The position numbers were made by a program, and so were the translations under genes. A stretch of DNA of 64,000 nucleotides from Undaria pinnatifida (Eukaryota > Sar > Phaeophyceae > Laminariales > Alariaceae), in NCBI GenBank assembly GCA_012845835.1, contig JABAKD010000030.1, forward strand, positions 11,804,080 to 11,868,079. Reading direction: 5' to 3'. The notes beneath the pieces are model-generated. The model did no database searches and was not told where the DNA came from. It was given only the letters and a program-made list of their open reading frames with translations. Positions 1 to 64,000 of the stretch are shown here, piece by piece. The first letter of the stretch is position 1; each line of letters starts with the position of its first letter.

Positions 1-1
1 C

Positions 2-3000
2 GACAAACCAGCAGAAACAAGGGACGAGGGATCTCTGCATCAATCATCATCTCGGATTCGTAGCTGTACTGAGCCTGGCTTGGCGGACGTGGAGACAGGA
101 GGCAGGATACCTACGTGAGTGTTTTTCCGTGGACTTGGTAAGGTGCTCATGTTTCTCGCTGGAGCACGTGGGTACGCACAACAGTTCCGAATCAGCTTTG
201 GATTGCCTCGTCGTTTGACATCAACGCTTTCTTCTTACGAAAGATGTATAAAACATCAGCAGTCGACGCAACGCCACGCCAGTCTGATCGATCGCTGTAA
301 TCTAACCAAACTCAACCCTCCTAAGAGAGCTGTCCAAAGAGTTGTCTGCGAGCAGAGGTGAGTTGTTCCTGGTGTGATGTCCGAGCAGTCCTGATGTAAC
401 CCTGTCGCCCCCGCCGTTCGCTCCCGAAACGTTTCCATCAGGTATCAATCACGACACGACGGTATCCGCCTTATCTGCAAGCAAACTATACCGGGTGCAG
501 AGTACCAGGTGTACACCCTCTGGTGTCGTCTTGATGTCACTCCAGTTCTCAGAAGACCCTCTCTCAAAGCGAGAGAAACAAGAGCGTTTCAAGCAGTCTC
601 TCGACGACCAGCGTCGCTTGAAACAGGAGGGGATGAAAGAGGAGCAGGTCTCTCTTGCGTCCCGGAAGCGAGATCCCAACGAGGGGCAATTTGTGCCAGG
701 CCTCGACGGCGTCTCCCGTGGGATGAGCCGCATTCCCGGGCTGGATCATTGCTCGTACCAAGATGGGGGAAGGCTTGCACCCCGGTTCGAGGGTTCTGCT
801 TCACCCCCTCAAGAAAAGCAACCGTACATGTCGGCGGTGAGCGATAGGCGATTGCTGATCCCACCAGGTCCCATATGTTCGTACCGTATGTTCGGGTACA
901 AGTACGAGTACACCTTACGGATAACGTAGATAACAGCAGTAGACAGGTCTGTGTTTTGTGTTGGCGCATGCCTGTCAAAATGACTATCGTCGTGTTGAAG
1001 CGTACCTGGTACGTACATTTTCGCCTGACCAAACCTGACATGACGTCCAGTTTCCAGTTTGTATCGTAGTTTCCAAGGTCGTGTTCTGTAGGGTACTCAC
1101 AAACCGTACCCGGGGTATTTACCCCGGGTATTACCCTACAAAGAACTTCTGTAAGTTCTGTGGGACATTTATACCCGTACCCGGAACTTCTGGAAGTTCT
1201 GTACGACATTCATACCCGTACCCGAAACTTCTGGAAGTTCTGTACGCCTGTGCCCACAATACCCGGGGTACGGGTACAGCATTTTTATACCCGCTCGGAA
1301 CTTCTGTGAGTTCTGTACGCCGGTGCCACAATACCGGGAACTTCTGGAAGTTCTGTAAGACATTCGTACCCGTACCCGTAACTTCTGGAAGTTCTGTGAA
1401 AACCCCGTACCCTTACCCGGAAGTTCTGTGAGTTCTGTAAGCCTGTGGCACAATACCCCGGGTACGGGTATACGCTTGTAACAATACCGGGAGTGGCCGG
1501 TACAAATTGTAAATTTTGCAAATTAGGGTCGAGCGCGTTCTGACCTCATGTCTCGTGTTATGCATTCTGACGTCACGTCTCTTCCGTCACGCTGACGCCA
1601 CACCTCCCCCAACACGAAATTACACAAAACCAAACCCCCCCACAAACACAAACACACCCACTCGTTCACAACCACCCGCAGCCCAGACACAAAACCAAAG
1701 AACAAACACCCACATCCGTCAATTGCATCTGTGCACCCGCGGAGAGGGAATACGGACGCAGCGGGTCCGCAAGGATCCCCGCCTGACACGGATGGAGGTA
1801 GTCCATCTTCGCCCCTTCGTTAGGCAGGGGTAGTGCGTCTACTCCACCAGCAGCCGGGAGCGAGCCCGAGGTAATCGAGGTGGATGGCTATAAAGCCGTT
1901 CTTGCAATTACACCGGCGCTCGTGTACGACATGAAAGGAGAGGTGTATGTAATGCCCGCGGACATCGTCAAAGCCGTCCATGACTTGAAGGTGCCGGACG
2001 GCTACAGGAGGGAGGGTTGCCGCGAGCGGTCGTTCATGTACTCGCCAGGAGTCTACGTCGTCCCGTTAGCGGAGGAGGACCACAAATATAAGTACTTCTG
2101 CATGGCGGACCCCTCGTGCCGCAAGAACAAGACAACGGTTCCCTGCAAAAAGGGCGACCGCAGCAATGTGAACACCCACCACAAGAGCAAACACAGGCTG
2201 AGCGAAGTGGCTGGAGCTGGGAAGAGTGGATAGCACAAACAAGCGAAAGGAAACATCCAGCGGAGCTTCGAGGCGAGCAAGAATTCTTGTGCTGAAACGA
2301 ACAGGTGTGTGTATGTTAAATTGCGAACTCAAACTTGTTCTCGAACGCATCAGACGGGTCCGGGCAAGGGCATGCTACTTCGTATAGCGTATAACATAGT
2401 CACAGCTAGATAGAGTGTGTTTTCATCTTGTATAATATAATATCGACAGCTCGCCATCCATTTTTGAAACACAGATAGGAGGGGCATACCAAAACCAAGT
2501 GAAAAAAAAGTTGAAAAAATATCGCGTGTTGCAAATTCGTCGAGAAATCTCAGTCCACCGGTATGTTTTGTGGACTTTGTAGGACTGCGATGTCGTTTTG
2601 CCTTTTTGTCCGGCTGCCCTGATCTGGGCAGTGAAGGGCAAGAGAGGGAACTGGTATCTGGTCTCACGCGCTCGTTGGTTGCTCATATTACCTGCCCCCA
2701 ACACCTTCCTTCCAATCGCTTTTGCTCCGTGTTTTGTGTATTTTTTTCAGAGTTCGCGAGGTTATTGCTGCCAAGATGGTGATCGAGAAGTTTCTGCCGT
2801 TCGGCTTCTTCTCGTCTGGTTCGACTTGGCAGGAGCTGGTGGGGCTGCTCACGTCCAACACGACACACTTTCCGCCGCTTTCTTCTCGGCGCATCAAGCA
2901 CCTCCTTGTGGAGATGTACGTCGCTACGAAGCAGGTCAGTGGTTCATGGTTCAGTGGCGGCACTTTTGGTTTTGTGGTTGTATCCTACGTATGGTTCACT

Positions 3001-6000
3001 TTTTTGGGGTCTATTCTCTCCTCTCCTGTTGTCTCTCTGAAACCAGGTAGGTTTCTGTTGTCGTTTTGAATCATATTAATAGATAGATACATACATACGT
3101 GTATACATACGTTGCAGTTGAAATACATCGTGACTGCACGAGCAACCGAGCGGGCCTGGTGGAGTCCAGTTTATATTAGCATGTTAGTTTTCTGATTGCC
3201 ACATGTCGGCATGTTCCATGTACGAGTATTTCCCAAAGTTTTTTTTGCCGTGGGCGTTCGTCCCACCTCCCGACTAGACGAGGGTATGTGTACGTGCCCA
3301 ATGTACATATTCATTAAATCCGTATACATTTTTTTTTCCCATCAAAATCCTGCACACCCGGTGTCCGCGCCGACTGTATCATTTCTTATCTGTATCTTTC
3401 ATCCTAGTTATAGAGATACAAGCTCCTCTGTGGCCACAGAAGTATGGTACTATTCGTATGGATACGTATAGTCTACACCCGTATGTACACTTGATGTACA
3501 ACACATTTACAAAGTCAATTTTGTAAATAGACGTTTTCGGCATATATATATATATATGTTTTATGAAGAGACCTTGATATTAGATTATGATACCGGAAAT
3601 CGCGCGAAAACAGCAGGGGGCGGGCGGCTACGAATGGGCAGTATGGCATTTTTTGTAGAACCGATAATGCGTTTCGCTATCCACTTCTAATCATATCATC
3701 ATATATATCATATTTTCATTTTTTATAATACTAAAGTACAGCAGTTACTAGTAATGATTCATACAAGCAAAGGCATAAACATCGTCTTTATTTTTTCGAT
3801 AACTGCCGTCCTCGCAGGTGGTTGTCGGTAGCATGCAGGAGGAGATCAAGAAGGCCACGCTCGCCAACTGCTTACGAAATGGGCTTGAACGAGGGCTGAA
3901 GAATGCTCGGGGGCGGGGGGGGCTGGTGGCTACTATTTATATTAGCTCACAGCGGTAGCACCTGTTCGTGTTTAATTCGCCTCTACGCGAAACTGCTGTT
4001 CTTGCTGCAGCTACGATAGTAGTTTGATTAGCATTCGCTTGTTTTTTTTTCGGCAGTTTGGTTGGTGGGATTCGAAGTTAGGTTTGTATTTGTTCTTGTA
4101 AGCTCAAAAACCTTAGTTGGTGGGCCTCTTCGCATTTCTATTAGATGGCTGTAATTATTATATTAATAGCAAACAATGCTCTCGAAGTTTTTTTTATTTT
4201 ATTTTTTATTTTCTATCCTCCGGCGGATGGGGAAAAATAAAGCTTTAGCTCACCACACTTCCACGTATTTTCATAGGTGTCGTGTGTCAAGTATTTTTAT
4301 TAGATACGTGTAATATTATAGTAGTTGCTGTGATCGGCATTTCTTGTTCTGGTTCGCGGTTGAAATAATTTTCGGGCTTGCCATACTAATATTATAGTTA
4401 TATACGTTGTGCCTTGTATTCAAAATGCAGTCGTAGTATCAGTTTTATTGCAAAGTTTGTTCTTGAGCAACAGTACGGTAATTTGGGAGGCAAACCTGTA
4501 ACCGCGGAAGTCGTATTTTGGGGAGTTGGAAAGGTTCTTACTGTGAAATTTATGGAACACAGCACCAACACAAACAGGGTTTGTGAACTAAAGAACGAAC
4601 GCCAAACATGGGCTAAAATCGTACGTAAATGTTGCCAGTATGTGTTATTTCTTATGAGTGCATCAGTGTTCGCAGTATGCCAATCGCAGCAATTGGAAGT
4701 GCGCTGACACTTGCGTCTTTTGACCAGTCAACTGTTTTTTTTTGTTTTTTTTGAGGCGGGTATTTTCCCGGGAATTACCCGTACCCGGAACATCTGTGAG
4801 TTCTGTACGACATTCATACCCGTACCCGAACTTTCTATTTTCGTTCTGTTAGTAGGGTACACAAAACCATACCCGGGGTATTTACCGCGGGTATTACCCT
4901 ACAAAGAACTTCTGTAACTTCTGTAGGACACTCATACCCGTACCCGGAACATCTGGAAGTTCTGTCGGCCGGTGCCACAAAGACCCGGGGTACGGGTACA
5001 GCATGTTTATACCTGCCCGGAACTTCTGGAAGTTCTGTACGCCTGTGCCACAATACCCGGAAGTTCTGGAAGTTTTGTAAGACTTTCATACCCGTACCCG
5101 GAACTTCTGGAAGTTCTGTACGACATTCATACCCGTACCTGGAACTTCCGGAAGTTCTGTACGTCCTTCGCCACAATACTCGGGGTACGGGTACAGCATG
5201 TTTTGTACCCGACCGGAACTTCTGGAAGTTATGTACGCCTGTGCCACAATACCCGGAACTTCTGGAAGCTTTGTAACACTTCCATACCCGTACCCGAAAC
5301 TTCTGGAAGTTCTGTAAGACCCCCATACCCTTACCCGGAATCCACAAACCCTACAGAACACGACCTTGGTAGTTTCTCTGTTGTATCATAAGTCAGCAGT
5401 TCTTTCTACTCGCCGTACTTCTTATGTCGGGACTCATATTCCCACGTACAGCAGTACTACTGCTGTTTTTATTTGATACCAGTGTGTCATTACTGTACCT
5501 GCTGCCTGCACCAAGGTGCTGGTAGCGGTCCTTTAGAGCCCCCCGAAACTTTTTTTTTTTTTTTTTATCCTCCGGCGGATGGGTAAAAATAAAGTTTTAG
5601 CTCACCACACTTCCACGTACCTCCCTACACTAATTTCAATTTAATTGTCCCCTAAAACGGGTTTCCAGTTGTAGTGCGGTGGGTCACCAAATGATACTGC
5701 TGTCCGCACTCAAATGGGACCCCGCACTCATCCGGTTGAGTGCGGTACCGCACTAAATTGGGTCCGGTACCGCACTCAACTGGGGCACGTGGGAAAACGC
5801 GAGATTGCGACCTACCTTAAACAGAGCGGAGGCTATATAATTGTTCAGGCACTGCAGAGTGTGTGAATGATTGCGTGTTCTTTACATAATACTGTTGTTT
5901 CCACCTACCGATGCCGAGTACATCCAGTGCCCGCCTCCTAAAGAGAGACGGGCTCTATGGCCACACGCTAGAGAATAGAAATACACCTTGCAAGTACAGT

Positions 6001-9000
6001 ATGGTGATGTGGCCATGCTATGCCAAGCGCAAGGAATACCAATGCGGAACATAAGCAAAGCCAGCACGCCAAACTGTCGGGAAAGGAAGCAAAACAATAA
6101 CAAGGAAGAACAAAGAAAATTGAGTCAAGTAACACGGCAAGAACAAAACATAAACCAAGCGGATCAGACAGCCAGCAACAAAACAGACGACACCAACCAA
6201 GCAGCATCGGGGGCAGCAACTACAGCAGTACTAGTAGTATACTGGATTCCGAATGCACTTACTGCTGTTATAGGAGTACTGCAGTAGGAACAGCATTGCC
6301 GCGTGGTCCATCACCTGCGTACTGTTTCTGACGACCGCGGTGTCGTATCCAAAACACAAAAATGAGCCTTAAAAAGAAAAGCAAGCAAAACCATGGCAAC
6401 CAAATCAGATGACACCACCCGGGCGGCGTCGGGACTGGAAAGCTGGAAAGCACCCAAACTGGGTTCCGAATGCAACTGTGCACTGTGAGTCGGCACGCTG
6501 TAAGTCACCCACTAGTTATTTAGTCGGACTAATAGTTACCTACAGTAGTCGTTTCCCGGAGGTACCGACTATCCGACTTACTGCTGTGTCGCCATACTTG
6601 TTAGAAGGCGGTTTAATGCGGGACGCACCTTTTCTTTGTGGGGCCGGGGCCCCCTCGGCCGGGGGGAACTAATTTGGCTCGCTTCGCTCGCCCGACGTAT
6701 TTCGGCAAGTCGGCTGGCCACCAGCTGGCTTCGCCAGCCGACTCGCTGACTAAAGCCAGTTGGTTGGCGAACGGCATCCACCGACTAGTAAGTAGTCGTG
6801 AAACTGTTCCGACTCACAGCTCTAGATGCTTGGCCATGCAATGCCAAACATATGATATAGTACTGGGTGCTTTTCTTTAGGTCGTGATGTGTGATGTGTG
6901 ATGTGTGATGTGGAGGCATGAAGGTCCCACTTGGAGACGGTGGCCGCAATTAGAGCGCAATGAAGTGAGATGATGTTTTGACAACCATTTTCATCGGCCC
7001 CGGACCCCTATCAAAATCGTGCTCTATGCACTGGGTATGCACTGTGTACTATTCGCAGTACGAAACAGCCCGTTGCACCCGAGGTATACGTAGCTCGTAT
7101 CATACGGTACCTGGCACGTTGCCCTCGTACGAGGTGTTTTTCAAATAATTAAAAAACGTCAGCTGTGAGTATGTACAACTGATTGAACGTATTTGCATTT
7201 TGGGCGTTTTCCCTGAAACGTTATACCGGGGTGTTACGAGCCCATTGCGGTGCAGGGAAATCGTTCGCAAGGAGCACCACATACCGCCTGCGCTCATTGC
7301 TCAAAATCCTCTATGTCGGGAAAGGGTGCACCGTCTTTTATTATCAATAGCTTCTCCGGTTAGTTTTCACGGTTTTATGCTGTACAGAGAGTCGGCCGAT
7401 ACGGCCATCATCAGAGCCATCAGTAGAGCCATCAGTAGAGCCATAAGACCCGAGCAAGGTGAACCCCGTCAACAAATTTAGATCTATGCAAGACAACAGC
7501 ATACGTACGTCCTACGGAGCAACAACCAATAACCAACAGAGCACTGGTATGGGCCATGGGTTTTACAACACCTAACGGGGTTGAACACCTCAGTATAACG
7601 CTCAGTAGAACACTCAGTAGAAGGCGGGGCAAAGGCAATCGGCGCGCGGCCTTTGGCGAAAATGCCACACGGTTTGCGTGGACGGTTGGACCATCCTCCC
7701 TCTTCTCTTTAGAGGGCCCTCCTTTCTTAATACAGGGAGACCCTACACCCTATACCCTATACTCTATGCCCTATACATGGACTCATATGTCTGGTACGCT
7801 CGTAGTAGTCTAGCAGCATTTCGCTCTCCTCGAACATATCGTGTAATCGCGCAATCATACAGCGAACGCATGCATACTGTACGTCGTTGGCTTGTCAGCG
7901 TGTTCTGACTGCCTGACTTGTTTCGTGGGCTCGTGCACATTCGTAGCTCAGGGTTAGGGTTTAACCCTAACCCTAACGACGTTGTGTGTGTGTGGGGGGG
8001 GGGGCGAGTGAGAAGCCATAGGCCCCGACATGCTCTATTGGTTGTATGCTGTTCCTCCGTGGGACGTATGGCGTGTGCTGTTGTCTTGCTTAGCTTGTTT
8101 AGCTTGTTTAGTGGTGAAGCTAACAGGGTTGGCGTTGCCCGGATATGATGGGCGTATGGGCCGGTCTTCTGAACGCCATGAAACGGTGAACCCCGGGCCA
8201 CAAATCGTTGAAAAAGCAGCCGGACAGGATAGGAGCCGGTGTACCCTGGCGCTTGTGGCAATATCCCGGTACAGTGTTGTTGTTTTGACCAATGAGCGCA
8301 CCCCCGATACTTGTTGAGGTCAACGACGTACTCTGTATCGGTAAATGCCGCCAGAAACCACCGGTATATTCGTTTTTTGGCTACTATAATGCACTTTTTT
8401 CTTTGCCAGGTACGAGGTATAACTTGAATGTTGTACCGTGCAACACGCATGATATCACGCAAGATAACACCCAAGAGGTGTACCCTTTATTAACCGTTAT
8501 TGAGCCCTTATTCATGGTATGAATTTCCGAGCCGATTTTGTGATACCTGGTATTAATATTAACATTCATTAGGGGACCATACGCATGGAAGAGTGGTGAC
8601 TTTGGAAGGATCTTGTCGAGAATTTCCATACGCGCATCGCCATTTAGTAGCTATTGAATATGAAACTATTCAGTCATTTAGTTACTTAGTTGGGGTTTAC
8701 ACCCTCCCCGTTGTTGAGCAAATCAGGTTCGAAAAGTCGCCGGAGGGTACCTTCTTTCTTAGCTATAGCGTAGTATACTATCCAACAAGTCGGTGTTTTG
8801 TCCCAGACGCCGATTGAGTTTGTACTCCGGTCGCCAGAGTGTCTGGGTTCCGTGCCTGACAGCAAGCATGGGTAACACATAACCGAAACTAACGCGGGAG
8901 ATAACGTCAATGTATCTCCCCTATCCCGTATAACTCGATCGACCACGGCAAACAGCTGTCTGAAATGGACGGGGCGATTTCTGTCCCCCATCCTCTATGA

Positions 9001-11952
9001 TATAACTGATCGGCCACTACACACAGCGTTTGCTGCCTGAAATGAACGGCAGAATTGATCACCGTATGTCCCCTGTCCCCTATGATATCGTTGATCGGCC
9101 GCAACACACAGCTGTCTGAAATGAACGGGAGGCCACTGCATATCCGGCAGCAGCAGTTCGAGAAGGAAAGCCGGTACCGGAACATGCTGCGAGATCAGAT
9201 CGAGGAGAATAAAAAGAGAAAGGTGAGATTCAGCTATTATTGGAGAATTATAGAGAAAGGTCAGACCAGATAGAAGATAACCAAAATAGAGGGTGACATC
9301 AGATCGAGGTGGCCACAAAGAGGAAGGTCAGAGACGCAACAGTCCAACCACGACATGATGCCCCCAAGCTCAGCTTTGTTCGCCCTCAAGGCACCGCATC
9401 GTTACCTTTGTACCACTTCCTGGTTATGAGGACCTTTGGCTACATACTTCGAAGTATTAATATTCACACTATCCTTTTTTTTCGGGACAGTGGTATGATT
9501 CAGGTCGAATGGAACAGGTCGTGCTTTGATTGTGGAGAGTGGAGTGATGGGGGCGTCACTGCTTGCTGTAACTTGTTGGTAAATATTCAATCGAAGGCTT
9601 CAACGTCCAACAAACGAACAGTCGACTTGCTTGCGAATTTTCAGTTGCAGGCTCGACGAGACGAACGGCCGGCGAGGCATCAAGATGTGTTTCAAGAGTG
9701 ACACATTTTCCAGGTTTCTGCATAGCGCAGAGAGAGAACTTGCGCCAATTTTTCTGCTTTATGCACCCTCCGCCCTGCGCTGCAGGATGTCGAACGAGCC
9801 AGGCGGGACGAGGAAAAAAGGAAGGAGCTCGAGGAACTGCAGCGGATGCAAGGGAGGCCTGCGCCTCGACGACAACAGCACGCACAGTTCCAGGAGTCGC
9901 CCGACCATCCGCTCCCTTCACCCGGAAGAGTTCCTCCCGCAGCACAGTCAGACCCGCGGCGCAACAGCACGCCGCACGGGTACGATTATGAAGACAGAGC
10001 TGCCCGGGCGCATGCCCCCCCGCCTGCCCATAGATCAAAAGGGCCGCACGGGGTCGGTGGACCCGGCAACGAGGGGGGGTGGCAGGATCAGCAGAGGGTG
10101 CCAGACGACGCGTCGGGCCGGGAGGCTCTCGGTCAGAATCATAGGCCTCGCGTGCAGCCAGATACAGGAACGTCGGCGGCTTTCAACGACGCTGGAGGAG
10201 GAGGTCGACAAGATTTCGCAGAGCGCACCCACCACGGCGCATCCTTACCACGCGACGGGTACGGCGGGGAAGGCTTTGATGGGCCAACTGGAAGGTGTAA
10301 TTATCAGCTTGGTGCGGGGGTACCGCAAGGGCAGGAAGGCGCTGCCAGGACTTTGACGTTTGAAAGAGGGGGGGCACGGCAGCATGAGGGACCGCTAAGT
10401 GGGATCAATGCGGAGCGACAAGACGTGGTCCCTCGTCGGGATTTCGACGAGCTGAGCAACCTTTGCCGAGATCTGTTGCTGGAACAGAAGCGGCTGCGAG
10501 GCAAGCTGGAAGAACGTGAAGAACGGGAGCAGCTGGCGAAACAGGTCCGACATCAGGAGGCAGATCGACACCAACAGCAGGTCAGGCAGGCTCGCGAAAA
10601 TGTACGACGTGGAAAAGAGGGGGCGAAGCTTGGCGGTGGGGCGGCCGCCGGCGGTAATAGGCGATCGCGCGCTTCGCAAGTCCCCAGCCTGGCATTTCCA
10701 GGACAGGGCAACAACGCTCGAGATAGCGCGGTACGCCGCGATTCCAAGGCTAAGCCTAGCGTGGCGTTCGGGAGCACAGTATCACGTATGGAGAAAACGC
10801 GCCCTGTGGAGAAGCCGCGTAGCGCTGCAGGAGGCTCGAATGCGGTGAGTTTGCCTGGCAGCAATCAAACCGGGGAGAAAATGCGTTGAAAGTAGCAGTC
10901 GCGCAGTGCTGAGCGTCCTAAAACTTTTGCAGATGGTCACATTACGTAAGATGCAGCATGTGCTTAGCGGTTTTTTTCTGTATTTCAAAGTTGTGGGCTT
11001 TTGTTTCCCAAGCTGGGCGCTGCCTTTAAGGTTGAACACGCTTCCTCGGTCGACCGATTGTTTGTAAAACGTTGATAAAGCTGAGCCCTTCAGTTCGTAC
11101 TGCTGTTTAGTTTCATACGCCTACCATGCATCAGCCAATACTCAAAGCGCCTGCAAAACTTAGCGTATTTTTGTCTTCAGCCTTTTCATAACGTCCTCAC
11201 CTGTCACGATGCCGGGAGTTGAACCCGCGCACGTTATGCTCAGAGGCGGACGGTCTATCCACCAAGCTAGTCAGCGCTGCCTGCTAACTCAGTGGCTATG
11301 GTTTACTATTAACGTTATGATCCTCTGACTCCGCGTACCGGTCGTATTTTGCACCTAATGTTATCGACGCAAGCAGGCACCCCGAGGGCGTCGCGTCCCT
11401 CGTATCAGCAAGAGCGAACCGACACCGAGAGCAGAACACTTCAGCGCCCCCAACAACCACAACAGGAACGCTGTACCTGCAGAGGGACCTGAACCCGGGA
11501 AGCGATGCCCTCAACACCATTTGCCCGACGTCGGGTGGTCTGGGGCCGTTAACGATAGCGCCGGCGGCCGGTCCGCTGGCCCAGATCGCGCTTTGGGTAC
11601 TCCGGGGGGGGGCGAAGAGAGCGGTGCGGTTAGCCGCAGCGGGTATCCACCGTCCAACGATCACAATGGCACGGTTTATGACCTCCTCAGACGTGCCCAC
11701 AATCCGCGGTTTTCTGGGAGAGACGCCGATCCGCGGGTTTCGGGGAGGGATGCCGACCCGCGGGGTTCGGGGAGAGACCGCGCGGCCGGCCAATGTAGCT
11801 CTCGGGGTGGTTATGGCGAGCTGGGTGGGGAGAGTATGTTCTTGGCGGCGCATCCTATTCGCTCCGGCGGGGAGGAAGGCACCTTGAATGGACGGGATGG
11901 TGCGTTGTTAGACCCGAGGTTAGCTGCCGACCCGTGGAACCGACGACGCTGA
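2..11952 (+). CDS. CSPP1-like coiled-coil centrosome/spindle-pole protein, 5'-partial, 5 exons seen
   Basis: Proposed exons: 2-114, 509-836, 9112-9222, 9786-10844, 11377-11952, joined in frame (introns 2-4 are all phase 0) and giving about 728 residues up to a TGA at 11950. Donors GTGAGT (115), GTGAGC (837), GTGAGA (9223) and GTGAGT (10845) are strong; the acceptor at 508 is weak. The protein has charged coiled-coil repeats such as KREKQERFKQSLDDQRR (exon 2), YRNMLRDQIEENKKRK (exon 3) and DVERARRDEEKRKELEEL (start of exon 4), then FDELSNLCRDLLLEQKRL in late exon 4 and a Gly/Arg/Asp-rich tail with two GRDADPR copies. This layout resembles CSPP1-family proteins, which bind microtubules at centrosomes and cilia. 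The family call is by eye. The 5' end lies outside the window, and further short exons may hide in intron 2. A second frame in the last exon is also open (see findings). Confidence 0.55.
1066..1500. repeat. Tandem array 1 of a roughly 40-bp unit containing GGAACTTCTGGAAGTTCTG
   Basis: The unit alternates a nearly palindromic core (GGAACTTCTGGAAGTTCTG) with a spacer rich in CCCGTACCC and CATACC. About ten degenerate units are visible. The left border (AAGGTCGTGTTCTGTAGGGT near 1076) reappears in reverse complement at the right border of array 2 (5345-5370), so both arrays belong to one element family with inverted ends. Open frames across it are artefacts of periodicity. Confidence 0.75.
1802..3960 (+). 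mobile_element. Decayed hAT-family DNA transposon, BED zinc finger and part of the transposase core
   Basis: Three coding-like blocks lie in order. Block 1 (1802-2233) ends in a BED-type zinc finger: YKYFCMADPSC, then a Cys/His pattern with NVNTHHKSKHRL. Block 2 (2751-2934), preceded by a pyrimidine-rich AG and ending at GTCAGT, carries EKFLPFGFFSSGSTWQELV and RRIKHLLVEMY, like the segment after the finger in hAT transposases (LPF..., ...LL.EMY). Block 3 (from about 3818) starts VVVGSMQEEIKKATLANCL, again matching the hAT order, and then loses similarity. The catalytic core, RW region and C-terminal dimerisation domain are absent, so it cannot be functional. Block order and splice-like borders suggest the ancestral transposase gene had introns. 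No terminal inverted repeats were found. Confidence 0.6.
4190..4268. repeat. Dispersed repeat with CCTCCGGCGG palindrome, copy 1
   Basis: A T-rich run leads into a conserved block (TCCTCCGGCGGATGGG, then AAAAATAAAG and TTTAGCTCACCACACTTCC) that recurs almost unchanged at 5552-5624 in the same orientation. The two copies bracket the second 40-bp array, so they could be borders of one composite element or simply two insertions. Confidence 0.6.
4750..5375. repeat. Tandem array 2 of the GGAACTTCTGGAAGTTCTG family
   Basis: This is the same roughly 40-bp unit as array 1, with about fourteen degenerate units. It shares the segment GGGGTATTTACC followed by TATTACCCTACAAAGAAC (near 4875, compare 1110), and its right end is the inverted complement of the left end of array 1. 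Confidence 0.75.
5552..5624. repeat. Dispersed repeat with CCTCCGGCGG palindrome, copy 2
   Basis: Second copy of the block at 4190-4268, including the TTTAGCTCACCACACTTCC stretch. It is preceded by a run of T. Confidence 0.6.
5680..5795. repeat. Cluster of GTGCGGTACCGCAC palindromes
   Basis: Within about 110 bases GTGCGG/CCGCAC occurs repeatedly: one perfect palindrome AGTGCGGTACCGCACT, a second partial one (CCGGTACCGCACTCAACTGG) and flanking single arms (CCGCACTCAA, CCGCACTCAT). It could be a transposon end, a protein-binding site or hairpin-forming DNA. Confidence 0.55.
6160..6482. repeat. Diverged direct duplication of about 200 bp
   Basis: Segments near 6175-6260 and 6390-6475 align: CAGACGACACCAACC with CAGATGACACCACCC, then GCATCGGGG with GCGTCGGGA, then CTGGATTCCGAATGCA with CTGGGTTCCGAATGCA. 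No coding function is apparent. Confidence 0.45.
6483..6819. mobile_element. MITE-like element, 337 bp, inverted ends CTGTGAGTCGG
   Basis: The left end CTGTGAGTCGG (6483-6493) is matched exactly in reverse complement at 6809-6819, and the similarity continues imperfectly for about 40 bases (ACTAGTTATTTAGTCGG against ACTTACTAGTCGG). The interior has no open frame of note but contains further hairpins, a GGCCGGGGCCCC-type block near 6640 and AGTCGGCTGGC...GCCAGCCGACT near 6706-6745. No clear target duplication was found, so the superfamily is unknown. Confidence 0.6.
7480..8105. repeat. Diverged inverted repeat, arms about 70 bp, spacing about 500 bp
   Basis: The left arm (about 7488-7545: AGACAACAGCATACG, GTCCTACGGAGCAACA, ACCAATAACC, AACAGAGCA) aligns with the reverse complement of about 8030-8095 (AAGACAACAGCACACG, CGTCCCACGGAGGAACA, ACCAATAGAGCA). 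The interior holds a telomeric palindrome and a G run. It is probably an old foldback or DNA transposon relic. Confidence 0.45.
7951..7977. repeat. Interstitial telomeric repeats, head-to-head
   Basis: GGGTTAGGG runs directly into TTTAACCCTAACCCTAAC. Both strands of the telomeric motif therefore meet at one point, forming a palindrome. Confidence 0.8.
8930..9125 (+). repeat. Tandem repeat of about 80 bp spanning the acceptor of CSPP1-like exon 3
   Basis: Three diverged copies each hold a CTATGATAT-like start, GATCGGCC or GATCGACC, an ACACAGC-type acceptor-like segment and CTGAAATGAACGG or CTGAAATGGACGG. The last copy overlaps the start of exon 3 (acceptor at 9111). The first two copies therefore contain relics of the exon's 3' splice site and first codons. 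Confidence 0.6.
11200..11280 (-). repeat. tRNA-like (SINE-type) remnant in the last intron of the CSPP1-like gene
   Basis: On the - strand there is an A-box-like TAGCTTGGTGG and a B-box-like GGTTCAACTCC with about tRNA spacing. The acceptor and anticodon stems do not pair properly, so it does not look like a working tRNA. A tRNA pseudogene and a tRNA-derived SINE head are both possible. Confidence 0.45.
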
Positions 11953-14200
11953 TTCGCCGAGCGTTCTGATTTGCTTGGCGCAAAGGGTATGGTGGATATT
12001 TCATGGTTGTATTTAGAAGTATGTGGTAGTGTTGTGGGGGTTGAGGTTTCCCGTGTGCAGGGGATTTCGAGTGAATTGCCGGAACAATGCGTTTGCGGAG
12101 GCGGCGACTTGTGGGTATTTATTCGATTTCCGTGCGAGCACAATTATGCTTTTTTCATAATAATTGATGATTTCTAGCATATAGAAGGTGACGTGCGGTG
12201 GTCGCGCGCAGGTCGTGCGAGGATTCCTCGATGTGGGCGTTGTTCTGCCCAGGTAGCGTTTCTCTCGAACGCTCAGCCCAAAAACGCCGGCGACGCGCTT
12301 CCGTCTCCTTGACCCTTTCCTCACCGGCGGCAGCTGTTCGCCGGGGATGCGGCTCTAGGCAAATATATGCATAACCGGTTGCATTTCCGCTTGCTGCGCT
12401 GACGACTGTTCCCTAGGTTTTACCTATATCGTAGGGTCTCTGTCGCGACATTTGCAAATGTGGCCGTCAGACCCAGGCTAGGGAACAGCGCGGCAACGAA
12501 TATCGTTGGCGCTGCATCAAAGTTAACATCTGGTACTCGGAAAGCTGGCGGTGGTACAGGCTGGTTCACGCTAAACGTCCAAAACCATTTCCGCGTCCAA
12601 ACCCCATGCCGTTTTTGGGGGTTAGACCCTGAACACTTGAAAATCTATTAATAGCACGTATGATATCTATGCACTCCTACCAAAGCATGACCGAAGGGGG
12701 TGTTGTGTTTATTCGACAGATTTCGTTATTTTCGTTTAAAGGGGGGAATGTTAAGGCCTCCTTGGGCCAACTGTTATAAACGACTGACTTTTAAATCCGA
12801 AAATGGATACTTCAGCACCTTCGCAGGCGTGTTTGACCTGGACAACAGAAGAATCGGGTCCGCTGTTCTCAAATTCCGACTGGCCTTTTTGCGAGACGCA
12901 TCTACGACGTTTGTTTGCCGTTTCTCCAGGAATGGAGTTTGAATCTTAGTGTAAACACAATCAGAAAAAAGCGGGTTTCGGATATCGTATATACACTCTT
13001 TCATGCGAAAATCAGGTTCGGACGCCACGAAAGCACGTCCTCGGTGTTACTCACTTTCTTAAGCTCCTAAGTGCCTGGTACCTGGTACCTGGGAGGCGAG
13101 AAGAAACTTGGTATAATTCCCACGGTCTTGATAGTCATCTGATCAGAGGGCACGTGCCCCTTCCGTCTCATGATCATCCCGAATGAAACACCATCCTAAC
13201 AGTAAAAAACGGGCCAATTGCCCATTTTCGAGGTAATTACCTGCCACTCCAAGGCCGTACCGTAACACTAGCCCACCCTGATGAGCCGCATATGCAGAAA
13301 TATGGGATATTCAGGGAAACCTCGGTTCTACTAACCACCAGGTGAAAGATAAATCGAAGATGCGGCTCCTTAAAACCCAGTCAAAATCCACTCCCACACC
13401 TCTGAACATATACTCTGCAGCCGAGAACGCGAAGATCTGCAACTAGTTGAAGGAAGCAATTAGGCGCTATGACAAGGGAAACAAGCCACCCCCCCCGTGC
13501 GGGCCGCCGGCATGGCGGGGGGGCGAGATGAGAAGACGACCAACACACGAAGCTGAACGTGACACTAGCTACAGCCCCGCGAGGGAGAGAAGTGTCCAGC
13601 TGAAAATGTACAACAAAGGCAACACAACACAATAACAAACAGTGCTATGCCACGTTATGAGCACCAGGCGTTTAATTGCACGTACGTGCAACGTTTTGAG
13701 AGTTGCACATAAACTCAGTACAGCCCCTGCCGACCTCGAGAGCAGACCGAGAGCCCCCCAAATGGTTGGGTTAGGGTTAGGGTTGGGGTGAGGTCTGGGG
13801 TCAGGTTGGTCTGGGCAGCGTGACCGTCGTTTTGTGCAGACCTGGACATAAGGAGCCGCCATACATAAATCGCTTTTGAATTTACGTGCAAATCTGAAAA
13901 ACCTTGCACATACGTGCAATTTCACGGGAGCCCCGTTATGAGTAGACAGAGTACCCTGGCCGCCCCCCGGCTCGGGGCTGAGGAGGGCGTCGGCAGGGCG
14001 AAAATTGAACGAACACGAAATAGTCCTGTACCTCAACTAGCGATCTGATTACCCAGACCTGGCCCGACAATGAGCGGGGGGGTCGGCAGGATTATAACAA
14101 CACATGTAGGAACCGCCCCAATCGCCGAAGTTCCATTTTAAGTAATGTAAGTTTGGGTGGGTTGAGGTAACATGGCTCCAGGCTGGCGGTCAGAAAAGAG
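11953..14200. other. Downstream of the CSPP1-like gene, no recognised gene
   Basis: The 3' untranslated and intergenic DNA contains only short open frames without motifs. It holds one TTAGGG tract (13766-13786) and TTGCACGTACGTGCAA-type palindromes (13674-13690 and 13904-13921). A cluster CCTGGTACCTGGTACCTGG lies near 13074. Confidence 0.6.
13766..13786 (+). repeat. Interstitial telomeric tract (TTAGGG)
   Basis: About three GGGTTA units (GGGTTAGGGTTAGGGTTGGG) degrade rightwards into a GGGGTGAGG-type G-rich stretch. Confidence 0.75.
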
Positions 14201-14220
14201 AGAAGTTCGAGTGGGACCAC

Positions 14221-14328
14221 CGGCGGGAGCAGGAAGCCTCATCCAATCCAATACTTAAATGAAATGATCGGTAACAGAGTCACCGAGTACCACAGGAAAA
14301 AATATTGGTATGCGTTTGAGTCTTCTTG
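14221..14328 (+). pseudogene. Short coding-like fragment, GSRKPHPIQYLNEMIGNRV family, copy 1
   Basis: A frame reads GGSRKPHPIQYLNEMIGNRV, continues TEYHRKKYWYAFESS and then stops. The same peptide (GSRKPHPIQYLNEMIGNRV, then KEYRRN) is encoded on the - strand at about 25200-25290. Only this frame stays similar, so it is probably a relic of a protein-coding mobile element or gene family. I do not recognise the family. Confidence 0.4.
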
Positions 14329-14329
14329 A

Positions 14330-17040
14330 GGTTGATGGCTTGCCTGCGGAGGAGGTCGCTGATGCTAATACGATACGACCCGGGTGCATGATATAATGAT
14401 ACCACCCGTGTCACATGGTATATCTGACGTTGTTTGGTGAGTGATATTGTGTTGCTGTCCAGAACCATGAGGAAGGGGTCGTGATATCATGTCATGGTTC
14501 TACTCACAGACACATAAACAATAATACCTGGTAGAGCTGTAGACCTACGTGTAGACTAGACTAGACTAGTTTTATGCCCATTTTGTGGTAATTTGGGTCA
14601 AACGCCAGGACATTGCACCAGACATTGCACCAGGCATTGCACCAGAGTGATGCTCTTCGTTTAAGGCAGACCGTGATTGCTACCAGGTACCTACGAGGCA
14701 TGAACTCTTATCTGTTACCTGGTACGTATTAATAGCATACCTGGTACTAAATGTCTAGTCTCATAGGATAACAGATAGTGTACGGCGCGTCGATGTACTG
14801 TGTTGTTTCTTCTTATTTTGTTATACGATGTGGGAATGCGGTGTTGTGTGATATCTGGCACGAGCTAACCGTTTGCCGCTGTAACAGCAGGCATGATATG
14901 ATATAGCAGCAGCAATATTCTCTCCGGTATATACTGCTGCATCGTATCGCATCAGAACACTGGAGCACGCGCGTTGCATGATCCTAATTGATATTTGCGT
15001 GATGACCAAATTGAGAGCAGGTCTACTTGAGATGTTTTTTTGCGTGAAGACCGACCTGACCGGTAACACTGTTATCATTGCAGTAGAGATATGATAACGC
15101 TCTGCTACTAAATGTGACCTTTGGATTGGTTCGAAATTCACGCGATAACAGCAGAGGAAGAACAGCGTGCCACGTATGGTATCTGATGTGCATCGTGAAG
15201 TCTTACATCTTTTTGAGCCTTTTTACGTGGTTTCCTGCGTTTCCGTTATTTACGACATCTTTGAAATTGCGCATAGGGATAGGATATTGCTGTACTTGAG
15301 CAACCTTATGCCGGGTGCCTGGTGCAAGTGTTCGTCAAATACCAGGTATACCAGACACATGCCATGCTTTGATTTTCAAAGCTAACCAGTCATTAAGGTC
15401 GATTCCGTGGACGAAATGCAACGCTTTTGTTTAATCGTTTCTCGCTGGCAGCAACTGGTGGTAGAATTTGAGTTTGCTGCCTTGACAGCACGCATAGACA
15501 TATCATGTTGCAGATTTGACTGGGGTTGGATTTTGATTGTTGGTTGTCGGGGTGTTTGCCGGAGCTATCATGGAAACGCGATGTCTTTCTTCTTAATCTG
15601 CCATGCGATGAGTGAATGAAGCTAGTTGGACGCATCGTTTTCGCCGAGCAGAATGGGGGAGGAGTGACTGAATACTCGGCGTACGTTACGACCAATTAAT
15701 TGTGCCGAGCACGGGGGGGGGGGGGGGGGGGGGTGATTGTACCCGAACGCGGGCAAATTCCATCGTAAAATATATAGAGTTTTGTATTTGGCGTTGTGCA
15801 TGAGGTATGCGTTACAGATACGCGCGAGCTAGTTGGATGCTGTTGGTCGAGCAGGGGGAGGCTGGCTGAATACTCGGCGCGCATAGCAACCAATGGATTC
15901 GTGATATGCATAGCAACCCACGAATTCGTGATGCGGTCGAAACCATGCAGAATGCCTGATGCAGAAACTTGACGTTTGGATATGTGTATATTTGGCTTAT
16001 GGTGTAGTAGTACGTGTAATAAACGGTCGCAGTAACATCAGGGTGAATGCAGGGCTGCAAGGAAAAATGTGACCCGCTCTAAAGGTAGGCGCATCCCGCT
16101 TGGTAACTGGTCTGTGATTTGACGCGAGCTCGAGGGTAACTAGCCTTTCTACAGGCAGGTTGCCTGATACGGCGTGCGAGGCAAAGACTACCGAATGTCA
16201 ACTGTGGTGTTGTGTCATGAAAGTATTGAAATATAATCGATAGCCCGGAGCATCTCAGCCACGAAATGTTTGAAAGAAACAAAAGTATGGGATGATGAAC
16301 GCAACGAAATATAGACAGCAGCAGCAGTACCAGCACCAGCAGCTGGAGATGGAGGATGCCGATGCAGCACGGGCTCTTGCAGTCGCTTCGGATGATATTT
16401 TATTTTCGATCCGCCTTGGGTGCTCCTTGCATGTTCTCCACCTTGCGGCCAATGCGGGAATGGAGAACTTTTCCCTCAATGTCGATCTTCAGACGCTCCT
16501 CGTTTTCGGTTGATATTTGTTTTGCTCGTTGGCCAACTTGGCGAATACCACCCGTACCGACGTTGGCAAGCACGCATGACCAGGCTCCACCTCTGCGGAA
16601 AATCTTCTCGACCGAATAACCACAAGAAAAATGATCGCCATCGTTGGGGCGAGGGTACCACCAGAATCAGGGCCAGGTAAACAATCACACCGGTAACACA
16701 TTCACGTCTGACCACCATGGTGGTATCCCGCCCTCGGCCGCCTCATTCTGCCCCCGCTCCTGCTCCAGGAATGCGCCGTGGGAGTCGTCCACTACCAGGG
16801 CGGGAAAACAAATGCGCGATGGCCTGGTACATTCCGTACTGGCAAATGACAGCTCGACAGCGGTACGGCACACCCGGCCCGTCTGCCGACGGCGCTGTTG
16901 GGGACATCTCAGTTTATTTCGTAAGATGCTCGTTTATTTTTTGCTAGCCTGCCCAATTTCGCGATTGCCTCTGTTAAGAGCCCACGGACTCCTACGCCGT
17001 CTGTCGAAGAGTCTCACGGCGTGGTACCGGCGGCGGGAAC
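14330..17040. other. No recognised gene; small repeats
   Basis: Several TACCTGGTA motifs (14527, 14680, 14716, 14738, 15341) occur here. There is a G homopolymer of about 24 bases near 15712. A diverged direct duplication pairs 15610-15690 with 15830-15895 (CTAGTTGGA, CGAGCAG, GACTGAATACTCGGCG). Open frames near 15167-15385 and 16292-16720 have no family signature. Confidence 0.5.
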
Positions 17041-17809
17041 CAGTGCTTTGAGAGGGGTTCCCCTCAGCCAGTTATTATTTCGACTACGGGAACGCGCTTC
17101 CAGTGCCCCTCCCCTCGACCATGGTTCGAGCTCGGCGAAGGGAACCCGCGCTTCCAGCGCTGTTCCCCTCAGCCGCGGCATAACTTCATAAATTCAGCAA
17201 TACGGGTACCCGCACCAAACGCCACCCCACTCAACCATGACACGGGAACATTTGCTTCGCGCGCTCCCCCCAGGCACGCGTCGCGCAGCAATAAGACTGC
17301 GGCGACGGCGAGTCGCTCTCCCAAGGGAACGCGTTCATCCCCTCCTCGCCCTGACGATATGGTGGTGGTCGGTTTGAGGTGTGGGGAGGCCGCTTCTAAA
17401 CAATTTTTTCCTGACCACGAGGTGGCGGTCGGTTTAAGGCGTGGAAGACCAACGCTAAAACATTGAAACATTTAGCGAGGCTAAATCCGGTGCAAGACCA
17501 GCTGCCCAGTCTCCTTTCTCCGAAAGTCCTAACGGAAAAGAGCGTTCTTGGGTGGAAGTTTTGTCGCCACATACCCCAGTCCCGATTCTGAAGATGCCTA
17601 CAGGGTCTACTGGCCCTGCTTCATCTTCAAGCACACTAACCCACGTGCTTCGGGCTATGTCGGTACCAGTGGAACAAGGAAATAGAGCCGACACTGCGCG
17701 GCGGGCCAGTGGTGGCGCCACGGCCTCCAGCCCGATTAGCTGGATACTATTCCTATAAACTTATGGAATAATCGCATCTCTCGTCAAGCAGAAGCAGCTC
17801 ATGCCCCCC

Positions 17810-18250
17810 TGTCCCTTCGGGCGCAGCTAGAGCAGCTTCTTGCGATTTTTCGCCAACAAGCGAAGAGACCACGAGGCGAGAAACCGTGGGTTTGGACTCG
17901 CATCGTGCTCCCGAGGCCTGGTGTTTCCGGAGGGGAACACTACAGACCCAAAGTTGCCAGGACTGGTGTTTCCAGACGGGGACATTCCAGGCCGAAATTC
18001 CCAACGCGGCTTCCGACAGATTGGCACCGTCGCTTTTTTACCCTCTTTCGGGCGCAGTTGATGCGGCTTCTAGAGATTTTTCGCTCAAGAGCAAAGTGGC
18101 CACGAGGCGGGAAACCCGGGAGTTCGGATTAGAATCGTACTCCCGAGGCATCGTGTTTCCGAAAGGGGACATCACAGACCCAAAGTGCCGAGGCTTGGTG
18201 TTCCCGGAAGGGGACATTGCAGGCCCAAATCCCCAACACGGCTTTTGACC
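17810..18250 (+). repeat. Tandem duplication of about 200 bp in the gag-side region of the Ty3/gypsy relic
   Basis: Two copies (17815-18045 and 18050-18248) share GGCGCAG, ATTTTTCGC, GGCCACGAGGCG-like and CCGAGGC blocks and encode related phrases (VFPEGN.TDPK, VFPEGDIAGPN). It could be a repeated domain of the structural protein or untranslated leader sequence. Confidence 0.5.
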
Positions 18251-18269
18251 CTTCTCTCGCATGCTCCAC

Positions 18270-18751
18270 AGACGAAGCGGTGTTGTTCTGGCAGCCCCCG
18301 TCCTATTTTTGCTGCGGTCTTCTTCGTCGTGTGTCGTGGACGACGTGCATATGCTTGCGCGGAGCAGAATACGATAGCTGAATAGGCCAGGCTTTTTAAA
18401 GATCATCATGCAGTGAAGCTCATCATATCGTCGCCTGACCCAAGCGCACATAAACGCATCGGTCGAGGCGTGCGCATCTTTGACTCCGCTGTTTGGGACA
18501 GAGAGAAGCAAAACGCCGTGTTATCTGGCACCTACGCCAAGTTCACACGGAATCCAGCCATGAAAAATCACTTGTTGAGCACTGGCAACAAGCATTTGGA
18601 TGAAGCTATCCCTCTGGATCCAGTGTGGGGCATCGTTCTCCGGGCGGGTGATCCCAGGACCAACGACCCATTCCAGTGGCGAGGGAATTTTTTTCTCGGT
18701 AAGGGACTTTCTGCCGTTCGCGAAGCATTTCGCAAAAGTGAGACCGGGTAG
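18270..18751 (+). pseudogene. NADAR-like domain inside the Ty3/gypsy relic (fossil)
   Basis: The clearest frame reads HKRIGRGVRIFDSAVWD, YAKFTRNPAMKNHLLSTGN and LDPVWGIVLRAGDP, ending near a LLG..LS.VREA-like stretch. This is the order of the NADAR fold (YbiA/RibX type): a GR.V...W block, KF.QN......L..TG, L.EA...D..WGIGL, and a final LG..L..VR. Family members hydrolyse N-glycosidic bonds in riboflavin intermediates or remove ADP-ribose from guanine in DNA. The domain lies directly upstream of the protease in the same orientation, and its N-terminal third is visible more weakly. It shares the element's broken state. Whether it was part of the polyprotein or a separate frame cannot be told. 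Confidence 0.6.
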
Positions 18752-20166
18752 GCATACCCGGCCTTCTCTAGACGGTTCCACACTCGCAACGGGAATACAA
18801 GAATCCACGAAATTTCGTCAGCGCCGCGGCCGGGACCAGCGCTCGAAAAGGTCCTTCTTCGGAGGTTTCGACCCGTTTCTCGGACGTGCCGGCCGACCAA
18901 AGCCGTGAAGTTTGTTTGGAGATATCTTCTAGCGTCGGCCCTGGCCTTGCGCTATCAGAATACGGCCCCTGCCTCGTCGGGGGTACTGTGACGCTAGACG
19001 ACCTTTCGTTCATTACTAAAATCGTAATACATAGCGGAGGGGACGCCATTGCGCCCTACAAATGCGTGGCGCTCCTCGATACTGGTCCCCCCAAAACCTT
19101 CAGCTGACGCGATGTTTTGGATCGCATGCTTTTCGTGGGTGCCGCCTCGGCGGCGTGCGAGTGAACCTCCAGCCCTCGCTCATGGGGTGGGTGGTTTTGG
19201 CGAATCTTCTCCTTTGCGGACCTCGACCAGCATCCGCCTGAGCGTCCAGCTTTTCCGTAACATTGAGCCGACGAGTTTCCTCGCAGTGTGGGCCTGCGTA
19301 GATCCTCCATCGGTCATGCAGCATACGATGTTGCTGGGCCGCGAGAGTTGGATGGGTTTTAACACGCGTTCGTATCGCGCTTTGCCGCCCCGACGGCGAG
19401 ATAAAGGGGTTTTCGGCCAGCTGACGTCATCCCACCATGCCACGACAGGTGCATCGACCTATGACATACACCCCACAGCTAAAGGCGGTGGTTTCCACCT
19501 CTTCTACGATGGCGCTGGGGGTCTCACCATGTCTGACCAGCCTCAACTTCTTGAAAACTTGGCGCGTAGTAATGGCTCTCCGGCGCTAATAGGACAGTCA
19601 GTACCTTGTTGACGTGCTGCCACAGTCGGACCTCGTTTCGGTGCAGGAACACTTCGTTGCCTCAGGGCGTCAGGTCCTCCCGTTAACAGGTGTTGCAAAT
19701 CTCGAGCCGGGCGACCTTGTCGGGGTCACCCACGCCCCACTTCTGCGCGTTCCGCTAAAGTATTTGCAGCACTGCCTACCAAGCCGCCGATCCCCATCTT
19801 GAGCATACTGCATGTTTCGGCTGTAACACGGTCACCCGCTCCAGGTGAAGCAGCGACGGTTGTGACGTCGTCCTCACCGGCGATACTGAAACGATTGAAC
19901 CCAAACCAGCGTTCTTCGTTCCTGCGCGTCTGAGTCCGTCTGCCGCCACACCTGCGGGAGGTCGCATTTGATCTACATGACTCGAGATGGACCCCTGCGC
20001 CATCGAGCAAATGGGTGATGTAGTCTGTGGGTTCCCCGACGTGCTTTACACCTCAACGACGGAGCTTGGCTCTTGTGCCTTGATGCTTTTCGAGATCTTG
20101 GTGGGGGACAGTGCTCCGGTCACATCCTGACCCCACCGCATAAAAACCCTACACTGCCCACAAAAA

Positions 20167-20607
20167 ATGGGCGCAACCCTCAACCAGTACCTCGCGGCTG
20201 GATCGATTCAGCACTCAACATCTCCATATTCGAGCCCGCTGTTCGTCATACCGAAAAAGTCCGGGCGCGTGATAATCACGGTGAACTACAAGGAGTTTTA
20301 TCAAATCAGCAATCTCAGCCAGCTGTCCATTACCCGCGTGGACCGGGTCCTAGACTCCTTGGGCTCAGGACGGGTGTTTTCCACGTTCAAGCTGGTGTCC
20401 TCGTTACACCGTTTTCAAGGCGCACACGGTTTCTCTTACGCGTTCTGCACACCCACGGGCCTCTACAAGTACCTCGTCATGCCTCAGGGCAGCAGCGTTT
20501 CGCCTGGGTGGTTCGTTAAGGTGATCCATGAGGTGATCAAGGACTTAAAAAAACAGGTGGCTGCTTACCTCGACGATGTCATTGTGCTCGATTCCGATAC
20601 CCGATAA
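20167..20607 (+). pseudogene. Ty3/gypsy reverse transcriptase core (fossil)
   Basis: The fragment shows SPLFVIPKKSGRV, a SLHRFQGA-type block, KYLVMPQGSSVSPGWF and AAYLDDVIVL, the fingers-palm order of Ty3/gypsy reverse transcriptase. The following stretch (20685-21010) has FLGHSISPAGLDPN, typical of the thumb/connection. It belongs to the element at 17040-24600. Confidence 0.8.
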
Positions 20608-21504
20608 CGCATATCCAGACGATTCACTCCCTCTTTGAACGCCTGCGAAAGCACTACATCAAGCTGTCCCCCTCCAAGGATCGATTGGGTGCCACAGATG
20701 CGAACTTCCTGGGTCACTCCATTTCCCCGGCGGGTCTAGACCCGAACGCAGAAAAGGTTTCCGGATTGGTCAGTATGCAAATGCCCACGGATGTGAAGCA
20801 GGTTCGTGCACTGATGGCTGGTATCAAATATTACCGCAATTTTTTCCCAACTTGTCCAAAGAGGTTCCGTCCGATTAACTCGCTCGGAGCTTGCAAACGC
20901 CGATTCTGGTTTTCCTCAATTGGAACGCTGTCGCTGATGGCCCACGTCCGTTCCACGTGTAATGCGACGCGTGCATCGAGGTGTTTGGCGCAGCCCTCAA
21001 ACAGGAGCAGGCGAACGGCTCCTTGAAGTACATCACGTGTGATAGCCGTGCTACCCTCGACTCGGAAATTCATTTTACTCCTTTTCATTTGAAGGCCGGC
21101 AGCATTGTTTGGTCTCTCAAACGGTTCCAAGGCTAACTTTGGGGGGGGGGTAAACCACGATGTTCTCCGACCACAAGGCACTGGAGAACATTGGCAAAGT
21201 GGGGATCCACAATGCACGAGTCCAGCGGTAGGGTCCACCTCTTTTTTTTCTGAGGTACCTCAATTTGGGATCTTAGGATTTAAGATATATCCCCAAACAC
21301 TGATTTTCAAGGAAAAAAAAAACTTCTGCCGGATGAAAAATCCCATGGAGCAGGTATACAACGAGAATAAGGCAAAAAAAACTTCTATTTCCGACGATAA
21401 TCGGTTAAGGAGCCCCGCCATTCAGAAACAGTCAATTTCACATCAAAGCTTGAATAATACTTCTATCGTAGCACGCGTCTTTTTTCGTACTACTGCTACT
21501 CCTA

Positions 21505-21579
21505 TTGCTACTACTACAACTACTACAACTACTACAACTACTACTACTACTACTTCTACTACTACTACTACTACTAATA

Positions 21580-21621
<42 letters not shown>

Positions 21622-21628
21622 ATACTAC
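21505..21628 (+). repeat. (ACT)n microsatellite
   Basis: Near-perfect ACT/ACA triplets over about 120 bases, inside the segment inserted in the Ty3/gypsy relic. Its Thr- and Leu-rich open frames are artefacts. Confidence 0.9.
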
Positions 21629-22599
21629 TCATTTGGGTGGGTTCGTGCCTCGCACTGAAAAGGATGCCTTGGGTGCCCCCCCTCTCACCTCGCTACCAGT
21701 TTTCACGATTTTCGCACACACGGGCCACGCATAAGGATTGACATTCTTTTTTCTTCCCTGGGGGGATTCCTCGCTTGTGTTTCTGCCTCCGTCGCCACCG
21801 CCGAAGGCTGTACCGGCCGCGAGCCGATTCTCCTGCCACTGACACTTTTCCTCTTCTGTATTGGCCGTACCCACCGAGGGCGGCACGGGTCCCGCGGAAG
21901 CCCTGGCTACAGCGACGACCGTCGCCCAGCCGAGGCTTCTACCCAGGAGTTCTACTCAGGAGACGGACTCCGCCGCGACCACCCGTCTGACCGTGTCAGC
22001 GTCTACCTCGCTGGCACTCCAGCGGCTCCGTTGGCGACGCCGCCTTTGGACAGCATCCCAACTCGGACTCGCCGACGAACAGCGACCGCAACTGGCAATG
22101 CACCCCTCGCTGTACATTATGATTTTGGGCCCAGCAGGGCCCCTCGACCATCTGCCGGCGTCTAACACCCCGCCCGCGAGTCCCACGGTCGCGGCCGATC
22201 CCGTCCACCGCCGCGACCCCTGCTTCTACGAGTTCTCTTGTCCCCGCGGTACCGATTCAGTTCGACCGTTACCGTGTAGAGCCTATTGGTACTCCTCTAT
22301 TGCGACTTCCGCCCACTCCTGGCGACATGCCAATTGCACCTACAAAGCTAGAAGCCCTTGGCGACGTGGGTATACCACAGTTCGCTGATCCCGTCCCGCG
22401 ATTTTCGCATGCCGACTAGGAGCGAGAACAGCAGGCTGAGCCGACGTGCTGCCGCTGTGCGCTACATCACTATCGGCCGACTTTTTTGTCGTGTTACCCC
22501 TCGCACAAGCGTCCCTCCCTTTCGGACACCCAGGAGCTGGTAAATAAAGGTAGTCTACACACAACCGACGACGATATCGTATTACTCGTCCGTAATCCG

Positions 22600-23660
22600 A
22601 CGCCGCCGCCGATACCTGACGCGCCTAGCTCGGTGGGGCGAGCAGCTTGCTTGTTGAACGACAAGCCTATTCGCATACAGGTGCCACTGCTCATGCGCCT
22701 TTGGATGATGCAAGCTTGTCATTTGACGGCCTCTTGTCACCTTGGCACAATGCGCACATTGTGCATGCTGGAGATTTTTACTGGTGGATCGGCATGAACG
22801 TATGCACCCGGTGGTGGCTTCGACACTTTTTAAAGGGCCAAGGGAAGAAAAACCCACGACTGACTTTCCAATCGCCGATCATCTCCATGTATCTGCCGCA
22901 AGGTCCCGGCATCGCCATCAGCGTCGACTATTTCGAACCTCTCCGGTCACGCCGCGAGGCAACAGTTACATATTGTTTGCCACCGACCGTTTCAGCCGTC
23001 GGGTCGATATGTTCGCCGTTACCACCGTAGCGTTCATCACTGAGGACAAGGCCAACATCCTGGAAATAAATATATTTCCCTCTGGTGATGCCTACGCACT
23101 ATCCTCTCGGACAGCGGCCTCCAGTTCTGCGCCAAGCCTTCACAAGCTGTTTATCATTTTTTTGGCGTCCATAAACTTGCCACAAGCTCCTAAAATCCAA
23201 ACGACAACAGAGGCGTTGAACGGGTGAACCACGCCATGGCCCAAATTCTGGCTATGGTCGTGCTATGGTCGTCAACGAACGCCAAAACGACTGGGATTTT
23301 CAGCCCCCTCACGTCGAGTTCGCTTACAACAATTGGGTCAGCGTGGCGACAGGTTTGGCCCCCAATGAGGCCCACATGGACAGACTTCCACGTCTCCCTC
23401 TGGCAGTTTTCGAACTCTCTGGAGTTGCGGTACACCAGAGTTTAGCCAGCGACCATCTGGCTTATTACGATCTGGCTACAGACCGACAACAGCGTGCGCA
23501 CGATATTGTTCGTAAACACCATGTACCCTCACCGTTTCCCGCGTACACCGCCGAAACTCTGCCCTCGCCGACGCGCTGCGCCCGGTCCCCAAGTTTGCCG
23601 TGGGTGGTTGGGCATGGGTGTACAACTCAGCTTTACGGACACAAAGGTAGTCGAGGCTAA
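22600..23660 (+). pseudogene. Ty3/gypsy integrase region (fossil)
   Basis: Recognisable parts are a zinc-binding-like stretch, GPGIAISVDYF at the start of the catalytic core, a region before SFGFTRGV-like sequence, HVEFAYNN and ATGLAPNEAHM, and a C-terminal DLATDRQQRAHDIV. This order is typical of Ty3/gypsy integrases. It is broken, so only fragments are visible. Confidence 0.7.
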
Positions 23661-24599
23661 CTTGCGCTTAATTGGACAGGCCCTTCCAAACTCCTAGCAG
23701 TAGGTCCCTGCTCATCCGCCGACACCCCGGACGGCTCGCTGCTTGGCCATAACCTCCTCGATTTGGACTTCCCTCCCGACCTACCTGGTGGTGCTAGTCG
23801 GCGAGTGGCGATCAAACTCTGCAAGCCCTGTGCCAATCCCCACGACAGCAGCGACATGCCCAAGTACCTACCGGTGGGGCTGACGTAGTACGTGCTTAAC
23901 AACTTTACCATACTGCAAATGGAACACAGGACAAGCATGCCCAATGAGGTGTCTGACGTATCACGCAGCTTGTAAAGTTGAGTTTCAACCACCCATCGAT
24001 CGTACTCACAGCTGACGTTTTTCAATTATTTTTCTCCAAAAGCAAAAATCCCGCCGTACCACGTCACTCAAGACGACGTTTCGGCTCCTCTCCAAAGACT
24101 TGAAGTGGATAAGATCACCGGTCACCAGTCGGCCCGCAAGCGAGGTAGTGTCATCGCGGCAAATACAAGACGCATTGGATGGGTTTCTCTACACCATCCT
24201 GGGAGCGGGAAAGGGACCTCCAACACTCTCGCACCCACATTTTGCGGTATTGAGCCGGCACCCCAGACCTACACCCCCAAACCAACCGCCTTTACCGCCG
24301 AATGCGCATCGGTGCGGCACAGCGTGAGCTTGCTCGGAACAAAGGCGAGCGTTTTTTGGCGCCCAGCTACGCTTGCGTCACGCGCACGGGGTGGATTCGT
24401 CGCTTCCGCGACACAGTACTCCCTAAGGGAGCCCGCTTTTGGTACAAGGGCGACGATGAGTTGTGGTGGCTTGGTAATCTCGGAGCAACCCCCCGGGGAC
24501 GGCCCTCTTCCGTCCCCGGGGTGAAAAAAAAGCCTGATAGCTGTACAGACAAATCAAGACGATCCCACTTGCATCGTCGGCTCCCGTGCAGCAGCTAGA

Positions 24600-25820
24600 G
24601 AGAGTAGGAAGTGCTTAGGGAAAACAGGCCATCCCGCCCGCCATCGTTGTGCGCGAGACACGCCGACAACGACATCAATGATATTTTGTAGTGTTTATTA
24701 TACCGGGGTAACTAGTCTCTGCGACGAGTTGCCGCGTTGACTACCATCGAATCAACGCGGAGGTAGTAGCCCTGGGTGAGAGTCTCCGGCTGATGGCAGC
24801 AGAGACTCCTAATTGATTCCAAATTATATACGAGTTACAGCGTCGGCGAAATGTTACAGCAGGAATATCGGCGCGAGTACGACTGAGGACGGCGTATTTC
24901 TGGTCTGATTTTTGGACGACCCGGGCCGATGAAACTTCCGCTCCCTCCGGCGCGATACACGACTTGGACGGGGGTCGTAGGAGGTTTTTGGTGTCTTCAG
25001 GTCCACGTCGCCAGCGCCTTTCCTCGGGAGATCCAACACAACGGAGATTAACCTCGACGTGCGGTCGTGGTTAGGCGACTTTCAAGCCGCCGCCGCCTCG
25101 ATGAATTTCGTGTTTTTCGGGGTTGTGAGCTTAGGAATTTTTCTCCTTTGAGCGTTTGTGGTGTTTTCTGCGTTTGGCCTGGGTTTGGGGCGGTTCCTGC
25201 GGTATTCTTTAACTCTGTTACCGATCATTTCATTCAAGTATTGGATTGGATGAGGCTTCCTGCTCCCGCAGAAGGTCCTCACCTGTGGATACACCACCCG
25301 CGCTGAGGGTGCCTTCGGTCGAAGTGCCCTCAGCGCAGCAGTATTTCCTAAGGGAAATGAACACAACTGTTAAAATAATACCCAGTGTAGGGTGGGTGGG
25401 ATGGTCTTAACTTTTTCCGCTCCTCGCTGGTATCTCGTCGAGGATTTCGGGGACTATAACACGAGTGAGCTCGCTTCATAGACAGTCGTAGTAATTGGTA
25501 GCAAACATATGGTTCCAACTTTTGTGCCAACCGTGGGAACCTGAAGTTGGTTGACGATATTACTCATATAATATGAAACCGAAGTATCCGTAGGCCAGTA
25601 TCTGAAACCGTAGTGCCACAAACAGGGTTTAAACCACTGACAATTGGAAGACGGATATGTACGGATCCCTGTGCAAACAGTACCAAACCTCGGCCTTTGT
25701 TGATTACTATTAATATAAGTCGGCCTCAAACAATATACAGACTAAACTCTATACCTGGTACGTACGTGTTTCTAATACCTGGAATCAGACATATGTTGTT
25801 AATCTACCATGTCTGCTACA
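24600..25820. other. Right flank of the Ty3/gypsy relic; possible LTR remnant
   Basis: A purine-rich stretch before TGATAG near 24534 could mark the internal/LTR boundary, but no matching left LTR was found. A palindrome GCGCTGAGGGTGCC...GGTGCCCTCAGCGC-like hairpin lies at 25300-25340. The - strand fragment at 25082-25366 is listed separately. Confidence 0.4.
25082..25366 (-). pseudogene. Coding-like fragment, GSRKPHPIQYLNEMIGNRV family, copy 2
   Basis: On the - strand the frame contains FCGSRKPHPIQYLNEMIGN, then RVKEYRRNRPKPRPN. It matches the + strand fragment at 14221-14328 over about 30 residues. Function unknown. Confidence 0.4.
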
Positions 25821-27130
25821 TTGTTATTGTTCTCACATTAGCTCGCATGTCAAGTCCGTGGTCAAAGGACAGGCTCCAGTCACTCTGGATTGGAGGAATA
25901 CCCCAGGGAGAACACACAAACAAACCAAAGGTGGTAAACGCATATATCACAGCTGACGCAATTAATGTCTCCACCAGAAACATATAAAAGTGAAATCGGA
26001 AGTCAGCCTACGATGTGCCAGGGCCGTACTGGCGCATACGTCTCACTGCTCGCGCCTGAAGAACCGACTATACCGCTTGCCACCCAGAAAAGACTACCAC
26101 TCATACAATTACACGTAGTACCTATCACTACGCATACGCACGTCGGACTCAAGTCACTAGGGGAAAAAAAAAGAAAAAAGAAAAGAAGAGAAAAGAAAAG
26201 AAAGCGAAAAAAGCAAAGGAAAGAAAACAAAAGAGAAGAAAATACAAGACAAGAAGAGGAAGCAAGAAAAGATGAGAACGCCATACTAGCAGACCCTAGG
26301 AACTGACTAAAGACGGCATTGGGCTCATAGAGGGTACCAAGTGCATCAATGGCACTTGGGGGAGTGCGCAACAAGGCGAAGAAGTCAGGGCGGCCTTACG
26401 CTAACTTGTGACGGCCATTGGAAGGCCCACAAACTTCAAGATGATGATAGCCAGACCCAGACTTCAGTACCCAGGGCAGGACGCCCCCCCTTTCCCCCCT
26501 CGCCCCTGCCCCCCTCCACCCCTCCCCCCTCCCCCCTCCACCCCTCCTCCCCCCCCCCCTCCCCCCGGCCGTTTGGAGATGCCGACGGAGGATGACGCTG
26601 CCGCAGCCTTTGCGTGTCGCTCTGCAGCTCTGCATCTCTCCGCCTCATGCCAATTCCGCATGAACAACTCTGCTCCCTCTTCTACCCGTCGAAAATATCC
26701 ACCGGCTTTCTGAGCATCCTTTCGTTACCCTTCGAACTTCATTCCACAGACCGACACATCCTTTTTCAGGTGTACCATCCAATCCTTTTTTTGCCCGCAT
26801 GAATAGCCCTTACCCCCGACAAGCTCCCCAAACATCACCCTCTATGGCAGACGCTCCTCCCCCATACGTGATACGAATCCCTCAAATAAGCATCCTCCGT
26901 TTGCGCACTATTGCCCCTATGCTCTCGGAAGATGTGTTGGCAAGCGCGTCGGCGTACGATAGGGTGTGGTCATCGCGCTTCCGTTTCCGCCATCCGAGGC
27001 ATCGGAGGAGTATGGAGTGGTGAGCCCGTTGTAGCCTGTCATAGTCAGGCTTGTTCGGGCTCCACGTCATGCAACCGTAGAGTAGTGTCTCGATCACCTC
27101 GGCTTTCAGCAACCGCACCTTCAACCATAA
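25821..27130 (-). mobile_element. 5'-truncated LINE (APE-type non-LTR retrotransposon), copy 1
   Basis: The 3' terminus (- strand) is an (AAC)n-like tail at 25821-25831. Next come a pyrimidine-rich 3' UTR (the purine run at 26160-26290 on +), a G-rich stretch (C-rich on + at 26480-26570) and the C-terminal part of the reverse transcriptase protein, ending upstream around 27130 (KVRLLKAEVIETLLYGCMTW, DYDRLQRAHHSILLRCLGW). It is collinear with 36974-38300. Similarity stops abruptly near 27130, a typical 5' truncation. Confidence 0.8.
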
Positions 27131-27696
27131 GCAGCCCTGGAGCGCAAGACAACCTCTACCAAGTCTCTGGTATCGTACGACAGTCCACGTCAGAACCAAT
27201 TAATCTACCATACTCTTGATATTCTCCTGGCCAAACTTTCGCCAACGCACGACGCAATCATCACTGGAGTTCCTCGCAGCAGCATCTTACCGTACACAAC
27301 TTCAACGGCAACATATATGCATCTAAGCAGTAGGGATGCGCGGCACCGACATCAGCGGGGGAAAAAATTGTCAAACCGTCATCTAGGCCGACGGTAACCC
27401 TCTTACTGTTGACGTCATTATCCCCCCCTAACTTCGAGATAAATATCCCCCAAAACGTGGGTGTAGTTCTACAGATATCCAGGCGTTAACGGGAGGGGGA
27501 TGGTGAAACGCTCTTGACAGTCACGATGAGACAATCGGTAGCGTGACGCAGTCCCAAATTCGACCTACTGCTAGCGAAGATTGCATGCGAAATCCGCCAA
27601 ACAAACGAGTTTCACTTAGGGATAATAATCTCTTGCCACCCCGCACACTTAGGTCGCGACGAAAAGTCATCAAGGAACTAGCCGCGATTCAGTTAT

Positions 27697-30600
27697 TTAG
27701 GAGGCCTCGTCCTGATCGTAAAAGTCGACGTGGGCTCCCGTAGCGAAGGTGCCGCTTAATGCAAGCCTGACGCATTTTTCGGCTGAAATGCGGGGATCTA
27801 CTAACCTTCCGGTTCGTACATCATTCTCCATTTGCTCGGCTGATCTTGCCGCGCGGAGCATATCCGTTAACATAGGCCCAGGAGCGTAGTTCAGCACCTT
27901 CAGCCCTCCGAGAGAAGCCTGCTCTATCGCGAGCGCCCTGTACACCGTCAAGGGTGCGGGAAATGCGATTAGAAAAATGCGAAATATGGAGGCACCTCCC
28001 GGTATATACTCGTATCTCAGTAAAGGGGACACGGTCAGGAAAAATGGTGCGGGTGCGTCAAGAACGATGACACCGACGTGAAAGCACGCGAAGCAAGGCC
28101 CTCGGCTGCTCGTCTGTTTACTTAGGGAATAGCCTTTTGCAGCAGTGAAGCAGAAAACCTAGCCTAATGAACCGTGTACCACGTTACTTTTGTCGCGGTT
28201 TAAAAAGCGAGACAGAAGAACGAAAGAACGACCACTACAAAGCGCGGCGGGACTCATACAACGTTGTGCAAATGTAAGCAGCTTGCAAAGTTGAGTTTCA
28301 ATCGGTCGTACTCACAGCTGACGTTTTTCAATTTTTTGTAAAATATAATCAAAATCTTGGACACCATGAACACGTTTAGATATCCATGTCTCCTCAGCGC
28401 CAACAGGGAAGGGCAGGGGAGGTCAGCCCCGTCGTTGGGTAGAGCACAACTTCGGCTACACAGTATCAGAAGAGGACACGAACGTGTTGGAATAAACAAA
28501 AGAGTAGCACGTGTGCATGTACAACATATTCCGTTGTCCGTAAGAAACACGGACATAATTACCTGTGGAACATGTCCCGAGCAGCCTTGCCTGCGCTGTA
28601 CCCACTCCAAGATTCATACGGCTGCAAGGCGGCCAGGCTGGAGATGTTAACCACGACATTGCTCGAACCAGAGGTGCTGTCGCCCGTCACTGCCTCGCTG
28701 CCATGGTCGTTATCCGCTCTTAACGATGTCGCCAACGGCTCGTTGTTGGGCGAAGCCCGACTTTCTGCCGTTCTATGCGCTCCGAAGAATGAGGCGAAGC
28801 GAGACGAGAGCCAAAAAGCGGACGTGATGTTGAAATCCATCTCTGATTTGAGCTTGGCCAACGAGGGCAGCTCGTTCACGAAGCTCAAATGGCCAAGAGA
28901 ACCGGCGTTGTTGACCAGCACTGCTCGTGCATAGCGATCCAGGTCTGTACGGTTCGCCACGGTAAAGAATAGGGGGCGAGAGACGAGACTATAGCAGCTT
29001 ACGCGAAACAGAGAGGGCGCATGCATGTAGAAGATATTACGCTGTAACACATTCTCTACATGTGTTAAATATCATTGGTTCAGATTGCACCGCATTTGGA
29101 TTAGATTGTGCCGTATTTTTGTGTGACGGATATTTTCAGATACGTACGAATAACGAATAAAGTTCTTGGCTGGACATCGACCTCAGCTCTTCGTCCGGGT
29201 ACCCTGACACTGCGACGTGCATTGCCTACTTTTCTCCTGATTGGGACGTCTAGCTCGACCAAGCGGCGCTATTGCATTGACAGAAGACAAGTGTTACCGC
29301 AGGTATATCATCGAGATTAATTTATTGTAAAAGTGAAGTAAATTGAAAACACCAAAACATCGTGCTTTAACGAGCATTTATGGTTCTCATTTTATTATTG
29401 CCCCTGCGGTATCACCTACACACACGCAGACATCTGATATAATGTAGCACGAAGATCAGTCCTTGCTGGCTGCTACACACAGATTCCACACAGATCCACA
29501 TTATACCGACAGCATGTCGTCTGGCAATTTGTCGGTCTTCTACAGCGCAGGTGCGGCAACATCGCTCTACCTGGTACAGCTATTAATAGATACGTGCGTA
29601 CGGTGCTTAACGACACACAAAAAAGTGGCACGGTGAAATTCAAGACATGCACAACAAAATGGCCAACCAAGAGACCAAACTTCGAGCAAGAGGACCGACC
29701 ATCCGTTCAGGCTCAAAATATCTTGATTTTAGAGAACACTAGAGATCGCCACAACATCGGAAAATGCTGGCCATACCATACCATACGCTACAAAGTACGA
29801 TTCGCTTAAAGTGTCCAAACTTCGAGAAACGGTGTGGAGTCGTGTGTTATATTTTAAAAATTGTTAGCGCGCCCTCTTTCGACCATATTTCAACCGGAAA
29901 AGCAAATATTTTGAATGTTTCTGTTACTTTACAGGTAAAGGTCTATGATTTGGATGTCAATAGAGAAAGCAAACACCACAAGCACCAGCTGTCTTGTTTA
30001 GCCACGGCACAAAACAAACCGCACCCTAATGGGAGCAATACAGCCCAACAACGTGACCACCCTGAATAATAGAGTAATTATATAAAATGGGGGCCACCTG
30101 CACTATCTGCATTTTTGGTGGAAGCTCGTGAAAGCTTCCATGGAAGCTTCCATGGAAGCTTCCACGCTTCCATGCCGTGGACGCTTCCATGAAAGCTTCC
30201 ACGGAAAATTCCACGGTAGCAACTTCCACGGAAGCTTCCACGGAAGCAACTTGCACGGAAGCTTCCACGAAAGCTTCCACGGAAGCAACTTCCACGGAAG
30301 CTCCCACGGAAGCAAGTTCCACGGAAGCTTCCATGAAAGCTTCCACGGAAGCTTCCACGGTAGCAACTTCCACGGAAGCTTCCACGGAAGCAACTTCCAC
30401 GGAAGCATCCATGAAAGCTTCCACGGAAGCTTCCACAGAAGCTTCCACGGAAGCAATTATCACGGAAACAACTTCCACGGAAGCTTCCATGAAAGCTTTC
30501 ACGGAAGCGACCTAACCCTAACCCTAACCCTAACCCTAACCCTAAGCTTCCATGGAAGTAACTTCCATGCATTACTTCCGCGAAAGCTTCCATCGAAGTA

Positions 30601-33110
30601 ATGGAAGCTTTCGCGGAAGCTTTCGTGGAAGCTCCCGTAGAATTTTTTTCCACGGAAGCTTTCATATCTTCCATATCTTCCATGGAAGCTTCCACGGAAG
30701 CTTGCGGAAGCTCCCATGAAAGCTTCCGTGGAAGTTACTTCCGTAGAAGCTTTCATATCCTCCATATCTTCCATGAAAGCTTCCACGGAAGCTTCCATGA
30801 AGACTTCCGTGGAAGTTACTTCCATGAAAGCTTCCATAACTTCCACGAAAGTTTCCATCTCTTCCATGAAAGCTTCCATGGAGGCTGTCGTGGAAGTTGC
30901 TTCCATGGAAGCTTTCGTGGAAGCTTTCGTGGAAGCTCCCGTGGAAGTTACTTCCGTGGAAGCTTTCACATCTTCCATATTTTCCATGGAACGAAAGCTT
31001 CCATGAAAGCTTCCGTGGAAGTTACTTCCATGAAATCTTCGATAACGTCCGCGGAAGCTTCCATTACTTCCATGAAAGCTTTCATGGAAGCTTTCGTGGA
31101 AATTACTTCCATAGAAGCTTTCGTGGAAGCTTTCGTGGAAGCTCCAGTGGAAGTTACTTCCGTGGAAGCTTTCATATCTACCATATCTTCCATGGAAGAT
31201 TCCATAGCTTCCATATCTTCCATGGAAGCTTCCATGAAAGCTGTAAAAGCTTCCACGGAAGCTTTCATGAGCTTCCACGCAAAATACAAGTAGTGCCGGA
31301 GACCGTAAAATGGCCAATAACCGAGGTACAAAGAAGCCGGACATAAGGAAAAAAACAAAGAAAGCGGCTCTGAAAAAAATTTCAAAAAACTAGCGATGAG
31401 CTCGTCGCTCGAACGGGCAGGCCATTCGCCGAGATGGGGCGCTGCGATTTCCGCGCAGTGTGGTGACTATCAAGCGTTGCAGCTACTGAACAACGATGCG
31501 ACGCGAGCCCGTTCCGCGGCCGTTGCTCGATGCGCTGAGGAAGTCGAAGCTCGACAACCAGCCGAACAAGCGCGGAACAGCACAAACGATCGAGGAGATT
31601 TGAGCTTTTTTTTTCACACACATTTACTTTCCAACTTCTGGACAAGCCATGGTCACAGATGTCGTCCCTTCTCCCCCCCGGTTCTTGCTTTCAATTTTTA
31701 TCGCGCACAAGGTTCAGCAATCCCATTGCTCGTCGATTTTTCATCGAGTGTTGCTGACTCACGCTCCCGCGCTTTCCGCAAGTCAATTTGTGCACAAGAA
31801 AAAGTCCCCGCGAATTTATACGAGTATGCACTCGGGGGGATTCGAACTCACGAAACCGACCTCTACCAGGCTCGAGGATGACCTGATACGCCACCGGGGC
31901 GACCGGTTGAGCTATTGAGGAATGATGTGGAAGCCGAATTGGCGGACGAGTTACAGAGGAAGCGCGCTGAAGTGGACGCGCGCAAAGCCCAAGCGGCACT
32001 GGAAGTCGAGGTGGAGGGGAGGCCCACAGAGAGAGAGCACCAGGGTGTCTGCAACATCTTCCATCCTTCGTTGCTGTTGCTGTTGCTGATGCTGCTGCTG
32101 CTTATCGCAAGCAGTTTCGTTCTTTCTTGCTCCTATCTTGATAAGAAGATATTGTCGTCGTCTCCTTTTGCTCATCATCAGTTAATCTACTGACTGATGG
32201 AATAATTACGGTGACTGTTCGTATTGGGCTGCTCGAATTTTGATTTTGATTTTCGATTACGCCTGCTGTCGTTTGACTTGGTTGTGATTGGTTCAACTTT
32301 TTAATTTTCATTTGTACTCATGACGACCGAGGGACACTTTTATGGCTGGTACCGGCTATAACCCTTCGCGCTCTGCTGACAGTACTGCTGCCGTGTGGGA
32401 AAACACGGGACATCACACCTACCACCGGTCGATTTGAGCACGCCAGATGAACCACAGGAAAATCTCAAGTATTATCCCCAGCATGTTTTTTGCTTAATGG
32501 CTACCTCTTCAGAACTTCACCCGTGCTTCGGGGACAAACTACTTGGAATCAGTATGGGACGGTTGTGGCAGTGGGAAGTGGGATGAGGGCCAAAGCCGAC
32601 AAGCTATCGACATTATGGTAGACAAAAGCTGTCATTCGGCAGGGAGCCCACATCCATCACATACACTATGCACAATGGAGAAAATAACGCGTCAGTAAAA
32701 GGCGTAGGCCCGCACAAGGTGAAAGCTAACGAGGGTCTGAACCCCTACTTGCCGAGTTGAACGCTTGTCCTGTCGAAAACGAAGCAAGCGTATAAACGAG
32801 CATGCGACAATATAGTGCAGCGACCGCACTCACCGAGACCTCTGAAAACTTCTTCCAACCTGGTTTCCAAACGCTCCATGTCACCTAGATCCATTACTTC
32901 TCGCCGCACTACAACCTCTGCCGCATCGGGGATACTCTTGGTTATATCCCCGATAGAGGCGGCGGCGGTTCGCAGGCCATTTTCACTTCTCGCGATGAGG
33001 ATGAAGTCGACAGGATCAACTGGGGCAACCTGGCGAGCGAACTCCTCGGCCACGCATCTTCCGAAGCCACGGGATGCGCCGGTCACTATCACCAAGAGTC
33101 TTCCGCTCAT
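27697..33110 (-). CDS. Sepiapterin-reductase-like short-chain dehydrogenase, 3 exons
   Basis: Exons on the - strand: 33110-32834, 28944-28563 and 27937-27697, together 900 nt encoding 299 residues. Donors are GTGAGT and GTAATT; both acceptors end TACAG. Intron phases 1 and 2 join correctly. Motifs in order: TGASRGFG for NADP(H) binding at residues 9-16, VNNAGSLG, NISSLAA (catalytic Ser), YSAGKAARD (catalytic Tyr and Lys) and NYAPGPMLTDM, the phrase that marks sepiapterin reductases. The family reduces 6-pyruvoyl-tetrahydropterin or sepiapterin with NADPH, the last step to tetrahydrobiopterin, in the cytosol. At 299 residues it is longer than the usual 260, because of a Ser/Asn/Gly-rich insert before NISS. 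The start is the ATG at 33110; an upstream in-frame GTG at 33119 is less likely. The exact pteridine or carbonyl substrate is inferred. Confidence 0.85.
28278..28335. repeat. Dispersed repeat with CTCACAGCTGACG core
   Basis: GCTTGCAAAGTTGAGTTTCA, then CGTACTCACAGCTGACG and TTTTTCAATT. Related copies lie at about 23955-24035, 44672-44730 and 45908-45960, and an inverted piece (AAACGTCAGCTGTGAGTA) at about 7155-7172. Here it lies in intron 2 of the sepiapterin-reductase-like gene. Confidence 0.6.
30128..31282. repeat. 1.15-kb minisatellite of GAAGCTTCCACG-type units
   Basis: The units are 12 bp (GAAGCTTCCACG and CATG/GTGG variants) mixed with 15-bp forms (GAAGCAACTTCCACG). Each contains the palindrome GGAAGCTTCC. 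Because unit lengths are multiples of three and lack stops, several frames on both strands stay open for 100-280 codons (for example Ser-Thr-Glu-Ala and His-Gly-Ser-Phe runs). These are not genes. The array lies in intron 1 of the sepiapterin-reductase-like gene and is split by a telomeric tract. Confidence 0.9.
30511..30545 (-). repeat. Interstitial telomeric tract (CCCTAA)5 inside the minisatellite
   Basis: About five and a half perfect CCCTAA units sit between minisatellite units (GAAGCGAC before, GCTTCCATGG after). It is the longest telomeric tract of the window. Confidence 0.9.
31396..32055 (+). pseudogene. Possible coiled-coil gene fragment, two blocks split by a tRNA-like repeat
   Basis: Block 1 (31396-31605) begins with ATG and encodes an Ala/Arg/Glu-rich stretch (ARSAAVARCAEEVEARQPAE). 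Block 2 (about 31918-32050) encodes VEAELADELQRKRAEVDARK, also helical and charged. Between them lies a tRNA-like repeat. Both are on the + strand, inside intron 1 of the oppositely transcribed dehydrogenase. I do not recognise a family, and chance coding bias is possible. Confidence 0.3.
31800..31918 (-). repeat. tRNA-derived SINE-like sequence
   Basis: The - strand has an A-box TAGCTCAACCGG (31901-31912) and a B-box GAGTTCGAATCC about 65 bases further on. The T-arm and acceptor do not pair as in a working tRNA, which favours a SINE head over a tRNA gene. Confidence 0.5.
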
Positions 33111-33217
33111 CTGGCACACGGCGGACGTAGGGAAAATTGTCGCGTGCGGCTAAATATTCGTGTACAAGATTTCAGCAACTTTATCGCGTGGGGAATTTGA
33201 AAGAAGGCATTCGTTAT

Positions 33218-33271
33218 AGCACGGCGGAGCCCTCGGGCCTTGATCCGTCCTCCCGAGGGCTCTGCCGTGCT
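33218..33271. promoter_or_regulatory. 20-bp near-perfect hairpin upstream of the sepiapterin-reductase-like gene
   Basis: AGCACGGCGGAGCCCTCGGG (33218-33237) pairs with CCCGAGGGCTCTGCCGTGCT (33252-33271) with one mismatch and a 14-base loop. It lies 108 bases upstream of the proposed ATG at 33110, in the 5' UTR or promoter. It could be a regulatory hairpin or a short foldback insertion. Confidence 0.5.
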
Positions 33272-34187
33272 GCAACATGGTGTACCCAGGACCCAGGGAG
33301 GCAGAAGTATGTATAAGGGTTTCCACCGTAAAGATTAAGCATTTTTTTATACCGGGGATGGGGAGTAAATTTAGGTGGGGAACTTTTTTCAAGTGACGTA
33401 CTTCTGACTTTGTTACGGGTAATTATCCGAGCAACCAAGTAACAAACATCCCTGAAGAAGAGACGTGCCTCCCCTACTACTGTACAAAACGTTTTTATCA
33501 TTCAAGTAACGTTTTACCACTGTGCTGCACGTATATTGGGAGCGGAATGTGCCTGGACAATCGCCACTCATCACAGTAGTACGTCCTGGCCCCACCACTT
33601 TCTGTTAATCAAGAGTAATTAATCAATCCTTGTTGATTGGATGATCGTAGCACCATATAGAATCGACGTAGACCGTGTGTTTCTATGGCCGATGGGGTTT
33701 ATGGCATCGCGGCAGGGGGATGTCCGGACATGTCATGTTCATTGTTTTATCCGCGCTTCCTGGCGCCACGTCCTGCCTCCTTCATGTTCACTCTTTATTG
33801 ACTTCATGATGGCCACGCTATTTGCGAGGAGATATACTGTGCAACAACTAGTTTACGATCGCTGGAGCCTCTTTTTGAGGCCGGTTTCCCGCCAAATTAT
33901 CAGACGATTGTTGAATCCACTTTTTAGTAGTTCACACCAACTTGATAATATGGATGCATCCCGAAGTCTCTTGTCCCGTCCTACTTTATAAGACCTGTCA
34001 AAACCTCGAGGGATAATCAGCACGCGATGTGAACCTCTCTTGACAGCCCCAGTCCCGCCCATGTGCAAATGACCTGTGAAGAGATTAGCAACACGTTACG
34101 TGACTAACACGCTACGTGACTGCCTCTTGGCAGTAGGGCCACAGTGGACGACTCCAGGAGGAGAGGGTTGGGTTTGTTGTTATTGTC
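33272..34187. other. No recognised gene
   Basis: An open frame at 33641-33991 (116 codons, +) and one overlapping on the - strand (33853-34068) have no recognisable motifs. Confidence 0.4.
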
Positions 34188-34385
34188 ATGCCTGGTGAGA
34201 GCGACGAGAGTGTGACGAGGGTCAGGCGGACGTACCCCCAACTGATCAACACGCTGTGCCTCGAGACCAGTGTTCTCATTATCGACATCTCGGGAAACGA
34301 AGCAGCGATCGGCGCGGGAGAATCAGGAGCTCATGAGCTTTCTTCGGGTGAAGAGTTTTCGCCGGATCCGGATCACGTGAAATAA
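34188..34385 (+). CDS. Hypothetical small ORF, 65 residues
   Basis: It starts at ATG 34188 and encodes an acidic, Ser/Glu-rich peptide (GESDESVTRVRRTYPQL, ELSSGEEFSPDPDHVK). No family is recognised. It may be an exon of a larger gene or a chance frame. Confidence 0.2.
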   Translation: MPGESDESVTRVRRTYPQLINTLCLETSVLIIDISGNEAAIGAGESGAHELSSGEEFSPDPDHVK

Positions 34386-34436
34386 TTGCGAAGCCCGGAG
34401 CGAGCAGCTATTAGTAGACCTTCTCATTTCCGAGGG

Positions 34437-35099
34437 CTAGGTTCCAGAATAAGAAAGGAGACATCTTGCAACTAGGCTACGAGGATAGGGAGCAATGTGA
34501 AGGCGCAATCTGTACAGCCCCAGCAGCCACCGCAGTGTCCGGGGGAGGCGAGGGAACATCCTGGTCTGGTACATCCGCGCGGCGCTGGAGGCCAAGACGT
34601 GGCAGAGCAGCGGCAATAGCAGTAGCAGAAGGAGTCGCAGCCACGGCAGTCGCAGGAAAAAGACAGCACAAAACAACGAGAGCAGAGAGGGAAGAACAAC
34701 AGGGAAAGAACAACAGAGAAAACGGGATAAGGAGAGGAAAGGCAGGGAGAGAGAGGACAAGGGGGAGGAAGGGAAGTCGCTGATGTCACCGACATCACGG
34801 CCGCCGCCGCCATCGTCATTGCCGCCGCTGTTGCTGCCGCCGCCGCCATCGCCGGAGCACTCGCCACCCAAAGGGGGTATCAGCGCGACGGATGTTGGGC
34901 AGGAAAAGCAGGAGGTTCTGCCTATTTTCCTGAACACTTCGCGCGCGATGGTGACACCAGGGGTGTCATCATGTGAGAAAAAACGAAAGGAGGAGGAAGG
35001 GGAGGACGAGGATGGCTGCAAGGAAAGGGCGAGGGAAGGGGAAACTAGCCGCAGCATCAACAGCAGAAGGACGGCCAAAAACACGACGAGCAGCATCAT
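34437..35099 (-). CDS. Hypothetical ORF with a signal-peptide-like start, 220 residues
   Basis: The protein opens with MMLLVVFLAVLLLLMLRLV, a strong hydrophobic segment, then Ser-rich, Gly/Asp-rich and Leu/Pro-rich stretches. The complementary strand is purine-rich and encodes Lys/Arg/Glu-rich frames, so compositional bias alone could keep both strands open. No domain is recognised. Confidence 0.25.
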   Translation of the reverse strand: MMLLVVFLAVLLLLMLRLVSPSLALSLQPSSSSPSSSFRFFSHDDTPGVTIAREVFRKIGRTSCFSCPTSVALIPPLGGECSGDGGGGSNSGGNDDGGGGRDVGDISDFPSSPLSSLSLPFLSLSRFLCCSFPVVLPSLLSLFCAVFFLRLPWLRLLLLLLLPLLCHVLASSAARMYQTRMFPRLPRTLRWLLGLYRLRLHIAPYPRSLVARCLLSYSGT

Positions 35100-35149
35100 C
35101 TCCAGCGGAAGGGTGGTGCCATGCTGGACGAGGACGGCGCACTATTAAT

Positions 35150-36973
35150 AGGACGGTGAGAAGCGCTGGCGCCGCGATGACGCTTGGCTCCCACCCTTTG
35201 GGCCTGACTGACTCAAGGTCTTGAGATTCAATATTTTTTGTTTAATCAAGACTGAGAATATTAATCATTGACTCATTGCTGATGCCCGCTCTTATTGATA
35301 CGGAGGCGATTTCTAATGTTGGACCAAGCGTGATGCAGAAATGAAGTTAGAAGTTGGGGAGGAAGACAGGTACCAGGGCTACAAGATGCCGGACGCAGCC
35401 TTCGGCCCTCCAACATTCTTTTTTTTTTGCAGTTGAGAGCGAGAGGTCAACTGCAGTCTAATTTGGAATCCGTCATGCTTTGCGAGATTGGTTGTGTTCT
35501 TGCTGAAGTTGAAAATTGAGCAAGAACCCATGAGAAAGCACTGATGAATGGGTGGAATTTAGAATAGGCCAAGGCTGTATCTTTCTCATTTTCGCGGCGG
35601 AATATGTTGCGGTCTCCGAATATTCTGCAACACGTTCGACGGAAGTTTCGCTGACCGTCAAATAATGTGAGCCTGCACTTCACCGCAAACAGTTTGGTCC
35701 GTGCCGAGCAATGGACCCAATCGTTTGTTTTAGTATTATAACGTTTGAAACATGCAACAACTTAAAAGACACGACGGCCACAGCAGTCGTGATCACCCGG
35801 GCTGCGGGAATAACAAGGCTTTTTTCTTTCATGTATTTTTCCCTACACTAAATCAAGAAAGTAACCCCAAACCTTTGCCAAATCAGCTGGAACATGTGCC
35901 ATTTGGGACAAAACCAAGAACATAACGTGAATTGCGGTTTTTGTTTTAACAAAAGAATCCAGACCGGGCAGGGTAAAGACGAAAGGGATTGCTTCCCGCT
36001 CTTCACTTTGGAATCATAGAGAGTGCTCTAGGTATTAGAGCGATGATGTTGACGGATGTGGTCCTAGACGTGTTGCTGCTGATATCCCAGTCCCTTTTTG
36101 TGTCAAGAGCCATATGAAACCATACCAGACTGGAAATGTTTACAACCTGTCCAAATCGCGGTGCCTTCACCGCTCTTTGACCCACGAGCCGTACTAGATA
36201 AGTAAACACACATATTTCACAATACCGAGGTTTTCGGGCTGTTTTTTGCTCTTGCGTGTCTTTATTACAAACCGCGAGAGGGCGTCGACCCAACCCAAAC
36301 CTAACCCTAACCCTAACCACAAACTTTACTCCAACCCCGGACCAGGTTAAGGCGCCGACCCGAGCTGGAAAACCTGACAAAAAAAATGCGGACCACCTCA
36401 ATATTGAAACGTATTTGGTACTGTATCTGTGGTATGATTTGTGGGTTGAGGAAATCGCACAGACTACGGCCCAAACGCGTCGAAGAAAATGATGCTTAAG
36501 AAACGATAAATGCACCCCCCAGGAGATTCGAGACGAGACTAAAGATACCAGGGTTTTGTTGCACAGCAGCTGGACCGGCTCGCTGTAGCCTTCGAGAGCG
36601 CGGTCAATGCTGTGGCGGAGAAACTCGTGGCGCGTTTCGCCGAGCAGCTTCTTGGCCAAGACACCACCGTGTATGTGTAGTAATATTTTTTTATTGGAAA
36701 ATGGCCAAAGGGGGGTATACCCTCGGGTTTTTTTCATCATTTGGGGGTACAAAGAGAATACGACCGCGGAACGCACCCGCGCTGGCCCCTGACTGCCTAA
36801 AATTCAATTCTGACGCGCTGCTATGACGCCCGCAGCCCATGTCGAGCACGCACATCTTCTATTTGTTTTTAGGCATTGGGGCTAACGGGGTCGCGGCGAT
36901 TGAGGGGGCGATCTAATCCCCCCTTTTGACTGAGACGCGGGGGGGTATGCCCAAAAAATCTACCAAAGGTATC
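35150..36973. other. No recognised gene; one telomeric tract
   Basis: The - strand frame at 36003-36776 is open for 257 codons but reads through a telomeric tract and lacks a coherent domain. A CTAACCCTAACCCTAACC tract sits at about 36296-36318. Confidence 0.5.
36296..36318 (-). repeat. Interstitial telomeric tract (CCCTAA)
   Basis: AACCTAACCCTAACCCTAACC: about three units with degenerate edges. Confidence 0.75.
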
Positions 36974-39900
36974 TTGTTGTTGTTCTCGCATTAACTCGCA
37001 TAATCAAGTTCGTGGTGACAGGACAGGCTCCAGTCACTCTGGAGCTGAGGAATACCCCAGAAACAAAAACACAAACCAAAAAGGTGGTACACGCATATAT
37101 CACAGCTGACGCGATTCATGCCTCCACCAGAAACATATAAAAGTGAAATCGGGAGTCAGCCTACGACGTGCCAGGTCCATAATGGTGCATACGTCTCACT
37201 ACTCGCGCCTGGAAAAACCGACTACACCGCTTGCCACCCAAGAAAGACCACCACGTATACATTACACGTAGTACGTATCACTACGCATACGCACGTCAGA
37301 CGCAACTCAATTGGAAAAAAGAAACAAAGAAAAGATAAGAAGAGAAAGGAAAGGAAAGGACAGAAAAGAAAAGAAAGCGAAAAAGGAAAGGAAAGAAAAG
37401 AAAAGAGAAGAAAAGCAAGAAAAGACAAGAAGAGGAAGCAAGGAAAGGAAAAGAGAAAAAACGTCACACTAGCAGCAAACCCTAGGAACTGACTAAAGAC
37501 GGCATTGGGATCATAGAGGGTATCAAGTGCATCAATGGCACTTGGGGGAGAGCGCAACAAGCCGAAAAAGTCAGGGCGGCCTTACGCTAACTTGGGACGG
37601 CCATCGGAAGGGCACAAATTTCAAGACGATGATGGCCAGACCCAGACTCCAATCTCTTGGGCAGGACGCCCCCCCTTCCCCCCCCTCCCCCCTGCCCCTT
37701 CCCGCCCCCCCCCCTCCCCCCCTCCCTCCTCCCCCCGGCCGCTTAGAGATGCCGACGGTGGGTGGCGCTGCCGCAGCCTTTGCGCGTCGCTCTGCAGCTT
37801 TGGGTATCTCCGTCTAATGCCATTTTCGCATGAACAACTCGGCTCCCTCCTCTACTCGTCGAAACCATCTGCCGGCCTTCTGAGCAGCCTTTCGCCACCC
37901 TTCGAATTTCATTCCAAAGACAGACATATCCTCCTTCAGACAAGCCAGCCAGTCCTTCTCTTGTCCCCCTGAGTAGCCCTTACCCCCAACAAGCTCCCCA
38001 AACATCACCCTCTGTGGCAGACGCTCCTTCCCCATACGTGCTACAAATCCCGCAAACAATATCCTCCGTTTGCGCACTATCGCCTCTATGCTCTCGGAAG
38101 CTGTCTTGGCAAGCGCGTCGGCGTACGATAGGGTGTGGTCGTCGCGCTTCCATTTCCGCCATCCGAGGCATCGGAGAAGCATGGAGTGGTGAACCGGTCG
38201 TAGCCTGTCATAGTCAGGATTGTTCGGGCTCCACGTCATGCAACCGAAGAGTAGTGTCTCGACCGCCTCGGCTTTCAGCAACCGCACCTTCAACCGTAAC
38301 CGCACACCCGGGCGATCCTATATTTCCATCTTGTACCGCTGGAAGCACGCCCAGGCCCTCTGAAGACGCCGTCTTTTTCAATGCTGAGGTATCTGTCCGC
38401 GGTGATAGCCCCGCTCAAGTACACAAATTCGATTGTTTGTATACCTGGCCGGCTGCCTTTATTGTGAACGACACCTTCCCCCCGCCTTTGGCTTGCAGGC
38501 ATATCATCACTGTTTTCGCCTCGGAGACCGTAAGCTCGAACGCCGACCACGCAATCACGATCACCGTCACCATCCTCTCCAGCCCTTCTGATGATCGCGA
38601 TACGATGCCCGCATCGTCAGCGTACAGCACCCCACACTCTCTGCACGTCCTCGTCCTCCTCCTCCCCTCTCCGCCCGTCGACTTTGCCTGTGCGTGAAGT
38701 GCCCTTCTTCTCGCCTTTCTCCTTCTTTCGTTGGAGCTGCACCATGTTGTCCGTGATGGCTGCATCAGCGAGGAAGTGTTTCTCAGCCACACGCAGTACC
38801 GCCGTGAAAAAGATCTTAAGCAGCAGTGGCGCGAGCACGCATCCTTGTCTGAGACCTTGCCCCAAGTCGAACATATCTGAGCACTCTCCGTCATCCAGCC
38901 GCACGCATGCTTGCATACCGTCGTGGAATTCGCGGATGACGGCGAGCATTCTCGGTGGCACGCCAAAACGAGCAGGGACATCCCACAGCAGGGTTCGGTC
39001 GACGGAGTCGTATGCTTTGGTGAGGTCGATAAACCACAAGTACAAGGGGGTGTCCTTCTTCCGCGCCAGTTTGTGCAGTCGTCGTACTACGAACATCATG
39101 GCAACCGTCGAGCGTTGGGGTCTGAACCCACATTGTTCCTCCCGCAGAATGTTCTCGCGTTCGCAATAGTCACTCAGGCGACCCGCGATGACTTTGAGGA
39201 GTACTTTGCCGGCGTGAGCCATGAGGGAGATGCCACGATAATTGCCACACTCAGTCCGATCTTTCTTCTTGTGAAGCACCTTAATCGTTGCATCTTTCCA
39301 TTGTTGCGACACGCCACCTCCCCTCCACACAGCGACGATGATGTCGTGGAACTTTCCGAGAGTGTTCAATTATCCTTCGTCGGCCAAAACCTTCAAGAGC
39401 TCGGCCGGGAGGCCATCGGGCCCAACCGCCTTTCGGTTCGCCAACGCACGGATCGCCTCCTCTACTTCGTACCTAGACGGGACGTCGTTTAGTGGTCTGC
39501 ACGGGGGCCACTGCTTAAGCTCGTGCACAATGCTCGGGTCAAGGGTCGACGACTTGGTGTGAAGCAGTTTGTGAAACCACCTAACCCACCGCTCGCGGAT
39601 GAGAGCATTATCCCGCAGCAATCGACCTTCCTCGTCCTTCATGTACTGCGAGGTAAACGTCCTCTTCCCTTCCACATCCACCCCCTTTAGATGTTTGTAG
39701 AAGCCAAATTGATCACCTTCTCGGATACGTCCTTCGAGTTGGCTAACGTAATCTTCGAAGAACCTCTGGACCGCTTCCGCCCGCATGCGTGTAAGCCGTT
39801 TGGTGGTCGCCTTCAAGGCTCGCGGTAGACCACGATTGTTTGGAGCAGAACGGACCCGTTTCCTCGCGTCTTCCCTATCCTGCCATCGTGCGTTCAACTC

Positions 39901-41010
39901 CGCTTTCGTCGCCTCGGTCGCACACCAGCCCCTCCGTACTTGTTTGCACCGAATAGGGGGCACTACGTCGGCCGCATGCGACAGTAGCGTCTCGGTCAGT
40001 AATGAGGCCATGTCATCAACGCTTCCGGCATTAGTACCGGGTGTCGGAGAGGCAAGCTTGGCCGCTATCGCTCCTTGGAAATTCATCCGGAGATGCGGTT
40101 CCGCCATTAATCTTGGTATATGAATAGCTCGCCGGTTATTGATAACTCTCTTTGGACGATTTGGTGCGATGCGGCCCAAAAGGCGAATGTTTCCTATTAC
40201 GAGGTTGCAGCCCGACTCAGCGTTCTCCCTGGATGGGGTCCGCACAGTGACATTACGTACCAATCGTCTATCCACTTGGCGTGTCAGTATATAGTCAACC
40301 CTGTACTGGGCCTTTCGTCGGTTAGGGCTCTGAAATGTGTATGATATACCACGAGCAGGTGTAGCATAGTACGTACTGAGGAGGGCGAGTTTGTTATCAG
40401 CTGCGTGAGCCAATAGTCGCTCTCCGCTGTCGTTCAGCTCGTCACGTCCGACGCACCCAATACCTTGCTGTCGGTCCACCCGACCCCTCTCATGCCTGTA
40501 CGAGCATTTGCGTCCATCAGGACAAGGAGGTGGTCCCTACTGGGTACCTACCCCCTTGACCACCTCGTCAAGTGAACTCCAACATTAATCATTTTCGCTG
40601 GTGCTCTTGTCGAGAGTGGGAGCATAGGCCTACGATAAAAGACGCACCGTTAGATTTCCCTTTGAGTTGGATGCGAACCTTCATCAATCTAGCACTGATG
40701 CACTCAACCGTGACGTCGCCCTTATCCATCCCTGCCACAATATACTCTCTAACAGCTAAGTTTACCCCGTGGTTCCCCTTCTTTTCGTGCCTTCCTCCGT
40801 TTGCTCCTGAGCAAAACACAACATACCCCGCCGCCGAAAAAGCACTTTGTCCATCGCGCCTCACCTCCTGCAATCCTATGATTTCACAACCTGCGTCCTC
40901 GCAAGTCTTCAGTATCACCTCGGCGTGGCCTATGTCGTTTGTGCCTTGAAAGCGAATGTGCGAACGCTGTACAGAGTAGGCAGTGGTGACATGTGATACT
41001 TGGTACGAGG
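36974..41010 (-). mobile_element. LINE, APE-type non-LTR retrotransposon, copy 2 (about 4 kb)
   Basis: On the - strand: an AP-endonuclease domain (about 41000-40300: EIIGLQEVRRDGQ, later QYRVDYILTRQVDRR), a linker rich in Arg, then reverse transcriptase (39400-38550) with [24 protein letters not shown] and [12 protein letters not shown], then a C-terminal region ending FMRKWH at 37814. No RNase H is seen. The 3' UTR has a G-rich and a pyrimidine-rich tract and ends in (AAC)n at 36974. The coding region changes frame about four times and has one in-frame stop near 39371, so it is dead. The endonuclease style suggests an RTE/Jockey-like clade, not resolved here. Copy 1 is collinear with its 3' third. 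Confidence 0.85.
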
Positions 41011-41035
41011 CAGTATCCAAAAGTAAAATAATCCC

Positions 41036-41145
41036 AGTTCTGAGAGGATGGAAGAGCTGTTATTTCTGGGCTCAGAAGTCACCAAATCCGCTATTTCTGG
41101 CCTCGATCATTTCTGAATCCAGAATAACGATGATTTCTGGTCCCA
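41036..41145. repeat. ATTTCTGG short-motif repeats
   Basis: TTATTTCTGG, CTATTTCTGG, TCATTTCTGA and TGATTTCTGG recur within about 100 bases near the 5' side of the LINE. Origin unknown. Confidence 0.35.
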
Positions 41146-41324
41146 CAGTGGATGGTCTATATTTTTGGCGTCCGAGACCCCTGTTAAAGAGAGAAAGTAT
41201 CGCTCAAAATGTTTCCCATAGTAGTAGGTCTTTACACTACACATACCGTCTCAAGTAAAAAACGGACACAGTGCTATAGCTCCACATGAGTCAAGGTTGG
41301 GCTGGGGGCTGGGGTCAGGGGTCA

Positions 41325-41531
41325 GGGTAAGACCCGCGGGCATGCAGTGAGAAAAGAGCAATCGAACCAAAAACCACTATATGTGTATCAATGATCGCCA
41401 CGTCTTTCCGAACTGTCTGAAAGGTTGCAGCGCAGATACGACGCCCGTGACTGAAAATTGAAAATCGCGGGGGTTCGTTCCCCATGAAGGGTATCACCTA
41501 CCAACTCTACAAAAATCAGTGACGTAAGTAA
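41325..41531. repeat. Dispersed repeat of about 205 bp, copy 1
   Basis: It matches 49185-49400 along its length: ACCCGCGGGCATGCAGTGA, GAGCAATCGAACCAAAAACC, GTTCCCCATGAAGGGT, ACTCTACAAAAATCAG. The - strand contains TGGTTCGATTGC, a B-box-like sequence, so it may be SINE-related. Confidence 0.65.
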
Positions 41532-42238
41532 CATGATTATCCCCTACCGGTTCTTGCGGCGGGCCTGCACCAGTCACCTCGCTCGTTGATTTCCCCGTTG
41601 AGTCCTTCGCTTGACGACGGTGACAGCTCGTCGCGGCGAGGTGAAACTCGCCCCTCCTCTTTCGCAGTTTCTACCATAGAACAAACAAGGGCTAGCACTT
41701 TCGTTCCTCGCCGATGGGCTGCTGGTTCTTTGTCCCTCCTCGCACGTTTGTCCAGTTGAGCTCGACGCGCGGACGGCAGACGCGCGCTGTTGAGGCAGAA
41801 CCCTTCGATCAAGTTTGTCGACAGCCGGACGGCAACCACGGCTACTATCATAGAGCAGCAGCGGTGTATCTTACCCGCTGCGATATGCACGCAGTGGCTG
41901 CTGCACAGCAGTGGTGCTTGGTGTGCAACAGCAAGGCATGCACATGCCAATTGAAATAGTATCATCTCATGGAAGAAGGCCCTTTTCCGAAACGCGTTCG
42001 TCCATATCTTTGGAGCGCTCCTTTGTCGCCTATATTTTTTTTCATAAAGACGTCAACGGACTGCGCGAACGCGCCGAAGCCACCAAACCCCTAAGATACG
42101 AAACCTCCAAGTCCGCAGTCGAAAACAGTTGAGCCGAAAAAGTAATATTTCGACTGTGTAAGAAAGCCAGCTTTGGGCTTCAGTCGAAAAAGGCCGTTCT
42201 CGACAAATCCGACAGTGTAATAAATGGCCTAAGGGCCC

Positions 42239-42246
42239 GTACTATC
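42239..42246. repeat. 8-bp target-site duplication, left copy
   Basis: GTACTATC abuts the left end of the element at 42247-43432; GTATTATC abuts its right end at 43433-43440. Seven of eight bases match. Confidence 0.7.
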
Positions 42247-43432
42247 CAGGAATTCTCACGGGTCGGGTTAAATCTCGCGGGTCGGGTCGGGTCGGGTCGG
42301 GACTCGACCCGACCCGTGATAATTTCGAGATGTCTTGACCCGACCCGACAAGCGAGAATTTCGAGACGTCTTGATCCCAGCCGACCCGACCCGACCCGCG
42401 AGATTTTGAAATCCTCCTGACCCGACCCGACCCGACCCGCCACAATCAATCCAGGTGACCCGCGAGATGCGGGTTTCATGCGGGTCAGGTCGACTTGACC
42501 CGCGACATTTCTCACGGGTCAAAGTCGAAAAGTCACGAGTCAAAGCATGTACACGTCGGTCGGTTGACTAGTCCTTGGTCCCTCGTACTTTTCCCAGGAT
42601 GTCGTGCTCTATGGTTTTTTCTGCCGGTATTGTTTGTAGCAGCATTTGTGGTGTGCGCGCGAAAAATGATCAAGAAACCGCAACCCACACGCATGGACAA
42701 TTAGCCACGCCCGTAGCGCTAGACCACCGGGTCGACCCGACGTGCCGACGAGCGAACTAGTTATCTATGCAGTCTCCGGCCCAGGCAAGCAGCCTAGATG
42801 TACTGGTATGACCGTATCATTACTACTGTTACGGCTTCAGCCGGCACGGGATTCGCGTCACACTGTCTGCCTTGGTACGAGTAGCTAGGGGTACTGACTG
42901 CCTGGTGATTGTTCTACGTGCTGTATGATGACATATGATCGGAGCATCGGCACAAGAGAGGTAGGAAGCGGTAAGCTTTGTATGATTCACGGATCCGCGG
43001 ATCGGACCCGCGGGGCGTCTGCACGGTAATGGCCCTCAGCTGTGTAAGTTTGAAAAAGGCGGATCCGCTGGCCAGATCCGCGGGTTTGACCCGCGGGTCA
43101 GTCGTAAACAACTCGCGAGTCATGATGACTTGACCCGCGAGTGACCCGTATATCGCGGGTCATGACCCGACCCGACCCGCAGGATTTTGAAAACCTCTTG
43201 ACCCGACCCGACCCGACCCGCGAGATTTTGAAACCTCTTGACCCGACCCGACCCGCGAAATTTTGAAGCCTATTGGCCCGACCCGACCCGACCCGCGAGA
43301 TTGTGAAACCTCTTGACCCGACTCGACCCGACCCGTGAAATTAGAAAGAGTTATGACCCGACCCGACCTGCGAGATTTTGAAACCCCCTTGACCCGACCC
43401 GCAGGTCGGGTCATGACCCGTGAAAAGCCCTG
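42247..43432. mobile_element. Non-autonomous hAT-like DNA transposon with ACCCG subterminal repeats, 1186 bp
   Basis: The left end CAGGAATTCTCACGGGTC is the imperfect inverted complement of the right end GACCCGTGAAAAGCCCTG. Both start with CAGG/CCTG as hAT ends often do. An 8-bp target duplication (GTAYTATC) brackets it, the length made by hAT transposases. Both subterminal regions (42260-42545 and 43120-43430) consist of (ACCCG)n/(CGGGT)n with about 30-bp units of the form GACCCGACCCG...GCGAGATTTTGAAACC. The middle (42560-43110) encodes nothing recognisable. It would depend on a transposase elsewhere. The BED-finger hAT relic at 1.8-3.9 kb is too decayed to be that source. Confidence 0.8.
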
Positions 43433-43440
43433 GTATTATC

Positions 43441-44640
43441 GAAGAGCATCAAGAATCGCAATTTCGATTTTCGTTTTTAGAATTCATTTTCATTTGCATC
43501 TGATTTTTGAAAAATGAATCACCGAGCAGGCTTTTCACAATTTTGACAAAATAACAACTTCAACAAAGAGTTAAAAAATATACCTATTTCGTCGAATTTC
43601 ATTGAAAAATAATTCAATTTGGGGAACGGTGCACCTACGATACTCATAGACGTAGCATGTTCTATGTAACCGAAGCCGGCCACGCGGATTGATGTCGTGT
43701 CGTCGGCTGATTGAGAGACCAGAAGCCACCATTGCGAAATGTAGGACCACAGGAGCAGCCGCAGGGCTACCTAGTCTGCTGCTCCTAAGGCCCTTAGCAC
43801 AGCTAGACCTCCTGCAACGCCTCGAAAACAATCGCGGCCGTCGCAAAGAACCCAGTTTTCGTCGCCCTGCACCTCGAAAGCAACATGTCCGACCACCACA
43901 TCACGACTACGCTCAAAAGTTCGACCGCTATGTCCCCGTCGCTGCTGCCCGTATGGGGCGACGGGGCTTCGCCAGCCCACCCAAGAGACGCAGCCCCCTA
44001 GCCACTGCCGGCAAAAACAATCTGCCGCTTACCGCGGCGCTCCGCGAAGGACGCGAGCCATTGCTCGCCTCGGTCGTTGCTCGTTGCCCACAGGCGTTCG
44101 TTGACCTTTGTTCCGTTTTATTTACATACTTCGAAGTATTCTGAAACTCACGGGGCTGCGGTGAGTTGTAGTATTTTTGCTTTGTTTGCTTTGTCGAGTT
44201 CAACGGGGGGGGCGCAAAACCGGATGCAACGACCATTGTTGTTGTCTTGCCTGATCATTATGTTCTTTTAGCCTTGTTTCTCTCTTTGTTCCCTATTTTC
44301 CCTCCACGCCGGCCTAATGCCGAGATCTTCTTCTTCGTGTCGTTTCGTCCGCGTGCAACAGTTAATTCTCTGCTTTTCAGCGCGTATGTTGTTCTTCTTG
44401 CAGCCTTTCCTTTTTGATTTTCTTGCATCACATTATTCAGAACCCCTGTCATTTCTTTGATTGTTTACTCCTTTCTTATTGGTATGGCCTGGCTTGTTTT
44501 GTTGTGCTCTCGTAATACTATCCGGTACGCTAGCATTTCACTTGTTTTACCTTGATTAATTGCGATTGTTTGGTTTACTCTGCCTCACAGCAGACAATAG
44601 TGTGTGGCCACAGATTTTTTATATCCTTAATAAGGACACA
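43441..44640. other. No recognised gene
   Basis: The longest frame (43689-44144, +, 151 codons) encodes an Arg/Pro/Ala-rich sequence with no motif I recognise. The rest is AT-rich and featureless. Confidence 0.4.
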
Positions 44641-45990
44641 CACCACCCAGTAATACGCGCGATCGGAGTATCACACACAGCTTGCAAAGGTGAGTCCCGA
44701 CGAAATCTTCGATCTCACAGCTGGTGGAGTGTAATGTTATTTTTATCAGCACGGACACCGGGTGCAATGATGTCATCGGGTAGAAAGAACGGTTTAAAAA
44801 CTCAAGAAGTCCTACACAAACACACACTACGCCGGTTCCACGAGAATAAGCAGAGTCGTATCGTATGTTTTCGGTATTTTTCATGAAAAAAATGATTTCC
44901 ACGCTAAAGACGGGGCGCATTCTGATTTCTGGCGTTTGGCTTAGTTCGTACATATACATATACCCCCTTTCTTTTTCCCGTTGCCTCTTGCTCAAACGCC
45001 CCACCTAACATCGAAATCAGCCAGAGTAATAAACACTTGTACGCAATTGATATCACGTCATTATCTTTCTAGCCATCCATGACGTAGCTATAATTCATCC
45101 CCCCGCCCCCCGCCCCCAACGCCCTCTCCTTCCCCACCACCCGTACGATCGCCTAGACGTAGCACCACGCGTATAGCAAGCTCCTACATATACGCGACCC
45201 TAACCTGTTAAAACCCTCCCCCCCCCCCCCCCCCCCCTTTTCCCCGCTCCCTCTTGCTCAAACGTCCCACCTAACATCGAAATCTCCTCATTATCTTTCT
45301 AGAGCCATCCATGCCGCTGCTCCAATTCACCCCCCCCCCCCTCCCCCCCCCAACGCCCCATCCTTCTCCACCACCCACACCATCGCCTAGACCTAGCACC
45401 ACGCGTATAGCAAACCCCTATATCTATGCGACCTAAAACTGTTAAAAACCCGTTTGCCCCCCCCCCCCGACCCACCCCCTCGAACACTCCGCCCTCTCCT
45501 CACTGGTTGTACGACTTACAGGATATACATGATAAACTGGTGCATTCCTTCCACAACCGTCATAGATTTATCCCCTTAAAGGATTCTATAGTTTCCACGC
45601 ACAGATTGAGTTGCCAGTCCCCCCCCCCCCGCTCCCTCTTGTTCAAACCCAGGCCCCCACGCCCTTGAAAAATCCGCCCTATCCTCACCGATTATACGAC
45701 TTACAGGATACACTTGATAAACTGATGCATATCCTTCCACAGCTGTCAGATTTGGTCCCTCTCAAAAACGGGTTGTATAGTTTCCGCGCACAGACTGACT
45801 AACATCACCCTGTTGGTCCTGATAGCAACACTGTAGTTCCAAGGAGAGTCGCCGACCTAAATCCTTCATGAGGACACACAACCCGTAATACGCGCGATCG
45901 GAGTATCACACACCGCTTGCAAAGATGAGTTTCGACAAAATATTCGATCTCACAGCTGGCGCGTATTTTTATTTGTATAACACAGTTGTT
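44640..45990. repeat. Composite tandem and duplicated repeats, C-rich
   Basis: Flanking copies at 44632-44760 and 45868-45990 share ACACACAACCC/CACCACCC, GTAATACGCGCGATCGGAGT, ATCACACAC and TCGATCTCACAGCTGG. Between them lie two copies of about 230 bp (45000-45235, 45236-45450: CGTCCCACCTAACATCGAA, CACCACGCGTATAGCAA, poly-C) and two of about 170 bp (45480-45615, 45650-45800: ACGACTTACAGGATA, GATAAACTG). The last pair encodes similar phrases (LYDLQD..DKL.H), but frames are short. Confidence 0.6.
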
Positions 45991-46294
45991 TAAGTGCGAG
46001 CACGCAGCAGCAGCAGCAGCAGGAGTCAAACCATGTCGCCCGGAGGCAGCACTTTCATCGCTCTTTGCCGACAGCAAAATTGCCTGAATTTGCCTTCACG
46101 GCCGCCAAAACACTAATTTTTGGTTCGTAATAACACTCGACTCTACATCCTTCACTGCGCACGCTTATCTTGCTTCTGGACATGTCTCCTGACATCATAG
46201 GCAGCATCTCGCCGGTATAACCGCTCGTCGCTCGTGACATGACACCAGCAATCTTTCTTTTCTTTTTTTTCAAGATCCTGGAGATTCGGGTATT

Positions 46295-46665
46295 AGGGCA
46301 GACGACAGAAAGCGGTATACCGCCACCATTCCGCGCCACCGTGCGGTACAGCAGAATACACCTAGGTTTTTGACCCCGAGCCGCGAAGCTGATTGGTCAA
46401 CTCAGCCTCGTACCGGTTTTTGACACCAACTCCTTGCGGTACATCGTACCGCGGCTTCTCAGCTCGGCCGTCACCGTTTCCTGACGCGACCCATAACGCT
46501 TTCTGTCGCAAAATACACCAGGCGGACCGACTTTGCCCCAGGCTCTTAGTGGCCCATAACCTTTCAATTTCCGACCGAATCTCAACCATGGGCACAACGT
46601 CATGTCGCATCCATAGAACGACGCGATTTCACACTCCTCCATATTTCGGATCCCTTCATAGCAAT
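46295..46665. repeat. Left arm of a 370-bp inverted repeat
   Basis: It matches the reverse complement of 47510-47885 over the whole arm (CAGAAAGCGGTATACCGCCA, TTTTTGACCCCGA, GCTTCTCAGCTCGGCCGTCA, CCATGGGCACAACGTCATG). The spacer is about 845 bp. Both arms keep a conserved frame reading outwards (RQETVTAELRSRGTM), so the arms may derive from a gene or transposon end. Confidence 0.75.
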
Positions 46666-46754
46666 CATTGCAACACCCCTTCCACACACAGCACGAACCG
46701 CTGCTCAACCATACATAGTTTGCACCATACGTAGCTCGCACACCCCACGTACAC

Positions 46755-46910
46755 GTATTATAGTAGTTGTAGTTGTAGTTATAGTTGTAGTTGTAGTTGT
46801 AGTTGTAGTTATAGTTGTAGTTGTAGCTGTAGTTGTAGTTGTTGTTGTTGTTGTTCTCACATTAACTCGCATTAGCAAGTCCGTGGTCACAGGACAGGCT
46901 CCAGTATTGG
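46755..46910 (-). mobile_element. Very short LINE 3'-end insertion with (CAACTA)n tail
   Basis: A TAGTTG/GTTGTT tract (46755-46857 on +) leads into CTCACATTAACTCGCATTAG and CCGTGGTCACAGGACAGG, the 3' terminus of the LINE family at 36974-41010. Only about 55 bp of body follow. It sits between the arms of the inverted repeat. Confidence 0.7.
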
Positions 46911-47509
46911 GTTGGGAATGTATGGATGGCGGGGAAAAGGCTGGGGCAAAGGGGCAAAAAGAGGGAGTGACAGTCCCGCTACTCGCGCACAACCCTGTTG
47001 GCCCACACATACACCCGATGACGTCCGCCGTCTGCCTTGCGACTTCGCACACCGCATTATGTTGAAATCCACACAAGGGGAAGACGCCACCACTTAAACT
47101 TGGTAGTCAAGAACTTGGGCACCCTTGAGATGCCCGGAAAATAACCTATAATACACTACCCACTCCTAAAACCTATTAAACATAAAAGGAGTTCTTGAGT
47201 GGTGGCGCCATCTGTGTGGTCGTACACGGCTGGTTATTACGTACGAAACAACGGCTTTCGACTATTGAAATGTGGACCTTGAAAATATCGGGGGTATATT
47301 ACATGTAGTCTTGTACATCGCCTTCTACATGTCGTCTTGTAGCCATGCAGTCAGTCTACCGACACAGACATGGTTGGGTGGGTTTGTTTTAGCGAAAGGC
47401 ACAGGACGTATGGATGCATGCTCCGGCTTAGAAGCGTTTTGCCGAGGCGAGGAAGATGGGTTGTTGAGTGTAAAAAAAGTGAGATTCGTTGGGGGTACGT
47501 ATATCCATA

Positions 47510-47885
47510 TCTCTGAAGGAATCCGAAATATGACGGAATGTGAAAGCAAGTCGTTATATGGACGCTACAAGACGTTGTGCCCATGATGGCTGAGATTCGG
47601 TCGGAAATTGATAGGCTTTGGGCCGCGAAGAGCCTGGGGCAAAGTCGGTCCGGATGGTGTGTTTTGCGACAGAAGCGTTATGGGCCGCGTCAGGAAACGG
47701 TGACGGCCGAGCTGAGAAGCCGTGGTACGATGCACCGCAAGGACTTGGTGTCAAAAACCGGTACGAGGCTGAGTTGACCAATCAGCGTCGCGGATCGGGG
47801 TCAAAAACCTAGGTGTATTCTGCTGTACCACACGGTGGCGCGGAATGGTGGCGGTATACCGCTTTCTGTCATCTGCTCCAAAAAA
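47510..47885. repeat. Right arm of the 370-bp inverted repeat
   Basis: Inverted partner of 46295-46665. The open frames at 47577-47777 and 47618-47812 correspond to - strand frames in the left arm. No family is recognised. Confidence 0.75.
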
Positions 47886-48377
47886 AGCTCAAGCTCCATA
47901 CGCTTTCGTTTGTGTACCAGTGTTTGCCCATCTGCAAAACGCAGACTAGGTACAAGCTGGGCCGGCCAAGAAACCCATAATCCGTCAGTCGGGCATATCT
48001 TTTGAACGACAGTGACCCACTGCAAACTGAGCATATCCTCGTAATCAGCTAGATACGGTGGTCATTTTAAGCCCTCCAGCTTAAGAATCTGCCAAGTTGG
48101 CGCCGAAAAAAGTGGTTGCTACTCACGACTCCTAGTTTGAGCATTTGTCATGATTTTTTTGTGTTGATTTTTCTAAAATTGCTCGAAATACAACGTGGAT
48201 GGAATTGGGTCAATTTTTCTGGGCATGTACATCTTGGGACGAGGAGTAGGGACATATGCGTTTCATTTCATGGGTCACTTTCGTTCGAAAGTTATGGATG
48301 AATCCCTGAAATATATGTAAATTTGTATGCAGAGACCCTTTCGTGGAAACTCGGCCATGCACCTCTCAATTTTGGAA

Positions 48378-48598
48378 GTTAGGACCTGAAATTTTGACAT
48401 GTGATTTGGACCAAGCTCACCAAAACAGTACATGGCGAACTCGAAAAAAAAAAAAAATGGCCTACATATGGCCGGCCAAAAGTTTTCCAAAATCATGAAA
48501 TAGATGAAAAGCCAACGTTTTTTTTTTTTTTTTGAGTTCGTCAAGAACTGCTTTGGTGAGCTTGGTTCAAATCACGTGTCAAAATTTCAGGTCCGAAC
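48378..48598. repeat. Foldback element, arms about 80 bp
   Basis: The left arm (48378-48456: AGGACCTGAAATTTTGACAT, CCAAGCTCACCAAA, CGAACTCG, then A13) pairs with the right arm (48516-48598: T18, GAGTTCG, TTTGGTGAGCTTGG, TGTCAAAATTTCAGGTCC). The loop is about 60 bases and includes TGGCCGGCCA. A transcript would form a long hairpin. Confidence 0.75.
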
Positions 48599-48819
48599 TC
48601 GAAAAAATGAGCGCAGCACAGCGATATTGGCCTGCTTTGAGCGTCTTGGCCGGCCCAGCTTGTATTAACCTCGCCCCTTCGAAATTTAGTCAACACCGTG
48701 GACTTGCCGGCCTTCTCCGGCCGAACCCTACAAGGTTTGGCCAAGAAGGTGAGATAGCCACCCAGGAATCGACAGCTCTTTTTGCTCTTCGACCTGGGTA
48801 GTGCAGGATTTGCCTGCGC

Positions 48820-49060
48820 CTGTTGTTGTTTGTTGTCTCACACTAACTCTCGTCAAAAATCTAGTCTATGGTCACACAAGGGTGCTGGAGCCCTAGGAAG
48901 ATCCGAAGAATCAGATGAGATCAAAATCCGTCCGGAAAATACTACGCTTTCCCCGCCTAAAAACGAACGATGCGAAGAAGGCGCACAAGTGAAAAGGTGC
49001 AATGTGCAAGCTGAACTCACATGGCCGCGGGTATCCACTCAACTACAGCATAGAGTTCCC
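48820..49060 (-). mobile_element. SINE-like repeat sharing the LINE 3' end, copy 1
   Basis: The + strand begins TTGTTGTTTGTTGTCTCACA, then CTCGTCAAAAATCTAG and TATGGTCACACAAGGGTGCT, continuing to CGCACAAGTGAAAAGG. The (AAC)n-tailed terminus resembles that of the LINE, while the body differs. The same body occurs at 49950-50055 plus 57334-57440. Near its other end the - strand has A-box-like TAGTTGAGTGG and B-box-like GAGTTCAGC, but they are unusually close, so a tRNA origin is only possible. Confidence 0.5.
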
Positions 49061-49184
49061 CCGTTCCCACAACTAACCAACTCGCGGCTACAAACTACAG
49101 CGGTTGGGCTGCCTGCACCGTGCGAACCGCACGGTAATCGTGAGCACAGACGAACGCGCCTGCTGTCTGGAGTGCTGTCAGAGT

Positions 49185-49400
49185 GACGACCCGCGGGCAT
49201 GCAGTGAAACAAGAGCAATCGAACCAAAAACCACAAGATACAAAATATCAATGATCGCCCCGCCTTCCCGAGTTATTTGACAAGTTGCAGCGCAGCTACT
49301 ACGCCCGTGCCTGGAAATTGAAAATTGAAGGGGTCGTTCCCCATGAAGGGTGTGCACCTCTTGTACAAACTCTACAAAAATCAGCGACGTACGTAACATG
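49185..49400. repeat. Dispersed repeat of about 205 bp, copy 2
   Basis: Partner of 41325-41531 in the same orientation; both end at GACGTA...GTAACATG. Diverged by small indels. Confidence 0.65.
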
Positions 49401-49949
49401 TTGTACTACTGCCTCGTAAATAAACCCTTGAAAAAAAACCATTCGCTGCTCTCGTGATGATGGTGTGCGTGCGGGTCGTGGGTCTCCGTGTACCATCCTC
49501 CTGCTGTGATTCTCCATGGCCGACTCATCGCCTTAGCTCACTCGGCCCGCTCCTTCGCACTTGCTCTCGTTGACACTCAATTCCAATCGGTTCCCCTTCT
49601 CCCCCGTCCCAAAAAAACAAAACGCTCCGCGCAGCTTGCGGTCTCAAAAACAAAACTTTTCGTTTAGGGAGAGTTCAATCCGTCTCTTCCCCGCCCGTCG
49701 ACGGCCAGTCGCCCTCCTCCGTCGTCGTCGAATCCAGCCTCCTGCCGGCGCAGTTCCCTCCACGCAAACCGAGACTGCGCCCCGTGGTGGCGCCTGCCTC
49801 CGCGCACGAGCATCCCGATTAAGCATGGCTGCTCCGCCGCTGCTGCCTAACAAGACGCGCGAATCGTAGGTGACCATGCCTAACGCACCACGTACGACCC
49901 AACTCTCCCGCCACGCCTAAGCCTCGCGGCCACACGCAGCAGCAAGAAG
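49400..49949. other. No recognised gene
   Basis: A frame at 49561-49869 (102 codons, Arg/Pro-rich) has no motif. Nothing else is seen. Confidence 0.4.
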
Positions 49950-50055
49950 GTTTGTTGTTGTTGTTGTTCTCACATTAACTCTTGTCAAAAATCTAGAGTC
50001 CGTGGTCACACAAAGGTGCTGGAGCCGTAGGAAGATCCGAAAAAACAAAATGAAG
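49950..50055 (-). mobile_element. SINE-like repeat copy 2, left part (interrupted by the retroelement)
   Basis: (GTT)n, TCTCACATTAACTCTTGTC, AAAAATCTAGAG, GTGGTCACACAAAGGTGCTG and GGAAGATCCGAAAAAAC match copy 1 at 48826-48910. The remaining part resumes at 57334 after the 7.3-kb retroelement. Confidence 0.65.
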
Positions 50056-50342
50056 ATGTAGCTTTACGCAGGAATGCAGAGTTTGTGGAGGCGTGGTTGG
50101 GATTCGAATAACGGGAGTAGGGCAACGGCCAAACTAGAATACAAATTCGAATTAGGCCGACGTTGTTGTGTCTGCCCCGGACTCGCCCAAGTGGCAGACG
50201 AGATCGGGGCTCCCACACGAGTGGCGGAGCAGGAATACAGAGAGAGGGAGAGTTGACCCTCCAGTGGCTGCGAGGCTGGGGACGGAGTATATTGGTTACA
50301 GCAGCGCAGCAGATCAGGACAGCGCGTCAACTTGATTTGATC
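50056..50342 (+). repeat. Split direct repeat A1
   Basis: Starts ATGTAGCTTTACGCAGG and ends near CAACTTGATTTGATC. It matches A2 (56710-56998) with only a few substitutions and a 2-base length difference in a GA run. Confidence 0.85.
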
Positions 50343-50444
50343 GACTTGGACTTCGTCAACTTCACCCTCGTTTGTCCCTCCCTCGTTTGAGCCTTCGTTT
50401 GGAAGCCTTCGTTCGGGAGCTGTCCTCACAACCCCGCGCTTGCG

Positions 50445-51987
50445 ATGGCTGACGCCAACCAGACGGACGGGGCTTCCGGGGGGGGCTCGGCGGACACGAG
50501 CTTTACTTCCGACACACAGGCTGGCAGCCCCAGCGACGGCGGGATACCTGCCCCTCAGGGGGCTACGCACTCGGCCCCGGCCGTCCCTGCAGCAGCGCCG
50601 CGCCCTACGTCCACCGCCCTGCTCCGGCAAATGGCAGAGGCTACACAGGCCATCGCGGCCAGCACGGCGAACATCGTTGCCCGCGTGGCTGCGCTCGAGC
50701 AAGCCCAGCAAGGCCAGGGCCAGCAGCAGCAGGCAGGCCAGCCACAGATCCCGATAGGGCCCCTACCCGCCCCCCCCCCCCCTGGCGGCGGCCCAGCCCC
50801 TCTCTTGGCCCCCGGGGGTTCTGGGTGCCCAGCCACTCCAGGGGTTGCCCGAGCAAACCCAGCTGGCAGCGGCCACGGCCGCGATCAAGGCCAACGCTCG
50901 GCTCGCGGCCGAGGTGTGGCACTTGATGGCGGGCACGAAGTATTTTATTGCCCGCGGGAGTTTCAGCGTCGCCGAGCCGCTCACCCCAGACATCTTGGGT
51001 TTTATCCTGAAGGAGGTAGCGAGCGTCAGCCCAGCCTCTACAAAACAGCTCCAGCACTTGGCGGAACTCGCTGTACAAGATTTTTTCCCATCGGCCCCAG
51101 TGGGGGAAACTCCCGTCGCCATGCCGGCTGACGTGCACTTCCGCACTTTCCTCGCCGCCTTCGGGGCCGTGCTGAGCATGGGGAGCGCACCGGCTATATG
51201 CAAGACTCGCGTTACCTTGCTCAAGCAGGAGCTGGACGCGGTACTGACGCAGTTACAGGCCTACTTGCAGTACCACTACTTGGCTATACATCCGTGCCCT
51301 ACCCAGATTCGCGCGGCCCTCCTGCCAGCCATCAATGCGGGGCTCGACGTATACATGCACGAGCTCGCCAAGCAAGCCGGCGCCCTGTGGAACGAACACC
51401 CCCACATGCCCCCACCCGCCGGCTCCGGGCCCCCCGCGGCCCACCCAAGTTTTACGAGGCTCAAAGCCTTGCTGGTGGAGGGCTCCGCGGACAGCCTCGC
51501 GGAGCGCGCGCAGCACTGGAAATCCGCAGCGACGAAGACGGCCGGCGCAGGGGCCGGCAAACGCAAGGCCGCAGAGAAGCCAGGGGGGTCCAAGGCCAAA
51601 TTCGGACAAGGGCGGACGACCCCCACGGAGGGCAACCGCGCCTTCAAAGCTCGCTTGGTGGAATGAAAGACCCCGTCGGGCGTGTGCGAGTACGCCTGGC
51701 GCGGCGACACCTGCCCCCGGTCCGCCTGCAGGTACGCCCACGACCAGGTGGCCCCTGCGGTCGGCCAGGCGGCCCAGGCTCCCCCGCCGGCCACACCCTC
51801 ACCGCCCCCGTCGCTGCCCCAGCGCCAGCAGCAGGCGACCACCGCCGGGGGCGGCGCGGCAGCCACGGGCGGGAGCACGCCGTCTACGTCCCTCGTCCGT
51901 TTCAGCCGGAGCCACGCAGCCGCCAGCCGGGGCGGAGCTTCCGCGGGCGTCGGGGCAGGTCGGGGCAGCGGCGGCATCAGAAACTGA
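50445..51987 (+). pseudogene. Gag-like region of the tyrosine-recombinase retroelement, with a CCCH zinc finger (fossil)
   Basis: A Gly/Ala/Gln-rich N-terminal part (MADANQTDGASGGGS at 50445) is followed by a helical central part (QLAAATAAIKANARLAAEVW, 50850 onward; HFRTFLAAFGAVLSMG) and a basic tail. A CCCH-type finger CEYAWRGDTCPRSACRYAH follows at about 51680-51740. The finger points to RNA binding. Several frames are involved, so it is not one intact gene. Confidence 0.65.
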
Positions 51988-52229
51988 CAATGCGGGCTCT
52001 GCCGCCAGGCAGGGCCGACCACGGGGAGGGAGGGAGCAGGCGCGGCCGACCAGGGCTTCGCCGACCTCACGAGGTCCGTTGGACTTCACAGGGCTCCTAC
52101 TCCGGGATCGGTTTCGCCGGACCTGTTTCACGGTGAGTCAGTTCCCCGCAGGATCCGCAGCAGTTGACAGTCGGTCGCAGGCACCGAGCAGCAGAGAGGG
52201 CGGTCGACGCAGAATAACCGGCCGACACA

Positions 52230-52440
52230 CACAGGCACAGATAGATGGGTAGACAGTATACAGCCCTCATATACCAGACAGCAGCACAGACAGACATGCA
52301 GCCACATGGATAGGCATACAGACAGACATACTTAGAGACAGAGGGACCACTCGTCCGACGAAAATTACAGACAGACGGAAGACAGGTCGACAGACACAGA
52401 CAGACAGACAGAAACGAAACGAAACGAAACGGACCAACGG
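52230..52440. repeat. CAGA-type simple repeats inside the retroelement
   Basis: ACAGACAGACA, ACACACAGGCACAGATAG and GAAACGAAACGAAACG runs lie between the gag-like and reverse transcriptase regions, probably non-coding. Confidence 0.6.
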
Positions 52441-53191
52441 TAGAGCTCGATCTTATCAGTTAAATGACAGCTCGACCGTCCAGCTGAACAGAGGGCCAGA
52501 TACCCCACTTCAGGCCTTTCGGTACAGCGCCGAGGTGCCGAAGGTTCAGGACAGCAGGCGAGTGTGAGTAGCGGGCCAGCATACCCCGTTCGGAGTCGTG
52601 CGTCGGGGCAGTCCCCCGTACTCCGGACACGCACACAATATCGCACAAGCAGGAGCCGGGGGCCAGACACCCGTTTCCGTTGTGAGTTAAAAGTAACGAC
52701 TCCGGTGGAAGGCTCGTACAGCAGCAGGGGCAGAGGGTCAGACACAGATAGTTACCCCACTCCCACGTACGTCGCCAGCTGGCGACGCCGTCGGAGGCCC
52801 GTCCCAGGGGGGGGGCGTTCAACCCCGTTTTTCTTCGTTTTTCCGACTCAGCAGACAACACAGCCGGGGTACACAGTCAGTCAGACAACATCGAGTCACT
52901 CACCGTCCGTTTCAGCTCAATCCGTGTTCGTCTTCCCCCTCATGGTAGGTAGGGGCATGATTTACACCCACGGCCCCGTTTGATCACACGCGTACCGCAG
53001 GATCGAAAACGGGGCCGTCGGAGCCGTCCGTTCGGGCCGATCCGCGGAGGGGCAGCGGGTCAGCGCGCGCGCGGCTTCCTGATGGAGGGTGGCGCGGTCG
53101 ACCTCCGAACGCACAGATAGTACAGCAGTGGCATGCAGAAAAGGCTAACCTCGAAAAAGACAACCTCGACGTTCAGACTAGAGAAGACATC

Positions 53192-55298
53192 TTGTATCGG
53201 CTAGTCGACATTTGCACGGCCTTGATGCGACAAGCCGCAGTAAGGCGACACCCGAGTATCCTAGGGGCAGTCGCCCGTTTAGTGGGAGGCGGCTTGGTCG
53301 CCTCCCCGACAGACCCAGGCCAGATTCAGAAGCATTTCGGAGACATAAAAGGTTTCAAAGACGTTGACGAACTTATCACGATCGTCACGGGGGGGGTCCC
53401 CGTGTGCGCAGCAGTAACCAGTACAGAGTTAAACCACGCCTTGCAATACGGTAACCACCGCAGTGCCCTCGAACATCTCCCGGCCATATGGGATAAGCTC
53501 AGCGAAGATGTTCGACGCGATAAGTGCCTGGTCATACGTGAGTCGTTCGCAAGACAAATCTCTAACCTGAGGGTGTCGTCCCTCGGGGCTGTAGTCACCC
53601 ACAAGGTCAGGATTATTAACGACCTTTCCTTCGAGGTGCGGCACCGGAACAAAAAGGAGGGTCTGAACAGAGACACGGATCCAGACTCCGTTCCCCCGTG
53701 TCTGCGCGACAGCCCTTCCAAAGTTCCTCACAGAAATCGTGAGCCTACGCCAAAAATACCCTGTAGAGCGCATACTGATGAGCAAGGTAGACGTATCAGA
53801 TGCGTTTCGGAATGTTAGAGTCGACCCGGACCAAGCCCACAATTTCTGCTACACGATCGGGGACCAGGTCGTGATCAATTTTCGGCTGACGTTCGGGTGG
53901 TCCGGGTCCCCGGGTTTCTGGGGGGCCATGGCCTCGGCAGCCGAGCACTCGCATTGTCACACGTCGGTACAATCAGCTCAGCTACTTAGCGAAGGACGTG
54001 CGATGATGTCGCACGTCAAGATCGTAGACCGTTGGGAAGAAGGAGAGCCAACCCGGGTGCCGACGGACGCCAAAATCAGAGCGCACCCGGGGGGGGGGGG
54101 AGGTTAGACCCGTTTGTCGTCACGGTGCACGTAGACGATTACCTCTTAGTTAGGGTACAGCATTCAGCCGACGACACGACTGCCCTTACAGCGTCCGCCT
54201 CATTAGCGTCCGACCACATGCGCCTGTTCGGACGAGGCGAAGACGGAGCAACCCCGATCCTCGCGCCAAAAAATAGCTCGGACTGGGACACCAAGATGGA
54301 CGCGCTAGGTTTCACTGTAAAATCACATACCCAACGTATTTCCTACCCGCGCGAGAACACCGAGGCGATCAGGAGACTGTTGCTCGACCAGTGGCCCTCG
54401 AGCAGGAGGTGCGCGACAGACAAAGAAGTCCTTAGCATCGCGGGAAAGTTATGGAACCTCACGTACGTAGTCAGAGCAGGCAGATATTTCGTATGGAGGC
54501 TCTTACGCCTGACGGGCCTCCATGACTCGCAGGACCAAAAGCGTCAGAACGGTATTGTGACCCTGGGTAGAGAGTTTCACGCAGACCTTCACCTCCGGAG
54601 GTGGGCGATAGAGCACAAGCTCCTACAAGTCGGAGAAGCTCTCAGCGCGCCTTGCTACTCGACCATGAAACGTCCCCCTAAAAGGCACTACTTATCGGAC
54701 GCCAGTTTTGAAGCGGTCGGGGGGTACTGCGTGGAGAAAAAAGGTGTACTGGCGTTATGATTTACCCACGGAACTGACAGCCGAACTTAAACAAAAAGCC
54801 GAGCTCAACGAAACCTGTACGATCACGATCAACCTCCTCGAATGGCTCGGGATGGTCGTGACGGCCTGGGTGATGCTCGAATTAGCAGGGGACACGCCCG
54901 AGCGCGACGGGGACCCGGTTCTGATGCGCGGCGACAACACGGCGGCAGTGTCGTGGGTCTCTCGGTGCGGCGGGGCCAGGGAAAAGCGCGCGGGCCTACT
55001 CATGCGAATGCTCGGCCGCCTTGAAATCAAGGGGCGGTGGTGCCACCTCGCTAGGCATATCCCCGGCGTCCAAAACACTCTAACAGATGGTATATCGAGG
55101 TGGCCCCGCAACATGGTAGGCAGAAAAGTTAAGGAACTCACAAACTTGGACGATTGGTCGGAGCGAGCGATTGGAAAGCACGGGGTAGAGATTATCAACG
55201 TCGTGCTTGGATCAGAATGCGTCGACACTAGTCACAACGAACTGTTATGGAACCTCATGCAAACGGCACGGACGGCGCGTGACCCACCTCCGCGGTGA
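53192..55298 (+). pseudogene. Reverse transcriptase and RNase H of the tyrosine-recombinase retroelement (fossil)
   Basis: Recognisable parts are VRIINDLSFEV in the fingers, SKVDVSDAFRNVRVDPDQ in the palm (first catalytic Asp), LTFGWSGSPGFWG, VHVDDYLLVRV (catalytic DD pair), LGFTVKSHTQRISYP, then RNase H landmarks SDASFEAVGGYC, MRGDNTAAVSWVSR and HIPGVQNTLTDGISR. This matches DIRS/Ngaro polymerases more than Ty3/gypsy. Some breaks are present. Confidence 0.8.
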
Positions 55299-55394
55299 CA
55301 CGCCTCGGGACCCCCTCCCCCGAAAAATCCCACCCGCTCGTTTCCCCCTCGTGCTGCACGAGCAGAAGCAGGGAACAAGCAAGAGGTAGTACGG

Positions 55395-56413
55395 TTGGTG
55401 GAGACCCTGGCGTGGGGATCCGTGGCGGAAAGTACCCAGAAAAACTACTGGGGGAAGTGGAAGATCTGGGTGGAGGAAAGGAGGTTGCAGGGGAAGGGGC
55501 CCTGGCTGCACGAACTCGGGGACACCGATCAAGTTCTAGAAGAAGTGTTGGAATTCATGGCGTCCCGGTGTTTCGTGCATAACAATCAGCAGTCGACTGT
55601 CAGGGGGTATTTGGCCGCGATCAAATACTACCACAAGATGTGTACAGGATGGGAACAGCCGACCTCGCACTGTATGATCGTAGCCGTAGGAAAAGGGATT
55701 GACAGGGCGCACGGCATGACACCGAAGAAATCGACCGTCCGGTTACCTTTGACTTGGTCGATTTTGTCGCAAGGGCGGCGAGTAGTGACAACTACCGTTG
55801 ACGAAGGGGTTGTCATGTGGCTGGGTCTGACGTTGTCCTATTTCCTGCTGTGTAGAGCGTCGGAGTTGTGGGCGTACGCGGACGGAAAAGTTCACCCCGA
55901 GTTCTGTTTGACACGAAATTCCCTAACCTTTCTCTCCGGAGAAGAGCGACTCTCGTTTTGAGAATCGCGCGCGCGCGAATGTAGTGCAGGTGCGGTTTTG
56001 GGCGTCGAAAAGCGACCCGAAGAGCGAGGGGTGCACGATCACCCGAACAAGGGCCGCGGGGGCGGCGTTGGACGCAGGAAGCCCGGCAGGAGCCTTCGAA
56101 GCCCTGCTGGAGCTTCTAAACGTGCACCCCCAACTCCCAGGGGAGGCCCCGCTCAACGTCAGGCGCACGCCTTCGATTTACCCGTACGGAAGCGGTAGCA
56201 GCGTTGAGGCTGATGGTTGGAAGTAGCGGTCGAGATCCAGCCCAGTATGCGTTGCACTCAGGAAGGATCGGGGGGGCAACCCAGTTGGCCGCGCAAGGGA
56301 TCTCGGAGCTGCAGGTACAACGTGCAGGCAGATTGAAGTCCCGTGCGTTCATGACTTACGCACGGGCGGCTGGGGAAGGCGCCGAGTCGGTATCTGCGGC
56401 CCTAGCGAAGTAG
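55395..56413 (+). pseudogene. Tyrosine recombinase of the retroelement (fossil)
   Basis: An N-terminal SAM-like part (WGSVAESTQKNYWGKWKIW, YLAAIKYYHKM) precedes the catalytic part with the first Arg in LLCRASELW, the His-x-x-Arg in ALHSGRIGGATQLA and a Tyr in RAFMTYARAA. This is the R-H-R-Y set of tyrosine recombinases. It replaces the integrase of LTR elements and would insert a circular copy. It ends just before B1. Confidence 0.8.
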
Positions 56414-56439
56414 GGGTCGTCGTTTGCAGGCTGCCCATA

Positions 56440-56709
56440 TGAGAGTTTTGTTATAGCCCCGCAAGGGAAGGAGCGGGGCATGGGTTTTTCGGGTTAGCCT
56501 GATAACGTATTAAGTATTCACTTTGGGGGGGGGGGGTTCGTAGTTATTATTTGGGTTAAACTCACGGCGCGCCCCCTGGCGGGTGTTGTATTGCGTTGCG
56601 CGGCGTGCCTCTGCTTTCGCAGGTTTTTCCTTGGGCACCGCTGTAAAACGCGCCGGCATTCGATCACTAATACAGTAATCTGTAATCCAGAATCTTGAGC
56701 TGCAACAAA
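56440..56709 (+). repeat. Split direct repeat B1
   Basis: Runs from TGAGAGTTTTGTTATAGCCC to GAGCTGCAACAAA and matches B2 (57077-57333); B1 is slightly longer near AATACAGTAATCTG. Confidence 0.85.
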
Positions 56710-56998
56710 ATGTAGCTTTACGCAGGAATGCAGAGTTTGTGGAGGCGTGGTTGGGATTCGAATAACGGTAGTAGGGTAACGGCCAAACTAGAATACAAAT
56801 TCGAATTAGGCCGACGCCGTTGTGTCTGCCCCAGACTCGCCCAAGTGGCAGACGAGATCGGGGCTCCCACACGAGCGGCGGAGCAGGAACACAGAGAGAG
56901 AGGGAGAGTTGACCCTCCAGTGGCTGCGAGGCTGGGGACGGAGTATATTGGTTACAGCAGCGCAGCAGATCAGGACAGCGCGTCAACTTGATTTGATC
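56710..56998 (+). repeat. Split direct repeat A2
   Basis: Second copy of A1, directly following B1. A 78-base unique spacer separates it from B2. Confidence 0.85.
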
Positions 56999-57076
56999 AA
57001 CTTTCCCGCCCGCCCACCCTGTCGCTCAAGAGGAGGGGGGAATAAGGGCGCAACAAGGCGGGACGATTGTTGGTTG

Positions 57077-57333
57077 TGAGAGTTTTGTTATAGCCCCGCA
57101 AGGGAAGGAGCGGGGCATGGGTTTTTCGGGTTAGCCTGATAACGTATTAAGTTTTCGCTTGGGGGGGGGGTTCGTAGTTATTATTCGGGTTAAACTCACG
57201 GCGCGCCCCCTGGCGGGTTTTGTATTGCGTTGCGAGGCGTGCCTCTGCTTTCGCAGGTTTTTCCTTGGGCACCGCCGTAAAACGCGCCGGCATTCGAAAA
57301 CTAATAATCCAGAATCTCTTGAGCTGCAACAAA
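57077..57333 (+). repeat. Split direct repeat B2, right end of the retroelement
   Basis: Second copy of B1. After GAGCTGCAACAAA the sequence returns to the interrupted SINE-like repeat (TCAAAATTCGTCCGGGAAC). Confidence 0.85.
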
Positions 57334-57440
57334 TCAAAATTCGTCCGGGAACTACATACGCTTTCCCGCCTAAAACACACGATACGAAGAAGGGCGCACA
57401 AGTGAAAAGGTCCAATGTAAAGGTATCACTCCTTGAGGGT
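57334..57440 (-). mobile_element. SINE-like repeat copy 2, right part
   Basis: TCAAAATTCGTCCGGGAAC, TACGCTTTCCCGCCTAAAAC, CGAAGAAGGGCGCACAAGTG and AAAAGGTCCAATGT match 48920-49010 of copy 1. It is the continuation of 49950-50055. Confidence 0.65.
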
Positions 57441-59110
57441 GAGTCCGGTCTCACACCCGCCAGAAAGACCCCCCCCACTCGCTACAAGCGTGCTAGGGCA
57501 TGCCTCGCAGCATGCCTTACCGAGGCGGCAAGGGGAACGGAGGAACGTACATTACACCAGCAATCATTTCCCAAACAAGAGAACAACTCAAGCACACACC
57601 TATCTTCGGAAGTAGCAATACCTTGTAAGGTTGTACGAGCACCCGAGCTTCCTTGAAGTTGACACCTGAAGAAGTCCTTCAAGACGTTTAATATCAGTAT
57701 ACGATAGCGATGACTATGTCTCGAGTGAATCCGCACCTTCTTTCGTTCCTCGATTGATCCCCGCACAGCAGCGAACACAGCACACAGCACGTGCGAACCT
57801 ATCGGAGATCTCTCTTTATAATATTTGTCATCTCATGATAGGTGCGAACAGCGAACAGCGCGGGACTGTCGGGGACTGTCACTTTCTATGATGCCTTCCA
57901 TGACTCCAGTAAATCCACCTATACGAAGTACGAAGTACCACTATCGACGGAAATTTAATGCCCATGGTATATACTTATAAATATGTTAACGTTCTCTAAA
58001 TTAAAACCTATGGCGGACCAGGTACCACGAATTTCCGCCGTGGGCATTTTCCATCCATCCCATCATGGTGCTCCTCACGGCCATGAGTGTCTCATCGCTG
58101 GTGATGATGCACTCTGCTAGGTCTTTTGTGTTACCTTCAAGACTACCCTCGACCCCAGCCACATGGTGCCTGGCGAGAGCGCGATGTCAGTGTACGGCAA
58201 GTCAGGCACATCCAACCCGTAACGCACCAGTTACTCACGTGGCCGCTGCGTCACCTACTGAGTCGTCTTCTCCCCTACTGGGTCGGGGCCGTGAGGTACG
58301 CTGTGAAAGTAGGATGTGTAACGATGGCAGTGTGGGCGTGAGCACCGTTGTTGAAGTTGCGTTAGGCTTTTTGTTGACCGCAGAGGAGGTTATGGTTGCT
58401 GCCGTTTTCACGCTCCTTCCGTTGACCCGTGAACTCGCAGCTGGTTGTGTTGACTGAGCGGTGCAAGCAAGAGTAACATCAGTACTTGTAGTATGAATAG
58501 CAGTACGTATCAAAGCAGAAGTACTCGTAGTGCGACTCAAACTTGCTTGAGATTGAAACCGCCGTGTCTGCTGTACATGCAATTAGGATTCGAAACATCG
58601 CTTATCGCACTTTCTCGTCCGCACATGTCACATGCCATACTACCCGTACGCTGCTGGCCTCTTCGTCAGTCGTCATAGATAGGTACAACTGCATAGCTTG
58701 TCAGGTACCCCTGCTGTGTGCTGTGTTGCCAGGTATCAGGTACCCGGTTCCGTTGTTTGTGGGCGTGGCCTATACCAGTGAGCCGGCAAACGCATTGGTT
58801 GCATTGCCCCCGTTTCCTACTACTGTAAGCTTTGCGCTTTGACGACAAATAGCCATAGACTACACATTGCACTCTTGTTCGATTTTAACGGAAGCGGAAA
58901 GAGGATTGTCGCAGTACGACAGCAGTTGTCCTCGACTGGTCGAGCCTTCAAGGGCGCATCGAATACATGGGCAGACCAGGTAACGCACCGATTTGCATGT
59001 TTTCTTCCGCTTCACGATTGGTCAATGCATGGCATACTTTCCCCACGGCAACCGTGCGTACGGCAGCGCGCACCGGGCTAACGGGTGTGCGAAAAGAAGA
59101 CTTGCGCAAA
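57441..59110. other. Upstream region of the tRNA-dihydrouridine synthase gene
   Basis: No second recognised gene. A + frame at 58065 (listed separately) could be an upstream exon. TACCAGG/AGGTACC motifs occur near 58020 and 58705-58745. Confidence 0.4.
58065..58457 (+). CDS. Hypothetical ORF, possible targeting-peptide exon
   Basis: MVLLTAMSVSSLVMMHSARS is hydrophobic and is followed by FVLPSRLPSTPATW, which resembles a signal peptide plus the aromatic-start transit motif of complex plastids. A GTGAGG donor lies at 58289. It ends about 0.7 kb before the first sure exon of the synthase. Its phase (2) does not fit exon 59174 directly, so another exon would be needed. It may be unrelated. Confidence 0.2.
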   Translation: MVLLTAMSVSSLVMMHSARSFVLPSRLPSTPATWCLARARCQCTASQAHPTRNAPVTHVAAASPTESSSPLLGRGREVRCESRMCNDGSVGVSTVVEVALGFLLTAEEVMVAAVFTLLPLTRELAAGCVD

Positions 59111-61753
59111 ATGGTCGTTTATCATTTAACAGTGTCACGCTCTCGACTGTGGACTATCGCTGTTGAAGTGCAGGTGTTCTCGCTGGCTCCGATGATGGAG
59201 TACACCGACAGACACATGCGCTTCCTGCTGCGCCTGTTGACGAAGCGTACGGTGCTTTGGACGGAGATGGTGCCGTCTCCCACCATCACGCACAACTCCG
59301 ACGATTTGGGGAGGTTTTTGGACTACAACGAGGGGGTCGAGCACCCGGTCGTCTTGCAGGTGTGCTTTGGTACATCCCGGTAAAACCGCCTTACAACATA
59401 CTGCTCGTGCTGCTGTACCGTAGACCGTAGGTGGAAAACGCTTTTATGCCATAGTTTACTGGTACGAATCATAAGCAGACCGTCTACGTACTAGTGCCAA
59501 TGTGTGGTGATGCTGCTTGCATCATCTCTGAACGTCTTGCGAGTTGGCTCGCGCGTTGAAGTCCTCTGCACCTATCTGATGGTATGGTACGGTATTCGTA
59601 GCCACTTATCCTACATTGATAAGCGGTGCTGCCGGTGTGAACATACATAATACAGCACATACAAAGCTGCCTGGCCTTCCCCACGGGTCCCATGTCGCTT
59701 TTCACCTGGCAAACACCTGTCCCCTGTTTGCTGTGCGTCGCTATTTGGCGTCTCAGATCGGCGGCTCAGATACTACCGACGTAAGAGAAGCCTGTCGCCT
59801 GGCCCGACCGTACAATTACGACGCCATCAACCTCAACTGCGGTTGCCCCAGCGAGAAAGTAGCTGGCAAAGGAGCATTTGGAGCGGCACTGATGCGATCG
59901 CCCTCGCACGTGAAGGATCTGTGCGTGGCGATGAGGGACGGGGCGGGCGAAGAAACGCCGATAACCGTCAAGTGTCGAATAGGAGTCGACGATGACGACT
60001 CGTACGAACAACTAGCTGCGTTTGTGGACGAGGTGCGTGGTGCGTTGTGTTGCCGTAAGTTAGAATCTCGCAGGTTTCCTGCACGCGGAGCTTTTGCATA
60101 GATGGGTTCCAATGAAATCGTCCATCTCGTAACTGAGGTGTATTTTGAATGTTGCGTGCATCTATTTGGTTATACTTGTATGTAGCTACCCATCCGCCTA
60201 GATAGTGGCGTGGCTAAGCACGTGGTGGGTAGTAATATTAATAGTACCATCTAACAAACGCGTGGCGCTTGCATGGGGGTTGTGGTAGCCCCGTTTGGTT
60301 TACTCATACCAAGCGTAGATGGAGTGGGTGCGTGGATATGTGATGTAATACACTCAACAAACTGTGTAGTACACTCAACAAACTGTGTTTCTGATATTCT
60401 ACGCTTTAAAGGTATTTCGCCGAGAATACTTCGCATCGCACAATGCTTTTATCAACCGCAACCCTGTAGCCTTTCACTTGTTATATATCGTCCATTTTCC
60501 CACGCCCCACGATGTGTTGCGGCGATGAACGTTCTCTGGCGTCATCAGTGTCTCGGCTGCCACCGTATTTGTAGCAACCATCCAATATGCACCAATATGC
60601 ACCAATATGCAACAATATGTACCAGTATGCACCAAGCCTGCCTTTGATACACCTTGTAGACCGCTGATCTCAAACGGCAACGTCACGTCCGTCGTCGCTC
60701 CATGTGTCGATCTGCCGACTGGCTCGTTCGTGCTTGCGCGGCGCGCTGACGACAGGTGTACCGAGGTGCAGGAGTGGCGCACTTCATCATTCACGCCCGG
60801 AAGGCGATCCTAGGCGGTCTCAGCCCCGCGCAAAACAGAAGCGTTCCACCCTTAAAGCACGATTTCGTGTACCGCCTAGTCAAAGACTTTCCAGATGTAG
60901 ATTTCACGCTCAACGGAGGAATCAACACCTACGAACAGGTGAGGGTCGTATCCCGCCCAAGATGGACTTTGTTTTGAATGTAAGCGTTGTTGGATATATT
61001 ACTATTACTATTGATCTGCTTCGGTTGGTGCGCGTTAGGTTATGGGGTTACAGGAGCCCCCGATGAATGTGATGCAGCGGAGTAGGGCCTCCACGGCAGT
61101 TGGAGGTACGCTCCGTTTTGAACTTGCTCGGAAACGAAATTGAACATGTGAACACTTTTTAACGATGTGCCTCGTTTGTGGTACCCATACGAAGTAGTTG
61201 TGGACGCATAATCGTGAACACCTACTGGTACCGATAAAAATATGGTACGAGGTGGGTCCGCTTACTGTTTTTATTGCCCTCCTTTTGTGTACATCAGGCG
61301 TTGTCTTGCCTCGAGCAAGGTGCGCATGGAGTGATGGTAGGAAGATCTTGGAGCAGCAAACCGTGGTATTGGAGCCAGGCCGATTCCAAGTTTTTCGGGA
61401 CGAAGGTGGGGCTTGCCATATTAAGAGTGCTTGCATGGGGCTTGGCGCGGCTTCACCCTCGCGCCACATACTATCGATAGCGTAATTGTGTCTGTGATAT
61501 GAACGGCGCCATTTGCAGCGAGGTTTCGACACCAAAGGGGAGGTTAGCCGCTAAACGTCAATGTCAATATATGTTAAACTATGAGGAGCCGATGTGGCCG
61601 CACAGCTGAAAACGAGACTACCCCGTACATGCGTGCCGCACGGTGCACGTTGTAGCTGCGGTCCCCTTGTTCTTGCCCTCTTGTGCCTGTCCACCGACCG
61701 ACGCTGGGACTGCCAGCAACCCTCAATTGCCGAATCTGCACCCGAAGCTTTTG

Positions 61754-61788
<35 letters not shown>

Positions 61789-62276
61789 GTTGTTATGTTG
61801 TTGCTGTTGTTGTTTTTGTTGCTATGTTGTTGCTGTTGGTGCTGCTGTTGTTGTTACGTTGGTGATGCTGTTGTTGTTATGTTGGTGCTGCTGTTGTTGT
61901 CATCGCGTGTTTGTCGTAATTTGGTACTGGCGTGCTGTCTATATGGCCCCATGCTCAAGTCAAACTACAAAAACTAAAGCAAAACTGCAGCTGTGTTCTG
62001 TGCTATTCCGCGTTTTCTTGGGTCAGATTCGCGCTCGAAATCCCCACCCTTTGTCATCAGGACCCGGGTCTGAACCGCCGGGAAGTGCTTGAGACGTACG
62101 CGGAATACGGAGAGCGGCAGGAGAAGACTTATGGTGGTCAGTGGCTCGTTTGCCGCCGAAGACTGGCGAAACCTGTCTGGCATCTATTCCATGGAGAGAA
62201 AAACGGCAAGAAATTCAGGCAAGTTTTTGGGGCGTCCCATAGCTGGAAACACGCTGATTACTGGGGGCATCAGTGA
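59111..62276 (+). CDS. tRNA-dihydrouridine synthase, DusA type, 5 exons
   Basis: Sure exons: 59174-59359, 59757-60032, 60756-60938, 61298-61405 and 62061-62276, all phase 0, giving 322 residues (E. coli DusA has about 330). An in-frame ATG at 59111 would extend exon 1 to give 343; alternatively an upstream exon supplies the start. Motifs: FSLAPMMEYTDRHMR at the FMN site, HPVVLQ joined to IGGSD, NLNCGCPSEKV with the catalytic Cys, VKCRIGVDDDDS, HFIIHARKA, NGGI and GVMVGR. The C-terminal RREVLETYAEYGE and WHLFHGEKNGKKFRQ match the DusA helical domain. The enzyme reduces uridines of the tRNA D loop with NADPH and FMN. Donor GTGGGG at 61406 is weak. Plastid or mitochondrial location is possible but unproven. 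Confidence 0.88.
60588..60640. repeat. Tandem ACCAATATGC-type repeat in synthase intron 2
   Basis: Five 11-base units (ATATGCACCA) in a row with small changes. A 21-base direct duplication (ACACTCAACAAACTGTG) lies nearby at about 60350-60388. Confidence 0.7.
61757..61905 (+). repeat. (GTT)n / (CTGTTGTTG)n microsatellite in the last synthase intron
   Basis: GTTGTTGTT with CTG and ATG interruptions; Val/Leu/Cys-rich frames across it are artefacts. It lacks the CTCACATTAAC sequence that follows the (GTT)n tails of the LINE family, so it is not obviously a LINE tail. Confidence 0.85.
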
Positions 62277-64000
62277 TAAAGGCAAGGACGATACTGTTGA
62301 TGGTGTGCCCTCAGCGCTCCTGAGCGTTGCTTAGATTTTTTTTGCGTCTTTCGTGCTAGCGCGCGATGAGGTTTACCTTTCGGTCCGAAACTCCCTCATC
62401 GTGCTCGCCGATCCCCGACTGTATAGACTGTGCCGGGGGCAGCCTTGGCCGTGCCCTTGCCGTGTCGCGGTGGGGCGTGCTGTGCTCATTTTTTCTGGGA
62501 GGCCCGGACTGTTTTTTTTTGTTCCATTTCCCCCGTACCCCCTAGACGGCACCGCCTATGGACCACTGTACGCGTAGTATTCGTGTCAACCTCACACCCT
62601 CGCGCATCTCCCCTCACGGACTAGGTCAGCCCGATGTATACTTCATTGCTGACCCTCGAGGGTGGTATGGTTATGGCTTTCCTTGTCGTACCCCACCGTG
62701 CTCCCCTGCCCCGACTGCGTTGCCGGGAGCGGCCTCGGGCGTGCGTGCGCGGTGCGAGTGCTGCTGCTGCTGCTGCTGCTGCTCAATCTGCGATATGTTT
62801 TGTAACCCAACACATCTCGGTGATGTGGCTTCGCATCCCAAAACTGGAAGACGAGATCGGCATCGCGACAGTAATGTCTCGCAATTGACAATTGGCATCG
62901 CGGTGGGGGTCTCCTGCCAGCGTAGTTGTCGTATGGTACGTACCTGTACGCTATACTGCTGCTTGCTGCTGCTGTGCTTGTTGCACCACCGCGATCGCCA
63001 ACGCTTCGTACCGTCGATTGACTCCACCGACTGCTGCCCAACTGTTTTGTATCTGTGCACACAGTACGCACGCCAAGCGTACGAGGATTCCCGTAGTACT
63101 GAACTGCTGTTGCTGCGGTACGAACGGTTTATGCGTTGTTGTGTCGGGTGGCGGATGGCGGACGGCAGTATGTGCTATTTCTTGTGCTCGCAGTGTTCTC
63201 TTTCTCTCCACTCAATTATATATGCTGTGCCCCTTGGCGGTACTGCCGCACTGTAACGGCCTCGAGTTGCCTACCAGTACGCCCTCAGCCATTTCGGGCA
63301 GGTGCGGAGCCGCAGGCGGGCGTCAGCTCGCCGCCGCGAAGCTCCCCTTGTAATTCATTATTATTATGAAAGAAAGATATTTAATCATCCGCCGGCGTAA
63401 ATTCAACGAACTGGAGGTTTTTCAGCCGCTCGCCCGTCATAAGTGTATCATCTGATGCACGCGACAGTACCATCTGACACCCGGTGTGTTTATCGTGACA
63501 CTATTAATAAAGAGGCTGGATGTTGTGCTGTCGGCTACACTATGTCATTGTACAGCCTCTGGCACGCGAGTAGGCGACTTTATCTTTGTCGAGGTGCACG
63601 GGTTTCTTTTATCGAAAGGTAGCTGGTGCGTGCTACCGTCCCATGCGATGCCTGGTGGAACGGGCCATTCTTGTATCGGCCCCTCGTATTCTCATGCCTG
63701 CCGAGAAACGGGCATCACTTTTCGGCCAAAGTATGTCTGACTGGCCGTACGATACTCATCAATTACCGTCATCGTCTCTGATTTACCCCCGGGTTACGGA
63801 TTTACCCCTCCCCCCCCCCCACACAACTTTTCGGCCTGGAAGCATGATTTCTCTGGTTTGCCCCCGGGGGAAACGTTTTTGTCGGGAAACAAAAATCCCC
63901 CCCTCATCCTGGATTCACCCTCCGGGTATGTATTTTTGCCGGAGATGCCCCCGGGGGTAGAAGGTTTTCGAGTCAGGTGCCCAGTGCCGAAGGATTTTCG
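62277..64000. other. 3' flank of the synthase gene; weak open frames
   Basis: A + frame at 62558-63256 (232 codons) is Cys/Ser-rich, crosses a (CTG)8 tract at 62758-62782 and shows no domain. The overlapping frame at 62634-62888 has an Ala run. A C-rich, CCCCGGG-rich stretch lies at 63780-63960. No gene is supported. Confidence 0.4.

Follow-up and report, generated by a model that had tools for sequence, protein, structure and literature searches.

NADAR domains inside retroelements have been described in a single source (PMC12477816, Genome Biology, September 2025) among the literature matches listed, the other matches being judged by title and the start of the abstract. According to that text, Pol of a Gypsy lineage of Ectocarpus (Gypsy-12_Ec32 and its kin) carries a highly conserved NADAR on its N-terminal side; Gypsy-12_Ec32 is named among the elements with a putative chromodomain at the C-terminus, and the authors suggest that the domain serves in the processing of RNA intermediates. 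The same text states that some ORF1 proteins of the Tx1 LINEs of Crassostrea gigas appear to hold NADARs (PMC12477816). Ectocarpus also has a stress-induced gene, Esi0017_0056, in which two introns are predicted and whose 391-residue product holds a YbiA-type NADAR at residues 132–291; two close relatives of it are reported from Ectocarpus, and the next relatives are prokaryotic (PMC7922944). The string "transpos" has no occurrence in the main text of that paper, where a link between this gene and the Gypsy NADARs looks unexamined. As enzymes, NADARs release the ADP-ribose attached to guanine in DNA (PMC11125620, PMC11543638).

The window, which is the whole 64-kb stretch of Undaria pinnatifida DNA analysed here (G+C content 52.4%), contains a NADAR domain followed by the remains of a Ty3/gypsy retrotransposon on the same strand (Table 1). 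The open piece of the domain (18386–18748, forward strand) matched the Pfam profile PF08719 with an E-value of 4.6e-27 and a score of 95.7 bits against the curated cut-off of 35.1, covering profile positions 49–163 of 163; a chance match is ruled out by this E-value. The NCBIfam model TIGR02464, that of the N-glycosidase acting on riboflavin biosynthesis intermediates, also passed its cut-off (78.5 versus 73.7 bits), and PHROG 1017 matched with an E-value of 7.8e-24. The match to NF053876, the NCBIfam anti-phage NADAR model, was weak (18.4 bits versus a cut-off of 240). In a phmmer search, the only PDB sequence with an E-value of 0.01 or below was 8bau (1.4e-8), the NADAR of P. nicotianae according to its PDB title. 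By the profile criterion, the sequence is a member of the NADAR superfamily, YbiA family. The original prediction had placed a NADAR here on the forward strand and proposed the PF08719 search of the translated interval; that search confirmed it, with TIGR02464 and PHROG 1017 in agreement. By its coordinates, the domain as a whole (18271–18751) is continuous and has no intron-sized gap.

Table 1. Features of the NADAR-bearing relic and of a second repeat-rich region in the window.
Feature	Position	Strand	Evidence
NADAR, N-terminal third, broken over frames	18271–18385	+	three-frame translation; alignment to 84 NADARs
NADAR, C-terminal two thirds	18386–18751	+	open frame of 121 codons and stop; PF08719, phmmer, AF2, Foldseek
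Protease-like ALLDTG motif	19069–19092	+	motif only, translation
Ty3-type reverse transcriptase piece	20131–20607	+	RVT_1; PDB sequence matches; YLDDVIV at 20566–20586
RNase H piece	20963–21133	+	RT_RNaseH_2 (E 8.6e-9), RT_RNaseH (E 1.4e-7)
Integrase-like pieces, three frames	22735–23378	+	motif only, translation
Chromodomain-like stretch after integrase	24164–24226	+	motif only, translation
Paired repeat blocks	50053–50347/56707–57003 (96%); 56440–56709/57077–57333 (91%); 48920–49005/57333–57418 (88%)		

The N-terminal third of the domain is disrupted. Its pieces (18271–18303, 18333–18350, and 18350–18382) lie in frames other than that of the open piece; each was aligned separately with a set of 84 NADARs (four from phages and 80 from bacteria, 8bau being absent), and the piece 18333–18350 was assigned by eye, the aligner not having placed it there. 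An in-frame TAG (18383–18385) stands directly before the open piece, in a column that is K in all 84 NADARs. The glutamate seven residues before this stop, present in 83 of the 84, is kept. Judging by the spacing, the E-x6-K pair should equal E43/K50 of the P. nicotianae NADAR and E88/K95 of the E. coli C7 NADAR, where K95 is essential for the hydrolysis of ADP-ribosyl-guanine (PMC11543638). One member of the conserved pair persists and the position of the other is a stop codon. Because the N-terminal third is in other frames and the conserved lysine position is occupied by a stop, the window copy is a dead pseudogene: it is derived from a NADAR but no longer works as one.

The remaining part of the active site is better preserved. 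The residues R79, W89, R93, E125, D130, and W133 have been named as belonging to the NADAR active site (PMC11543638). As read off the alignment with 8bau, whose chain numbering is offset by two (all six residue spacings agree), the open piece has the same residue as the P. nicotianae protein at R79, W89, E125, D130, and W133, and K in place of R93, K being the commonest residue of that column (42 of 84 NADARs). In the last strand, the residue that pairs with the 8bau counterpart of E125 is a glutamate and not D or H, as is characteristic of the YbiA family (PMC11125620, PMC11543638). The same column is E in 84 of 84 NADARs, a count that is partly by construction, the column lying inside the search pattern. 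All the NADAR loci were gathered with a single pattern covering [VD]EA[SI]P-D--W, so conservation in the pattern columns follows from the way in which the loci were found. Among the columns conserved in at least 90% of the 84 NADARs, 30 of 35 are kept in the window copy (25 of 28 outside the pattern columns), and in the remaining columns the commonest residue is matched in 30 of 82. Since most of the active-site residues and conserved columns are retained, an ancestor of this copy would have carried a sound YbiA-type enzyme.

An AF2 model of the open piece, for which 30 of the 80 bacterial loci served as the input alignment, had a mean pLDDT of 80.8 and a pTM of 0.64, with values below 70 at residues 71–100. 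A Foldseek search with this model gave no match with an E-value of 0.001 or better; 8bau ranked first (2.9e-3) and E. coli YbiA (2b3w) second (0.52). As the model was driven by the NADAR alignment, the ranking offers weak independent support. The window piece resembles 8bau in fold and in most active-site residues, and 2b3w in fold, whereas both of these are stand-alone, intact proteins.

Relatives of the NADAR piece are numerous. At least 591 were found in genome contigs, from 594 candidate stretches among the matches listed, and the 80 loci kept are bacterial by title and 39–50% identical to the window piece; thus, no recent donor was found among these 80 of at least 591 relatives. NADAR relatives were also present in 667 of 50,697 phage records, all below 60% identity, and none of 16 candidate stretches in viral contigs was confirmed as a relative. 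On the phylogenetic tree, the window piece was paired with one phage sequence; because the support was 0.67 and the terminal branch was 1.0 against a median of 0.15, we read this pairing as amounting to no placement. For the Ectocarpus Gypsy NADAR, blastp matches outside Ectocarpus are reported to be almost exclusively bacterial (PMC12477816). A bacterial source of the domain, reached either directly or via a host gene, is probable.

Downstream of the NADAR, the reverse transcriptase piece matched RVT_1 with an E-value of 5e-9 (20131–20604). Its best PDB sequences were 4ol8 (2e-18), listed there as reverse transcriptase/RNase H and coming from Ty3, and the Ty3 polyprotein (Gag-Pol) 7q5b (7.1e-18), with the retroviral ones far behind. 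A Ty3-type reverse transcriptase followed by an RNase H, both on the strand of the NADAR, identifies the relic as Ty3/gypsy (Metaviridae). The protease-like ALLDTG motif, of the retropepsin active-site type, begins 317 bases after the NADAR stop; the surrounding piece (18772–19104) had no Pfam match. Integrase-like motifs sit downstream of the RNase H, without profile support: the six pieces of this region had no relevant Pfam match, and two of them searched against the PDB gave nothing significant. The chromodomain-like stretch was searched as one piece and had no relevant Pfam match and no relevant or significant PDB match. The landmarks of the relic are spread over all three frames, and the frame of the NADAR differs from those of the protease motif and the reverse transcriptase. 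Eleven pieces compared with the 64-kb window returned only self-matches at an E-value of 0.01. For the reverse transcriptase piece, no match was found in phage records, and none of five candidates in viral contigs was confirmed as a relative.

The bounds of the element are less clear. Nine upstream pieces (16299–18245), one linker piece, and the stretch 18074–18382 revealed no gag family in Pfam; the best match of this search, PF19979 (E-value 0.0068), was below its cut-off. This search covered frames with at least about 88 open codons, and a gag in a more fragmented state may have escaped it. No direct repeat above the shuffle level was detected between 12000–18270 and 23700–30100, the best one scoring 24.7 bits compared with 22.9–26.5 for the top-scoring repeats in ten single-base shuffles, one from each. 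A lack of recognised LTRs is not surprising in an old relic. As neither LTRs nor gag were found, the membership of the NADAR in the element rests on order and orientation. The predicted arrangement, with the NADAR lying in the same orientation between a gag-side region and the protease of a Ty3/gypsy relic, therefore holds on the pol side, where the reverse transcriptase and RNase H are established by profile and the protease is seen as a motif, and is not upheld on the gag side.

Several repeats can be noted in and around the relic. An imperfect direct duplication (79%; 17816–18012 and 18047–18244) lies directly upstream of the NADAR, and an 85-base inverted repeat (89%; 14214–14298 and 25194–25278) flanks the relic with its two arms. 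A TAC microsatellite (21488–21629) separates the RNase H piece from the integrase-like pieces. A short repeat within the 3' part of the relic (23965–24031) recurs at 28278–28337 on the forward strand and at 7137–7187 on the reverse strand; these sites were considered as further copies of the element and rejected, the pol pieces having no match there and the translations showing no pol likeness by eye.

No Rfam or tRNA match was found in the window. Away from the relic, a piece of a dihydrouridine synthase gene is present at 59580–60098 on the forward strand (PF01207, E-value 3.9e-22). A short-chain dehydrogenase gene in pieces occupies 27700–33149 on the reverse strand: adh_short matched 28562–29071 with an E-value of 1.3e-10 and 32748–33149 with an E-value of 5e-5, which is below its cut-off, and 27700–28158, without a Pfam match, was joined to the gene by eye. 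The gap between these pieces holds the tandem repeats of 30.1–31.3 kb; 30097–31299 consists of dense palindromic tandem repeats of the TTCCACGGAAGC type, with a short telomere-like CCCTAA run at 30510–30545. At 48821–57418, paired repeat blocks surround long forward-strand ORFs, and by its arrangement and by eye this region looks like a DIRS/Ngaro element; among seven pieces of it searched against Pfam, the sole relevant match was RVT_1 with an E-value of 0.06 (53667–54101). A 1.3 kb repeat is present in two copies that are 85% identical (25821–27130 and 36974–38299). Two arms of about 366 bases (91%; 46298–46661 and 47511–47876), lying 849 bases apart, form an inverted repeat that is possibly a foldback or terminal-inverted-repeat transposon.

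Taken against the described systems, the stretch is very probably the decayed copy of a Ty3/gypsy element akin to the NADAR-bearing ones published from Ectocarpus, the lineage being compared by its description. Its NADAR lies on the N-terminal side of Pol and on the same strand, before the protease motif and the reverse transcriptase. The putative chromodomain of Gypsy-12_Ec32 has a counterpart in the chromodomain-like motif of the window copy, which differs in being broken and without recognised LTRs, the likeness being drawn from the published description. The Tx1 LINEs are likewise retroelements with a YbiA-family NADAR; however, they are non-LTR elements that carry it in ORF1, and their domains are described as divergent matches (PMC12477816). 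Another reading considered was the chance insertion of a NADAR gene of the host, or of its retrocopy, beside an unrelated Ty3/gypsy relic. Esi0017_0056 and its two close relatives (PMC7922944) show that an intron-bearing NADAR gene exists in Ectocarpus, the relic is not bounded by LTRs or gag, and its NADAR is out of frame with the protease motif and the reverse transcriptase. Yet the position and orientation agree with the Pol N-terminal NADAR published for a whole Gypsy lineage (PMC12477816), and the NADAR stop is 317 bases from the protease motif; such an insertion is considered very improbable. Esi0017_0056 itself shares the YbiA-like NADAR but is an annotated gene for which, in the text of PMC7922944, no transposon is mentioned. 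Both the order of the domains in the window and the Ectocarpus families in print (PMC12477816) support a NADAR that belongs to a Ty3/gypsy lineage. The original prediction had known of no such standard Ty3/gypsy domain, whereas the combination is already described in that source: the association of NADAR with Gypsy is known, and the window copy adds a decayed example only.

The proposal that the domain protects the DNA or RNA of the element fails for the window copy, which protects nothing now, being a pseudogene in which a stop codon takes the place of the conserved lysine; for living relatives, it can be put forward as an inference. In living copies, the NADAR would travel with Pol in the particle, act in or near it on the RNA or cDNA of the element, and hydrolyse ADP-ribose N-glycosidic bonds such as those of ADP-ribosyl-guanine; we hold this mechanism tentatively. 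Nearly as likely is an element-borne domain whose targets are not ADP-ribosylated bases but, for instance, soluble ADP-ribose derivatives or riboflavin intermediates, or which serves in the processing of RNA intermediates, a difference that concerns mechanism and not identity. The TIGR02464 match above its cut-off fits such roles, RNA processing is what the Ectocarpus authors propose (PMC12477816), and phage NADARs are argued to target mainly low-molecular-weight ADP-ribose derivatives, although those of eukaryotic RNA viruses are argued to target macromolecules (PMC9503650). On the other hand, all of the tested NADAR/YbiA proteins hydrolysed guanosine-ADP-ribose, though not all were efficient antitoxins (PMC11125620). 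It is improbable that the domain is non-catalytic and serves Pol passively, as a structural module or in nucleic-acid binding: the stop at the lysine position and the changes at five of the 35 highly conserved columns would suit it, but these losses are those of a dead copy in which most other named active-site residues are kept, and the NADAR of the published lineage is described as highly conserved (PMC12477816). Among the papers found, no assay of a Gypsy NADAR was noted, no paper on YbiA and riboflavin came up, and among the matches listed no paper was, by title, on retrotransposons and ADP-ribosylation in brown algae.

Esi0017_0056 and the Gypsy NADAR may also be of one origin, either as a bacterial gene that came into the algal genome and was later taken up by Gypsy or as an element-borne domain that was domesticated by the host, though we consider this rather unlikely. 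If it were true, it would point to a brown-algal conflict over ADP-ribose in which retroelement and host are armed with the same enzyme. More generally, the retention of an ADP-ribose hydrolase in a lineage of retrotransposons suggests that retroelements face a hazard in its host, either from the ADP-ribosylation of nucleic acid or from a signal based on ADP-ribose.
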